From Polytrichum commune (lineage: Eukaryota > Streptophyta > Polytrichopsida > Polytrichales > Polytrichaceae): 64,000 bases of DNA. Below, one piece after another: positions 1 to 64,000 of this stretch. A program made the position numbers and the translations under genes. Position 1 is the first letter of the stretch; the number at the start of each line of letters is the position of its first letter. Below the pieces are notes generated by a model. That model was not told the DNA's origin. It made no database searches and saw only the letters and a program-made list of their open reading frames with translations. The stretch lies in contig OX485805.1 in NCBI GenBank assembly GCA_950295325.1, positions 10,354,501-10,418,500 on the forward strand, read 5' to 3'.

Positions 1-344
1 ATGGGTCCACGCGTCATCATACACAAAATGCAATGTCCACGTTATTTTTTTATGGGGTCCAAGTATCACCCACGTCAGCGGCGAATTCCACGTGAAAGTG
101 GTCCTCCTGGCACTGCGAGCACATCATTTGCTTACATGGAGCTGATATGTCCTCCATGTGTCTATCTCTGGGAACCATGGAAAATCATGTTTTATGTGAT
201 GTCACATAAAAAACGAGCTCAAATCGGACATGTTATATCCGTTTTCCTCATGTTTTTGGCTCGTCGATTATAACGGATTTTAGGTGACGTCCAAAAAAAC
301 AAAGTCCATATTAAAGTGAACGCCGATAGCCGTTTTCTCCAACG
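1..344. other. Window-edge stretch, no gene recognised
   Basis: An open frame runs through bases 1-273 on the plus strand, but it has no recognisable domain, no start context and no splice signals. I treat it as chance. The stretch probably belongs to the mobile-element debris that follows; nothing more can be supported. Confidence 0.4.
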
Positions 345-1397
345 TTAAAAAAAACATGTTTTTTTTATAGTGCCTATAACCTCGTATAGTGTGCCCGTTG
401 GAGATCCGGGTGGACCCGGATAGAGCATTCGTCTGGGGGTACCACTTGGAGGCAGAAGCTTCTGAATCTCCTTGAGCATATCCTTCATCGAGCAGGAGTA
501 CTTCACCAGGATCTGGAGCGTTTGTCGGGCGGAAGACGGATCCGTTGACTCCATCAACTGGTCATAGAGGTGCGCCTTGTTGACGACTTCTCCTGGATGG
601 CCCACCAACTCCCGGACCCGGCTTAAGACTACAGCTTGTTCCGCCTGGTACTTCCGGATCTCCTCGCTCTTCTGGGTGAGCTCCTGTGTCATAGCGGCCA
701 CCTGTGCGGCGAGCTATGCCTTCTCCGTCTCCAGGGTCTCTACCTATTTCCGGTCCGTCCGCTTGGCCAACTCCCGGAGGATATTTCCGGGTCCACAATT
801 ATTTAAGGCCCGGTTCACCCCACAAGTGATATGTTCCATCCGGAAGTATTGGTTCTGGAGTTCCGTCAACTCCTCCCGGACGCGCTTAAAGGGGGTTTCC
901 GGAAACTCAAATGTTGATAGATCAATGTTCCTCCAGGGAACTTCCCGGCTGGTTCCGGCTTCTTGTCGTGGTGGTGGTGAGGCTGGTTTCCGGACTTTCG
1001 GAGGGGACGGAGCGGGAGGTGGTTCCGGAATTACGCTGTCACTAGAGTCTTTAGTTCCGGTTTCCGCAATCTCGACTTCCGAACCGAGCTTGTACACCAC
1101 CTCGTCTTCCGCTATCGTCAGTATATCCTCTTCCGCTTCATTGATGCAGCCGTGGTGCTGGTAGAGATGGAGGATGTAGGGAGAGAGGTAGGAGGGTCTC
1201 CGGCCAATGTGAGGGAAAGACTCTCCACATACTCCTGAATTAACCTTCCCCAAGTGACGGGCCGGACTTCGGACATCGCTCTGAACAGGGTGTTGGCCAT
1301 GGTAATGCTAAGCCGCTTGGGCTTTTCCGGACTAAGGATGGGGAGGATGAATTTTATTACCCTCCGCTCTCTAGGGTTCTGGCAATTCCTGGGATGG

Positions 1398-3072
1398 TGT
1401 GAGCCCAAAATGGTGCCCACATGTGGTGATTAACTCTTCGAAACCAATTTTAGTTTGACTTTGATGTGTTATGATTATTCACAAAACATAAAAAGAGTGA
1501 AGTGTGGTGTGGATTTAAGTTTAGGCATTAGAATGTGTTGTGTAGTTATTTCAAGGTTTGATTTCAATAAGAGGATGCCTTGATGATGTGAGGGGGGGGT
1601 AAGGTGAAGCAAGGTGAGCTCCGCGGGTTAAATGCCCACTTTTGGATCCACCTTGGTAGTTTAGGAAGAAGGAAGCTTGGTGGATGGGGATTAGTCCCTA
1701 CTTTAGAGGAGAGGGTTAAAGGATTGTGATTGGAGGTGCTAATCCTCTCATCCTATCCTCACCTCTCTCACCCTCTCTCCCCCTCTCCCTCTTTGCTACT
1801 TAAGGTGTTTTTCTCTCATTTTTCCTCTCTCTCAACCAAGAGCTCTCAAGGGAGCAAGCTCTTCAAGAGCTTGGGCCACGTGTGTGGATTGTTAGTTCTT
1901 AGAAAGGTTAATTAGTTGAGCTCACTCTCTCAAGGCCACACAAGTGAGTGAGCTTCTAGAGTTTAAGATTGCATATAGGGATTAAGTGGTAGTTAGTGAA
2001 AGCAATGTGTTAGATTAGTTCATGACTTAGGAGCAAGGAAGAATAAAATAAAATAAAAGAATAACTTAGGAAACCTTTGATTAGTGAATGAGATGGAGTG
2101 TAGTAAGGGTAGCTAGTAGATGGATGGACTTGCTATATAGTCACTAGGTCCCTTGGGCGAACTGAGCTGCTGGGCAACCAAGGAGTAAGCTGCTAGTCCT
2201 TTGGGCGAACTGAGCTGCTGGGCAGCAAAGGGGGAAGCTACTGGGCCCTGGCAGACTGAGCTGCTGGGAAGCAAGGAGTAAGCTGCTGGTCCCTTGGGCG
2301 AACTGAGTTGCTGGGCAGCAAGGGGGTAAGCTACTGGGACCCTGGCAGACTAAGCTGCTGGGCAGCAAAGGGGTAAGCTACTGGGCCCTTGGGCGAACTG
2401 AGCTGCTGGTCCCTTGGGTGAACTGAGCTGTTGGGCAGCAAAGGAGTAAGCTGCTGGTCCTTTGTGAGAACTAAGCTGCTTGGCAGCCGAATTAATCAAG
2501 GGGTTGCCGGTACCTAGGCGTGAGTTGTACCAATGGTTACTTAGACAATTGGTAGGTTTAGCAAGTTAATGTTAAAGTCGTGTAGAGGGAACCACTAAAC
2601 CACCCAATAGGGTGGTGGGCAAATCGTAGACAAAAATAGTTTTTAGACAAGTGTTAAGCTTAATAAGGTAGTTAAGGGTTTGGAGGTCTCATGTGATTTA
2701 ATGTAACATTTGATTATAGAGTAAAGTGTTTTTCAACACTTGCACCTATCATTCAAAATAACTCAATTGCATTGTTAATGGAGAATGTGAAGGACTCTTG
2801 CAATGATAAGAGAGACGGGGTGAAGATCAAAAGAGTGAGGGGGATGTCCGTAAGGGCATGTGCGGCTAAGGCCGCGGGTTGGACTCTTGAGAAAGCCAAC
2901 TCTAGCACAAGCCAAGAGGCCAACATTAATAAAGTACAATGAGTGAGACAATACATGTTCATTTGGACATAAAAATTACCTTGCACATGGTTCAATGTTG
3001 CAATAGATAAATGTGATTCTCAAAGCCATCACTTGGACTAGGACGCTTAAGGGTGGTGGATTTGGCCTCACA
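1398..3072 (+). mobile_element. Solo LTR 1, 1.68 kb, 5-bp target duplication
   Basis: The element begins TGTGAGCCC and ends GGCCTCACA, so it has the TG...CA ends of an LTR. The 5-bp sequence GATGG lies immediately before it (1393-1397) and after it (3073-3077), which marks the insertion. No internal coding region is present, so it is a solo LTR. Inside are a CT-rich leader-like part near 1750-1850 and a minisatellite at 2147-2490. It is closely related to the solo LTR at 4630-6388. It sits inside an older minus-strand retroelement fragment. The clean duplication suggests a fairly young insertion. Confidence 0.85.
2147..2490. repeat. Minisatellite inside solo LTR 1
   Basis: Degenerate tandem units of roughly 45-60 bp each contain GAACTGAGCTGCTGGGCAGC or a close variant, followed by AAG-rich and CTGCTGGTCC parts. 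About seven units are visible. The short open frames across this region are by-products of the repeat. Confidence 0.8.
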
Positions 3073-3920
3073 GATGGAATCCGTCTTTCGGATCAGGATC
3101 CGTTCGGAATTTTCCTACATAAAAATTATCCCGGCGGCTAGCCCAGCCCTCGCCCTTTCCTCGCGGAAATCCGTAAACCCCAGTCCATACCTCTGCCGTC
3201 CATTTTTCCGGATCCTACCTAATCATCCTAAACCACTGATTGCCTCTCTCGAATAGAAATTCGCGCAATGTGGCCTCCGCCCGGAGATTCTAGGGTTTGG
3301 CAAGTAGTCCCTCGCAACCCATCCGGCTAAGATCCTCTATGAGCTCCTTCAACTCAAATTCTCTCTTTGGGATGGCAGGCGATACGGGTTTCACTGGAAT
3401 CGAGACTTGTTCCGTCTCATCTTCCTCTCGCGCTTCCGGCATTTTGTTTCGTGACCTCAAACTTTCAACAATACCCGGATTCTCTCCTCCGGAATTCTAC
3501 CCGCTAATCACTACGGAGTCCCAGCAAACCAACTGCTGGTGACTCAAAAAAAGCAACTCACCACTCGTTCTCTCAACAATGCCGCTCGCGCAAATGACTC
3601 AGAGAAGAGGAAAAAAATCCCTTCAGTACTCTCTCCCTCTTTCTCTCTCTTCTAACGGGTCTGGTTCCGTAACTGTCTCCCGGTCCGGACGCTCCGGACC
3701 GGACCGTTCCTAAACAGTCTTACCCGGGTAATATCCGGTCCGGCCAAAGTATCTGTTTTAACCATTTTAACGCGTAAGGCGGATGCCTAAAACCTTATTT
3801 CTTAAAACAACTAACCTACCCTAGGAAACCCTACTTTAATACCATTCTCAGGGTATTATCCAGGTATTAATCCGTTTCGGAAGCCAATCCGGACTTCCGT
3901 GGACTTTTGGGCTCCCACAA

Positions 3921-4248
3921 AGATGCTATGTCATAGCAGCAACAACCTTAAGAAAATTTTGAACAACCACATCCCCAACTGATTCTCCACCCATTGGGCA
4001 ATATATTTGTAATATTCCAAGTCTTGCATTTCCTAGTCATGGTCAGGGTTCAACTCCAGACTCTCCCCCAAAACCTGCAAATAAAAAACAACAACATACG
4101 TTGCATAGTGTTGGTTGGCTCGCATCGCCTAAAACACAATATTCATTGAAATGAGAGTATATAAAGCAAACTATTAATCCAAGAATGAAATGAAAACCAC
4201 TGGAAAGTTGTAGAGTACAAGCAAAAAAATAACCTTTGATTTTCCGCC
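3921..4248. other. No gene recognised
   Basis: AT-rich spacer between the minus-strand retroelement fragment and the inverted-repeat element that starts at 4249. I see no coding signal, RNA gene or repeat in it. Confidence 0.5.
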
Positions 4249-4292
4249 GTAGTTTCCATTAAAATGAGAGTATGTTAAGCTGAGAAATAGAC

Positions 4293-4470
4293 TCATTTAG
4301 GTCGATTCAACCTAAATTGACAACATAATGTCCTCATTTAGGTCGACTCAATCTAAATTAACAAAATATTGTCCTCATTTAGGTGGACTCAACCTAAATT
4401 GACAAAATAATGTCCTCATTTAGGTCAACTCAACCTAAATTGACAACATAATGTCCTCATTTAGGTCGAT
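4293..4470. repeat. Four-copy 41-bp tandem repeat
   Basis: Each unit starts TCATTTAGGTCGACTCAACC and continues with TAAATTGACAAAATAATGTCC or close variants. Within each unit ATTTAGG and CCTAAAT can pair, so every unit can form a small hairpin. It forms the core of the inverted-repeat element. Confidence 0.8.
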
Positions 4471-4629
4471 TTCCCAGCTTAATGTGAGCCCAATATGGTG
4501 CCCACAATTCTATTAAGCATTAACAACTTCCCAGTTTTTGCAATTATGTTTCAGTAAAGTTAAGCTATAGGTTTGGAGTGTGGGAGCTCCTGAAGTTAGA
4601 CTTTAGGGGTCAAAGCATTAGTGTGTGAG

Positions 4630-6388
4630 TGTGAGCCCAAAATGGTGCCCACATGTGGTGATTAACTCCTCGAAACCAATTTTAGTTTGACTTTGAGGTA
4701 TTATGATTATTCACAAAACATAAAAAGAGTGAAGTGTGGTGTGGATTTAACTTTAAGCATTAGGTGGTGTTGTGTGATTATTTCAAGGTTTGATTTCAAT
4801 AGGAGAATGCCTTGATTATGTGAGTAAGGGGTAAGGTGAGGCAAGGCGAGCTCCGCGGGTTAAATGCCCACTTTTGGATCCACCTTGTTAGTTTAGGAAG
4901 AAGGAAGCTTGGTGGAAGGGGATTAGTCCCTACTTTAGAGGTGAAGGTTAAGGGATTGTGATTGGAGGTGCTAATCCTCTCACCCTATCCTCACCTCTCT
5001 CTCCCTCTCTCCCTCTTTGCTACTTAAGGTGGTTTCTCTCTCATTTTCCTCTCTCTCCATCAAGCGCTCTCAAGGGAGCAAGCTCTTAAGAGCTTGAGCC
5101 ACGTGTGTGGGTTATTAGTTTTTAGTGAAGTTAGTTAGTGAAGCTCTCTCTCAAGTTCCCTCAATGGAGATGAGCTCTTGGAGCTTGGGTCCACATGTGT
5201 GGATTAGTTAATGTTATAGCCTCTTGGAGCTTGGGTCCACGTGTGTGGATTAGTTAGTGATGTTAGGTAATTAGTTAGCTTATTAGCCGAAGAGTGAAAG
5301 AGTTAGCAATTGTCCGATTAAGCATCTTGAGGGATTACATTTAAGAGTGTAGCTAAAGGCTCGCATGTGGGCCTTTGAGCAATTAGTTGCTTAGGGGTTA
5401 TGGTGAAATTTAGTTAGGTGGCTAAGCCGACTGCTGGACCTTGGACGAGGTGGCTAGGCTGATTGCTGGACCTTGGACGAGGTGGCTAGGCCGACTGCTG
5501 GACCTTGGACGAGGTGGCTAAGCCAACTGCTGGACCATGTGACGAGGTGGCTAAGCAACTGCTGGACCTTTGACAAGGTGGCTAAGCCGACTGCTGGACC
5601 CTGGACGAGGTGGCTAAGCCAACTGCTGGACCCTGGGACGAGGTGGCTAAGCCGACTGCTGGACCCTGGACGAGGTGGCTAAGCCAACTGCTGGACCCTG
5701 GGACGAGGTGGCTAAGCCGACTGCTGGACCCTGTGACGAGGTGGCTAAGCCAACTGCTGGACCCTGGGACGAGGTGGCTAAGCTAACTGCTGGACCTTGG
5801 GACGAGGTGGCTAAGCCTCGGAGTTGCCCGGAAGAGGATTGATGTGAGAAGCATTAGTTTATCTACACATCAACTTAACATAGAAGCTAGTCAAGGCTAG
5901 TCCTAAACAACCTTACATTAGTACTTCTATAAACCATTACATTAGGTGTTTAGATTTTGTAGTGCAAGCCAAGTAGTTAAAGCATTAGTTTATCTAGAAT
6001 TCCGTGTGGCCTCAAAGGCAATTATACTTGTGATCAACCATTGAGGGAGTGTTTTTTTAACACTTATGTCCTTTTTGGGAGATTCAATCGCTTATAAGAA
6101 ATGGATAAAATGGAGGACTCTAGCAAGGGCAAGTTGAAGGAAAGGATAATCAAAGGCCAAAGGAGAATATCCTTGAGAGTTTGTGTTGCCAAGGCCGCCG
6201 GTTGGACCCTAGAAAAGGCCAACGCGACCACGAGCCAAGAGGCTACTTCTAAAAAAACAAAGTAATTCAAAATGACATGAATGCTTAATGATGTGAAGAG
6301 ATCAATTTTCACGCTACATACACTACATGTGATTCCCAAGACCATCACCCGGACTAGGACGCTTAAGGGTGGTGGGTTTGGCCTCACA
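4630..6388 (+). mobile_element. Solo LTR 2, 1.76 kb, nested, 5-bp target duplication
   Basis: Begins TGTGAGCCCAAAATGGTGCC and ends GGCCTCACA, as in solo LTR 1. The flanking 5-mers are GTGAG at 4625-4629 and GTGAG at 6389-6393. It is closely similar to solo LTR 1 outside its minisatellite, which has a different repeat unit. It is inserted within the older LTR at 4483-7790. The intact ends suggest recent activity of this family. Confidence 0.85.
5429..5818. repeat. Twelve-copy 32-33-bp minisatellite inside solo LTR 2
   Basis: Units read GACTGCTGGACCCTGGACGA followed by GGTGGCTAAGCC with small changes; about twelve copies are present. Units beginning AACTGC and GACTGC alternate, hinting at a 65-bp higher-order repeat. 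The open frame at 5473-5682 is an artefact of the repeat. Confidence 0.85.
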
Positions 6389-7821
6389 GTGAGTGAGCAA
6401 GTTGATAAACTAAAAAGAAAACAATTCCTTAGTTCATGAAAAGTTAGAATTATCAAATCGAAAGGACTTAGGCGTAACCATGGTTGTGTGGGTGAATTAA
6501 GCCACGTTAGGCCCGGGGGCTGTCCGTTTAAAGGGAGGCTCGCAGGTGAGGGGTGCCGAGGAGGAGCCACATCGCTGCTGGATTTCCGGCCTTGAGGGGG
6601 GGGCCGGGGGTCCCCGAATGCGGTCTGGGGGAAACCAGTTCTCTCTCTCTCAAAAAGGAAGTCGGGCAAACACTTGGCCAGGGGCGGAGCCCTGGTGGAA
6701 TTTCTCACCTTGTGAACCGATAAGGTGAAGGGTAATGAGCTACAAGAACAGAATCCAGCAAGGAGACGGGGGCGTCACCAGCTCCAAGGCGACTGCAACA
6801 TTGCATATAGAGATTGAGGCAAGGGCTGAGCTTAGATTTGGAAAGGAATTTGATGTTACCACAACCTGCGGCCACCTCGGAAGCCTGGATTCAGGAAGAA
6901 TGGTCGGCATTGAACATGCATGAGGGGAGCTAGGTTCGGGGTCGCCAATTCTAGAGATTTGGGATGGAGGCAGCTACATTGCTGAGGCAGGGAATGAATC
7001 CTAGTAAGGCGGCAGCATTGCACTAAGATTACACAGGGAGAGCAAGTATTGATTGAGAAGCCAAAGGACTGAATGGTTGCACTCCCCAGTGGAGATCTGA
7101 GGCAGGGTGTGATGTTGAAGAATCGGCTCGGAAGAAAGTGGGACGGCAGCGGGTCAAGCTGGTCTAAGTCTCTCAGGGACCAGGGGGAGGGGATACGTTG
7201 AGCACACAGCATCATTGGAAGTTTGTTCTGGCGCAAACACAGGGGAGGTTCGGAACCAGCTCACTGGGCGCTGGGAGCCCAGTCTTGTACGGTGGGCGAC
7301 AGTAGTTACCTAGGCAAGCCGTGAGGGCTGGCAGATTATGCTCTCGGTACTGGGAAGGCTATACTAACCTTTCAAGCAGACCAACCATTGCATGACCATT
7401 TAGGGGGTTGAGGTGGGGCTTTAAGTGTTGAAGTAATGTGGTTAATTAGGTAGGGCTAAGGGATGCCTAAGCCGCGCATGCTAACATGGGATTAGCATTG
7501 TTCAAGTAGTGAATGTGTAGTTAGGGTAGTTTAGATTGGTGTGGACTAGGCTTAGGCTCAAGCTAGGATGTGGAAGTAGGACATGGGATGAGTGGGATAA
7601 ACACAAGGACAAAGAATATTTCTGAATACTGGAGCCTCTCACACTTTGAATAAACTTTCGCATTCAACAATTGCCTAGTGGGTTGGTGGAGATCCAGTAT
7701 TGTTGGGTTGTGTTGGTTGTATTAAAAGAATGTGGGCCATGAACTCTCACCCGGACTACGACGCACAAGGGTGGGGGTTTGTGGCTAACACTTAACATAC
7801 TCTCATTTTAATGGAAACTAC

Positions 7822-10469
7822 ACGTCTGAAGTATAATCTAGTATTTATCAACCTAACATGACTTTTAGGTGTCCAAATGGCCAATATTATTTCGAGAGGA
7901 TCCCACTCTCTCAAAATATTGAATATCGTGTTCTAAAATCAGGCAAGCCACTCTTGGTGATTCCTTATCACCCGGCTCTAGTCAATGTGCACAAGACAAA
8001 GCTTTGACAACTAAGCAATAACCTTATCAAACGCACCCTCCATAATCACCTTCAAATGGCGCTTCAAAAAAATGTCATTTGAAATGGGAGGCAAGACATA
8101 GTCCATGTTGACATTGCTTTGGTGGGTGCTACAAGCTTCATAAAACAAGAGGATGTGGCCAAAAGGAAGAATGAAACAATGAATTGTCCACAAACTAATA
8201 TAATGGATGCAGCTGCCCATTAACAAAGACATTATATTATTATGAGTCTTTGTACTTACCACATGTCACTAGGAACAAAGTTTATTATTTGTTTTGAATA
8301 CCTCAATTGCACCCCCCCCCCCAATTCGCTATAATTTGAAGGACTTTTTAATTTCTTTGGACCATTTAAGAGTTAGGTTTTCATTGATTATTACTTTCAA
8401 ATATTTGTTGCTTGGCTCACATAAAGGTCCCAAGGACCGAGGCAACCTTGTGAGCTTAGGAGCTCAATCCTAGTACTATACATTAATACAGTTGAGCTTG
8501 AGAGCTCATGTTTTATGATTTGTACGTGCCTCAATTGCCCCCATGGTTGTAGCTAGGGAGTTTTATCATTTCTTTGAACCACTTCAAATTTATTTTGGCA
8601 CCAAATTTTTAGTTTCAAACATTTTCTTTTTGGTTCACATAAAGGTCCTCATGGACTAGGTTGTTATTTATCTTTTTATTTGAACCACATTAGGAGTTAG
8701 TTGCCAATGGATTTTAGTTTCAAATATTTTTGTTGATTGCTCTAGGCCTTGCACTCGAGGCTTTTTTATTTTGATCTTTAAGCCAATTTGCTTTACTTTG
8801 CACGAAATAAAGACAGTTACGGAAAAATCACTAAGAGGTCTTATCCCGCTTTAGTGACACGCTTAGTTCATATCAATTTGGCAAATCATAATCCAACATT
8901 TATGAATATGATAGCATTTATGAGAGATCCATTCGTATCTATCGTCTCTTCAGTACCATGAGTACAATATTTGAAATAAGAAGTGAATTTTTTATAATGT
9001 ACATAATTTTTTGTGATATTAAAATTATGGTTATTGTTATGCACATCACATCTTGTGAGCCATCCAAATTGCTCTTGGTTGTAATTAAGGCTTACAATCT
9101 AGTCAGGAAATAAAGTTAACTCTTAGGAGTTAGATTAATATCAATTGGTTAGCATTGTTAGATAATGAGGTAATTCAAGAAGACATGGGACAACGTTGTG
9201 TGGATGAAGACATGTGCGGATGAAGGTGTGTGCGGATGAAGGTGTATGCGGATGAAAAATTTGTGCGGACGAAGGCGTTGCGTAGATAAAGGTAAAGACC
9301 ATTGGATCAAGGTGGCGGTGAATGAAGACCTTAGGATTTAGGGGTATAGAAGAAGGATAGGTAGGACAAAGTCGGTTGTAGATGCTAACCATTAGATTTA
9401 GTTCCACCCAGATGTACGACTGGTAGGCCCTGTGGTTGGAAAGGGGTGATCCGCAACGGTTAGCGCCAACTTATTCTCATGTCTCTCTCTCTCGGGTAGG
9501 ACTTTTTTTTTCTCCCCTTCCATATACTTGGCGGCACTCCTTGTAAGCGCTTCATTTTTTTTGAATGCTAACAAAGTTCATGTTGATCAAAATCGTTTAT
9601 AAACCATGCTAATGTTGATTGGAAAAAGGTTTGTAAATCTTGTTGGAGAGTTGTTTGTGAATCCGCGAGCTGCTAGAATGAAGGCCGCGGCCGTTTGTTC
9701 TTTTTAAGTTTTGTTGGTTGTATTGATGGGTGTTTATGAATTTTGTGGAAATTGAAGTTTAAAGGTATGAGGTAGAAATAAAACTAGTAATTAGTTGATA
9801 AAGTTAGTTAATAAAACTAGTTGCTAAAGCTTTAGCTTTAGTGTTGATTAAAGTGTTGGAGTATTGGCTTAGAGGGTGACAAAATATCACCCATCTAAGT
9901 ACTATTCCTCGGAATGGTGGCTTTAACGCTCGATCATTTTCACCATTCGACCTTCCCAACTACGGTTGGCCAATGTAAAAATTCGTGGAAGTTATGTACT
10001 TAGAGCCAACCCCCTTGCTCTAGCAAGTATTTAGTAGATTTCCAAATGATTCTACTAAGTGTTAGTAATTTAATTAAATAGTTTGCTTCAATAGCTTCTT
10101 GACGATACATTAGACTTCTAATTTTGAGCTATAATAAACTAGTTAGAAGTTCTTAAATTTCCATCTAAAAATTATCACTACAACATTGTTTAGCCAGAGT
10201 CCGGACTTGATATGATTTCTTCAAAAAAAATTAATTGTTTTTGTGAATAACTCTCCAGTGGTAAATTGCATGTCTAGTTTGGATTAATAACAAGGAAGAC
10301 ATAAATTTCTAACTGAATTTACAATATATGGTAATAAATTCCTCGAATGTAACATCAACACTTAATAATTGAACAATGGTGAGGTGAATAGATTGATTGT
10401 TCTTGGATAATCTATTGGATGAATATACTAGGTATGATGAATGAAATTTAGAGGAAGTTAAGATGATTT
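7822..10469. other. AT-rich region without recognised gene
   Basis: No frame with domain or splice support on either strand. A 10-C homopolymer lies near 8310. Stretches with GGCTCACATAAAGGTCC near 8415 and again near 8633 look like decayed copies of one repeat. A short minisatellite is listed separately. Confidence 0.5.
9197..9292. repeat. Short 16-bp tandem repeat
   Basis: About six degenerate copies of TGTGCGGATGAAGGTG lie head to tail. No gene is associated with them. Confidence 0.7.
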
Positions 10470-10878
10470 CACGGGGGGTGCACTTCATTGTCAAGTTGAA
10501 CACCACGTGCGATAAAACAAAATCTACTTTTCACATAAAGCATCACCAAAATGGTTCAAAAGTTTATGATTTTTTTTTCATGAGTAGATATACATAGTAT
10601 CTATTACATAGTAAAAATTGGTAACCAAATTTGATGATTTGTTTTTTTATAAAACATACCGTTTCTAACTAGAATGACGCAACATTGAACTAAACAAATT
10701 ACTACAAAAAATGAAGATGACTAAAAATTTCAAAAAAATATACAAAAGATATTATCAATGGTTATGTGTATGTAGAAAAAATATCATAATTTTAAAAATT
10801 ATCTATGGCATGTAATATAGGGTAGCAAACTTTTATCGCACGTGGTTATGAAATGTAAGGGGGTGTGATCCCCCCGTG
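10470..10878. mobile_element. hAT-like MITE, 409 bp, 8-bp target duplication
   Basis: The ends are inverted: CACGGGGGG at 10470 and its complement CCCCCCGTG ending at 10878. A second, perfect inverted block lies further in (ACCACGTGCGATAAAA near 10502 and its complement ending 10846). The flanks are GATGATTT at 10462-10469 and GATGATTT at 10879-10886, an 8-bp duplication as expected for the hAT superfamily. The interior is AT-rich and non-coding, so this is a non-autonomous copy. Confidence 0.8.
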
Positions 10879-10886
10879 GATGATTT

Positions 10887-13800
10887 AGATTGAATGAAGA
10901 ACGATTTTGTGAGGGATGAAAGAATAGACTTAGGATGAGCTTGGGGTGGTTTGCACAGATGAAAAATAATTAGATGATTGTGATGCAATTGAATGATCAT
11001 AGGATATAGAAGGTCATCGCTTGAGGGCACTAGAATATTCCATCTATCTAGCCAATCTTATGGATTGTCGCTTCAATTAAAATAACAATTGTCATCACAC
11101 ATCCCACTCAAAAGTTGACATAGATGAGTGAATGCATAATTTTGGATTTGAGGTATTTGACCATTGGACATGTTTCGATAGTCTTCTCTTTGTAATAAAT
11201 ATATTCTTTGAAATAAATATAAGTGTGTAATATGCATGGTAGGCAATGCGATTTTTATCTCTCAGTGTGTGTAGATATGTGAAGTCTAATGTTATCATCA
11301 ATGTCTTTTCATTATATTTTGTGTAATGAAGACGTACTCATTTAATTGTTTTACATTTGTGATAGAGTAAGGTGCAAACATGTACGGATATATTTTTTCC
11401 AAGGCCATCATTATGTGGTGGGGGATTGTCATATTCAACAATTGTTTTTTTTTTCTTAAGAAAATATTGTCGTTGTATTCAACAACACCATGTTCATGAC
11501 TTCATTATGAATTTTGTAAATTAGCATTCAAAAGGATCCCAGAAGATAAGTTTATCATTTATCATGAGTTTCAAAGAATGTCGTTGCCCCAAAAATTGAG
11601 TGATAGTTAAAGTTATTGTCTTCTCATGTACAACATCAAAAAAACCTCAATCCGTATCTTGGAATTTGTATTGTTTTTCTCTATATTTATTCACTTTTGA
11701 AAGAAAATATTTATTGTTCCAAGATTATCTATTATGGCATGTCAAACTTTTCGACGCAAGTTGGCATTATTTTTATGCCAAACAAAGAGTTGCACAAAGA
11801 AGGCATCCACAAAATATTGGAGGAAACACATACCCGGATTTCCCAGCAATAGCAACGAATCTAGTTACATATCAAATATCTTCTTTCATGTAAAAAATGT
11901 CAATTCATGGCCATAAGTTTGGATTATTACTTAATTTCAAAACTGTACTTGATTTGAATTATAGATCGTATATTGGTCCTCCTTCTTGTGGCTACGGTAT
12001 CCCGCCATGGCTAAAAAAAACCACGTGCCTATGCATGGATTCAGGATGACCTATCCATATTTGCTATTGCGTTGAAAATTTATAGGAGTGGTTGAAAAAT
12101 TCATGAATGTAGAGGTAGTTTGCAGATCCTCTAATTAGCCATTCATGAACCAAATGCAAACGTTGGTGTTTGTGTGTATTTTGATGAACTAGTGAATTCT
12201 ATAGGATCTAGGAAATTTAATCTCATTCATTGTGGACTCAAATTTGTGCCAAGACCTTTACAATCTGAAATTTCTCTACCTTCCAATAGAGGTTGGATTC
12301 TAATCCCTTGTGAGTCATGAAAACTTCTCTCAAGTTATTAAAACAAATATTACAAAATATTTGCAAGTGTGCTTGCAACTGATTTGTAATTGGAGTCACA
12401 CTTGGCAAACAAATTACTAAATGTATAATATGTACAAAATATGGTCACCATCAACCATGCAACATAAAATTCTTAATATCAAACTTCTTAGTAGCAGTTA
12501 CATACATGCCATATTTAAGTAAATCTTGACATATTTTTAAAATTTGGACTTTTTGGTTGCTTCAATTCTTATGGGTAGATCCATAGTTACGCTTCTGATA
12601 TACTCAAATTTTATGTGAGATATGTGGATCTATAGTGAGTACTTGCATGTTATGCTACTAACATATATTGGAAAATATCAAATATCAAATTCTTGATGTT
12701 AGATATATAAAAATAAATGTTCAATAGTAAAAACACGCTCAAACAATTTGTTATTAAACTATTATAATCAACAATGCACATTTTATCAAAGGATCTTACC
12801 ATACAATCCTATCGTAGGATCCTATATGCATGTTATAATTCTAGGATTGGCCCTAGTTTAGTTTAACTTACATATCAGATACATCTACGTTCTTCGGATT
12901 GTCAAGGTGTTATGCAAAGGAGTGCATTTGTGGGTTGAGTTCAAATGCATGTGTGGGTTTTGTTTGCAAGGTGTAATAAGAGAAATGTGACAAAAAGGAC
13001 TAAGATAGGGTTTTAGGATAGAGGAGAAAGAATGACATTAAGAAGGTTGATATTACAAAGTTTAGAGTGTAATGGCCGGGGTTTCATGGCACTCGGGTAA
13101 AGTCATCCGATAACCAAAATCAGATGAGTCCAACAAGAGGCTTGGGTGGAGCTTAGTTTAATAAGCACCTTCGACTTGGCCTAGAAGACCCCTTGTCCCC
13201 TCTTCGTCATTAATATGAAGCACTTTTTATTCAGTAAATAGCAAATAGGTGGCAAGGGACCATGATGTGGCTTTGGATACTCTACGCTTCTTTTCTAACC
13301 TCCCACAAGTTGTCACCAAGACAATGATGTGACATTAAATTGTGGACAATTTTAGCTCCATCAAAATTTGGATTGTTGGATCGATTCATGTGATGTCTCA
13401 TCTATTTAGCAACATGATTCATGATTTAGTAAGGTCCTTGCAATTATTGAAAGCTCAAAACAAAAACTTCACTGTGACTTTGTTTTTGAACTTAGCAGGT
13501 TGAATATATATTTTTGGGTATAATATAGGCCAATTTCATCGTGACACGTGTTTTTGTTACAAAAAATTGGTAACTATGAATGTTGCCATGTACTACTCAA
13601 ATATAGCTGTCCACTACATATCGGAATTGAAATGCACCGCATCAATTGGTGAAAATGCACTTGGCTCTGACAATGTGAGCATATGCGGGTCGCAGCCTCA
13701 CTTGAATGAAACTTTGGACGTGATCAGGCAAGATGATGCATGGAGAGAGTTCATAATGACAAAAGCTTGTTGACTTGCTCATGGACATCATCCTGAGTAA

Positions 13801-14258
13801 ATTATTTTCCATCATGTATGGCTTTTTAGGGGTGAAAACTTTCAATTGTCAAACCCCTACGTGCTCAAAGAGCTTGTAGTCAGTAGCCATGTTGTGCTTT
13901 CCAAACACTCCACAGTAGAATCAGATCAAGCACAAATAGCAGCAGCTCAGTAGCGGAATTTCCCGATCAAGGTTTTTTTTTGCGATGGAGCTGGAATTGC
14001 CCATGAGAGGGCCACACGCCTCATGAGAACATGCTGAAGTGCATGGCAGAGTTGAATTATCCCATGCAAAAGATATTGTGTGTTGTGGTGTAATTAAGAA
14101 AAGAAGCATTGCAGCACATCGTTCAATCAATGTCTGCCTCCAGCCACCATGATCATAAAGGTGGAGGATGCGTAAAGTGGAGATGCAGGCAAGGTGACAT
14201 GATTTATTTTGTTAATGGAGATGAAAGTTATGTGAACGGATCCACCCAGAAGCAACGT
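10887..14258. other. AT-rich region without recognised gene
   Basis: Only short chance frames are present. The overlapping frames near 11600-11916 and the frame at 13567-13773 lack domains and recognisable splice borders. I see no RNA gene. The last few hundred bases are the upstream region of the secreted-protein gene at 14367. Confidence 0.5.
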
Positions 14259-14265
14259 ATATAAG
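14259..14265 (+). promoter_or_regulatory. TATA box of the secreted-protein gene
   Basis: TATATAA lies 102 bases upstream of the ATG at 14367. A transcript starting about 30 bases downstream would have a leader of about 75 nt. That leader would exclude the in-frame ATG at 14271, which supports 14367 as the real start. Confidence 0.6.
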
Positions 14266-14366
14266 ATGTAGTGCTCTTGGAGTTCATCATCCATTGCAAT
14301 CAGTTCTCCACAGCTCTCAAACTTGCCACCGCAGTTGCTTACTACTTCCAACACTCACTCGATCCA

Positions 14367-14759
14367 ATGGCTTCCAGTGTCAAGCCTACTCTCATGTTCA
14401 TGCTCCTCGTAGCCATGGCCATGGCCATGACCGCCCAAGTGAGCGGTCACAATGTGTCTTGCAAGAACGAGTATTGCAAGCCTATCACAGTGAACGGCAT
14501 CACGATAGGTGTGAACGCCACCGTGATTGTCGTTGTTGACGATGTTCTCCAAACACTCACGTGCAAAGTGCCCCCCTTATTGGGTGGTCCGTCCACATAC
14601 GTCGTCAATTGTCCATCGGCGGTGACCGCGATTGTACTTGTTGAAGTGAATTTGTGTCTCGTAGTGCAGGTGGTTGGTACCACCTTGGGTGCGTTGTTGA
14701 ACACAATCCTCGGCATCCTTGGAGGTCTTAAAGTCAGCCTTCCACTGTGTTTATTATAA
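14367..14759 (+). CDS. Small secreted hydrophobic six-cysteine protein
   Basis: Single-exon gene for 130 residues. Residues 1-27 form a clear secretory signal: a Lys near the start, a Leu/Met/Ala core (residues 9-21) and a likely cleavage after VSG. The mature part is about 103 residues and very rich in Val, Leu and Ile. Its six cysteines are at 32, 37, 66, 82, 97 and 128, and N-glycosylation sequons are at N29 (NVS) and N50 (NAT). The spacing does not match the eight-cysteine pattern of lipid-transfer proteins or fungal hydrophobins that I know, so I do not assign a family. Size and hydrophobicity suggest a cell-wall or surface-coating protein. I chose the ATG at 14367 over the in-frame ATG at 14271 because the TATA box is at 14259 and the signal peptide begins here. 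Confidence 0.75.
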   Translation: MASSVKPTLMFMLLVAMAMAMTAQVSGHNVSCKNEYCKPITVNGITIGVNATVIVVVDDVLQTLTCKVPPLLGGPSTYVVNCPSAVTAIVLVEVNLCLVVQVVGTTLGALLNTILGILGGLKVSLPLCLL

Positions 14760-17280
14760 ACGTCTTCCACAAACTAATCCTCAGGTTATCTTCATGTACA
14801 ACTCTTCATTTTGACTCCTCTTAGTGTTCCACTAGAATTGTTGTCCTTCTTTCACTCGCGATCACAAGTCCAAAGCTTACATTTGGTTTGTCAACAAGTA
14901 TGATCAAATTTGTCTCTAGAAGCACAATGATGTTTTGAAATGTGGTGTGCAACATCTTTGTGGGGTCATGGAGGTGGTGGTTATCCCATCCTAGTGTAGG
15001 TTGCACAATACAACGTAGGTTAGGAATGACAATCACGGCAACTACATTATGATTTCTTTACGGTGTGGTTTTTGTGTTTACAGGTGTCACCAACTCCAAT
15101 GTTGGTCTTGAAAGGGGTGCTAAATATTTCTCCTCCACTTGACCGCTTGAGGATTGCAATCTCTAGAGAGAGAGAGCTGAAGTGCAATCATCCACATCAT
15201 GTGGCCAACCTTCCACAATATATATATATATATATATTTCTATTTCTATTTCTATTTCTATTTCTATTTCTAGTTTGCAACCCCTTTTCATAAGAGTTAG
15301 TATCCCAATTCCATATGATTGAAATCCTAGAAATTGATCTATTCTAGGGGAGCTTTTGATGGATATGGGTACTAAGAGATGCATATGTATTAGTGCATAC
15401 CTTATATACAACATGTAGAGGTATAAGCCACATACTTATGTGTCAACACACTTCCAAAAATCATGTATGTTTTGAATATTATAATGTCATCCCAAATCTC
15501 ATGTTGAAATCTTGAACACTTGAAGTGCATTGAAGATTTTGCATATCAATTGTATATTACTCATGGGTGTGGATGACATGTTGTGTTCATCTATGTCAAG
15601 TTTTTGAGATTATTGTTGCTTTAAGCAGTAATACAATGAAACTTTTTGTTAACCCATCTTAGGATTTGAAGACATATTTAGCATGGAAAACGTTGGCTTT
15701 GCAATTCATTAAATGTGTTTGTCCCATATTTTGAATGTTTGACCAAATGCTAGTAGTTTCATGCCTTTTGACCTATAGACGTCATGATAGAATGTAGTTG
15801 CAATTGAGAAGCTCTTGAAGCAGTATCTGCAAAGGAGGTCTTCTCAAAGAACTAAGTGAGAATGAAGAGTGAAGAAGATGTTGAGTAAGTTAATAGCAAT
15901 GTATCTCTAAATCACTAGGTTGCAAGGTTTGTGGTTGGTGGAAAGATATTTTATTATCATGATACATTATAGTTGAACACTAACAAGAACCTGGTATCCT
16001 AAAAGGCCCACAAACTTGGCCGGTGTGAGCTTAATTAGTCATGTAATTTTTTTCACAAGTGATTGAGCTTCAACATATCGTAGCATTCATTTTGTCTAGA
16101 AATAAGTCATAGCAATGAATCACTCCCTAGACCTCTTTGCTTGGATTCCTCACTTCTAAAATTTTATGGAGAAAGTTGCCTATTAGAAGTTAGAGGTAGA
16201 CGTATTCCATGGTTCCAATCTACAGCTTAATATGGAGGAACAAGTTTTTCATCTCTCAATTGGTTTCATTGAACATGTTACTATTGACCTACACAAGATA
16301 GGATTCTACGCAATCCAAAATAGAACTTACATACGTGTAGATTGGATGTCTGAAATAGAGCTATGTAAACTTGAAATTATTGTGCACCAAAGAAATTTGG
16401 GTGAGCATTCTAATCATGCCAACATAAGTGCATGTGCTAGTAGAGGTCCTAGGGTGGCAACAGTTGTATAATAAGTAGATTATTCAAAAAAAGAAGGTTT
16501 TGAAATAATAAGCATGAAAGTGTTATTATAAAGTATCAAATTTTTTAATTAGAATAAGATGTGTTACTGTCAAAAAAATACAAGCACCATAAATTGCATG
16601 GGAACATTCCATGAAGCTCATGAGCTTCATAAGATGTGGTGAGAGCACCTCTGCAAACCTCCTCGTGAACCTCCCCATGAACATCCACCCCCATTATTGT
16701 AAAAAATTTCAAGCTTAGACCGTCTTATATGTCTAATTGTAACAATCTCAACTCTCTCTCCTTCACACATGCTCCTCCACACCTACTATTTTGGATGTTT
16801 TGAGTGAATTACATGTTGCTTAACCCCTAAATGCTTTTAGTATTACTTTCATACTAGTTGTCTCTACGATCTTTATACCAAATGTTATAAAATCTTCATA
16901 ATCCCCAAGTTGCTCTCAAAACATTATTCATATTGTGGTACAATTTTTTGATTTTTGGTAGCATTAATGAAGTTTAAGTGTGAATAGTCACTTCTTGAAC
17001 TCGAAAATATGAAACCTTGTGGTGTGAAATAGCTAATGTCTTGTGATATGTGAAACTAGGCCATGGGAAGGTTATGGCCCGGTTTGAAGAGACAAAGATG
17101 GTTATAACTACTTTTTGTAGGTTGAGAAAGAGGAGGAGGCCATTCATTAGGTGTGTGTCTTGTAGGCGAGAGGCCGAGAGCTTGTAAGAGATTATTATTG
17201 AACTTTCTGTCTTGTGTGTGGATCTTTTGGTGAATCTGATTTTAAATCTTATTTTGCAATCACATGCGTGGGATGCGCAT
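14760..17280. other. Non-coding stretch downstream of the secreted-protein gene
   Basis: I see no supported gene. The first part should hold the 3' untranslated region. A compound microsatellite at 15218-15275 is listed separately. The frame at 16232-16471 has no recognisable domain and no introns around it, so I left it out. Confidence 0.45.
15218..15275. repeat. Compound microsatellite
   Basis: A run of about nine TA units is followed by about six TTTCTA units. The short frames on both strands here are its by-products. Confidence 0.85.
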
Positions 17281-19300
17281 GCGTTGTTGTTGTTGTTGTT
17301 GTTATAAGTACAGTGGCTCCCAGAAGATTTTTACTGGGGTCGTAGGCAATTGTCTAACTTCGGAGTCAAGCGTGAGTATCAGTTTGCTTGGGACTTAATC
17401 TGTTGTGAATCTCGAGTTTTAATGCTAAGCGGTAAACTGAAGTTATTTGATAATTGTGTCAGCTTTCCTATTATGTATATGTGGTTGTATATTTTCATGG
17501 CAAGACAATTTCTCGAGATGGCCATTACCTGTACTGACGAGTCTATCGTCTCAATTTGGGATCTGAGTGTGGTAATTTTGCAGGGGTTGATTACCTGAAC
17601 GAATTGTCTATTTATATAAAGAGCAGGGAATTAAGTCGTATTATTAAATCGTGACGATAGATCCTTGAGAGTGATTGTGTTTACAGTTGACTATGGTCTG
17701 CAAGTATAATTGGTTGAGATCCTAGTGTTTGCAGTTCCCCTTAATTACCTGTCGCAATTCTCCAGCCTTCATGTAGTGAATTGAGAGAAAATGCCTAAGT
17801 TCAATCTGAAGGATGGGTGATTTTCTTGTAGTCTTGTAGGTTAGTTGAATAATCTGTAACTCGCTACAGACTGTTGATGATCATTGTTTATAGGATTCTA
17901 GTTTGGGAGAGCAAGCATTACAGGAATTAACTTTAGGTACTGATGAAGCAGTAAAGTCAAAGGTCTGCGAATGCGAACTGAGGTCATAATATGTTATGAT
18001 ACGAATTAATTTCTTACCATCACTGTGATACAGTCGATCATGAGACTATGGTCGTTGAGTAATATAAGGAAAGTGTCTCTCCAGTTGAGAGTTGTGATTA
18101 ATCTTGGAGCGATTCGTGGAATACATATGACTGGAAATACAGAAATATCTTAGTCTATCATTCCTTTGCTTGAGTACACGAAATGATTAAGAGACCCTAG
18201 GCTTTTTCTCCCTGCATTTATCTATATCTACATTGCCTCTAATATTGACTGCACACCATATCCATTGTCATCGACGTAGTTTTATTCTTTAAACCAATTT
18301 GTGCACAGCAAGTGGTATCCTTGTAATACGGACATGATTATGGAATCGTAGCATTGTATTACCGGGTCGAATTAAACCGAATAAAGAATAAGGCTATGGT
18401 CTTCTCAGTGCAAATGAAGAAACTGTTCAAGTCTATGGTGGAAGTCGAAAGGACAACTCGAAGAGTCCATTGTCTACGGAAGGTCAACCGACAGTGAAGA
18501 AGACGGAAGGACGTGCCGCTTACTATACTGGTAAGGTTGAATTCTTTAATAAAAGTTAAAAGGAACTAAGATTAAGTTGAACTTTCGTTTCCTTTAATCA
18601 TTGGATTGTTCGCTTCGGTTTGTCATAAGGAATTAAACCGATTGTCTTGAGGATTGAATAGATGTAATTGGAACTTTAAATCAATGAAATGAGTTTACGA
18701 GTGGTGTGAGAATATGGTAACGCGCATAAGTGTCTTTGACCTATAGTCATGAGAAAAGAAGTTACGATTGCCTTGGCCAAGACCAGGTAAAGACTATGGT
18801 CGGACTGTACAACTTAAGATGAAAAGATTAATTAAGGAACTTTGATAACCCTGCAAGGGAGACTGCACCGCCTGTTCCAAGTTCAATTAAAAGGATTAAT
18901 TAAATGACAGTTTATGGACGATATCAAAGGGCCCTCGACTTTGATAAGCAAGACTAAAATGGGTTACTTTTACAAATGACTATGGTCGATGGCGAGCCCT
19001 ATGCTTTTGCACCGCACTTGGTCCAATTAAAATGAACTCACTGCCAGACCATTGACTGGGAATTTAGAGTGAGAAGAGAGACTGTCACCTTTGCATGCAC
19101 TGCTATGGAGTGATCTTTTAGGTGTTTTTACCCCTGCCCGTAAACTAATTGATACACCTAAATGGAAATGCAGTGTTATAACCTTGTGTTTTACCTAACA
19201 AACCTTGTCTAAGACACCTAGATAATATAAGGATCACCTTTTAAGTCTTCCCTGATTGTTTCCCTGGGTTTGTTTGTAACCAAAAAGCTAACTACACATA
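17281..19300. other. Non-coding stretch, possible decayed LTR-type retroelement
   Basis: Starts with a GTT trinucleotide run (about 17283-17303). The phrase GACTATGGTC or a near variant recurs near 17689, 18042, 18792 and 18979, and AATTAAACCGA occurs near 18369. AAGTGGTATCC near 18310 faintly resembles the methionine-tRNA primer-binding start of Copia-type elements (TGGTATCAGAGC). No coding frame is intact. The retroelement reading is a guess. Confidence 0.25.
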
Positions 19301-19440
19301 TCCACAACAATGTTATGTGGGACTAATTGTATTCACTCTAAATGTGGGAAATATCCGGGAATATTTTGTGGAATATTTTGTGGAAGATTTTGTGGAATAT
19401 TTTGTGGAATATTGGTAGTCCCACATAACATTGTTGTGGA
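19301..19440. mobile_element. MITE with perfect 25-bp terminal inverted repeats
   Basis: The first 20 bases TCCACAACAATGTTATGTGG, and five more after them, are exactly repeated in reverse complement at 19416-19440. The 90-bp core holds tandem ATTTTGTGGAAT units. It is related to the element at 22601-22715: the ends match and both cores contain AATGTGGGAAATAT. No clear target duplication. Confidence 0.8.
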
Positions 19441-19784
19441 TTTGAGAAATGTTATGCTGTGTAAATGTCAAGAAGTGTAACTTTCCAAAAGAACAAATAC
19501 CTCTCAATATTTTAATTTAAAAATTGCATCACAATTTCCTATCAAAGTAAATATAAAATTTCAAAATGTATGAGAGGCCCAACTTCAGAAGTGTTTTGGA
19601 TTTGTATATGCTCGTGCAGACCATCACTGTGATTTAATCCAACTTCCTTGATTATCCAAGAAAGTGTGCAAGACGATATGGAATTTCCATGATTTGCATG
19701 TAGAATCCGATGTTTGACTTGGGTTTGAATACTATGTAACTATGACATGACAAGATTTTGCTTTATATGTTTACAATGCTATTC

Positions 19785-20268
19785 TACTACACCATTTATG
19801 GTATTTTGTGTCACATGCGTAATAGTGTAACTCACTCTATTTTGAGGCATATGCTAGGTTTCTAATGGTGATCAACAACTTCACCATAAGTATCACCTCA
19901 TGGCACTTGACGTTCAAGTGCGCTTACTAATATCTTGGCATGGGTATGTTTAACAATGTTATGAGGTGCATGCCTATGTTACACAATGGTCTACAAATTG
20001 ACTAAAGTGTATATAGATGACACTTGCCATTCGTATGCTCAAACATATCTTCCCCTTGCATACTGAAACGCAAGACTAGCATCTAAAGTATCCCAATGTG
20101 CTACGCTAACTATCATAATGTAAATATTTACCACTTAAAAAAGTTACTTATGTTAACAAATGAAATTAGATTGACAATTAATGAACGTAAGAAATTGAGA
20201 CCTCTAGGCATCTAGTTTAGGCCCTTCACAAAGAATGTATGTGACACTAAATACCATAAATAGTAGTT
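19785..20268. mobile_element. MITE-like element of the ACTACACC family, about 480 bp
   Basis: The left end carries TACTACACCATTTATGGTAT followed by TTTGTGTCAC. The right end carries GTGACACTAAATACCATAAA followed by TAGTAG, an imperfect inverted copy. The same end type is found at 32193-32416. The interior is AT-rich without a gene. Ends are good to a few bases; no target duplication was recognised. Confidence 0.6.
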
Positions 20269-20269
20269 G

Positions 20270-22600
20270 GTCTCAATTGACTCGAGATTGCACAATTATA
20301 TTCAGTTTCAGTATGGCAGAAATTGACTTGGAAATTTTACAATTTGGAGTTAAGAACTTTTTATACGTGACAAAATGTAACAGGTCAACACATACCTTTG
20401 AACAACATGAATCATCATATGATACTTAAAAGGCCTTGAATTCTCTTTGCTCACTTTATAAGAGTTTGGCTTATCATCTAAAAGTTGTAGCACCACTTCT
20501 TTGAAGAACCCAATGACCTAGAAAGTAGTATTTTCTGCAAACAATAGCATCTTAAACAACACAATTCAAGTGTACCATCTTCAGAAACATTTTGAAGAGC
20601 CCTAGATTTCAATGTGAATGCCTTCATGCTGGTCGTATTAGGTGTGAATTTTATATCCAATCCAAAAGTGCTACATGTCATCATGTGATTGGTCGGAGCC
20701 TTGTAAAAGATGACATGTAAATTGACTGCATGTGAGACATGTTCAATTAGACTTGAACATGCGTGAAGTATGTGGTTTTAGGGTTAAACACATCTGTACA
20801 ATGTCTTGAGCATAGCATTCTTAAATAGGTGTAAGGATGTTCTCTTTTGAATGCAACTCTAAGTGTGACTGTATGCTACTTGTCCACTAGAGTCTAGATA
20901 ATTGTGGGTTAAATGTGTTCTCATGTAGATAAACAAAAGCAAGCAACCAACCCAATGAACCACATTCATGTGGCCTATTAAAATGTGGAGGGCCGTAGCC
21001 TTGGGCCGCTGGACTTCCATGTGCTCACTAAACACTTGAAATAGAAATAGTTAGTTGACACATGCGAACATTGAACACTCGAAATAGCTATAGTTGGTTG
21101 GCACATACGAATACCACCCCACTAGATTCCATCTACATTTGTCCTTAGTTCCACTAGAATTTGGTGGGCAAATGGCCTACATGGATTCTCACGCTCAGAG
21201 TACATTTTCAAGAATCAAGGTCTTCGAGTGCATGCATGACTGCCAAGCATAGTCAAACTCTCATGAGTGAACACTTTATGGTTGCCTATCTTTGGATATA
21301 AAGCCTTCCTCCATCTACCAAGATTCAATCGAAGAGGTGCATATCATCATTCAACATGACAACACACTTTATTATCCCATTTAGTGTGGGTGGGCTAATA
21401 GTGCATGTGGGAGAATAGTGAAGATGATACTATAATTCTTTACAATACGAAATTAGTGCCACCATGTTATTTAGGGTTTCGGGAGCCCAATGTGTCAAGG
21501 TGCTGGAAACTCTCAATGCAAGTTCTAGATTCAATTTCTTAGTGTTAGTAGATGCCTTAGGAGTGAGTGGTGCCGATGAAAGTGAAGAAGACATAACCCC
21601 CTCAAGCTCACCAAAACAAATTATGCACTCTACAAACACCTTAGAGCACACATTAAATTTCTTGAAATGTATAGTAAATGAGCATGTAATCATGAATTTA
21701 ATATTGCTTAGTAAAAATTTCAACCCTCATGAATTTTGAGATTTGACAAAACAATGCATGTTTCGGGAATCAATACAACACACACTAAACAAGATTTTCA
21801 ACGTAGTGCTCTCCTCTCCTAAAATTAACTTTCTCCCTTTGCTTATAATAGTATGGGTTTAGTAAGGGGTAGATGGGGGTCGAATAGTCACTTGGTATTG
21901 GCACGTTAGTGTGACTCACGGGAAACTACACTAAATATTGTATTTAGCATCACCAGTTCTTTACGTCTTGCTTAATATTAACTAGAAACCACCCATGTAG
22001 TGTCACTTACACAAAATGTAAACTTAACTTTATTTGTCATAACTCGTTAACAAAAAAATGAGCCTATAGATTTACAATATTGTTATTATTGTCACCTACT
22101 AAGTATTTTGTCATCCAAATCTCAATCATCCATGACGATAATCTTTCATTACAAAAAATGTTAGGATCGATGCACAGTATACCAAACTCCGTTTCAATAA
22201 TCGGCATGGATCTCATCCAAACTTTGATCGTCCATGAAAATACTTGTAAAATTGCTTGTCATTAGAAAAGCTACCACAACAACATAAACACTAAATACAT
22301 ATGACATTAAATGCAATCTTCAGTGTAGAGGCTCTAGGCCACTGGCGACTGTGTTCCACAAAGTGTTTTGCTGTGCACAAGTGTCATTTCTTCATTGTTG
22401 GCTACAGTAGCTTCTGCAAACCAATGTGAATATGCGGCGTTGAAGAACATTCCGGGAGAAAATGAGGCACAATTCCCCCAACATTCATGGGTCCACAAAA
22501 CATAGGACGAGCAATGTTACGTGACTCCCCAATAGTCTCGTTCTTATGTTAATCGAATTATATGAGAGCAATTCCATTTGCATCCATAGCATTATTCAGA
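20270..22600. other. AT-rich stretch without recognised gene
   Basis: A pair of overlapping frames on opposite strands at 21430-21739 has no domain signature and no splice support, so I do not call a gene. Diverged ACTACAC-type ends near 21930 and 23095 may mark one more old member of the MITE family seen at 19785, but the match is weak. Confidence 0.4.
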
Positions 22601-22715
22601 TCCATAACAATGTTTTGTGGGACTGACAATATTCCATGAAATGTTCAATTGAATGTGGGAAATATTCGGGAACATTCCATGGAATATTGTCGGTCCCATA
22701 GAACACTGTTATGGA
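22601..22715. mobile_element. MITE, 115 bp, related to the one at 19301
   Basis: The left end TCCATAACAATGTTTTGTGG is mirrored at the right end, which finishes ATAGAACACTGTTATGGA, with a few mismatches. A second pair (ACAATATTCCATG and CATGGAATATTGT) extends the inverted repeat, so nearly the whole element can fold into one hairpin. Confidence 0.75.
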
Positions 22716-23339
22716 TGTGTATAATGTTATGTCGGAAGTTGAGGACCTGTTTACACTACCCAAAATATGTGTAACCTTTTCTAATGACACTTCGTATGAG
22801 AAAGTTGTACAAAAACTGTCATCCCAACTTACTTTTAGTGCTTCCATTTTTGTATATTTTGCATCCTAGCATTTCATTGATGGAATATTGTCATGGATGA
22901 TAGGAATCTGGATGAAAAATCACTTAGTAAGTGACGATAATTGCACCACTGTCAATCTATGATGCTTAATTTTTGTACAAGGAATGACAAATAATGACAG
23001 GTTGACATTTAGTGTTGGTGGCACTACACACGTGGTTCACAATTAGTATTCAGCAAGACAAAGAATTGGTGGCACTAAATATAACACTCAATGTAGTGAC
23101 AAACGGACCATGCCCGCTAAATTGTCTTATTAGCTGACAAATGAGAGGCAATCCCACTTCGTTTCACACAAGGTCGTCGAGAAAATAAGATGAGCTGTAT
23201 TAGAAAATAAAGCTCACTTGAAGTGGGACGCCCCTGAGTTTTTGACCTTGCTTGTGGATTGTAGCTACAATCCATAGATTAATCCACATATTGATCCACA
23301 TATTAGATGTCAATACCAATTGATTATTGGATCTTAATT

Positions 23340-23705
23340 GGACTCCTAGATTTGATTGGTGTATGGTTCGGTGAGGATGAAAGAGCAGACATCATAAAGA
23401 CACGTGTTTGGAAGAGATTGGACTACGTCTTCAAATATTAATGACTACTCTAAACTCAGCAGTGAACACATGAATAGGGAGGACCTATTCATCAAGTTAA
23501 GAAATCATCAACAAACATGCACTTTCGATGACCGCAACTAAATCAAACGAGGTCCGATTTTCAATCCGGTTTTTGCGTATGTTTCATCGTAGATCGAGAG
23601 TAGATTTGTTGATACAACACACGTTTTGTTGTTTGGAATGTAATCGGTAGAATTTGGAGAACATGAAAAAGGAACCAAATAACAACCACATACCTTGACG
23701 AGGGT
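23340..23705. repeat. Dispersed repeat, copy 1 (second copy at 56880)
   Basis: The segment with GGTGAGGATGAAAGAGCAGA, followed by CATCATAAAGACAC, matches 56880-57200 over some 320 bases with many substitutions. Both end with ACCACATACCTT or CCCACATACCTT. No coding capacity is evident; it is probably a decayed transposon segment. It lies just left of the foldback element. Confidence 0.7.
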
Positions 23706-23783
23706 GCTCGCACTTGCCTTGAAACCTTTAAAGGTTAAAATATTACAACATATCCGAAAAAATTGTGGGTGAAGGTATCTAGA

Positions 23784-25127
23784 CGGCTAGGGTGAACCAG
23801 CACCTACACTCGTACCTTCGGGGGATGAAGGCCTCGCGGATGACACTGAAAACGTCATCCTTCTTTATGGGAAAGCCCCCCGACATTTTTTCTGCACCCG
23901 ACCGAAAACTGCTGCCCGCCCGCCCGATTTCGAAAAAACTAGTGTACTTGCATTTTTGAAGGCTACTTGTCCACAAATCCCATATTGAGTGCACTTCATT
24001 TTCAAGGTCTCCAATCCAATATATATGTTCACTTCCATTGAGTAAATAAGCAATTGACTAGATTTCATTTTCAAAGTGAAACCGTCAATAAAGCATGCAA
24101 TGAACTTGGAAGTCAAAAACATTACAAAATCCTCATTAATACTGAGGTTATAATTTTTGTCACCTACAATTGAAAGGGACCTTGTCATTCTAAAATGAAA
24201 CTAAAATTCATGATTTATTTATTCTATTTTTAATATAATATAATGTATTCTAGTGTAATATATTTATATTATATTATATATTTAATACCTTCTACAATCA
24301 CAAAGTTTTCATACGCATTTAAACTAGTAAAGTAAGATTGAATGCAACTAAGTCTAATAATTTCTGGTTAATCCTAATGAATCGTATTCAAGCCCAATTA
24401 AATCAGAAAATATGCGTACCAAATTAATTAACCCTAATTAATTATAAAATGTACTTACTAGAATTAGTCATGATTTAAATGGAATTAACTCCAGTAAATA
24501 TAATTTACGATTAATTAGGCATAATTAATTTGGTAAGCATATTTTCTGATTTAATTGGGTTTAATTAGGATTAATCAAAATATATTAGACTTAGTTGCAT
24601 TCAATCTTACTTAACTAGTTTAAATGCATATGGAAACTTTGTGATAGTAGAAGGTATTAACTATATTATATTAAAATATTTAAAATAAAATAAATAAATC
24701 ATGAATTTTAGTTTCATTTTAGAATGACAAGGTCCCTTTCAATTGTAGGTGACAAAAATTATAACCTCAGTATTAATGAGGATTTTGTAATGTTTTTGAC
24801 TTCCAAGTTAATTGCATGTTTTATTGACAGTTTCACTTTGAAAATGAAATCTAGTCAATTGCTTATTTACTCAATGGAAGTGAACATATATATTGGATTG
24901 GAGACCTTGAAAATGAAGTGCACTCAATATGGGATTTGTGGACAAGTAGCCTTCAAAAATGCAAGTACACTAGTTTTTTCGAAATCGGGCGGGCAAGCAG
25001 CAGTTTTCGGTCGGGTGCAGAAAAATGTCGGGGGGCTTTCCCATAAAGAAGGATGACGTTTTCAGTGTCATCCGCGAGGCCTTCATCCCCCGAAGGTACG
25101 AGTGTAGGTGTTGGTTCACCCTAGCCG
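23784..25127. mobile_element. Foldback DNA element, 1.34 kb, long inverted arms, 8-bp target duplication
   Basis: The left arm starts CGGCTAGGGTGAACCAGCAC and the right arm ends with a near-exact complement (GGTTCACCCTAGCCG). The arms are about 660 bp each and meet around an AT-rich centre near 24450-24505. TATCTAGA flanks both sides (23776-23783 and 25128-25135). Each arm carries the same open frame of about 107-110 residues (minus strand 24188-23865, plus strand 24724-25056) with no recognised domain. The outer 250 bp are GC-rich and the centre is very AT-rich. Arm similarity suggests recent origin or arm correction. The 8-bp duplication points to hAT or a relative; long arms are also known in Mutator-like foldbacks. 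Confidence 0.85.
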
Positions 25128-25135
25128 TATCTAGA

Positions 25136-26121
25136 CGCTGCATGGCGTAGAGGGACTCATTTTCTACCTCTCATCTTTTCTCCACCCTTTTAACTTAATC
25201 GGTTTCACAAAGACCTGTTCACATTGCCCCCCCTCGTTGGTCAGCTCAGCAAACCCCTCCTGCCTGCCTGCCTGCCTGCCAGCGCCGCGTTTCTCTACCT
25301 CCGGTGCTTCTTGTCGCTCCACTTTCCACCTTGCTCGCGCCATCGCCACATCGCCATCGCCACCGCTCCATTCCCGTCCCGCAGCTCATTCGATCACTCG
25401 CTCACTCCCCGGCCGCGCCCACGCAATTCGCAGGACCGAATTTGGTCCGAAACCGAGCAGATTTGAGCATTCCGGGAGGGAGCCCCCCATTCGAGGGCGT
25501 AGCTTGAGCTCCAACAACCTTATCTCCAGGTCATTTCGTGTGCGAGGAGCTCGCAGAAGTTCCTCTGTTGCAATTCTATCATGTGATGCAGTGCTTGTTA
25601 TTACCAATCTTAGAAATTCAAGAGTCGGGGTCGGGTTTCATCTGAGATTCACATTCCAGCTGTGGCAATTCGGTTGGGGTTTGGTTTGCATCGAGGAGGG
25701 GGAAGGGTTAGGGAACTGCGAGCTTTTGGAACTTTCAAGTGAGCAGAGGAGCTGGATTTAGGATGTGGCGGGATGTGGCAGGATGGTATGGTGACGGAGG
25801 AGAATTCTTATGATGCATTATCCCAGGGGTTTAGTTCTATTGCCGTCGGTGTATGCGCCGGTCAGGGGTGTAATTATTCTGCTCAGAAGATTGTGCACTC
25901 GCTTTAGAGTATCCATTTTTTAAGCTCTTGGATCCGGAGCTCATCGTATATTGGAAGTGTGAGAAGAGCTCTTGTTACAGAAACAGAGGGAGGGAAGGGT
26001 TTTGTGTGCTTTTCCATGTTTTGAGGGCATGGATTGAGGTGGTGACACCTGTTTCGTCCAAGAAGGACCGGTGTGGGAGTAGTGGCGTGAAGTGGAGTGA
26101 ATAGGTGATAGGTAGTCGACA
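25136..26121 (+). promoter_or_regulatory. Promoter and long 5' leader of the SirB1-like gene
   Basis: No TATA box is obvious. A CT-rich tract with CTCATCTTTTCTCC near 25170 and a GC-rich region around 25260-25460 suggest a TATA-less plant promoter. The foldback element ends only eight bases before this region. The open frames at 25224-25761 have no domain and overlap each other, so I regard them as chance frames or upstream ORFs. Where transcription starts and whether a leader intron exists cannot be decided. Confidence 0.4.
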
Positions 26122-29100
26122 ATGGAACCAGCTTGTGTGAACTTCTTGCGTGGCTACGTTCCAGCCTCGTCGAGTCCTAGTTGCAGTAGTCAAGGGAATG
26201 TTCGGACTGTTGTACCAGTAGTAAGGGCGTCGTTTCCGTCTCTCCCCCCTGCTCTTGCCACGCTGGCGCCCCAAGCTATGCAGCTAGGCACTCATTTGTG
26301 CTCCCTCCAGACATTCGTGAATCTTTCGGAGTCCGTTCAAAGCTTTGGTAGCAGGGGACTTCCGTTTCTGGACTTAGGTTGGATTGAGCGGTTTGAATTG
26401 AAGGAGTTGCAAAGCCAATTGCCAGCAAGAAGAAGAAGAAGGCAGTCTTCTCACACAAATGTAGGTTGCGGTAGTAGGTCTTTCTTCGATAGCTTGAAAG
26501 GGTACTGGTCTAGGGATTGCAGGACCGATTTTTCGTCTTTCGCTGGTGGAGCTTCTTCTTCTAATTCTGGCGAAGTCATCAGCCGACATCATCATGTGTC
26601 ACAGTGGGCCTCGAAGAAGACAATGCGCTCGTATCCTCCTCGGTGTAAATCGCAAGAATACGATGATGGTGGGAGTGATGGGGGAGCAGGAGGAGACGAG
26701 GAAGATTATGAGCGTACAAGTGGTGGGAGTGCAAATGAAGAAGGTGATTCTTCTACGAGTGGCTATGATGCCGTCTCAGATCCTTCTAAACTCGACCAAC
26801 CAGCTGCTGAAATTGGGACCCTTGAGTCCGAGTTGTCCATATATACGGTAAGGCTCAGATTCCTCCTCAACTTTGCCCTTTCACCAATTCCAAGGCATGT
26901 GGAAAGGCATTTGTAGTAGTAGTACACGGGATGTGACACTGGTTGCTGATTGCAGGGGCGGATGAAAGCACTTGAGAATTTCAGGGAAGAGGTGGCAAAA
27001 CCAGATGAAGAAATCAGTCTAGTCAGAGCAGCAGTGTTCGTTGCCCAACACATGTAAGTAGCATCTTAGGGACCTTTCTGTCTTCATCAAGAGACGCGAG
27101 CGAAGAGTCGTCAACATCGGTGATTATTATTTTGAGCTTGTGCGCTATTTTGTGATCATCACTGCTTCAAGCTATTCATTCCTGTAACACCTTTCAAATT
27201 TGAGCACTATAAGGCAACAAGTAAAACAATAGAGCTCTCCTGTAACTCAATGGGACTTTTCATTCGGAGTTGGTCCCCTATGGATTTCAAATGCAATTGT
27301 TTGCATACAAGATTTTCATACATCATGCAATTGTTGGTCCACACAATATCAATAATCTTTTTTCCACTTGTGTGGTAGTGTTTGAATTTAAATGAAGAGC
27401 AACCTATTTCGGTGCATTGAGGACCAACCTCATTGTAGCACCTCTTAATGAACCAATATAGAATGTTCTTCATACAAACCTCCACACTACCCCCAAGCAT
27501 GCACCAAAAACTTACTGAATGCGGAAATATTGTATGCAAAACAACCAACTCTCGACCAAAAGTCATCTAAAGTTAGAGGATAACTTTAATGTGCCCGATC
27601 ACTTCCATCTGTAGATGCATTTGTAGATTCCTGGGACCTTGCGGAAGGCTTTTTCCAGGCATTCCTTCCAAAGGAACAATGCAATCTGATGCGTTGAATG
27701 AAAGAAACATCTGAGAAGGATATCCTTTGTAGGATTGCCCTCTTGGTCTGTTCTGTGCTCAGACAAACTTGGAACAGTTGTCTTTGAACCTGGGGTATTT
27801 TCAGACAGTCGGGCAATCTGCATTTGTGTGGGACAAACAGTCTTTCTCAATTATGAGGTTGTACAAGCTCTCCTTTGGAAAGTGAATCGAGGTTGCTTTG
27901 GTTGTTTCCCAGAAGAGATAGTGGCAGTGAACAGGGTAAAGTCTAGATACATCTTGTGAGTGAGTTTGTAGTTGCACTGGTGACTATTTGAAAAGCTGTG
28001 AGTTGTTGTCTGCTACTTTGGTGATCAATGCTTTGGTGCAAACTGTAGGTACCCTAGAATTACTGCTGATGAAGTTGAAGCTGAGCTGGACAAGATGGCT
28101 GCGGAATTGGAACCTATATTACCACCTCCTGCTGGTGAGATGATGTTGCAAATAATGATGGTTACTTTGGTGTGTAAATGGAGAATATATATGTGAAGCT
28201 TATTGAGTGAAAGTAAGGTTATGTTAAGACACTTTTGCATCTGCTGCAAGTGTTAGATGAAGAGTATAGCGTTATATCTTGCTTTTGCAAACCTCTAGCC
28301 CTGGTCCGATGCAATATACCTCCAGTCCAATAGAAGATATTCTTTCTGCAAGCACATGGATGCAGAAGGTGTTCTAGTCACAAATCCTCAGTGTACCCTT
28401 ATTGTCCATTCTGAAAGGGCAGCCAGTGAATGGTGAAGAGTGCTGTGGTAAATTTGGGTTCCCTTTGAGTGGTTGGGAAATAATGTCGGTGGAGGATGGG
28501 GGAGGATTCACATTGATATCTTTGTGTGTGTGCAGAGCGATATACAATGCGGATGATAAATGCAGTCAACAAGTACCTTTATGGTGAACTGGGCTACAAG
28601 GGTGCCGAAGTCTATCTTGATCCTGACAACTCATGTATCAACATGGTGCTGAAGAGGCGAGAAGGTATCATATATCTTCCTGGATGAGAATAAAAGTTTT
28701 ATCATTTTTGTGTCAAATGTGTGGATCGGACTTTAATGACTAGGTTTGTGTGATGTTGAATTGCTGCATCCACTGTATAGCTTAAAATCTGAAGCTGGTT
28801 GTGTATGGAAGTAGCCATACCTGTCAAAGTCCCCACTGTCTGTGATATGTTTCCTGTATGCATTTAGTCTACTTGATCTCATTGGTTTCAGACGTGCCAG
28901 TTATGGGCTGTTTTGTTCCTGTGCAATATTCAGATGTAGTAGAGGAAAGTACACAAAAGTTGGTCTGGATTGATAATTTGTGAGTTCGGAACTGCCAATT
29001 CACCTTCTTGTTGGCTATATTGGCATCAACATAGTTGATGCATATCTTGCATTTCACATTCTAATAGTTGGATTTTGGAGGGCAGGATTACCACTTACAA

Positions 29101-30971
29101 TGTCCCTGGTGTATATGGAGCTTGCAAAGCGTGTGGGCTTGCCAATGCAAGGGGTATGAACCTGAATTTACTGGATCTTGACTGTCTTTTCTAAAGCATA
29201 AGAAAATGAACAAGCTGTAAATGATGAATTCCCTGAGAAGTCTGCACATAGCTAATTGCAAAACATTGTATTCTCATTTTCAAGTACCTCCTAGCAGATG
29301 TCTGGTACTAAACCAATCTTAATTCCTGTTCCCAGTCAGAATTGCCTACAAGTGGTCCTTTGGGTGAAAGTTCTCTTGTGGCAATCAAGTATTGAAATCA
29401 AGTTGGTCATTATGTGCATGTCTAGCAGCTACCACCTTTTAGACGACTTGTATCATGAAAGGTTGTATCGAATCATGGGTTATTTTGGTAGAGCTCACTC
29501 TGTGTTCATCGAAGTCAGTTAATTTTAAGGACTTTAATGCTCACAGAGATGCTTATAAGCATCTCTTTCACGTGGAGGTGTATAGTCATGCTCTCTAGTA
29601 TAGGTGAACAAGCTTTCTTTTCCTATTTTTGCATGTTCAATCAAGTGGGCCTCACTTGGGATGATTAGACTCAATAAAATACCTGTTAGTGCTGGGCTTG
29701 ATTTCAGGTGAATTTACCTGCTCATTTCATGTGCCGCCCTACGGGAGATGGACTGGAGTTTTTCATTGATGCACATGCTGGTGGGAAGGTCAGTATTATC
29801 TGTCTTCACAGATTTCAGCATATGTATGCCTTCTGATAGCGAGATTGTGTCACCATCCAGTTGTTGCAAGTATGTTAAGTGATTTGCAAAGCAACCTCAG
29901 AAAAAAAGCAGTAGCCCAAAATGTCCTAGACCCAAAGACTGCAGTAGGCCATTGACTTGGTTGTGAAATCAATTCAATGTATCATCAAGACTAGTTTGAG
30001 GTTGTCTTCTAGGTAGCTGTTGTGACAATTTTGGGTTTGACTCACATCTTGGTCAATGACTTGTTGAGCCAAGTCAAACATGTAATTTGTGGGCTGTATG
30101 GACTGTAGATCACTTTCCTCCAGGATGCTGAAGTTAGGCTGTCTGTTGTGTATGGTGTACCGGTGGCCATCAACCCAGAATTCCTGAAACACACTTCTAT
30201 TACCAATCGTGCCTTTCTTCTTCGGCTTCTCTTCAATTTAAAGCGTATCTACTTTGAAAGGAAAGACCCTGTGAGGTATATCTAACACCACAAATAATTA
30301 TTGTTAAGAGATCCAGAACAGAGCAGTACCAAAAGTCTGAACAAAGTTTTCAATGGTTGGAACTTTTGGACTTGAATAAAGAGAACTTATCTTTAACATG
30401 TCTTGCATTCTCTCTTTTTTGGCTTGTGCAGCACTTTATGCATAATCGATTACATCAAGATTGTGCGTCCTGGTGTCATTGAAGAGGTAAGGAGATGGCC
30501 GACATATATTGAGTTCTTGATTTGATATTTGAGCAAGTTTTGTGTCAAATACCTAGTTTGATTACCTATAGTGCATTTTGCCAAGGTTGGACAGTACTCA
30601 AAAGTTAAATGTTTGACGGTTTTTGATGTGTTGATGCACCAGACCAGAGACTATGGAATTTGCTTGTATCTCCTCAATCGCTTCTCTGAGGCAATACCTT
30701 GCCTTGAATTATATCTCCAGGTAAATATCATTTTGTTCAGGATAATATGCAACCTATGTTTTGGAGCAGGCTTCACCTGGGATATTAAGTTCCAGTTGTT
30801 ATTGGATCCTCTGTTTATAGCTCATTGACCCAATCGTGCTTTTTGGAGGTTTTGAAATTGTTTAGGGGCTTTTGGATAATGGTTGTAATTCTTCAATTAC
30901 AGGAAGCTCCCAGGGCCACAGATGCAGAGGCAATGAGGACACTTCTCCTTAAAATGCGAAAGGATTTATGA
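26122..30971 (+). CDS. Plastid-targeted SirB1-like protein (Transglut_core2 plus TPR), ten exons
   Basis: Exons: 26122-26847, 26956-27053, 28049-28134, 28536-28664, 29086-29153, 29708-29788, 30109-30275, 30432-30486, 30643-30720, 30903-30971. All introns are GT-AG and the frame holds throughout, giving 518 residues. Residues 1-60 are rich in Ser/Arg/Ala and poor in acidic residues, as in a chloroplast transit peptide; residues 190-235 are acidic and low in complexity. From residue 243 the protein matches bacterial SirB1 architecture: a helical lead-in, the transglutaminase-like core (EGLPLTMSLVYMELAKRVGL, then NLPAHFMC and FFIDAHAGGK) and a C-terminal TPR pair (DYGICLYLLNRFSEAIPCLE, then an Arg/Lys-rich end). 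The usual catalytic Cys of true transglutaminases is not evident, as is normal for this family. Plant homologues are nuclear-encoded; the plastid role is unknown to me. Exons 7 and 9 were placed by family conservation. Confidence 0.85.
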
Positions 30972-31890
30972 TGTCTCCCTTGTAGAAGATCCTTGGATTC
31001 TATATCTACATCCATTGATACTGTGACAACAAGTAGAATACATTCAAATAGTGTTTATTAGTGTCCTGCACTAGAGGAGCAACTGCCTTTGAGTGTTCCT
31101 GTTCACATTGTCCAGTTTCACTGGAGTGACTTCTCTGTATATAAGAGGATGTCCCATGCTCTGCAAATTGCAAGCATGATTGGATTGTATTCATCAAGAT
31201 TATCTGTTCGAGTATTTTGTGCTACACACGCGGTTTAGACTTGCCTTCTATGTGGCTATTGGCGGCTTAAAGCCCCAGGACACTGGGAACTTGGAACAGA
31301 AATCATTGACTGGCATTTGGAAAATATTGTACTTTTTTGTCAGAGAAATTGGAACCAACTATTTTCAAGAAGTTGAGCAGCAGTCTGATCTATGGAGTTT
31401 CACTCCTATGTATATTACGCTGGAAGCAATGTAGGCGCACAGTATGTAGGAGCAAAATCCAGAACTAGTAAGTTTTGGCAACATGAAATCTGAGGATCAT
31501 GATTTGAGGCATTATAGAATTCAAAATCCACCCGTTTGATAGGACATTGACATTTCAGTGTGCAATTTTGTCAATCCATGTATGTGGTAAAGAGAATTTG
31601 ACGTCATCACACATATGCATGGAATGCAATAAAAACTATGTGGAACGTACACCAAACCTAGCAGTTCAGGAGAGTCTTGTGATACAAATCAAACATGCAC
31701 TTTGAAGACAAACACTAACTGAGCACTGGGAAGGCAATTTACAACTCAAAACATACATATGATTAATACAGGCAAAAGGAATTTTAAGTGTGTAAAAACT
31801 GTGACTCCAGTAATTTATGTACAGATGATATAATACAGGTAATAGAAAATTATCATTTATCTTTGCAATTGAAAGTGGTACACTGCAAGT
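30972..31890. other. 3' untranslated and intergenic region of the SirB1-like gene
   Basis: The first few hundred bases are probably 3' UTR. Frames at 31006-31197 (minus) and 31180-31434 (plus) show no domain. Nothing else is recognised before the MITEs. Confidence 0.45.
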
Positions 31891-31895
31891 GTAAG

Positions 31896-32151
31896 CTGTT
31901 TTGTCTAATTAGTGTGGGCCACACTGATCCACACTATTTCTTGATTATAATTTGAAGCGGCCCACTGTAATTTCCAATGTGAAAAATTAGTGTGAGTTTC
32001 TTCATCTGCATATTTGGATGAAAACTCAAGGCAGGGCAAGCACTATAAAATTATTATTGTTAACCAAGGAAAGTACTATAAAATTAATGTGAGCCACACT
32101 AAATTCCAACCCACATGAATTTCCCACCCACACAAATTAGACAAAATAGTG
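31896..32151. mobile_element. MITE-like element, about 255 bp
   Basis: The left end contains TTTTGTCTAATTAGTGTGGG and the right end the inverted CCCACACAAATTAGACAAAA. The interior repeats the words ACTATAAAATTA and GAGCCACACT. No coding capacity. Exact outer borders and target duplication are unclear. Confidence 0.6.
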
Positions 32152-32192
32152 TAGTTATGTAGAGTGCTACTTGGAATTTTATGATCTGCATG

Positions 32193-32416
32193 ACTACACC
32201 GTTCGCAGTATTCGGTGTCACTTTCTATTCGGATTACGCATTGCTATAACATTTTATTGTGGATGTGAATTCTTACCAAGTAAAGATGTTAATGTCACAT
32301 AGTGTCCAAACAACCAATGTGACGTTTGTTGGTCAGAAATGATCTCCATATTAAAAAGTTAATAGCACAATGTAACTTCAAATAGTAAGTGACACTAAAT
32401 ATCATAACGGTGTAGT
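32193..32416. mobile_element. MITE of the ACTACACC family, 224 bp
   Basis: Begins ACTACACCGTT and ends AACGGTGTAGT. Next to these ends lie GGTGTCACTTTCTATT and its imperfect complement AATAGTAAGTGACACT. The ends resemble those of the element at 19785-20268, so both belong to one family. The interior is AT-rich. Confidence 0.7.
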
Positions 32417-32438
32417 ACAGATCTCGAAGAAGCAACTG

Positions 32439-32940
32439 AGCTTACCCTCCCAGCCAGAAAATACCGTCGAGGTATCACGTCCTGCACCTGAAACAGTTGA
32501 GTGAGAATGGACCAGAGAATGAGAAACAGAATACAAAACAAAGAATAACTGCCACCCTAAGTCAATAGCATTCTGCTTCCATTCTGTGGACAGCCGTTAC
32601 AGTAAAGCCCAAGACCCCCAAGACTTTCTGATCGATCACATGGCACTATCCACGAAATTGCATCGTGATTCTGAGCTGTAAGAAACTGAATCAATTATTA
32701 TAGGGTGCAACCATGCACTCTGCTATAACTTCATAAGTGCCAGTGATTTGACAAACGGAGAGTGACACCACATCCTTCAGGGAAATACAACCCATAACAG
32801 TCTTCGACCACAGAACCAATAGAACGAGAAACCTTACCTCTACAACTGAACTCCTGCCAACACCCTCGAAGATGGCATTTCCTACGCTTTCAGAAGTATG
32901 TGACTCATCATTGACACTCCGCTCCTTTGTACCAAATAAT
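32439..32940 (-). CDS. Two exons of an unknown minus-strand gene
   Basis: Exon 32940-32838 follows a TTACAG acceptor and ends before GTAAGG. It reads in one frame as LFGTKERSVNDESHTSES and continues VGNAIFEGVGRSSVVE. After a 349-bp intron a second exon (about 32488-32438) follows GTTTCAG and reads VQDVIPRRYFLAGR before GTAAGC. The borders and phase agree, which supports a real spliced gene. I do not recognise the family. A further candidate exon with a GTAAGC donor ends near 33342, just where the segmental duplication begins (33372). The gene may therefore have lost its upstream part there. No downstream exon was found; the next 250 bases are a MITE. Confidence 0.4.
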
Positions 32941-33569
32941 CTGTAAGGCAATCACCAAGGGCACTCAGCAGCGTGAGAGGCCAATTCACATATTCACATG
33001 TCATATATTTGAACATAATTCTGTTTAGCTCGATCCGCCCTATACACTGCAGGTTTTAGCTATTCTTGGACTACTACCATGCATAAATCTCCTGGATCAC
33101 CCTATCAAAGGGGAAAATTATCCCTGAGTCGACAAGAAGCCACTCTTGATGATCTCATCGAGGTAGGAAATAGGAAATTGAATTCCGATAAGAGATCGGC
33201 AATCTCTTCTCATCATGAGCACATGAGGAGCAGATATGAAAGAGCTTCAATCCTCTGCACATCCTAACCCTCAAACTTGGCGTAGTCCAGCTCAAAATCT
33301 GCAAGTAGCAGATACAAAACCACAACGAACACTCGGCTTACCTTGAGATCAGTACTGTCACATCTTCAAGCTTGGGTTACCGCAGAATATGCCGACTACC
33401 AACGATGTAGGAGGCAAAAACTAAATTCCAAGTACCTATCTTTCATCTAAGTAGTGCTACAAACACCCTGGCCTATACAAGTAATTACATGTTAATTATT
33501 GCAAAAACTCTCAGTTCTCAAGCCTATCTCCAGCCGGGCACATTCAAAATTCCCGCAGGGCTGATATTA

Positions 33570-33961
33570 TCAAGCCATGAGATCAATGGCAAGCTTCTGC
33601 AGGAAGGGCAAGTACACAGAAGGGGCGTGGAAAGCAAACGCTCCCAAAGGCTGTGCATCCATGTCCCTTGCCAACATCACCATCGACTTCGCATAGTTCA
33701 TGGGCTTCGTCATGAACTCATCCTCCACAGTGCGAGACGTGGGGGACACAAGGGAGAGGTGACGAGCACTTTCTGCGACGTACTCCAGGAGCTTCAGCAC
33801 CGAAGCCAAGGATTCAGCCTTGGAATTGTCATCCAGATGTTTGCGAATGCCCGTCATCATGGAATGGTTACCGCTCTGCAGGGCGGCACCCTGCAATCTC
33901 CTGGCAACCCGCAGCGCAGCATTAGAGAGGTCGGAGTTGCCCTCGTTGTTGATGCCCAGGC
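33570..33961 (-). pseudogene. Terminal exon of an unknown gene, copy A
   Basis: After a GATCCAG acceptor near 33962 the minus strand reads GLGINNEGNSDLSNAALRVA and so on for about 130 residues, ending KLAIDLMA and a stop. It is helical in character with many Leu, Ala and Met. I do not recognise the family. The same exon with near-identical sequence lies at 59787-60181. Only the last exon is visible in either copy, so both are probably gene fragments carried by the duplication. Confidence 0.45.
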
Positions 33962-34379
33962 CTGGATCAGGACAGATTCCACGAGTAAAAACCTAAGCAA
34001 GGAGAGGGTCAAACTAGATCATCGCGACGTCCTCTTTCTCATATGATCGATCGATGTATTGGCTGAGAGAGACAGCAATACATGGATAAAACCGGGACAA
34101 AGATCTGGTGTTTCCACTTCCAAAAAGAAAAGAATTACTGCAAAGTAATGCACCAAATTCCCCTAGAACTCTGGTATGGGTGGTTTCAAAAAATACATTT
34201 AAGATGAAACCTGTACAGTATGTAGATTTCGTCAATTAAATTCCAAACAATAAGTTAGACTTGCAGAAAGGCGATGAAAAGAGACAGTATATATACAACG
34301 GAGGATCACAAATGAATGAGTCTACAACTGTCCGGTATTAAATTAAGACACGACAAACCCGGTCCCGAGCTTCATCTAA

Positions 34380-34471
34380 TCAACCTGGCTTGTCACCGAT
34401 GTCATGGAACGCTGCCATGATTTCTTCTCCAAGGAGTGTTGCTTCTTCTTCTTCTTCTTGTGTCACTGCTC
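34380..34471 (-). pseudogene. Second terminal exon in duplication copy A
   Basis: After CTGCAG the minus strand reads AVTQEEEEEATLLGEEIMAA then FHDIGDKPG and stop, about 29 residues. Copy B has the same exon at 60715-60800 with a shorter Glu run. It looks like the last coding exon of a gene whose body is absent. No family recognised. Confidence 0.35.
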
Positions 34472-34612
34472 CTGCAGCCCCTTTGACCCAAACAGCTAAC
34501 CACACTGCACAGGTGGACGACACACAGACTACTCAGCTGGACACTCAGATGGACGACACGCAGGTGAGCATCGGCGGCGGACCACACGCAGGCGAGTCTC
34601 GCGCCACCCTGG

Positions 34613-35110
34613 CCAAGTGACAGGCACTCTTGCCACTATGACCAAGTGACGGCACTCTTGTCACTCGTGGCCAAGCCAAGTGACGGCACTCTTGCCACTC
34701 TTGGCAAAGCCAAGTGACATGCACTCTTGCCACTCCTGGCCAAGCTAAGTGACATGCACTCTGGCCACTCCTGGCAAAGCCAAGTGACATGCACTCTTGC
34801 CACTCTTGGTCAAGCCAAGTGACAGACACTCTTGCCACTCCAGGCCAAGCTAAGTGACATGCACTCTTGCCGCTCTGGCCAAGTGACGGCCTTCTTGCCA
34901 CTCCTGGCCAAGCCAAGTGATAGACACTCTTGCCACTCTTGGCCAAACCAAATTACAAGCACTCTTGCCAATGTGACCAAGTGACGGCACCTGACCAAGC
35001 CAAGTGACATGCACTTTTGCCACGCTTGACCAAGCCAAGTGACATGTACTTTTGGCACTCTAGCCAAGCCTTGTGACAGGTACTCTTGCCACTCGGGCCA
35101 AGTGATTTAT
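34613..35110. repeat. 36-bp minisatellite
   Basis: About fourteen degenerate copies of GCCAAGTGACATGCACTCTT followed by GCCACTCCTGGCCAA. The many overlapping minus-strand frames rich in AWPGVARV-type words are produced by this repeat and are not genes. Confidence 0.85.
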
Positions 35111-35128
35111 GGCACTCTTGCCCACTCG

Positions 35129-35206
35129 GCACTCGGTAAGCCAGAGCGCTCGGTAACCCAGAGCACTCGGTAACCCAGAGCACTCGTTAAGCCAGAGCGC
35201 TCGGTG
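35129..35206. repeat. Short 18-20-bp tandem repeat
   Basis: Four to five copies of AGAGCACTCGGTAACCC lie directly after the 36-bp minisatellite. Confidence 0.75.
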
Positions 35207-36695
35207 GACAAATGAAGTCATATGAAGTTCTGAAGTCATCTTCGCAGCACAGGGTTTTTATAGGGGCGATACTGTCCGATCGGGTTTAGGGTCAGATTCT
35301 GACGCGAAGATCCCAACCGTCCATGATGACGGCTGAGATGCCCTGTGCCCGATTACGTGGGCCAAACCAAACATAAAGATGTCTGTGAATCACGAAATTG
35401 CCAGGGGCTGAGGATCTCCAAGATAGCCCTTCCAAAGATGCTCCTCTTTTGTGGGCAGAAAATGTGACCTCAATTTCAACGACCGTAGCTGAAGATCTCA
35501 AGTTTTTTTTGACAATTTCAACTATATAGATGTTTGCAGGTTAGAGGCGGCTATTGAAAATCCAAATTTTAAATGTTGAAGTTCTATTGTATGGGATATT
35601 ATAATTGGAATGTCGATAGTGGTCTCCCGGGGCAGTATTTTAAGAAACGAAATTGGGGTTGGTTTCTTGATCGAACCTCCACTCAAATCATCTCCAAATA
35701 ACAAAATGTTACTCTCGTCCAAAAGAGGGGCAATATACTTACTCAAATCGGCTCAAAAATCTTGAAGCCATTATTTTGGGGAAGCTTTGCAATTTGAGGC
35801 AGTGGTACCACAACTAGTATGCACCTTCCACATGGATTCACACCCACCAACACATGCCCAACTAAATATTCCAATGGATTTTGTTTAGGATATGATGTGT
35901 TTGAGTGTCATGCAAATTTTTAGGTCAAGTGGGAATCATTTGCACATAGGGATCAACCAAAAAACATCTTTAAGATATGCTACCTCTAAACCATAGAGGT
36001 GATAAATGTCAAGTAGGTGTTCGTGGACTAGTTCCACTGTAAACCAGTTGGGAACACAATCCCATATTTGGTTTGAATCAAAATTATCCACGTGGCAAGA
36101 TATAGAAAAAAAGAGAACATAACACTATATTCGTTAAATTGAGACTTTTTGGGCATTTTGAGACATTCACAAAAATAAGAACAAGGATAAATGGAACACA
36201 TATTGGAGAAAGTTGTAAGATGCGAACACTTTGAAGCGGGTGTTTAGAACAAGATCCCCATTAATAACTCATATTTGGGATTGTTTAGGGTGGGCAATCC
36301 AAACCTTAGGCCAAGTTGAAGGGGAAATCTTAAAACATTCATATTATCGCACAAAAACTTGTATGAATATGGTTTAGGTAGGGCAATCCAAACCATAGAT
36401 CATATTGAAGGGGAAATATGTGAACCAATATAATATAACATACAAAATATTCCAAACTCATATTTGTGATGGTTTAGGTAGGGCAATCCAAACCTTAGAC
36501 CATATGGAAGGGGAAATCATGTGACACTTATATTATTGCAAAAAAAACATACAAAGTGTGGCATGTAAAATGCATAGCATGCTAACACCACACATCCATT
36601 GGATAGTGCGACCCAAAATGTTCTTGCCTATGGCCCACAACCCTACGCCTACTATGGCCTATCTAGCCTCGGAGACTACCTCTTTTTCTTTTGCT
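35207..36695. other. AT-rich spacer without recognised gene
   Basis: No coding support on either strand. From 36126 it carries a dispersed repeat, listed separately. The right end holds the 3' side of the minus-strand cluster that begins at 36696. Confidence 0.45.
36126..36520. repeat. Dispersed repeat with ACTATATTCGTTAA end and ~110-bp tandem units
   Basis: The left end matches the element at 62216-62468 over about 200 bases. It then continues into about three tandem units containing GGTTTAGGTAGGGCAATCCA followed by AACCTTAG and GAAGGGGAAAT. No right terminal repeat was found, so the copy is incomplete or rearranged. Confidence 0.6.
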
Positions 36696-37482
36696 TCATT
36701 TTCTTTTGCTTTTTTTTTCTTTTGCCTCTTTTTCTTTTGCCTCTTTTTCTTTTGCTGCGGCTTCTTTTGCTCGCATTGCTTCAACATTCCTGAAAATCTC
36801 CGCCCCGCGACTATAGCCATTCTTGGGGTGACCGCCATCAAAAACACATTTTGGATTCCGTCGGCCGCCCGAATTATACGACGAAGAATTCGAATACGAT
36901 GAAGTGGACTGTCTTGCATTTCTGGTCATGGAGTAGAAACGCTCCAACTCGACGGACGCACTAGCCCGCATAGGTTTACGGGTGGGAGCAACCTGCAACG
37001 CGTGAATGCAAGAACACACGTGTTAGTTTAGGGAGGAAGACCCAAACGTGTCACACATTCATTTTTTAAGTGCCGGATGATTGTAATGCGCGGTTAACCA
37101 TGTTTGGGGGGGGGGGGGGGGGGTTCACCTTGTCACCGGGGGCGTTCCCGTCGGAGTCGGCGAGGAGGGGCAATGCGTCCCGCAAAGGAATAGGAAGGGT
37201 GCCACTCTTCGTAGGCCGAGCGTCCATCCGCAGCCGCCGTTGAGGTGTACTACTGCCGCCGGGCCGAGACGGGGACGTCCGGACGCATTTGCGATTTATG
37301 CCCTTGAGCGGCGACGGGGACGGAGATGGCCGGAAGATTTGCTTGGGTGGGGGGCTATCGACGACGCCGGCGTCGATAGGCTCCTTGGAGTAGTCGATGG
37401 TGGACGCGGCATCGTAGACGGTCTCGTAGAAGAAGCTCCCCAAGTTTGATTCGCTGACGATCTCAATCGAGGGCTCCAAACG
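36696..37482 (-). CDS. Two 3' exons: Ser/Pro-rich then Lys/Glu/Ala-rich tail
   Basis: Exon 37482-37129 follows TTGCGCCAG and ends before GTGAAC; exon 36992-36696 follows GTTGCAG. Both borders are phase 0. Together they give 118 plus 98 residues. The first part (LEPSIEIVSESNLGSFFYET and on) is Ser/Pro-rich; the second has a Ser/Asn/Tyr-rich patch and ends in repeated AKEKE units, probably a charged helix. No domain is recognised. The FCP1-like frame upstream ends in a stop at 37602. These exons are therefore alternative terminal exons of the same transcription unit or part of a neighbouring gene without a visible first exon. The intron between them contains a run of about 18 Cs (minus strand). 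Confidence 0.4.
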
Positions 37483-37601
37483 CTGGCGCAAAAAAGGAAA
37501 CAAAACAAAACCCAAGGGGAGGGGGGGAGGGGGGAGCATGTGAAAATCGATATACAATTGAGGCATAATATATCACACACAATGGCACACCATGTAGTAT
37601 C

Positions 37602-38414
37602 TCAAATGAGTTTATTATATTTCGCGTGAGCGTACAACTCTCTGTACATATAGTCCTTCGGATCCATGTATCTTTCGCCTATCGGATTACAACTAAGGAA
37701 CCGGGGCACGGGTAGTCCGCTCCCCACGAGCGTTTGAATGTACTTAAGTAGGTCTAACAAAAAACGGTCTCGGACTTTCTCGACCGTCCACGTGGGGCAA
37801 ACTATGAAGTTCGAGGTCGGGTTCAAAATGTTTTTGGAAGCGCTGTCGTCCACCATCAACGTGTTGTCACGGGTGGGGCGAACGTCGTAGGGACAGCCGA
37901 CCATGGTCGGATGCTGGTCCCATACGACTGGCTTCAAGACCTTAAGAAATTGGTTTACGGCGGGGTTGTTGGGCTTTTTCACAACCTTGCCCTCGGGGGT
38001 GTATAACGTTCTATAAGAGTCCTGTCCTAGGACCAAGCACGGGGGTTGGAGTCCCTTGAAGATGAACTCCACGACGGCCTGGGTGTTCTCGGACTTCATG
38101 GAGCTCCACACGATCACCCACCATTTGGATAGGGCGACCTGCAGGAAGCGCCGAAGCCACGGGCGGAGGTACACTAGCTTGCTTTTGATGTACGCGGGGG
38201 GACCATCGTAGTTGGCGTCCTCGGGCTTGCAGAAAGGCACCGTGGGGACCCTCGGACAATGCACGCACTGGACAAGGACCCCGTTGAGGTCTAGCACCAG
38301 GAACCGGGTCTTGGGAGGCGAAGGTGGCGAGGGCAAAATCGGGGGGACCACCGCGCTGTCCTCCACACTCCTCGGAGAGGATCGGTGGGGAGCTGCGACG
38401 CTATGCTCCGAACC
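37602..38414 (-). CDS. FCP1-like HAD-family domain protein or exon
   Basis: The frame is open from a good acceptor (CTCGTCGCCGCAG before 38414) to the stop at 37602, 270 residues. No ATG opens the domain, so it is an exon rather than a free-standing gene. After a Pro/Ser stretch the FCP1/NLI-interacting-factor fold is readable in order: FLVLDLNGVL (motif I, second Asp replaced by Asn as in several plant relatives), VIVWSSM (motif II), a conserved KPVVWDQHPT region, and NTLMVDDSASKN (motif III). Family members dephosphorylate phosphoserine proteins. The DxN form may lack that activity; I infer binding or reduced activity. The exon starts in phase 0, as does the donor at 38910, so it could continue the methyltransferase-like gene upstream. 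Confidence 0.65.
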   Translation of the reverse strand, partial: GSEHSVAAPHRSSPRSVEDSAVVPPILPSPPSPPKTRFLVLDLNGVLVQCVHCPRVPTVPFCKPEDANYDGPPAYIKSKLVYLRPWLRRFLQVALSKWWVIVWSSMKSENTQAVVEFIFKGLQPPCLVLGQDSYRTLYTPEGKVVKKPNNPAVNQFLKVLKPVVWDQHPTMVGCPYDVRPTRDNTLMVDDSASKNILNPTSNFIVCPTWTVEKVRDRFLLDLLKYIQTLVGSGLPVPRFLSCNPIGERYMDPKDYMYRELYAHAKYNKLI

Positions 38415-38865
38415 CTGCGGCGACGAGCGAGAGAAGGCGGACGAGGACTATGTTATGCTATGTCCATCTCAAGCAGAACGGAAATTTTGTGCAAACACAA
38501 GAAGAATTGGACCATTGGTGGCAACAAAAACATACAAGGGGAACAACATACATTGGGACACGGATGCAAACATATGGGCGCCAAAAATAATAATTTTATT
38601 TTTACAAATCTCTATGTACAATTTGATTGGGGGGGGGGGGGGACCGCGGTGAACGAGGGCATTCACACTATCCTAATTCTACATCTACAAAATTGGTTGC
38701 GCGCCGCCAAGGTCGAGCATAGTCGAGTGCAGGTGAGACGAAGGGGATCGCGGGGGGGGCACGTTGGGGGGAGGGGGAGCAAGTGTAGAGCATGGGGGGC
38801 AGGGGGTGTGCATTTCCTCCTAGCAAGGGGGACACGACCACGCCAACAAGACAATGACCCAGCAA

Positions 38866-38887
38866 GTTTGGGTCGGTCGACCCAAAC
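38866..38887. repeat. 22-bp palindrome copy in intron 3
   Basis: GTTTGGGTCGG plus TCGACCCAAAC. Two further copies (39189-39210 and 39258-39279) lie in the neighbouring exon. It belongs to the palindrome family described for the arrays at 40465, 42225, 43744 and 47984. Confidence 0.9.
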
Positions 38888-38909
38888 TGGGGAGGGCTCA
38901 GTGTATTAC

Positions 38910-40394
38910 CTCGCCCTGGTCATGTCTCGACGATGTGGAAGCCTCCACCGTCCCCGCTGCCCCGCCTCTCTCGCCACCGCCTTCTCCGACGACGTCAGGA
39001 ACCTTCTCCTGCAAACGATCGGCATCAGGCCCTTGTCCTAAACCAATCTCCGCATTTGCATCATGCATGGGTTCATCGATTTGGTTAGGAGTAGAGGTAT
39101 CACCAGGCCCTTGCAAGCCTTCAACATCTAGCATGGCCGTGTCTAGTTGACACCCATGTTGGTCAAGGGAGGACTGCGCTGCAACGGGGTTTGGGTCGGG
39201 CGACCCAAACTGTCCTGCATCTGGAGAGGGCCCTTCGGACACTCCAGTGGATGGTGGGTTTGGGTCGGTCGACCCAAACATCCTGGGGTCGTCCGATTGG
39301 TGAGGGGGCGCCATGACTATCGGGGGCCGAAGTGGTGGAGGGCCCAAAGGGGAGGAGGCTCCAGAGACGCGCCAGATGTTGGGGTCATCCACTTGCTGGA
39401 CCGGCGCGTACGGAACTTGGTGGGGCCGAATCAAGTGCTGGAAGCTGAAAGACGATTGCGGCACAGGCTGCTGAGGGATGCTCTGCGGAGGGAAGCCGGG
39501 GGGCAAGTGCAGGAAGGAGCTGGAGGGAGCCACCACCAAACCTTGCGCCCACATTCCTTGTATCACTTGTGATATCAATTCGGCGTGGGACGGAGGTTGG
39601 GCCATCGCCCTCTGTCGTTCCTGCTCCAACAGGAGAGCCCTTAGCTCTGCTACCTCGTTCCGCATTGAGGGTTCTTCCGCGGCAGCCTTCTGCAGGCGGA
39701 CTCGCTGCTCCTCGTCCCTCCTCATCTTCTCGTTCGCCTCCTCCACAGTCAGGACCTCGGGCTTCACCCTAACCATGCCAGCGAACGCTGTCGGGGACGG
39801 GGGATCTGATCTTAGCCGTTTGGCGAGCTCAATGTCATCGTCGTCCTCGCTGCTTATGGCAATGGTCTCCTCCACGGAGTAGTCGCCATACAGCTTCTTC
39901 CCCTTCATCTTCCTCCTCTCCCTGAACGTGGCGGTCGCGTCCCTGGAGTACATGTCCCGTGCATCGTCCACCGTCAGGACGGGCACGAGCTTACTCTGCG
40001 GGGTTGCCGCCCGCATCGCCTTCTTCCGTTGAGGGGCTTCGGATTCTTGCGTGAAGCCCGTTGCCCCTTCCTCCACGTCGCCTTCCTTCTCCGCCTCCTC
40101 GTGCTCCTCTTCTTCCTCCTCCTCCTCGACATCGCCACCTTTTGTGCGGGACGGATTGCCCGGATGCAACCCGACAAGAGGTTCGGGTTCTTGGGTTGTG
40201 GCCCTCATGGCCATTTCTTCCGGGTTGATCCGCCTCACCCTATCAAGAGGGTTTTCGCCCCCCTGAACAACCTCGTCGACGTAGCTACCCGGGATCCAAT
40301 CGAGGATGTCCATCTTCTTCGCCAACGATCTCTGCGTCCTGTAAAATGGCAGATCGCCATCCTCTATGTAGGAGTATATACTCAGCCCCGACAT
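38910..40394 (-). CDS. Long charged, Gln/Pro-rich exon of the ParB-like cluster
   Basis: Begins right after a GTGTAG acceptor with MSGLSIYSYIEDGDLPFYRT and stays open for 495 codons to a GTAATA donor at 38909. The first 40 residues complete the methyltransferase-like motif I region of the previous exon (pattern A..G...Y.Y..D....YR.QRSL, like the NAD/SAM-fold end of N4/N6 methylases). Then come acidic Glu runs, a basic coiled stretch rich in EEANEKMRRDEEQRVRLQKA, and a Gln/Pro-rich tail. Two copies of the 22-bp palindrome (39189-39210, 39258-39279) lie inside the frame and are read as FGSTDPN and FGSPDPN. The last 200 residues may therefore be repeat-derived or intronic. If the donor is skipped the frame stops at 38898. 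Confidence 0.55.
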
Positions 40395-40464
40395 CTACAC
40401 AATCCAAGTTATATAGACATTAGAATTAGGCGAGGGACATAAACAAGACCAAGTACAATGTGTA

Positions 40465-40774
40465 GTTTGGGTCGATCGACCCAAACCAACAAAGAGCCTA
40501 GTTTGGGTCGATCGACCCAAACCAACAAAGAGCCTAGTTTGGGTCGATCGACCCAAACCAACAAAGAGACTAGTTTGGGTCGATCGACCCAAACCAACAA
40601 AGAGCCTAGTTTGGGTCGATCGACCCAAACCAACACAGAGCCTAGTTTGGGTCGATCGACCCAAACCAACAAAGAGACTAGTTTGGGTCGATCGACCCAA
40701 ACCAACAAAGAGCCTAGTTTGGGTCGATCGACCCAAACCAACACAGAGCCTAGTTTGGGTCGATCGACCCAAAC
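40465..40774. repeat. Nine-copy palindrome array filling intron 2
   Basis: Nine copies of a perfect 22-bp palindrome (GTTTGGGTCGA followed by its complement) are spaced at exactly 36 bp by the linker CAACAAAGAGCCTA or close variants. They fill most of the 408-bp intron between the exons ending at 40803 and starting at 40394 (minus strand). Because 36 is a multiple of three, open frames run through it on both strands, but they are not genes. Confidence 0.95.
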
Positions 40775-40802
40775 TGCGCACGAGTTATAGAAAGTCGCTT
40801 AC

Positions 40803-42134
40803 CATGGCAGCATAGATAGGTTTAGAGCCTCCGAAGACGTTGAAGATGCAATCCCCTCTCCTCGTCAGCGTCCTCATCATTCTCACGTAAAATTCCATCC
40901 GCAGCTCATCTAAAGGATAGTTCGCGTATTTAGCCTCGTCGTAGAGGCACTTGTTGACACCCAACCCTTCTGGAACTTGGAAGAGTTTGTCCATCCGGGA
41001 TATAGGGTGGTTTGGCACCTTCAGCAACTCCGCTTTGTACACGAAGTACAAACACAAGACGTTGACGAACTTGGTCTTCTTGTCCCTCAACGTCGTGTAA
41101 GCTCCCTCCGCCGGTGCGGCGATGTAGTGAGACTTGGAGACTGCATACTCCGGCTGCAGTTTCCGGACAAGCTCGTACACCTGCTCCGCCCTCCTATCCT
41201 CGACTATCCAAAGCCAGATATCTACCTCCCTGAACTTAGGGCTTGCATAATCGACGAACTTAGATAGGAAGGGGTCATAGAAGAGGGTGCTCATCGTGCC
41301 CTCAAATGAGCTTCCAGGAATATTCCTGAAATCAATCATCCCAAAAGGAAAGCGGTCCCTTGCTTTCGTCCTTATCGCCATTCTGGCGTCTTGACCTGGC
41401 CAGCCCTGAATTTTCAACGGGTCGGCGGTGACAAGGTTGAAGTACGCTTCCCCTTCAAACTGGACAATCTTCTTCTCCTTGATGAAGTTCGAGAACGCAC
41501 GCGCTGTGTGATCCGGAAGCGCCCGGTTCTTCCCACCCTTCACCATCTTGGCCCGCAAGAAGTCGTCCCCCGCTTCCCTTATTAGAGCCGCCATGGAGGC
41601 ACTGGTGAACTTATATTCAGCTTTGAATGCTCTCCAGTTAGCCTCATGGACCTCGCCGTCCACGACAATATTCCTCTCTGGCACTAGTTTATGCAGCTCC
41701 TGCACGATAGTCGTCTTCTTTTTCCTGTTATCCGTCCATTCCTTCATGGTGTAGCATGAAGGAACGAAGGATTTGGGCTTTTGGAAGACAATCTTCGGGT
41801 GCACCCAACACCTCTTCGCCGTGGGTGCCACGTGCAGGATGTGAGATGCCGCCTTCTCCACCTCCGTCTCTGACAGCCCTTGAAGAGTTCTAAAGAACTC
41901 TCTCACGAGAGGCTTCATCTGCTTGAAGCGCGAGGTTTGGCTGAAGAAAATGCCAGTGTCGGGGTCGATCAAATCCCCCGTCTCGTGCTTTTCAAACACG
42001 GTTTTCCACTTCCTCCAAACTGAGTCAGATGCTGTAATCAAGTAAATCTCCCCCTTGAGGTCGTTGTATTTCTTCTGCTTGTGGCTCGAATTATCAATGG
42101 AGGAGAATTTGTTGATCATTTGGTATTTGAAATC
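40803..42134 (-). CDS. Methyltransferase-like exon of the ParB-like cluster
   Basis: Starts after GACGTGCAG at 42134 and ends before GTAAGCG at 40802; 444 codons, phase 0 at both ends. The C-terminal half has the order of a beta-class N4/N6 DNA methyltransferase. YFNLVTADPLKIQGW, near residue 238 of the exon, matches the motif IV region (usual DPPY, here DPL), and FNVFGGSKPIYAAM at the exon end matches motif I (usual FxGSGT). Spacing of about 195 residues fits. Both motifs lack key residues, so catalytic activity is doubtful. The N-terminal half has Lys-rich helices and no recognised domain. In phages and bacteria a ParB-like domain fused to such a methylase is a known arrangement, which supports reading exons 1-3 as one protein. 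The methylase call is moderate. Confidence 0.5.
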
Positions 42135-42224
42135 CTGCACGTCCACAAAACAGAACATTTGAATGCGTGTTAGATATGTACATGTGATTTCCAACCCATA
42201 TCATGACCAACATCTGCAACAACA

Positions 42225-42382
42225 GTTTGGGTCGATCGACCCAAACTAAATAAACTAGCTGCATCAGGAGTTTGGGTCGGTCGACCCAAACTAAATAAAC
42301 TAGCTGCATCAGGAGTTTGGGTCGGTCGACCCAAACTAAATAAACAAGGCTGCATCAGGAGTTTGGGTCGGTCGACCTAAAC
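42225..42382. repeat. Four-copy palindrome array in intron 1
   Basis: Four copies of the 22-bp palindrome at 42225, 42270, 42315 and 42361, spaced 45-46 bp with the linker TAAATAAACTAGCTGCATCA. They lie inside the 257-bp intron between the exons ending at 42392 and starting at 42134 (minus strand). The rightmost copy has one mismatch. Confidence 0.95.
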
Positions 42383-42391
42383 AATACTCAC

Positions 42392-43717
42392 CTCCCATTT
42401 GGGATTCTTGTCCTTCGCATTCTCCCTCTCCTTGGGAGGCCTACCATAGAACTCCCACACCTCCCGCGAGGCCATGATATTCCTTATCCAGGAAGCTTGG
42501 TAGGCCCTCTTCTTATTTCCCATATTGAAGTACCGGGAGATGTCGCTGAGCTTGGTCTCGTCGTCAGACCACACCACTAGTGCCTTCCAAACCTTCAGCT
42601 TTTCCTTCTGATTGTTCGGATCATCCCACTCATTCATGAGTTGGATTTTCTTGGATGCCTCCACGCTGTGCTGGCCGTCTATGAGCCAAAAATCGCCCTT
42701 CTGAATTGTGGGCCACATTTCAGGTGTAGGCATTTTCTTGAGACCCTGTGGCATCACTACTATCGTTTGCCTGTCGTCTTTAAACTGCTCGCAAACGATC
42801 TGCGCGATTATCCAGTCAACGTAGGCGTCCTCCTTTGCCCGGACACACTTCTCCGGTGGCGCTAGATGGCACTGGCTGATGTTCACGTCGAACTTAAAAT
42901 CCCTGCCCATGAAAAAACAGTGGGAGCATTTCGTCGTGAAATTGTTCACGATTTTCTGCAGCTCCCCTGCATCCACCTCTTCGCCGGGCTTCGGCATGCG
43001 CAACTCCGGTGAGACTGGCTCGTCAGTCATCACAGATGACTCTCTCCCCCTCTTGGATGGAGTTGTTTGACGGCTCCCAGAAGGTGTAGGCGTCTCGCTA
43101 TCCGCAGGTGTTTGGGAGGGAGTGGTCCTCCGCGAGTCAGCCGGTACTGGTCGCGGCTTCCTCACCGATTGAGGTCTTGACGACCCTGCTCCTTCCTCTG
43201 TGGTTGCTTTCCGCCTCACGGGTTGCTGAGACTTGGTTTTGCTCTGCAGGGCTTTGTTGAGCACGCTGATTGCATGCTTTAGTTTCGTGAATCTGCTCGA
43301 CACCTTTGTGTTCGATGTACTGTTATCGATGAATATGGACTCCGGTTTGATGACGTCTGGTTCTACACATGTTTCTTTTGCATAGATAGCGTCAAAGGGT
43401 TCGGAGAACTGGTGCATAAACATATGCGCGTTCTGGACAGCGTTGTTCTCGAGGATGACATCCACGTAGTCTCCAAGAGACTGAACCGATGCCACCTCCC
43501 ACCCCGTAAGAGTAGCCCATGTGTGCTTCTCCACGGTCCCAACCTTCACAACAAAAATCATTTTGTATTGCGAACCCTTAACCACTTGTATAGACCACGC
43601 GAGGACAAGCCCGTCCTTAGGGGAATAGGAGTCATCCTGCGGGGTTTCGTGCTCCTGCCACAACATGTCCGGCGCAGGCATGAACCACCTTTCGCCGGGT
43701 CTTTTCTTTGGAGCCAT
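42392..43717 (-). CDS. ParB/DGQHR-like first coding exon
   Basis: The ATG at 43717 directly follows a TTTTCTTACAG acceptor, so a non-coding first exon probably lies upstream. The exon is open for 442 codons to a GTGAGT donor (42391), phase 0. Residues 1-130 have no recognised domain. Residues 155-240 are a Ser/Thr/Pro/Arg-rich linker, probably disordered and nuclear. Residues 250-440 look ParB/DGQHR-like: a helix-strand start, VVMPQGLKKMPTP, then the hallmark FWLIDGQHSVEASKKI (D347-G-Q-H350), where bacterial relatives read DGQHR or GERR. ParB-fold domains bind DNA or nucleotides, and DndB-type ones act with DNA modification. The eukaryotic role is unknown. The exon joins the methyltransferase-like exon after an intron full of palindromes. 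Confidence 0.6.
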
Positions 43718-43743
43718 CTGTAAGAAAATAATGTGCAATGTTA

Positions 43744-44200
43744 GTTTCGGTCGTTCGACCCAAACATCTACGACATGAATAGGTTTAGGTGGATTGTATA
43801 TTTATATATTTTAGCATCATTTGTATTGATAATAAGAATGTTTTGATTATTGGGTGGATTTGCATTTTATATTGTTGGTGACATGCAGGATTACTTGATA
43901 CTTTTCCTTGATACATTCCTTGATTATTATTTTTTAGTGGATGTGAATTTTATATTGATGCAAAAATCATGGATTTCTTTATGAGTTTATAATTAGAAGA
44001 CGTTGTTTGGGTCGTTCGGCCCAAACATGATGCTTTGTTTTGTGTTTGGGTCGGTCGACCCAAACAAGAGGCTGTGTTTGGGTCGTTCGGCCCAAACATG
44101 ATGCTTTGTTTTGTGTTTGGGTCGGTCGACCCAAACAAGAGGCTGTGTTTGGGTCGACCGACCCAAACCTGTGGCCGTGTTTGGGTCGTCTCCCCAAACT
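43744..44200. repeat. Palindrome cluster upstream of the ParB-like exon
   Basis: Seven copies or near copies at about 43744, 44005, 44044, 44076, 44115, 44147 and 44179. Some have TCGTTCGG or TCGTCTCC centres. They lie in what should be the leader intron of the minus-strand cluster. A 71-bp unit containing two copies is duplicated in tandem. Confidence 0.9.
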
Positions 44201-44452
44201 TTCCTATTTTAATGTAATTTTTAAAAGTTGGCACGTAGCATATACAATGCTTATGCGTTGTGTATGCTACAATACCTTCAATTGACAAACACTTATTGCA
44301 TATAATAAAAGAAAATACCTTTGTTGTATGTAGCAGTTGTTGTAAACAGTTGCTTTAAAACAGGTGTTCTTCTTCCAATAACACAGAAACAGTTGAATGT
44401 AACCTCTCACACAAATCCACAATCTCTCATACAACTCCTAGATCTCTTTTGA

Positions 44453-44760
44453 ATCTCTCAAACAACAATTCAATACTTCAAACAACCTCTGAATCTCTAA
44501 GAACAAGTGAATCTCTCAAAACAATAACTGACTCTCTCAAATGACTTAGATATCTCTCAAACAACAATTGAGTGTTTCAAACAACCTCTGAATCCCTAAG
44601 AACAAGTGAATCTCTCAAAACAATGACTGACTCTCTCAAATGACTTTTGTATCTCTCAAACAACAATTGAGTGTTTCAAACAACCTCTGAATCCCTAAGA
44701 ACAAGTGAATCTCTCAAAACAATGACTGACTCTCTCAAATGACTTTTGTATCTCTCAAAC
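44453..44760. repeat. 99-bp tandem repeat
   Basis: About three copies with a 99-bp period, each containing ATCTCTCAAACAACAATTGA and ACAACCTCTGAATCCCTAAG. The sequence is purine-rich on the minus strand. It lies between the palindrome cluster and the presumed promoter of the minus-strand gene. Confidence 0.9.
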
Positions 44761-44959
44761 ACCTCTTGATTATCTTATAGAACTCCTAAATCTCACAAAC
44801 TCTCCAACTACAATACAGCCTCCAAAACCCGCAAGCTTAGAATGTTGGAAAACCCTTCAACAATCTTCTACTTACTTCACTCTACAACAATCACTCTACT
44901 AACTCTCACGCACTCTAAAACTCTCTCCTTAGGTTTCTGTTCTATTGCAAACACTTCCT

Positions 44960-45190
44960 AACTTCTACAGCAAGAGAAGGGAGGGAAGGAGAAGAATCAG
45001 TAGGCGCCAAAGCAACAAGAAGGGAGGGAAGAGAAGAAAATCGCCACCCTGAATCGCCACGGCGCTTCGCGAAAGCGGCGCTTCCACAAGAGGCGCGGAG
45101 CGAATGCTTGGCGCGGAGAGAGAGAGAAAGAGCGAAAAGTTGTGACGGCTGGGGTTTTGTATGCCTCGGGAATTGGCCCCCAACCGCACG
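44960..45190 (-). promoter_or_regulatory. Presumed CT-rich 5' leader of the ParB-like cluster
   Basis: On the minus strand this stretch reads CTCTTTCTCTCTCTCTCCGC, then GC-rich sequence, then further CTTCCCTCCCTTC tracts, which is typical of a plant transcription start and leader. It is the only such region upstream of the acceptor at 43718. I infer a first exon here and a leader intron of more than 1 kb; the donor was not pinned down. Short minus-strand frames here (to 45260) lack domains. Confidence 0.35.
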
Positions 45191-45314
45191 AATAGGGTGC
45201 CAACGGGATTAGGGCACCAACGGAATTAGGATTACGGGGAACCCTAAATCCTAAAGCCAAACTGTAAACCCTTAGCGGGCATTAGTATTTTCAAGACACT
45301 TTGGAGTACCCTAA

Positions 45315-45845
45315 TGGGGCATTCCCACTTGACTTTAGTTAAGACCCTCACTATTTTATAAAGACCGGGTAAAGCTCCCTCGGTTATAGCGGAGGCATCC
45401 AACTATCCCAATGCACCTACAAGAACTTGCTCCGGAGATTTTCAAGTAGGTTTTAGTTAAGTAGCTTTCACACATGTTCATGGTTTTATCTACCAAGCAA
45501 TGAATGTTGGGTAGTTTTTGTCCCATCCCCAAATGCCTTACTACTCACCTATCTTACCATCGGTTTTTGTTAATGAAGCTCCTCGTGCCCTCATAGCTAA
45601 GACTAAAAAGCAACCAATCACAAGGGTGGGAGGCGACACTTTTAAAATTCCTATATTCTTGCCTAATGTTTAGGTACCGATGGGAGCGTCGGTGGTTGAG
45701 GCTTAAAACCTCCACTTTTAAGCCATGCCACATCATTTGCCACCTAGGCTCGGCACTAAAAAGAGCCATATGTGTGAAACCTAGATAACTAAAACCGCAT
45801 TTAGACTAATACTACTTCTAACTAATGTCAAGTGGGAATGCCCCA
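45315..45845. mobile_element. PIF/Harbinger-type MITE, 531 bp, TAA duplication
   Basis: The left end TGGGGCATTCCCACTTGACT and the inverted right end AGTGGGAATGCCCCA match over about 25-30 bases. Both flanks are TAA (45312-45314 and 45846-45848), the 3-bp duplication of the Harbinger group. The interior is non-coding. Confidence 0.75.
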
Positions 45846-46274
45846 TAAGGTGCACATCAAATGCGGTATTCTACAAAATGAAACCATTTATACAACTAAT
45901 GCATTTTTACAACGCAACGTTATGCTAAAACTAAGACTTAACCCCTACTCACATGACACCATAACCTAAATTTCCCAAACAAGTTGAAATCATTGGTTTC
46001 TCTTTTGTTTGAGCAAGTTAGAAAAATAATACAATTGCGTGACATTTAACGATGTAATCGTTGACATTTAGACTTTACCAATGATGCCAAGAACTCACAC
46101 AATATGCAATGAATAAAAAATATAACCCCCGTCCCCCAACATGAAATTCGGAAATTTAGGATATTTGAATGTGTTTGCTAAATGTATACCTTCCCCAAGA
46201 GCATTTTCTCAGGGTTTGGAATTGCATGATCCTTATGTCGAAATGCTAACATGCTCAAGTTTTTAGTAAATCCC

Positions 46275-47125
46275 TTACATACTCACTTGAATGAATCACA
46301 TAGTCGCCAATAAACCATGGATCGTGATATATGTACTTCGAATGTGATATAAAAGTAAATCGGAGAACCACAACATCAAATGAAGCCCTTTGACGCAATC
46401 ATGTTGTTATTGAATGTTCCCTCCACGTATATTACATAATGGCGCAAGATAAAGTTCATGTTGTTTGTATGTGGAGGTAGCAGTGAACAACTACGAATTT
46501 TTGTATTTAGGGTTTAGGGTTTAGGGTTTAGGAGTTAGGTTTATAACATATTAATCTATCCAATATTAACATATAACATTGACTTACTGGTGAGAATAGG
46601 TTTTTACTGGAAGGTAATAGAAAAGACGATCTTGATTATGTTTATTTGTTATTACGGACGTTTAAACGTGATATAGTGAATGGTCTTGTGTTTATTCAAA
46701 TAACATGAAATGTTGTGGATGTTATTAGGGGTAAGGGGTTCAACTTTGGATGTTTTGCTCACTTTAGGGAATCACATAGTCGCCAATAAACCATGGTTCA
46801 TGATGTATTTAATATATGGAATGTGATGCAAAAGTAAATAAGAGAAGCACAACATCAAATGAAGCCATTCACGCAATCATGTTCTTATTCATTGTTCCCT
46901 CCACATGTATTGGATAATGGAGAAAGATATAACAGATATTGTTTGCATAATATGAAGAAGAGTCTAATAGGAAGGTTATAGTAAATACAATCTTGATCAT
47001 GTTAATATGTTATTTGGGACGTTTAAACATGATATACTAATTGGTTTTGTATTTTGTCAATACGTATTTCATGTTGTGGATGTTATAAGGGTTTAGGGTC
47101 CAACTTTGGATGTTTTGGTCACACA
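46275..47125. repeat. Diverged tandem duplication of about 400-490 bp
   Basis: CACATAGTCGCCAATAAACC occurs at about 46287 and again near 46774. The following sequence (CAACATCAAATGAAGCC, CAATCATGTT, GTTCCCTCCAC, GGACGTTTAAAC, CAACTTTGGATGTTTTG) is repeated in the same order. The left unit is longer and holds a TTTAGGG tract (46506-46532, three and a half units). Confidence 0.75.
46506..46532. repeat. Interstitial telomere-type motif
   Basis: TTTAGGG is repeated about three and a half times. TTTAGGG is the usual plant telomere unit. It lies inside one unit of the tandem duplication; a second short run is at 47281-47298. Confidence 0.7.
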
Positions 47126-47708
47126 CATTAGTAAACTTGAAGTGAACTTGAGGATGGATTGAAATAACATTAAAAGATTGAACCAAAAAGCGACATTGCT
47201 AGTTAGTATCCCCTTAACAACGTCCACATACGTTTATCATTGCCACACTTCCATGCGAGATAACAGAGCCGCAATGTTCTAGGGTTTAGGGTTTAGGGGA
47301 GACAAATAAATAATTTTATTCATCATGACAATGGCCTCAAGCCTTGGAAACTCTCTCATAATTGCAACCTCCAAATGGCCCCAACCCCACCTAAATAGGT
47401 TTGCACTTGAAAGCATTGAATGGAGTTGTGGTTGGGTATACATATTGGTTAAAATATACCGTTGTGACACTTGAAAAAATTAATGTGGCCGCCACCCTTC
47501 CTCCCAATGTCGTATGTCATATACACACAAAACCAAAAAAAGATTAAATATCATAGACTAAGACATATGACGGCTGGGGTATGAGAGGGGCATTGAAAGA
47601 TGCGCATTTTCTACAATAAACAGAAAACGGGGAATTCTGTCAGGAGGTTTGAAATAAGAAGGCGGGAAAGGCATCCAATGAGGAAGTCGGGCAAGTGGAG
47701 GTGGATAG

Positions 47709-47714
47709 TATAAA
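47709..47714 (+). promoter_or_regulatory. TATA box, possible promoter of the DUF7869-like gene
   Basis: TATAAA followed by a C-rich patch and a CT-rich stretch (TTCTTTTTTGCTCTTCTCCC) near 47740. A start near 47740 would place the whole palindrome array and the solo LTR in a leader intron of about 4 kb, ending at the TTTGTGTAG acceptor before the ATG at 51994. Inference from position only. Confidence 0.35.
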
Positions 47715-47983
47715 GGGGCGCACCCCCCAAAAGTTGGTTCTTTTTTGCTCTTCTCCCACTCCTGAATTCGTAGAGAGAACTCTTAGTCGGAGCTGTACTT
47801 CGAGGTTCGTTCACGCTGTTGTTCATGAGGACCTATTCACAGCATGCAAGTCCGCAGTGAACTTTGCAATGAGATGAAATTCCACACACCTCTCAATATC
47901 CGCTGCATTATACGCCGCATTATACGCTGTATTATACGTCGGTCGACACTAGTGTTGGCGGGTTTCAGTCTGACCCTTGTGAG

Positions 47984-48732
47984 GTTTGGGTCGGTCGACC
48001 CAAACCCCTCCACTAGTGTGGGCGGGTTCTAGTCTGACCATTCTGAGGTTTGGGTCGATCGACCCAAACCCCTCCACTAGTGTGGGCGGGTTCTAGTCTC
48101 ACCCTTGTGAGGTTTGGGTCGGTCGACCCAAACCCCTTCACTAGTGTTGGGGGGGGGGGGGGTCTAGTCTGACCCTTGTGAGGTTTGGGTCGGTCGACCC
48201 AAACCCCTTCACTAGTGTTGGGGGGGGGGTCTAGTCTGACCCTTCTGAGATTTGGGTCGGTCGACCCAAACCCCTACCCCACTATGGGCGTTTATCGTAA
48301 AACCTTTCAGAAGGTTTGGGTCGGTCGACCCAAACTTTTTCGCACATCGTGAACGAATTGTTAATGGCCCTTACCCAAGGTACTCAGAAGGTTTGGACGG
48401 ACAGAGTAGGAACCTTATCCCATCATATGTAATGTTTGGGTCGAGCGACCCAAACCTCATCCCAGTGTGGGTGGATTTACACTGTGAAAGTTTGGGTCGA
48501 CCGACCCAAACCCTTTCCCAGTGTGGGTGGACTTACCCTGTGAAAGTTTGGGTCGACCGACCCAAACCCCTTCCGAGTGTGGTGGATTTACCCTGTAAAA
48601 GTTTGGGTCGGTCGACCCAAACCCCTTCCCAGTGTGGATGGATTTAGCCTGTGAAAGTTTGGGTCGACCGACCCAAACCCCTATCCAGTGTAGGTGGATT
48701 AACCCCGTCAAAGATTGGGTCGGTCGACCCAA
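47984..48732. repeat. Twelve-copy palindrome array upstream of the DUF7869-like gene
   Basis: Copies at 47984, 48048, 48112, 48183, 48250, 48314, 48434, 48490, 48546, 48601, 48657 and 48713. Spacing is 64 bp at first and 55-56 bp later. Linkers contain CCCCTCCACTAGTGTGGGCG, or CCCAGTGTGGGTGGATTTAC in the second half. Central bases alternate between GGTC and GACC, so the copies point both ways. Open frames on both strands here are artefacts. Confidence 0.95.
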
Positions 48733-48767
48733 CCCCTTCCCCAGTTTCGGAGGTTGTAGTTGACCAT

Positions 48768-51606
48768 TGTGAACCCTTTGAGTGGTCCACCACTCTGCGG
48801 GATCACTTTTAGTTAGAATGTTAGCATTAAAAGTTAGAATTGATAGGGAATTTAGGGAAAATTAGTTCATTTAGCATTTAGCCTAGAAGAAGGAAGGTCA
48901 AAATGAAACTAAGTAGTGCTAGAAGATAGCAAAGTAGAAAAAATGTGCTAGCTAGTAAAAACAACTAGCTAAGCAAATATTAGTAGATGCTAGCTATTAA
49001 GCAAATGTTAGTAAATGCTAGCTAAGCAAGTGTTAGTTTATTAGTTAGTGTGAGGCACACAAGACTATTAGAGGTGGTTTAGGTAAGAAGATAAAATCGG
49101 CGTGAAGAATTTTGAAGACAAAAAAGAAAGAGAGCAAGGGGGATACTTGCCCACTTGCCCCCTTGCCAACTCGATGGCGGAAAAATTAGAAAGATTTCTA
49201 AAGGTTTTTTGTCGGAGCCACCTCGGCGAGAGGGTGGCAACCTCAACCGGGAAAACCCCCGAGCCAAAATTTCGGGAAAGGGTTTGAAAAATGGATCCGG
49301 TGGAGGAGGGGTCCAACCCTTTTGTGAGAGGGTTTAAAAACCCCTCCTTCCACCTTGTAGCTCTCTCTCTTTCTCTAGTTTTTGGGCGAAGCCCTGCTTC
49401 AATGTAGTTAGGAAAAAATCCTTTAGCATGTATTCTCAATGGTCTAAAAGAAAGGCTTGAGAACCTCCTCTACTCTCTCTCTCCTAGTTAGGTTGTGTGT
49501 TTATTAACACACCAACAAAATTATTCCTTCTTTTGTAGAGGTAGGTTGGATGGTAGAGTTTTGAGTAGAGGCATTATAGACCTCATCTGCCAATGCCCTG
49601 AAGGCTTAGTTCAAAAGCTAGAACAAGATACTTATCATTTTTCTCTTAGAGAGATTTCATATAGCTATCCATAGCCGTTTCCCATTTGTGATTTGGTTGA
49701 GATGACAATTAGTTATGGATTTTCAAAGATGGAGTAGAAAAACTGGGTGGTCTTGTGGGTAGCGGCTGCTGGATCAGACCTGCGAGCCCAATAGGAATTT
49801 TAATTCCAAGAAATTATATTTTTCCCAAGTAGAACTTTTGTGTAGCTTTCCAAAATGGCTTAGAACATTTGATTTGAGCATGATTTGAATTAGATATGAA
49901 TTGTGCAAGATGGGACACATAGTTTGAGAACTTTTGGTTGACTGCTGCATTACAGAGGACCTGCTGGGTTCACTTCGGCTTACCTTTCTAATCACATATT
50001 TTTATCAAATACATATTTTTAATATCTCTCCAGGGTCATATAGAACGTTTGATTTGACTAAGATTTGAATTAGATATGAATTGTTGAAGGCGAGATACAT
50101 AGTTTAAGCCTTCTTGATTGACTGCTGTGTTACAAGGAGTCCGCTGAATTTCTATTAGCTTAACCTGCTGATGTCATAATTTTTCTAGTTAGAGCTTGTT
50201 CATAGCTTTCCAATGGTATAAGGAAAGCCTAGATCCAAGTAGTAAGGAATGTGCTATGAATTTTTGAAGTTAGAAGGTAGATAGGTGGGTTGGAAGGGTC
50301 GGTTGAATCGACCTCACACTTCCAACCCTCATAACTTTTGCATTTCTTATCCGATTAGAGTGATTTTTAGATCATTGGAAAGATAATTTGGTGCACTAAG
50401 TATAAATATTATGCTTAGGATTAAATTACAGGGCAGAATAACACTTTATATTTTAATTGTTAACTAAGGTACGCTTACTACCAAACTAGTTACAAAGAAG
50501 GAGGCAAGGTCGACGCTCGGAAAGTGGAGCAAGGAAGGAGGTAGCGGCTCGGCCTACATCAAGCCCAAATCAACCGAGGAAAATTGAGGTAAATTAACTA
50601 ACCTTAAGCCTTCCATTTAGGATTGGAGGGAGCACGGCTAAGGTACGCATCTCTAAACCTACTCACCTATCTCGTAAGGTCAAGTGGCTTGACCACTTGA
50701 CCGCCAAGGGAGTACCCAATTCCATTGTTTTCGGGGCCCTTGGTATGTTTTGTGGTAGTAGCTTCATTTATTAGCAAGTTTCGTGTGTGGTAAGTCGGAT
50801 TAATCACCGACACGACCACTCTGAATGTTGTTGGTGGAAAGGTGGGGTTAATGACCCGCGAATCCACTATTATGTTGTTGGCCCCATAGATTGGGAGTAA
50901 TGGCCCCAATTTATGAAGATTGCGCAACAGGTTGAACCTACAGGTCGCCCGTCACCCTGGTCCCATTGAGTTGCATTTCGTGGTCTATCCAGTGTAAACA
51001 CATTTAACAATCAAAACATATAAAATAAATCGTAAACCCTTGTTGGCAAGAGACCCGAGGTAAGGGGTGATGCCTAATATGTTAATGTAGTAAGTTAGGA
51101 CGTGCAAACAAAAGTAAGTAATTAAGAAGGAATTTGTGTGAAGGGTGGGACTTAGGCCAAGTTCCCCCGCTTAGAAAACTAAATAGAACTAAATAAAGAA
51201 ATAGGAAGAATTGAATGGTCCATCAAATTGTCGTTATTCCGTTCGTTGAGTTAGGGTGGTATGAGTCACACCCGGTTGGGTGTATCAGAACCATCCCAAT
51301 TCACAAATTAGGATTGCCTTGGTTTCAAGGCTGGTGCGTCTGCGCGTAGAATAGGTTGTAGGTTAAGGTTAGAACTAGATATGAAATTGGTTAGTGGAGT
51401 TTAAAGCCACACTAGTAAAAAACTAAGGCCTAACCTCCGGAGGTACTACGACGCATATTTAATCTCCCTTAAAAATCTAACTACTCACGTTATACACCTA
51501 TCATCCGGGTTCGGCTTGGGCGCCTGCAAATGCAGGCCACCTTTACCGAAGGGCTTGTGTAATACTTTTAGGCTCCCTCGAAAGGGGGTGGCCCAAAAGT
51601 ACCACA
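48768..51606 (+). mobile_element. Long solo LTR-like element, 2.84 kb, 5-bp target duplication
   Basis: Starts TGTGAACCCTTTGAG and ends AAAAGTACCACA, flanked by ACCAT at 48763-48767 and 51607-51611. The interior has a TTTAAAA promoter-like box and CT-rich leader near 49320-49380. It also has degenerate repeats of about 200 bp containing GAATTAGATATGAATTGT and TAGCTTTCCAA (about 49830-50230). There is no gag or pol, so it is read as a solo LTR of a family unlike the two at the left end. It is inserted in the palindrome array. Moderately old. Confidence 0.75.
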
Positions 51607-51617
51607 ACCATGACAAG

Positions 51618-51796
51618 GATTGGGTCGGTCGACCCAAAATCTTCCCCACAGCGTGATGGAATTCTAAATGGCCCTCAACCCATCATTGTACAAGGTTTGA
51701 GTCGGTCGACCGGAACCCGACCCTATCCCACGGGCAAGGTGTGGATTGCCCTCAATCCCTGGTGCCACAGGGTTTAGGTCGGCCGACCCAAACTCC
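51618..51796. repeat. Right-hand remainder of the palindrome array
   Basis: Three decayed copies near 51619, 51701 and 51774. Removing the solo LTR at 48768-51606 joins GTAGTTGACCAT to GACAAGGATTGGGTC in the same spacing as the array to the left, so this is the continuation of that array. Confidence 0.8.
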
Positions 51797-51993
51797 CACC
51801 CAAAATATTTTGTGGAACATTTTGTGGACTGGCGCATAGTATTGGGAGCTCACATTGCATTTGTGTTGCAAATGTCTTGATCCTCAGTGTCCCCATTTAT
51901 CGTGATGTTTTGCATTTTCCAATATTTGATTTTTTTGGACCCTTACGTTGTGTCCATGTTTGTTGAGGTTTCATGTGCATTTGTGTAGGCGCA

Positions 51994-54900
51994 ATGGAGG
52001 GAGTTGGTGGAAGAGGGGATTCCTTCTCTGAAGACATGGGCAGCACCCAATCTCTGTCTGGGGATGAGCTAGACATTGTCGGGGAGGATAGTTTTGATGA
52101 CAGTGCAGATGAAGGTCATTTGGGGAGTCCTTCGCCATCTGACCCTTTTTGCCCCATTGTGGAATGTGCGGGGCTTTCACGAGCTTCATGGGTGAATTTG
52201 GATGTGGTACTTGTTAATGACAGTGGAGTTGCTGTGGCGGAGGGTATTTGTCGTAACACACATCCACAAGATTGCATTGATGAACACTCCCTTGGCACCG
52301 AGGACGTTGGAGTTGTTATATTAGAATCACTTGTACATTCGGAAGTCAATCCAACTCATAGGTTCTCGTTGCGAAGGTGGCCGTTGAGGAATGTGACAAT
52401 TGAGGGGGTTAGTTTGCGCGACCATGAGCGACGACACGTCCAAATCCAACAGGAGCTCCAAGCAAACATTCGGCCACGCAAAGGCCTTCGGAAGTACGAA
52501 ACATTGACACGTCCTACTCCGTCTGCAAATAAGTGTAAACGTCAAAGGTTGCTCTGTGAGGAGTCTATTAGAGAAGTTGCTACGAAGGATTGTTGTGTAC
52601 ATCGTTGTTGCCAATTGTTCCCAAGAGATAAATTGAAGGCCATCCGTGAAGAAATGTGGCTTGGAGATTTCCGTCTAAGATCCACCAAAAAACTTGATGT
52701 CCATAGGGCGATACATGTGAACGGAGCGGGTCGCAAGGTCATCACCCTTGAGAGCATAGACGTGTGTTGTACGGCATGGTACACCATTCACGGTGTGTCG
52801 AAAGCGGAATTTTATAGACAAGCCGCGTATGCCAATGAAGGCCGCCGTGCCCGTCACCATGGGAACACGGGCTTAAAGAAACCAAGAGAAGCAACGAGAC
52901 AAGCAACAGCCACTCTGGCAACCATCATTGTCCCCCTTGCCGATGCAATGCCGCACAAAACACGGACATTCGCAACCGGTGAAAAGGTTGTGGAGAAGGT
53001 TCTTCCTACAGGCACGAAATGGAAAGACATATTGTTGGACGTAAACGCAGTTGGCGAGAAGGCCGGGTTGGACCCTATTTCGTTGTCGAAACTGAGTGCT
53101 ATCAAAAAATCTCACTTTAGCGAATACATCACAAAAAGACGAGGCGACAAATTTGCCCGTTGTTCCAAATGCGAGAAGTTGAAACGCCTTCGAGATGCAC
53201 ACACGATGGGGACAGAGTCCTATGCCGCACATCAAATGAACTATTTCAAGCATGTGAACATGCAAGAGGCACACCGTAATGATTACTACACAAATAGAGC
53301 TTTGTCCATCTCCAGGCCTTTGGAAGTCCTTACAATCATCCATGACAAGATGGACCATGCCAAAACAGCCTCACCATGTTTTGCAAATCGAATAAAAGCC
53401 ACGGACGGCCTTTTTAAGCTTCCTGTTTCGGTTACAGGTGATTTTGATAACAATTGCATTGCATTACCTAAACACAAATTTGTGCGTTTAGGTTTGTACT
53501 TGGGGCCATACATGTACACCATGTGAATTTTTTGGTGTTATAGTTGAATATTAAACCATTGGGTTGCCTTTGCAGGAATGATTGCACATGGGCATGGAGA
53601 TGTCAAGTATGCTCATTATGCTCTTGATTTGTATCCGGGGGATTCAAACCACACGATAGGGTCATTTGCAAAGCTTTTACGTGATTTGGAGAAACCGCTG
53701 TCCTATTCATCAAGATTGCTATTTGAAAACTCGGGATCAACACCTCTATATGAAGCGGTCTTGGATGGAAGAGATGTATGCGTGCACTCATTGCCGGAGC
53801 CACCAAGTGAAGATGTGATTGCCAAGAATTTGCCCCCAACTCTGCGTGTCCAATTGGACAATTGTGCGAAGGACAATAAAAGTAGATATGTTTTTGCATA
53901 TTGGTCGTTGTTGGTTGCGAAAGGCATTTTCAAGGAGGTTTTTGTGTCCTTTCTATTGGTAGGCCACACGCACGATGATATTGATGCGTCCTTTGGGCGG
54001 TGGAGCATGAAGTTGCGCGAGGAGGATTTTCCAACAATCCCATTGTTGATGAAGTCGTACATGAATTTGGAGAACATTCCTGTCATCCCCCCATATGATC
54101 GAGGAGGTTCCAGACTTCAAGGCATTTATAGAACCGTATATTCGAAGCGGAGCTCACCGATTGATCGGGCATACGAAGGCACAACAATTTCGGTTCTATG
54201 TGCGTGACGATGGTGTCCCCGCCATGCAATACAAGTTGTTGTGCACATCACAAGACTGGAGCCCGCCGGAGGGTCTCCTTGTATGGCGTGTTGATGGGGA
54301 AGGAAGGACGATGTTGCCTGACGGAGAGCCTAAGCCTTGCAAACCAATACCCATGAAGAATTTGGAGGACATTTGTAAAGGCATATCAGGCTTCATACAA
54401 TATTGGGAGAGTTTGAGGGTAGCGGATGTTGGTGGATCGTGTTGGCTTCGTTACGGAAGTTGGATACAATATTGGACACGTGTTCGTGGCGCTTTGGCAA
54501 ACCTTCATCAAGATACACCCCTTACTTTAAGGCATGGGTTTTGGCCACAAACACGTGTCAATGTACAAGCTTCGGAGGCTAGTCTTTTGGGAAATGGAGA
54601 GGTTCGAGAGGAGTTTGATGTGGACGACCATTACGTGGGGCCTGCTAGTAGTCGTCCGCCACCATCTTTCCGCATTGCAGTGGATTGTCATGAAGGTTAT
54701 ATGCTCATTTTGCGTCCTGGAGATGAGACATATGCAAAGCCAGTGTGGGTGGCAAGAGCTTTGTCCAAACCAAATTTTGTAACTTCCAGCCCTCATTTTC
54801 GACAAATACAAGTAGAGTACTACCGACCGACATCACGGAATGAAGATGTTGTTCGGCATTATACAGGCTGGGATACAAATCCTAACTTTCGGTGGAAGGT

Positions 54901-55063
54901 GGATTCTGAGCATGGTCCATCTTGGATAGATACAGATTCCATATTCATAGCATGGAAACCACGGAAAAATCATAGTGGATCGGTGTCCATCCCTCAAAAG
55001 TACATAACTTTTGCAAAAGACAACCTTGCTCGGATCGCAGAAGAAGCAACCCACGTTAAATGA
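51994..55063 (+). CDS. DUF7869-like transposase-like protein, two exons, one frame change
   Basis: Exon 1 is 51994-53437 and exon 2 starts at 53576 (ACAG before GTGATT, TTTGCAG before GAATG). Together they give about 975 codons. Residues 190-330 hold a Cys-rich module (CCVHRCCQLF, later VCCTAWYTIHGVS) and 430-490 a second Cys/His-containing region (CSKCEKL, near 53165). Exon 2 has the RNase-H-like core words RVQLDNCAKDNKSRYVFAYW and VGHTHDDIDASFGRW typical of DUF7869 proteins, followed by a C-terminal region ending near a VEYYRP motif. DUF7869 proteins are widespread in mosses, algae and animals and look like DNA-transposon enzymes. The frame changes at a six-C run (54087-54092); the downstream frame continues to 55063. 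ATG 51994 follows a TTTGTGTAG acceptor. I saw no terminal inverted repeats. Confidence 0.7.
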
Positions 55064-56361
55064 GAAGTTGGTAGGATTGTGTTAGCATGATTATAGTGTA
55101 ATATGTAATTCGACGAATATATATTACTCATATGTGTGCTCCTCAAACTTGGGGCAAAGTTTGGGTAGAACTTGCGAATGCTATATTGTTTGGGGTTGGA
55201 TGAATATTCATTTACTATATTTCAATACAAATGTGAAGTTCATTTTTTTATTAAGTTTGGGACTAAATTGTCCATTGAAGAAAAATGCATTTATTGCATG
55301 CACTTTGTATGTTGCAATGTCTATATTTTATTGACCATGCTAATAATATAAACCATTTTATATGTTTATTGGATGAAACTAGTTTGGAGTGCTCTACCCA
55401 AAGTGTTTTTGTTGATGAAGTTGGTGTTGAGTGCTCTACCATATGTGCTTATGTCCACACATAATAGATTTGGGATATTAGAACATATAATATATTTGAG
55501 ATTGTTCGCAATATAGTTTCGGAACACGGAATGTTGTTTGATCCATATATTAATTTGAGACTAGAGAAAGTCTCAATTTAACGAATATAGTGTTACATGA
55601 ACAAGTGAAGTGGTTGAAACAATCTAGAAATCACCTAAACTAGTGTCAAAGGGGTTAGGGTGAATTGTTCATGACTAGATTATGGTTGCATAGGACATAA
55701 AAGATTAACAAAGTTATGATCTTGAAATACTCATGACAACTCATGTTTCGGTAGGGAGTTTTGACCCACTTGTGACATTTTAGGACAATTAAGAAGTGTT
55801 CAAGTGGTGTTGGAACCCCCTCATATAATGAAATAAAAGGGACGTGTTTGACGTTGACCAAAAGATAGCTAGATATAAATATGAACACCTTATCAAACTT
55901 TTGAGAGCACCAATCTAGGTGCTTTTAAATGTATGCATTTTTTAAATCCCCAACTGAGCAATGTTCGGGGATATTTTTTTGGACATAACCAGTCAAGATC
56001 CTAGTGTCTCCAAGTCCAATCGGTTACATGTTGTTACATGTTGTGATCTTGTGGTTATTCTTTATTGGTTTGAGGCTTGGTTTTGGTATATTGATTGGAT
56101 TCCTGTCAAACGGTCAGTAATTTTCCTTAAAATGTTGAACTTCAAACAGTTCATCTTTTCCTAAACGCTTGGTTCTCCGCGTTCCTTGCAGCAGAGCCTT
56201 GTAATAAGCACAGTTGAGGTCAGTTCTCTGGAGTTTCATTTAGTTTTTGTGTACCTTTATTCGTGGCCAGCCAGCAGTGCCTGGTGGACTGTAGTAAGTG
56301 ACTACCGGCACCGGTGCTCATTGTCTGTAATGTAGGTTGGTCTTAGGTGGCACATCTTCTT
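55064..56361. other. AT-rich region without recognised gene
   Basis: Downstream of the DUF7869-like gene. ATTAATTTGAGACTAGAGAA near 55552, followed by AACGAATATAGTG, is a right-end fragment of the repeat family at 62216-62468. The segment near 56300-56360 (TGTCTGTAATGTAGGTTGGT) recurs at 61166-61205. No gene called. Confidence 0.5.
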
Positions 56362-56877
56362 AGGGCCAATTTACACCTGAGGCCGATTGCATGAAATTTC
56401 AGTCCCTTTTGGGTTGGAGGCCGGCCTCAACTACACATTATAATAAGATTATAATAGGGGCCAATTTTTCCATATGTAAAGGCTTTAGGGCCAAGAAGCT
56501 AGGCCGATTTAATAAATCCAGCATAATCCAACGGTTCTAGCATAATCTAGCATAGAGCCGTTCATATTTCCACATAATCCAATGGATATGGTTCGCTAAA
56601 AAAATCATGTTTTATTAAAGAAATATTTAAAAAAAAAATTGAAATTTGACATTGGCCTTCCATTTTGGGTGCACCCAATTCAATGAGCTCGGGCTGTGTC
56701 ATCACCATGCATTTTTTGATTAAAAAATTCATACCACCAAATCGGCCCGACCTCTAGGTGTAAAGGGGTTGGGGCCGATTTTAGCCTTTTGGCCAACCAC
56801 AAGTGAGGATTTCAAGCCTCTTACACAACAAATTGGCCCGGCCTTCAGGTGTATTCGGCTCGTAATCAGACCCCTAA
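56362..56877. mobile_element. MITE-like element with GGGCC ends
   Basis: AGGGCCAATTTACACCTGAG near 56363 is mirrored imperfectly by CGGCCCGACCTCTAGGTGTA near 56743 and again by GGCCCGGCCTTCAGGTGTAT near 56835. The ends resemble those of the Harbinger-type MITE at 61335-61708, and both are preceded by the same TGTAATGTAGGTTGGTCTT segment. Borders are uncertain. Confidence 0.4.
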
Positions 56878-56879
56878 AT

Positions 56880-57200
56880 TAGTTGGTATGTGATCCGGTG
56901 AGGATGAAAGAGCAAACATCATAAAGACACATGTTCAAAAGAGATTGGACTATGGTTTCAGATATTGAGAACTACTTTACACTCAATTGGAGGATTTATG
57001 TATCAAGTTAAGAAATCAACAAACAGAGTACACTTCCGATAATCATAACTAAAGTAGGGGAGATTTGATTTTTAATATGGTTTTTACAAGTGTTTTCATA
57101 GTAGACTTGCTTATGCAACATAAGTTTTGTTGTGTAAATCTAATCGGTAGAAGTTGGAATACATGAAATATGGACCAAATAACACCCACATACCTTAATT
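56880..57200. repeat. Dispersed repeat, copy 2
   Basis: Matches 23340-23705 in the same order (CCGGTGAGGATGAAAGAGCA, GAGATTGGACTA, GTTAAGAAATC, CACATACCTT) with many substitutions. No coding capacity. Confidence 0.7.
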
Positions 57201-58999
57201 CATGCACATTTAACTTGCTAAACATTAAGGTGTGATGTAAGGTCGGGGAGCCATTCTGGGCAATGAAGTTGAATTGAAAAATGTGAAGGAGCCAATATGG
57301 CGATGGCCACCTCAACGTACTAGCATACTTTCACCCATATTTTGGAGGTATTCTGTTATTTTCTAGAATCATCTAGAATATTTGTCGAAATCACCCTTCT
57401 GTAGAGTTTAGCGGTCAAGGTAAGTGCACCTTCATTTTCTACATAATTTTATATATAAAATTTAGTAACAAGTAAAACACGTAAGATACAAGAGGAATTA
57501 AACAATCGGAAGAAAATGAAATAGATGTGAAAAACCGGGGTTTTGTCCCTTGGATGGGGTTCTAGTATGCATATGATAATTTGTAAACTTTAGAGTAAAT
57601 TGCGTTCATTATGTATATAAATATATAAGCTATTGGCAAAAGAAAGAGAAAGAGAAAAGGCATGTACACGTTAATTATATATTGATCATTAATCACTTAT
57701 TATTGGAAATTTCATTGAATTATGACACAACGAAACGGTAATGACTATTTGTGGGTGATGTAGATATACATGTTAGTTTATATGAAAAGTGATACTATAT
57801 AAAGGTATTTATGGCTAAAAATTTATTAAGGTATTCAAACTTGTGGTTTGTGATTATGTGTCAAATTTCATTAAATTAAGAGTTGATGTGCATTTTTTAC
57901 TAATAGAAAGATAGTTTCTCAAGTATATCCTAATTTCATTTATGGCCAAAAACAGACATATGCCATCTATTATCACAAACCATTTTGAGCAAAAATTATC
58001 TGATTTGCATCCCCTTCCATCATTCCAAAAATTCTTAGTTGGACCAAAATGTCCGTGTGTGAATAGGGGGACAACAATAGTGGTCAAGGGGAGGGGAAGG
58101 AAGAAGAAAGGGAAACACGGTTCTCCATGTAACTTGGTGCTGTTCTTGGTTGTCACGGCTTCGTTGCGGGATGAGTCTAGAGTACTGTAAAGGAGACCTA
58201 CCATGCAAACCCTAACCTGCATAGCCAGTCGTCCTGGACTTCTGTCTTGAGGTTTAGAGCTTCTTGCAGGGAATCTATCGTTTTGGAGGATTTCTTTTTG
58301 GGCTTGTTTTATAATTAAAAAAGACTTGAATGTTGCAGTCACTGACGACGGTACCTGTTTGAGGTTTTTAATACTAAAAAGGTGAGTAGGTAGAATCCTG
58401 TCGGAGCAGCAGGTAGGTATTGAAATCAAGTAGAAGGTTGCAAGAGCCGGCAGGGAACCTAAGCGCCAAACGGCAAGGTTTCAATGTCATAGATTTTCCT
58501 TTTGGTAACTGTTCTCCCTTATTCTCATTCTAACGCCCACTCTGGAAAGGAGGCACAACCATGTCATACAGCACAATGGTCCAATCCCTACTTCTCCACA
58601 GATTACTGATGAGACTGTGTTGCAAATTGTTTTTTGAAGAGTCTGGAACATTGGTTGATGCTTGCGGAGCTGCAGATACGGAGCGAGTGCGCAGATTTGC
58701 TGGGATGTCAAAAGTGTTGCAGCTCTCGACCCAGGTTTCAACATGATCTGAAAACTGAATAACCTAAGTTGCAAAACTGAATATGCTTCTGGTCTTGCAG
58801 GTATGACAGGAAGTCTGTCTAATTAACTTATACCAGTACACCAAATCCTGACGACCTAACCCTCGGAATCGGATTTGGTAGGCAGTTTGATGTGTGAATA
58901 CGCTCCGAGGCCTTAAATCATCGAGGATGAATACATATGGCAATATAGATACTCTCGGATTAAGAGTTGACTTCTTGCATCTTGAAGTTTAATCTTACC
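57201..58999 (+). other. Upstream region of the F-box gene
   Basis: AT-rich to about 58000, then mixed. Frames at 57854-58429 (minus) and 58561-58746 (plus) have no recognised domain; the second may be an upstream ORF. Promoter elements cannot be placed with confidence. Confidence 0.35.
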
Positions 59000-59641
59000 A
59001 TGTTGATGCCAGAATCGATTATGGAGATACAAGGGTCACCATTATCAAACGAAACCATCAAGAGTGGGGAGGAGATGAACAATTGGGCAATGAAAGCCGT
59101 TGATGTAAGGATTTTACTTACATGTGATGAATATTATAGTAAATCACTCAAAAGCCAGGAGGTTGATGAGCTCAAGTGGGAGTCACTTCCAAATGACGTT
59201 CAAGGATCTGTTCTGAGAAAGCTGAAGTATGAGGACTTATTCCAATTCAAAAGGAAATGGAAAAGTATGAGCGATTTTATAGAAAGTTCAATCCCATTTC
59301 CTTCGTCTCAAGAGGACTCTGTTTCCCAAGAAGGTTCACTGACCTCGTATTTATACATTAAACATGAAGAAGTACAGTGGTCAGGGATTGATCTGCTGTT
59401 AAAGACATGGAGGCCACTGCCGACGTTGCGGTTCCTCCCACCTCCATATCGGAATCTGTTCAAAGACTGCCTACTCTGTGCAGGGAATGGGCTTTTGCGT
59501 CTATACGCCACCCGGGCTGTCGAAAATGGAAGTGTGGTAGTCTTCAATCCTCTGACACAATTCGGTAGGCATTTGCCACCTCTCAACTTTGGGTTACCGC
59601 AGAATGTGCCGACTACCAACGATGTGGGAGGCAAACACTAA
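59000..59641 (+). CDS. Truncated F-box protein
   Basis: 213 residues from an ATG in good context (ACCATGTTGATG). Residues 60-100 hold an F-box: ELKWESLPNDVQGSVLRKLK followed by YEDLFQFKRKWKSMSDFI, the part that binds SKP1 in SCF ubiquitin ligases. A region typical of moss F-box/kelch proteins follows, with LLLKTWRPLPTLRFLPPPYR and VVVFNPLTQFGRHLPPL. The frame then stops at 59641, well before any kelch repeat is complete. The last 17 codons (from 59589) lie in the segmental duplication, and copy A has the same tail without an F-box gene. The C-terminus may have been replaced at the duplication border, leaving a possible non-functional or substrate-blind F-box protein. Confidence 0.6.
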   Translation: MLMPESIMEIQGSPLSNETIKSGEEMNNWAMKAVDVRILLTCDEYYSKSLKSQEVDELKWESLPNDVQGSVLRKLKYEDLFQFKRKWKSMSDFIESSIPFPSSQEDSVSQEGSLTSYLYIKHEEVQWSGIDLLLKTWRPLPTLRFLPPPYRNLFKDCLLCAGNGLLRLYATRAVENGSVVVFNPLTQFGRHLPPLNFGLPQNVPTTNDVGGKH

Positions 59642-59786
59642 ATTCCAAGTACCTATCTTACATCTAAGTAGTGCTACAAACACCCTGGCCTATACAAGTA
59701 ATTACGTGTTAATTATTGCAAAAACTCTCAGTTCTCAAGCCTCTCTCCAGCCGGGCACATTCAACATTCCTGCAGGGCTGATATTA

Positions 59787-60181
59787 TCAAGCCATGAGAT
59801 CAATGGCGAGCTTCTGCAGGAAGGGCAAGTACACAGAAGGGGCGTGGAAAGCAAACGCTCCCAAAGGCTGTGCATCCATGTCCCTTGCCAACATCACCAT
59901 CGACTTCGCATAGTTCATGGGCTTCGTCATGAACTCATCCTCCACAGTGGGAGACGTGGGGGATCCCACAAGGGAGAGGTGACGAGCACTTTCTGCGACG
60001 TACTCCAGGAGCTTCAGCACCGAAGCCAAGGATTCAGCCTTGGAATTGTCATCCAGATGTTTGCGAATGCCCGTCATCATGGAAAGGTTACCGCTCTGCA
60101 GGGCGGCACCCTGCAATTTGCTGGCAACCCGCAGCGCAGCATTAGAGAGGTCGGAGTTGCCCTCGTTGTTGATGCCCAGGC
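59787..60181 (-). pseudogene. Terminal exon of an unknown gene, copy B
   Basis: Same exon as at 33570-33961, about 131 residues with stop. The main changes are GSPTSPTV in place of SPTSRTV and KLQGAALQSGNLS in place of RLQGAALQSGNHS. Open throughout. No other exon of the gene is visible between here and 60715 that joins in frame, so it is called a fragment. Confidence 0.45.
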
Positions 60182-60714
60182 CTGGATCAGGACAGATTCC
60201 ACGAGTAAAAAACCTAAGCAAGGAGAAGGTCAAACTAGATCATCGCGACGTCCTCTTTCTCATATGATCGATGTATTGGCTGAGAAAGACATAAAACAAC
60301 CGTAGATATGGTTGTTTGAGAGATTAATGGTGATGACAAAAGAAAAAGCAATTGATGTATCATCCCTCCAATTCCACTCTCTGGAACTGAAGTGAACATC
60401 TCACAGTTAGGAACCCAAAACTTACAACCTAAAACCGGGACAAAGATCTGGTGTTTCCACTTCCCAAAAGAAAAGAATTACTGCAAAGTAATGCACCAAA
60501 TTCCCCTAGAACTTTGGTATGGGTGGTTTCAAAATAAACATTCAAGATGAAACCTGTACAGTATGTAGATTTCGTCAATTAAATTCCAAACGATAAGTTA
60601 GACGTGCAGAAAGGCGATGAGACGAGACAGTATATACACAATGGAAGTGTATGACTCCATGACTGTCAGGTACTAAATGAAAACACGAAAAACCCGGTCC
60701 CCAACTTCATCTAA

Positions 60715-60800
60715 TCAACCTGGCTTGTCACCGATGACCTGGAACGCTGCCATGATTTCTTCTCCGAGGAGTGTTCCTTCTTCTTCTTGCGTCACTGCTC
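60715..60800 (-). pseudogene. Second terminal exon in duplication copy B
   Basis: After CTGCAG the minus strand reads AVTQEEEGTLLGEEIMAAFQ then VIGDKPG and stop. Upstream on the minus strand the sequence is open for another 90 codons, but without a recognised domain. Matches 34380-34471. Confidence 0.35.
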
Positions 60801-61334
60801 CTGCAGGCCCCTGACCAAAACAGCCAAACACACTGGACAGGTGGATCTCACACAGACTACTCAGCTGGACGCTCAGATAGACGACACTCGACAAGTCTCT
60901 GTACTTATTCATCGCCCGGTTTACTGTGGTCATAGCACAAGTCTCCAGGTTTTGCTGGCTGATGCAAAGTCTCCAGTAAACCAGGTGCTGCTGGCTGATG
61001 CAAAATCTCCAGGAAATGGCTGGGGCGAACCAACTCGGAACGAGTGTATGAGTTGGTTCGTCCAAATCTGGCCACCAGCAACTGGTTTTACTGTAGTCTT
61101 TGCACTAGCCAGCTTCGCTGTGGTGGTAAGTTATCACAACCCATGGTCAGCACGAGTGCTTGGCGTCTGTAATGTAGGTTGGTCTTTAGTGACTTGTTTT
61201 TCTTAGGGCCACTTTATATAGGGCTCAATTCATGTCCTTTAAGCCCTCAATCTGGTCCCACTTTATGAACTTTTTTCAGGCCCAACCTTGTCCATGTAAC
61301 GTGATCAATGTTCAAGACTGAAGCCCTCATATAA

Positions 61335-61708
61335 GGGCCGGTTTACACTACGGTGGAGAAGTCCACCGGTCATGAAAAAAAGGGCGTTTCTCAATTGTGA
61401 TTGGTCGAAAATGCAACTCTTGACTGGTGGGTGTTTACACTAGGTGAAGAAAACAATGGTGGTGAACTTTTCTCATGGATGATAAAATGACATGGCCGCC
61501 TACATGGCGGCACTTTTTGGAGTTGGGCTTCTCCGAAGGAGGAGTTTCTTGTCCGGCCTCTTGAGGCCGGAGAAGCCCAACTCAATAAAAATATTTTATT
61601 GCCTTTAATTCTTCTCCGGCACATCCACCATTTGCCTCATATAACCATGTCTTGGCCAAGCATTCTTGACCGACCGGAGGCCTTCTCCACCGTAGTGTAA
61701 ACCGGCCC
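61335..61708. mobile_element. PIF/Harbinger-type MITE, 374 bp, TAA duplication
   Basis: Left end GGGCCGGTTTACACTACGGT followed by GGAGAAG; the right end is its exact complement (CTTCTCCACCGTAGTGTAAACCGGCCC). TAA flanks both sides (61332-61334, 61709-61711). The interior contains a second weaker copy of GTTTACACTAGGTGAAGAA. Sharp ends suggest recent movement. Confidence 0.85.
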
Positions 61709-61711
61709 TAA

Positions 61712-64000
61712 GTCTCATTTTGAAGGGCTCTCAAATTTCAACCCTTCAGTTGAAGCGCTAGTTGAAATCCAAGACGTCAATCCAAGAATATAAAAATGAA
61801 ATACAAAACTCATATCAAACTTGTGCATGAATTATATGGTACATGCTTCCAGTACAATGTGAAAAAATCAAGAATCAACCATCTAACTCCACTTCTTGGA
61901 GTGGCAATGCCTAACGCTTGTTGGTTCTTGTGGTGGTTTTCCAAGGTTCAAAAATGCCATTCCAATCCATGAATTCAACTCCAAACCCATTTAGACTGAC
62001 CCTCATTAAAGCATGCACTGTGTCAAGGTTGAGTTTAGTTCTCCTTTCGCTTTTACCCCAATTCTGCTTCGAAAAACCAACTGACTAACAACAATGCTAG
62101 TTGGGATCACAAGTAAGGCTTGCCATAGCAACATTAGAGTTGGCCAATTAATCATGAACTCCCATTCATTGCCACCAAAAACCTAAGCTTCGTGCATACC
62201 TTAGTGTTCACATTGAACTATATTCGTTAATTTGGGACTTTTTCAGCATTTTGAGACATTTACAAATATAAGAACATGGATAAAATCACACGGATATTGG
62301 AGAATGTTGTAAGATGCAAATACTTTGAAGTGGATGTTCATATCAAGAACCCAATTAAGAACTCATATCAAGATGGTTTAGGTAAGACGACCCAAACATT
62401 AGACCATGTTGTTGTGGTTTATATATTAATTTGAGACAAGAGAAAGTCTTAAATTAACGAATATAGTGATAAAGAGAAGATAACATCTCCATGAATTCTA
62501 GCAATTTTGCATTGCATTGATAAACAAGGTCATCGCTCCAATGGAAATGTGTCACCAACTGGTTTAGCCATTGCTTGGTTAATGTCCCTCTATCCAATTC
62601 ATCTACGGGATAATGCTTTGGGCTAAAAACCTGGATGCATTGAATAACGACTCGTACTTAGTTCTATCTTTGCATGTTCAACTTTCTCTTGAGCTCTAAT
62701 ACTACAAAATCCTTTAACATGATTACTAAAATGAACCGAGACCCCCTGACCCCTATAACCATCGTCAATGCATGTTTACAATAACCCTATAACATTCTTG
62801 TGTGTCACTTCTTGTCACTGGGGGCCTAACATCATAACTCAACGAAAGCAAAGTGATTTTCTACAATTAAGTTCATCATCATCATCATCATCACAAGTGT
62901 CCACGAAGGACGATCCACAACATAATAGTAGTGTTTGATCAAATTACATAGTGAAGGAGTCATCCTTACAAACATCCTTGCAATTGCTGATCCTTCCATG
63001 TTGTTGTTGTTGCTGCTACTACTCCACCACATTTCTCCTCACCCCAAATAATTTGAGGTTGATCTCCGAACTTCCATCCCAAAACTAACAGAGTAAACTT
63101 AACAGCTAGTCATACAACTACCCATCTAAACCTAGTTCTAGATGCCACCCCAAACATGAGAGCCTTGAATTTGGAAACTCTTGGATCTAGTTCTCAATTT
63201 TATCCTTGCATTAAAAGCTGAGCATTTACTAGGCTCGTGGTAATCTAACCCCCCCTCCCTGCCTACATGTCCCATCCATCCCCTACTAGTGTGAAGTAGA
63301 TCGGATCGGAAGCCACCGATTTGGCGTGTTTGAATGGCAACCAAATCAAATTGATCTAACGTACTTCTCAGTGTTGAGGTGTGTGGTAATGGAAATGAAG
63401 CAAATGGCGGATACGGAGGAGAGGGGCATCCAAGGGGAGTCTAAGAGATTACAAGTTCAAGGATGGAGGTGGTAGCGAGGAAGCAAAGGGAGGGTCTCTT
63501 GACTTTGGAGTTTGCGCTCTCTAGGGACAAATCAAATTTGATTGATCAATTTTCGTATGAATAGTGCTTGATGGGTAGATTATATTGAGGATTTCAAGTG
63601 ATGTCTTCATTTTCAATTTGGGGTTGTGTTTTGAAGGGTTGTTTTGAGATAAGTTACATATTTTAAAGGGCCAAATCACGTTGAAGGGCATTGAAGACTT
63701 TGAATTGGAACACTCAATGTGATGAGGCCCGATTCTAGAGCATGATGATCTTGAGGGTTAAGTTTCATGGAGCTTACCATGATCAATGCCCAGTGTTCTC
63801 GACAATTAAGTTTCATGACACTTACCATGGGGGATGACCTCTACAGGGTTGTGGTTATTGAATTGAAATTGGGTCTCACTAGACTAAATTGGGGCCTTTG
63901 AATTTAACTCTAGTGTCAAAATGCTCTTATAAATTTAACTACCATGTTCAATGAATTAACTGATGGGTGCAGTTGAGGAGATTAAAATTAAGTATGTACT
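61712..64000. other. Non-coding right end of the window
   Basis: No gene is supported. A CAT trinucleotide run (about 62874-62893) lies at about 62.88 kb. Small minus-strand frames at 62832-63032 and 63138-63344 have no domain. Confidence 0.45.
62216..62468. mobile_element. MITE-like element with ACTATATTCGTTAA ends
   Basis: Begins ACTATATTCGTTAATTTGGG and ends AAATTAACGAATATAGTG, an inverted pair of about 25 bases. The left 150 bases match the repeat at 36126 onward, and the right end matches a fragment near 55550-55595, so this is one of at least three copies of the family here. Confidence 0.75.

Follow-up and report, generated by a model that had tools for sequence, protein, structure and literature searches.

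A run of long minus-strand exons in Polytrichum commune appears to join a ParB-like part, a beta-class methyltransferase-like part and an FCP1-like part in a single protein. This raises the question of what kind of gene it is, and what its product would do. The window analysed is a 64,000-nt stretch of DNA (assembly GCA_950295325.1, contig OX485805.1, positions 10,354,501-10,418,500 of the forward strand); coordinates below refer to it unless another copy is named, and features quoted without a strand have none assigned.

The transposon

The gene lies in a complete TIR transposon at 36121-55594, and alignments with copies elsewhere stop within a few bases of both ends. The 28-bp TIRs are located at 36121-36148 (plus strand; the 3' end, on the accessory-gene side) and 55567-55594 (minus strand; the transposase side) and are flanked by a 4-bp target site duplication (TSD), ACAT on the plus strand, at 36117-36120 and 55595-55598. 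Duplications of 4 bp are found in eight of the nine copies for which, as the only ones, both ends were read; the ninth is abutted by another element and no target duplication is seen. The element thus has the inverted repeats and fixed-length target duplications of a cut-and-paste TIR transposon. With at least 40 copies in the genome at 97-100% identity, this TIR DNA transposon has reached a high copy number and was active recently. The original prediction that the gene might be mobile is borne out by its position inside such an element. A host gene or a single captured module was rejected, since the entire element recurs with sharp borders. The 19.5-kb unit (19,474 bp here) was likewise rejected as the true element: 48766-51606 is a nested solo LTR, outside the transposon proper and absent from all nine other copies that span the site. 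The length without it is about 16.6 kb.

The element carries two divergent genes. On the plus strand, the DUF7869 gene (51967-55063) consists of ORFs at 51967-53526, 53548-54207 and 54065-55063, the middle one of which matches PF25273 (DUF7869) with an E of 1.7e-36. The product is likely the DDE transposase; a literature search found no mention of DUF7869. The linkage of the two genes was examined with 150 core-motif matches and 150 DUF7869 matches, which form 15 pairs no more than 20 kb apart, 13 of them divergent. Random placement gave a mean of 2.4 such pairs and a maximum of 9 in 1000 trials.

The accessory gene

Exons 1-4 are the accessory gene of this transposon. All four are on the minus strand: exon 1 (42392-43717, 442 codons), which carries DGQHS, a ParB-like motif; exon 2 (40803-42134, 444 codons), methyltransferase-like, with a C-terminal FGGSKPIYAAM; exon 3 (38910-40394, 495 codons), charged and proline-rich; and exon 4 (37602-38414, 270 codons and TGA), with the FCP1/NIF-type HAD domain. 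Every one has GT-AG borders and phase 0, as originally described, and joined they form a single ORF of 1651 aa. A chance origin of the exons is excluded, because exon 1 is found at 90 of 90 scored places with 91-100% identity, and dN of exon 2 (0.082) is far below dS (1.6) between the window and a diverged copy. The gene is under purifying selection, and its phase-0 model is kept in that copy (L036/L037), the one diverged copy from which conservation of the model was judged. Its amino acid identity to the window is 85-87% in exons 1-2, its exon borders and stop are the same, and DGQHS, FGGSK and DLNGVL are present in both. Its exon 3 shifts frame between L037:1285 and 1344, close to a C run.

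Two shorter exons had been taken as a plain continuation of the gene: exon 5 (37129-37482, minus strand), which is probably coding, either in an alternative transcript or as a second ORF, and exon 6 (36696-36992, minus strand), whose C-terminus is rich in lysine. Such a continuation is unconfirmed, because the HAD exon reads through to its TGA, also in L037. Past residue 220, the HAD exon has four GTs common to both copies, three in phase 2 and one in phase 0; the latter lies at residue 235 and reads GTGCCC in the window and GTAAAC in L037. Splicing from this GT to exon 5 is possible, and skipping of the HAD exon could lead to exon 5 as well. The contrast between pS (0.153) and pN (0.030) is the one basis on which exon 5 looks coding. 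Its conservation was discarded as a simple proof of coding: 332 of 354 positions are identical between two copies, against 126 of 130 in the adjoining intron, and the 3' end therefore looks like a recent mosaic.

Domains of the accessory protein

The C-terminal part is the firmest assignment. In the profile search exon 4 matches PF03031 with an E of 2.3e-13 and 50.6 bits, the gathering cut-off being 21.8, so that the predicted FCP1/NIF-type HAD domain is solid; a PDB sequence search with this exon gave no match at E 0.001. The catalytic consensus of FCP1/NIF proteins is D-x-D-x-T/V. The domain resembles the FCP1/SCP/NIF phosphatases (PF03031) in its profile match and its VDDS motif, but both the window and L037 read DLNGVL where those enzymes have D-x-D, and the second FCP1 aspartate is missing. 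With this replacement, HAD catalysis is probably impaired.

The ParB and beta-class methyltransferase identities are plausible but weak, and the evidence for them is at the level of motifs. DGQHS is kept in both copies, but no profile of Pfam, PHROGs, NCBIfam or PADLOC matches the ParB-like and methyltransferase-like parts significantly (best E 0.14), ParB_N and related profiles included, and the likeness to ParB is one of motif only. Beta-class N6/N4 methyltransferases have a motif IV of the form D/N/S-P-P-Y/F and a motif I of the form FxGxG. The conserved FGGSK occupies the position expected of motif I, and the sequence continuing across the exon 2/3 junction resembles a motif I region. ADPL, which had been proposed as a degenerate motif IV, is VEPL in L036 and is therefore unconfirmed in that role; no conserved motif IV is seen.

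Comparison with phage ParB-methylases by hhalign gave probabilities of 1.5, 3.2 and 1.8%. Shuffled sequences equalled or beat the real scores in 7/300, 3/300 and 4/150 cases, and a reversed methyltransferase control scored 24.9 versus the real 24.1. The best alignments land on the GHxRL and FGGSG motifs, and on the motifs to which the original prediction pointed, so that the comparison is no more than suggestive. AlphaFold models of exons 1 and 2, built on two-row alignments, are unusable (mean pLDDT 32.0 and 29.8). Searches of PDB sequences with these two exons returned chance matches only (E 1.4; 0.24 and weaker). The suggested capture from a prokaryote or virus found no backing in viral contigs, where scans with exons 1 and 2 gave 15 and 96 pattern matches and no relatives; as the patterns were taken from N-termini that carry little information, this says little about whether relatives are absent.

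The motif I-like features would also fit a catalytically active enzyme that places adenine or N4-cytosine methylation on the transposon encoding it, as PMC12477816 proposes for similar proteins in Ectocarpus. The change from ADPL to VEPL speaks against such an enzyme, as does the lack of any methyltransferase profile at E <= 10 in the spliced 924-aa stretch by HMMER, whose filters discard most weak matches, and we consider it improbable.

Palindrome arrays

A 22-bp palindrome, GTTTGGGTCG-NN-CGACCCAAAC, has 34 matches in the window, 28 of them exact, where none is expected. All are within the transposon; the LTR insert and the window flanks have none. Genome-wide there are 9231 exact copies, against none for the reversed control, and a spacer of 0 to 8 bp raises the count to 9235, so that the spacer is almost always 2 bp. 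Between the divergent genes an array of ten exact copies and one with 1 mismatch occupies 47984-48678, and three exact copies and three with 1 mismatch lie upstream of exon 1 (43744-44168). Intron 1 has three exact and one with 1 mismatch (42225-42382), intron 2 nine exact with a 36-bp period (40465-40774), the coding sequence of exon 3 two exact (39189-39279) and intron 3 a single one (38866-38887), at the same position in the diverged copy.

Exon 3 and intron 3 together have three palindromes, all of them exact at matching places in that copy. Around the exon 3 pair, to a distance of 60 nt, 86/146 positions are identical, and in intron 3 308/450. Introns 1 and 2 outside the palindromes are identical at 72/127 and 60/104, and their arrays are kept in both copies. 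Both protein families compared have the palindrome in the same form.

Tandem repeats, with periods of for example 36, 45, 57 or 64 bp, make up several of the arrays, as might be expected if the palindromes were independent of the accessory protein and represented the site of a host factor or a self-spreading minisatellite of the family. The same palindrome, however, is found in both copies with spacers and periods that bear no relation to one another, once in intron 3 and twice in coding exon 3. Plain repeat spread is therefore insufficient, and independence of the two is distinctly unlikely. Our best guess is that the palindrome is the candidate self-recognition site of the accessory protein, serving anti-silencing as in VANDAL/VANC; the element may recognise itself through these copies.

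Proposed role of the accessory protein

The protein, with its ParB-like part, degenerate methyltransferase-like part, charged linker and HAD domain, would bind GTTTGGGTCG-NN-CGACCCAAAC as a dimer, load along the element from the arrayed palindromes and, once loaded, shield the element from host silencing. The methyltransferase-like and HAD parts would be mainly recognition or recruiting modules and non-catalytic. This scheme is put forward tentatively, at somewhat less than an even chance. A precedent is VirB, which is kin to ParB. It counters H-NS silencing (PMC10653881). A more specific version, which is rather doubtful, makes the protein a ParB-like self-recognition and anti-silencing factor that loads at a parS-like palindrome and is connected to chromatin or to RNA polymerase II by an inactive methyltransferase and by a pseudophosphatase of FCP1 type; it would be a second VANC-like system, evolved independently.

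Plant DNA transposons are known in which an accessory protein binds arrayed motifs, and TNPA of En/Spm helps to assemble the transposase complex. The accessory protein could likewise be a transposition factor, whose binding to the palindromes aids transposase-complex assembly rather than anti-silencing, and the linked, divergent arrangement with the DUF7869 gene would suit this. Subterminal sites would then be expected, but the palindromes are internal: the exact copy closest to the 36121 end is at 38866, 2.7 kb away, and the closest match on the other side, with one mismatch, is at 51772, 3.8 kb from the end. A role in transposition is thus unlikely, and shielding from silencing remains the preferred reading.

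Comparison with known systems

Sola1 transposons are characterised by a Sola1-type transposase and a TSD of 4 bp; the present element agrees with them in the length of the TSD. According to the available text of PMC12477816, Sola1-1_Ec32 of Ectocarpus encodes an accessory protein of 1104 aa with ParB and N4C/N6A methyltransferase parts, for which green and red algal relatives are cited. As far as that text describes it, Sola1-1_Ec32 is, like the present element, a giant DNA transposon with an accessory gene opposite in strand to the transposase, ParB-like and methyltransferase-like parts (weakly supported here) and nested insertions common to copies. It differs in that the protein described here has 1651 aa, an added FCP1/NIF HAD domain and a degenerate methyltransferase-like part, and the element lives in a plant and carries a DUF7869 gene together with arrays of the 22-bp palindrome; the available text describes no arrays. 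Since ParB-methyltransferase accessory proteins are published there for giant algal transposons, the kind is already known, and the original impression of an unfamiliar fusion holds at most for the HAD domain. Phage ParB-methylase fusions, such as that of Streptococcus phage Javan108, have the same order of a ParB-like part and a beta-class methylase, but they are 384-422 aa long (n=7), and all three that were scanned match a methylase profile well. New in the present case are the occurrence in a plant, the fusion to a HAD domain and the palindrome.

A parallel in layout is VANDAL21 of Arabidopsis: its VANC21 protein binds motif arrays that lie in introns and in upstream sequence, and lowers methylation (PMC5735166). 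The comparison concerns motif layout and not protein likeness: both elements have arrays of short motifs, in introns and upstream, with an accessory gene adjoining. The VANC21 motif, in contrast, is 9 bp, non-palindromic and variable by family, and binding, shown there, is inferred here. For the algal ParB-methylase proteins, PMC12477816 suggests binding to their own element, its available part naming no binding site. The palindrome, with its strict spacing, its restriction to the element within the window and its retention in introns, intergenic and coding DNA, is a concrete candidate for such a site and makes the suggestion testable. If true, this would be a second plant transposon anti-silencing system, derived from a DNA-clamp protein of prokaryotic type.

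The transposon and its divergent genes

The accessory gene lies in a transposon whose copies align as far as positions 36121 and 55594, within a few bases, and stop there. The ends of the element are 28-bp inverted repeats starting AACACTATATTC. Eleven copies were examined for their ends, with both ends read in nine and a single end in two. An exact 4-bp target duplication flanks eight of the nine (ATGT, AACC, TGAT, TTTT, ATTG, ATGT, CCAT and TTTG); in the ninth, which directly borders another element, no duplication was found. With a 601-base probe from the element, the scored copies (the best 40 of 596 first-look candidates) share 97-100% identity across 559 or more of the 601 bases. An inverted copy nearby, on sequence C3, is 99.8-99.9% identical to that of the window over long aligned pieces, and the two share a nested LTR element, absent from nine other copies covering the site. 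It is a solo LTR of 2.84 kb in the window (48766-51606), and the neighbour carries two such LTRs at the same site, around about 4.6 kb. Because the insertion is common to both copies and their target duplications differ, the element moved after the insertion.

At locus L018 (4980-4990) two copies lie nearly end to end, the 3' terminal repeat facing the 5' one, as if one copy had inserted at the other's tip. A different element, whose terminal repeat (ATCACTATATTCGTTAATTTAAGAC) is related, ends at 62217-62470, and a similar end is found at position 861 of locus L032. Repetitive open frames on the minus strand at 34545-35106 (e.g. LAWPGVARVHVTWL) are a minisatellite outside the transposon.

The plus-strand DUF7869 ORFs occupy 51967-55063 and match PF25273 with an E-value of 1.7e-36 in the middle ORF; we infer that the product is a DDE transposase. 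All 150 DUF7869 matches scored in the genome, the best of 1491 first-look candidates, exceed the cut-off. Between the best 150 of 802 core-motif candidates and these 150, there are 15 pairs at most 20 kb apart, whereas random placement gave 2.4 on average and never more than 9 (using approximate lengths for sequences C2 and C4). Thirteen of the pairs are divergent, 11 of them spaced 8.0-10.4 kb. Both lists are restricted to the best-scoring matches; the one for DUF7869 does not include the window's own, and the pairs come mostly from a family like that of locus L036.

The accessory protein

The four long minus-strand exons of the original prediction agree in position, length, phase and splice borders. 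Exon 1 (43717-42392, 442 codons), exon 2 (42134-40803, 444 codons), exon 3 (40394-38910, 495 codons) and exon 4 (38414-37602, 270 codons plus TGA) are all in phase 0 with GT-AG borders, and join into a single ORF of 1651 amino acids. The borders and the stop are also kept in a single diverged copy from the same genome (L036/L037), representative of a second family. Between the two copies, dN is 0.082 in exon 1, where dS is saturated, and 0.082 in exon 2 (dS 1.6), 0.135 over codons 1-345 of exon 3 (dS 1.17) and 0.139 in exon 4 (dS 0.80); the protein is therefore under purifying selection. Exon 3 of L037 has a frame change between 1285 and 1344, close to a run of C, and was compared piecewise with the change left unmended. 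The best 90 of 1149 exon 1 candidates in the genome are 91-100% identical, and 58 of the 90 are without a stop by count, the query extending past both exon ends.

Exon 4 encodes an FCP1/NIF-type HAD domain, as predicted (PF03031, 50.6 bits against a cut-off of 21.8); dullard-like and HAD-IIID models also match, both under their cut-offs. The FCP1 nucleophile motif has the consensus D-x-D. In both copies it reads DLNGVL and the second aspartate is missing, so phosphatase activity appears doubtful.

The proposed ParB-like and methyltransferase-like modules are less clear. Scans of exons 1 and 2 against Pfam, PHROGs, NCBIfam and PADLOC, and of exon 3 against Pfam and NCBIfam, gave no significant match (best E 0.14). 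Seven phage ParB-methylases served as hhalign references, three checked by Pfam (methylase over cut-off in 3/3, ParB_N in 2/3) and four chosen by likeness to the first. The probabilities were just 1.5, 3.2 and 1.8%. In the best alignments the GHxRL motif of ParB is paired with DGQHSVEASKKIQL, and motif I of the methylases with CIFNVFGGSKPIYAAM. Shuffles matched or beat the real score in 7/300 and 3/300 cases, and in 4/150 for the full stretch; the reversed methylase piece scored 24.9 versus 24.1 for the real one. The likeness to phage ParB-methylases is suggestive but falls short of proof. The ADPL read earlier as methylase motif IV is VEPL in the diverged copy, so no conserved motif IV is seen between the two. 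Both AlphaFold models were unusable.

The 3' end of the gene

Two shorter exons, 5 (37129-37482) and 6 (36696-36992), had been proposed to continue the HAD exon. Exon 4 is open until the same TGA in the window and L037, and exons 5 and 6 are therefore no simple continuation. Beyond residue 220 of exon 4 the two copies share four GTs, three in phase 2 and one in phase 0 (residue 235). A splice from residue 235 into exon 5 is possible, and would spare the HAD domain since the Pfam match stops near residue 230. Alternative splicing out of exon 3 or 4, or a second ORF, might account for exon 5.

All 150 scored places for exon 5 (the best of 914 candidates in the genome) match at 94-100% identity. 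Across 37482-36696 the two families resemble each other much more closely than they do in exons 1-4 or introns 1-3, and the adjoining intron (126/130 identical) exceeds exon 5 itself (332/354). This end of the transposon looks like a recent mosaic or gene-conversion junction between the families. Despite the mosaic, pS of 0.153 versus pN of 0.030 in exon 5 favours a coding exon.

The palindrome

The palindrome GTTTGGGTCG-NN-CGACCCAAAC occurs 34 times in the window, exactly in 28 cases and with one mismatch in six, where shuffles expect 0. All 34 lie within the transposon; the LTR insert and the DNA bordering the transposon in the window have none. Thirteen exact ones are upstream of exon 1, three, nine and one in introns 1-3, and two in exon 3. 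The genome holds 9231 exact palindromes (reversed control, 0) and 9235 when a spacer of 0-8 bp is allowed, which makes a spacer of 2 bp an almost strict rule. The spacer is 2 in all 48 palindromes of the window, L036 and L037, and its central bases vary.

In the diverged copy, too, palindromes precede exon 1 and occur in each of introns 1-3, and both positions in exon 3 are occupied. Three window palindromes, the exon 3 pair and the single one of intron 3, align with it one to one and are exact in both copies, whereas identity is 86/146 for the DNA up to 60 nt from the exon 3 pair and 308/450 for intron 3. Identity outside the palindromes is low, 72/127 in intron 1 and 60/104 in intron 2. A bound, dimer-type DNA site would be expected to show this pattern.

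Two palindrome clusters elsewhere in the genome, at C1:475338-478028 and C1:2154319-2159887, frequently have spacings of 32 or 64 bp and are absent from the scored exon 1 lists; they are perhaps more diverged or non-autonomous elements.

Possible function

Accessory proteins that combine ParB and methyltransferase parts have been published for giant algal transposons (PMC12477816). Among the results listed from searches of the open-licence PMC literature, none describes a protein of this type from a land plant, fused to an HAD domain or associated with a palindrome. The genome has 10 matches to ARF_AD, and 0 of 14 control genomes has any; since ARFs mark plants, the host is very likely a land plant. 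The accessory protein may bind the palindrome and so recognize its own element, which would then be protected from silencing. The main rival, that it is a transposition factor, is at odds with palindromes that are internal and away from the element ends. We favour self-recognition and anti-silencing because the anatomy matches VANDAL21 and there may be a precedent in VirB, a relative of the ParB family. For VirB, that possible precedent is relief of silencing (PMC10653881). As described for VANDAL21, VANC21 binds arrayed motifs and reduces methylation (PMC5735166); here too, arrayed motifs occupy introns and upstream DNA beside the accessory gene.
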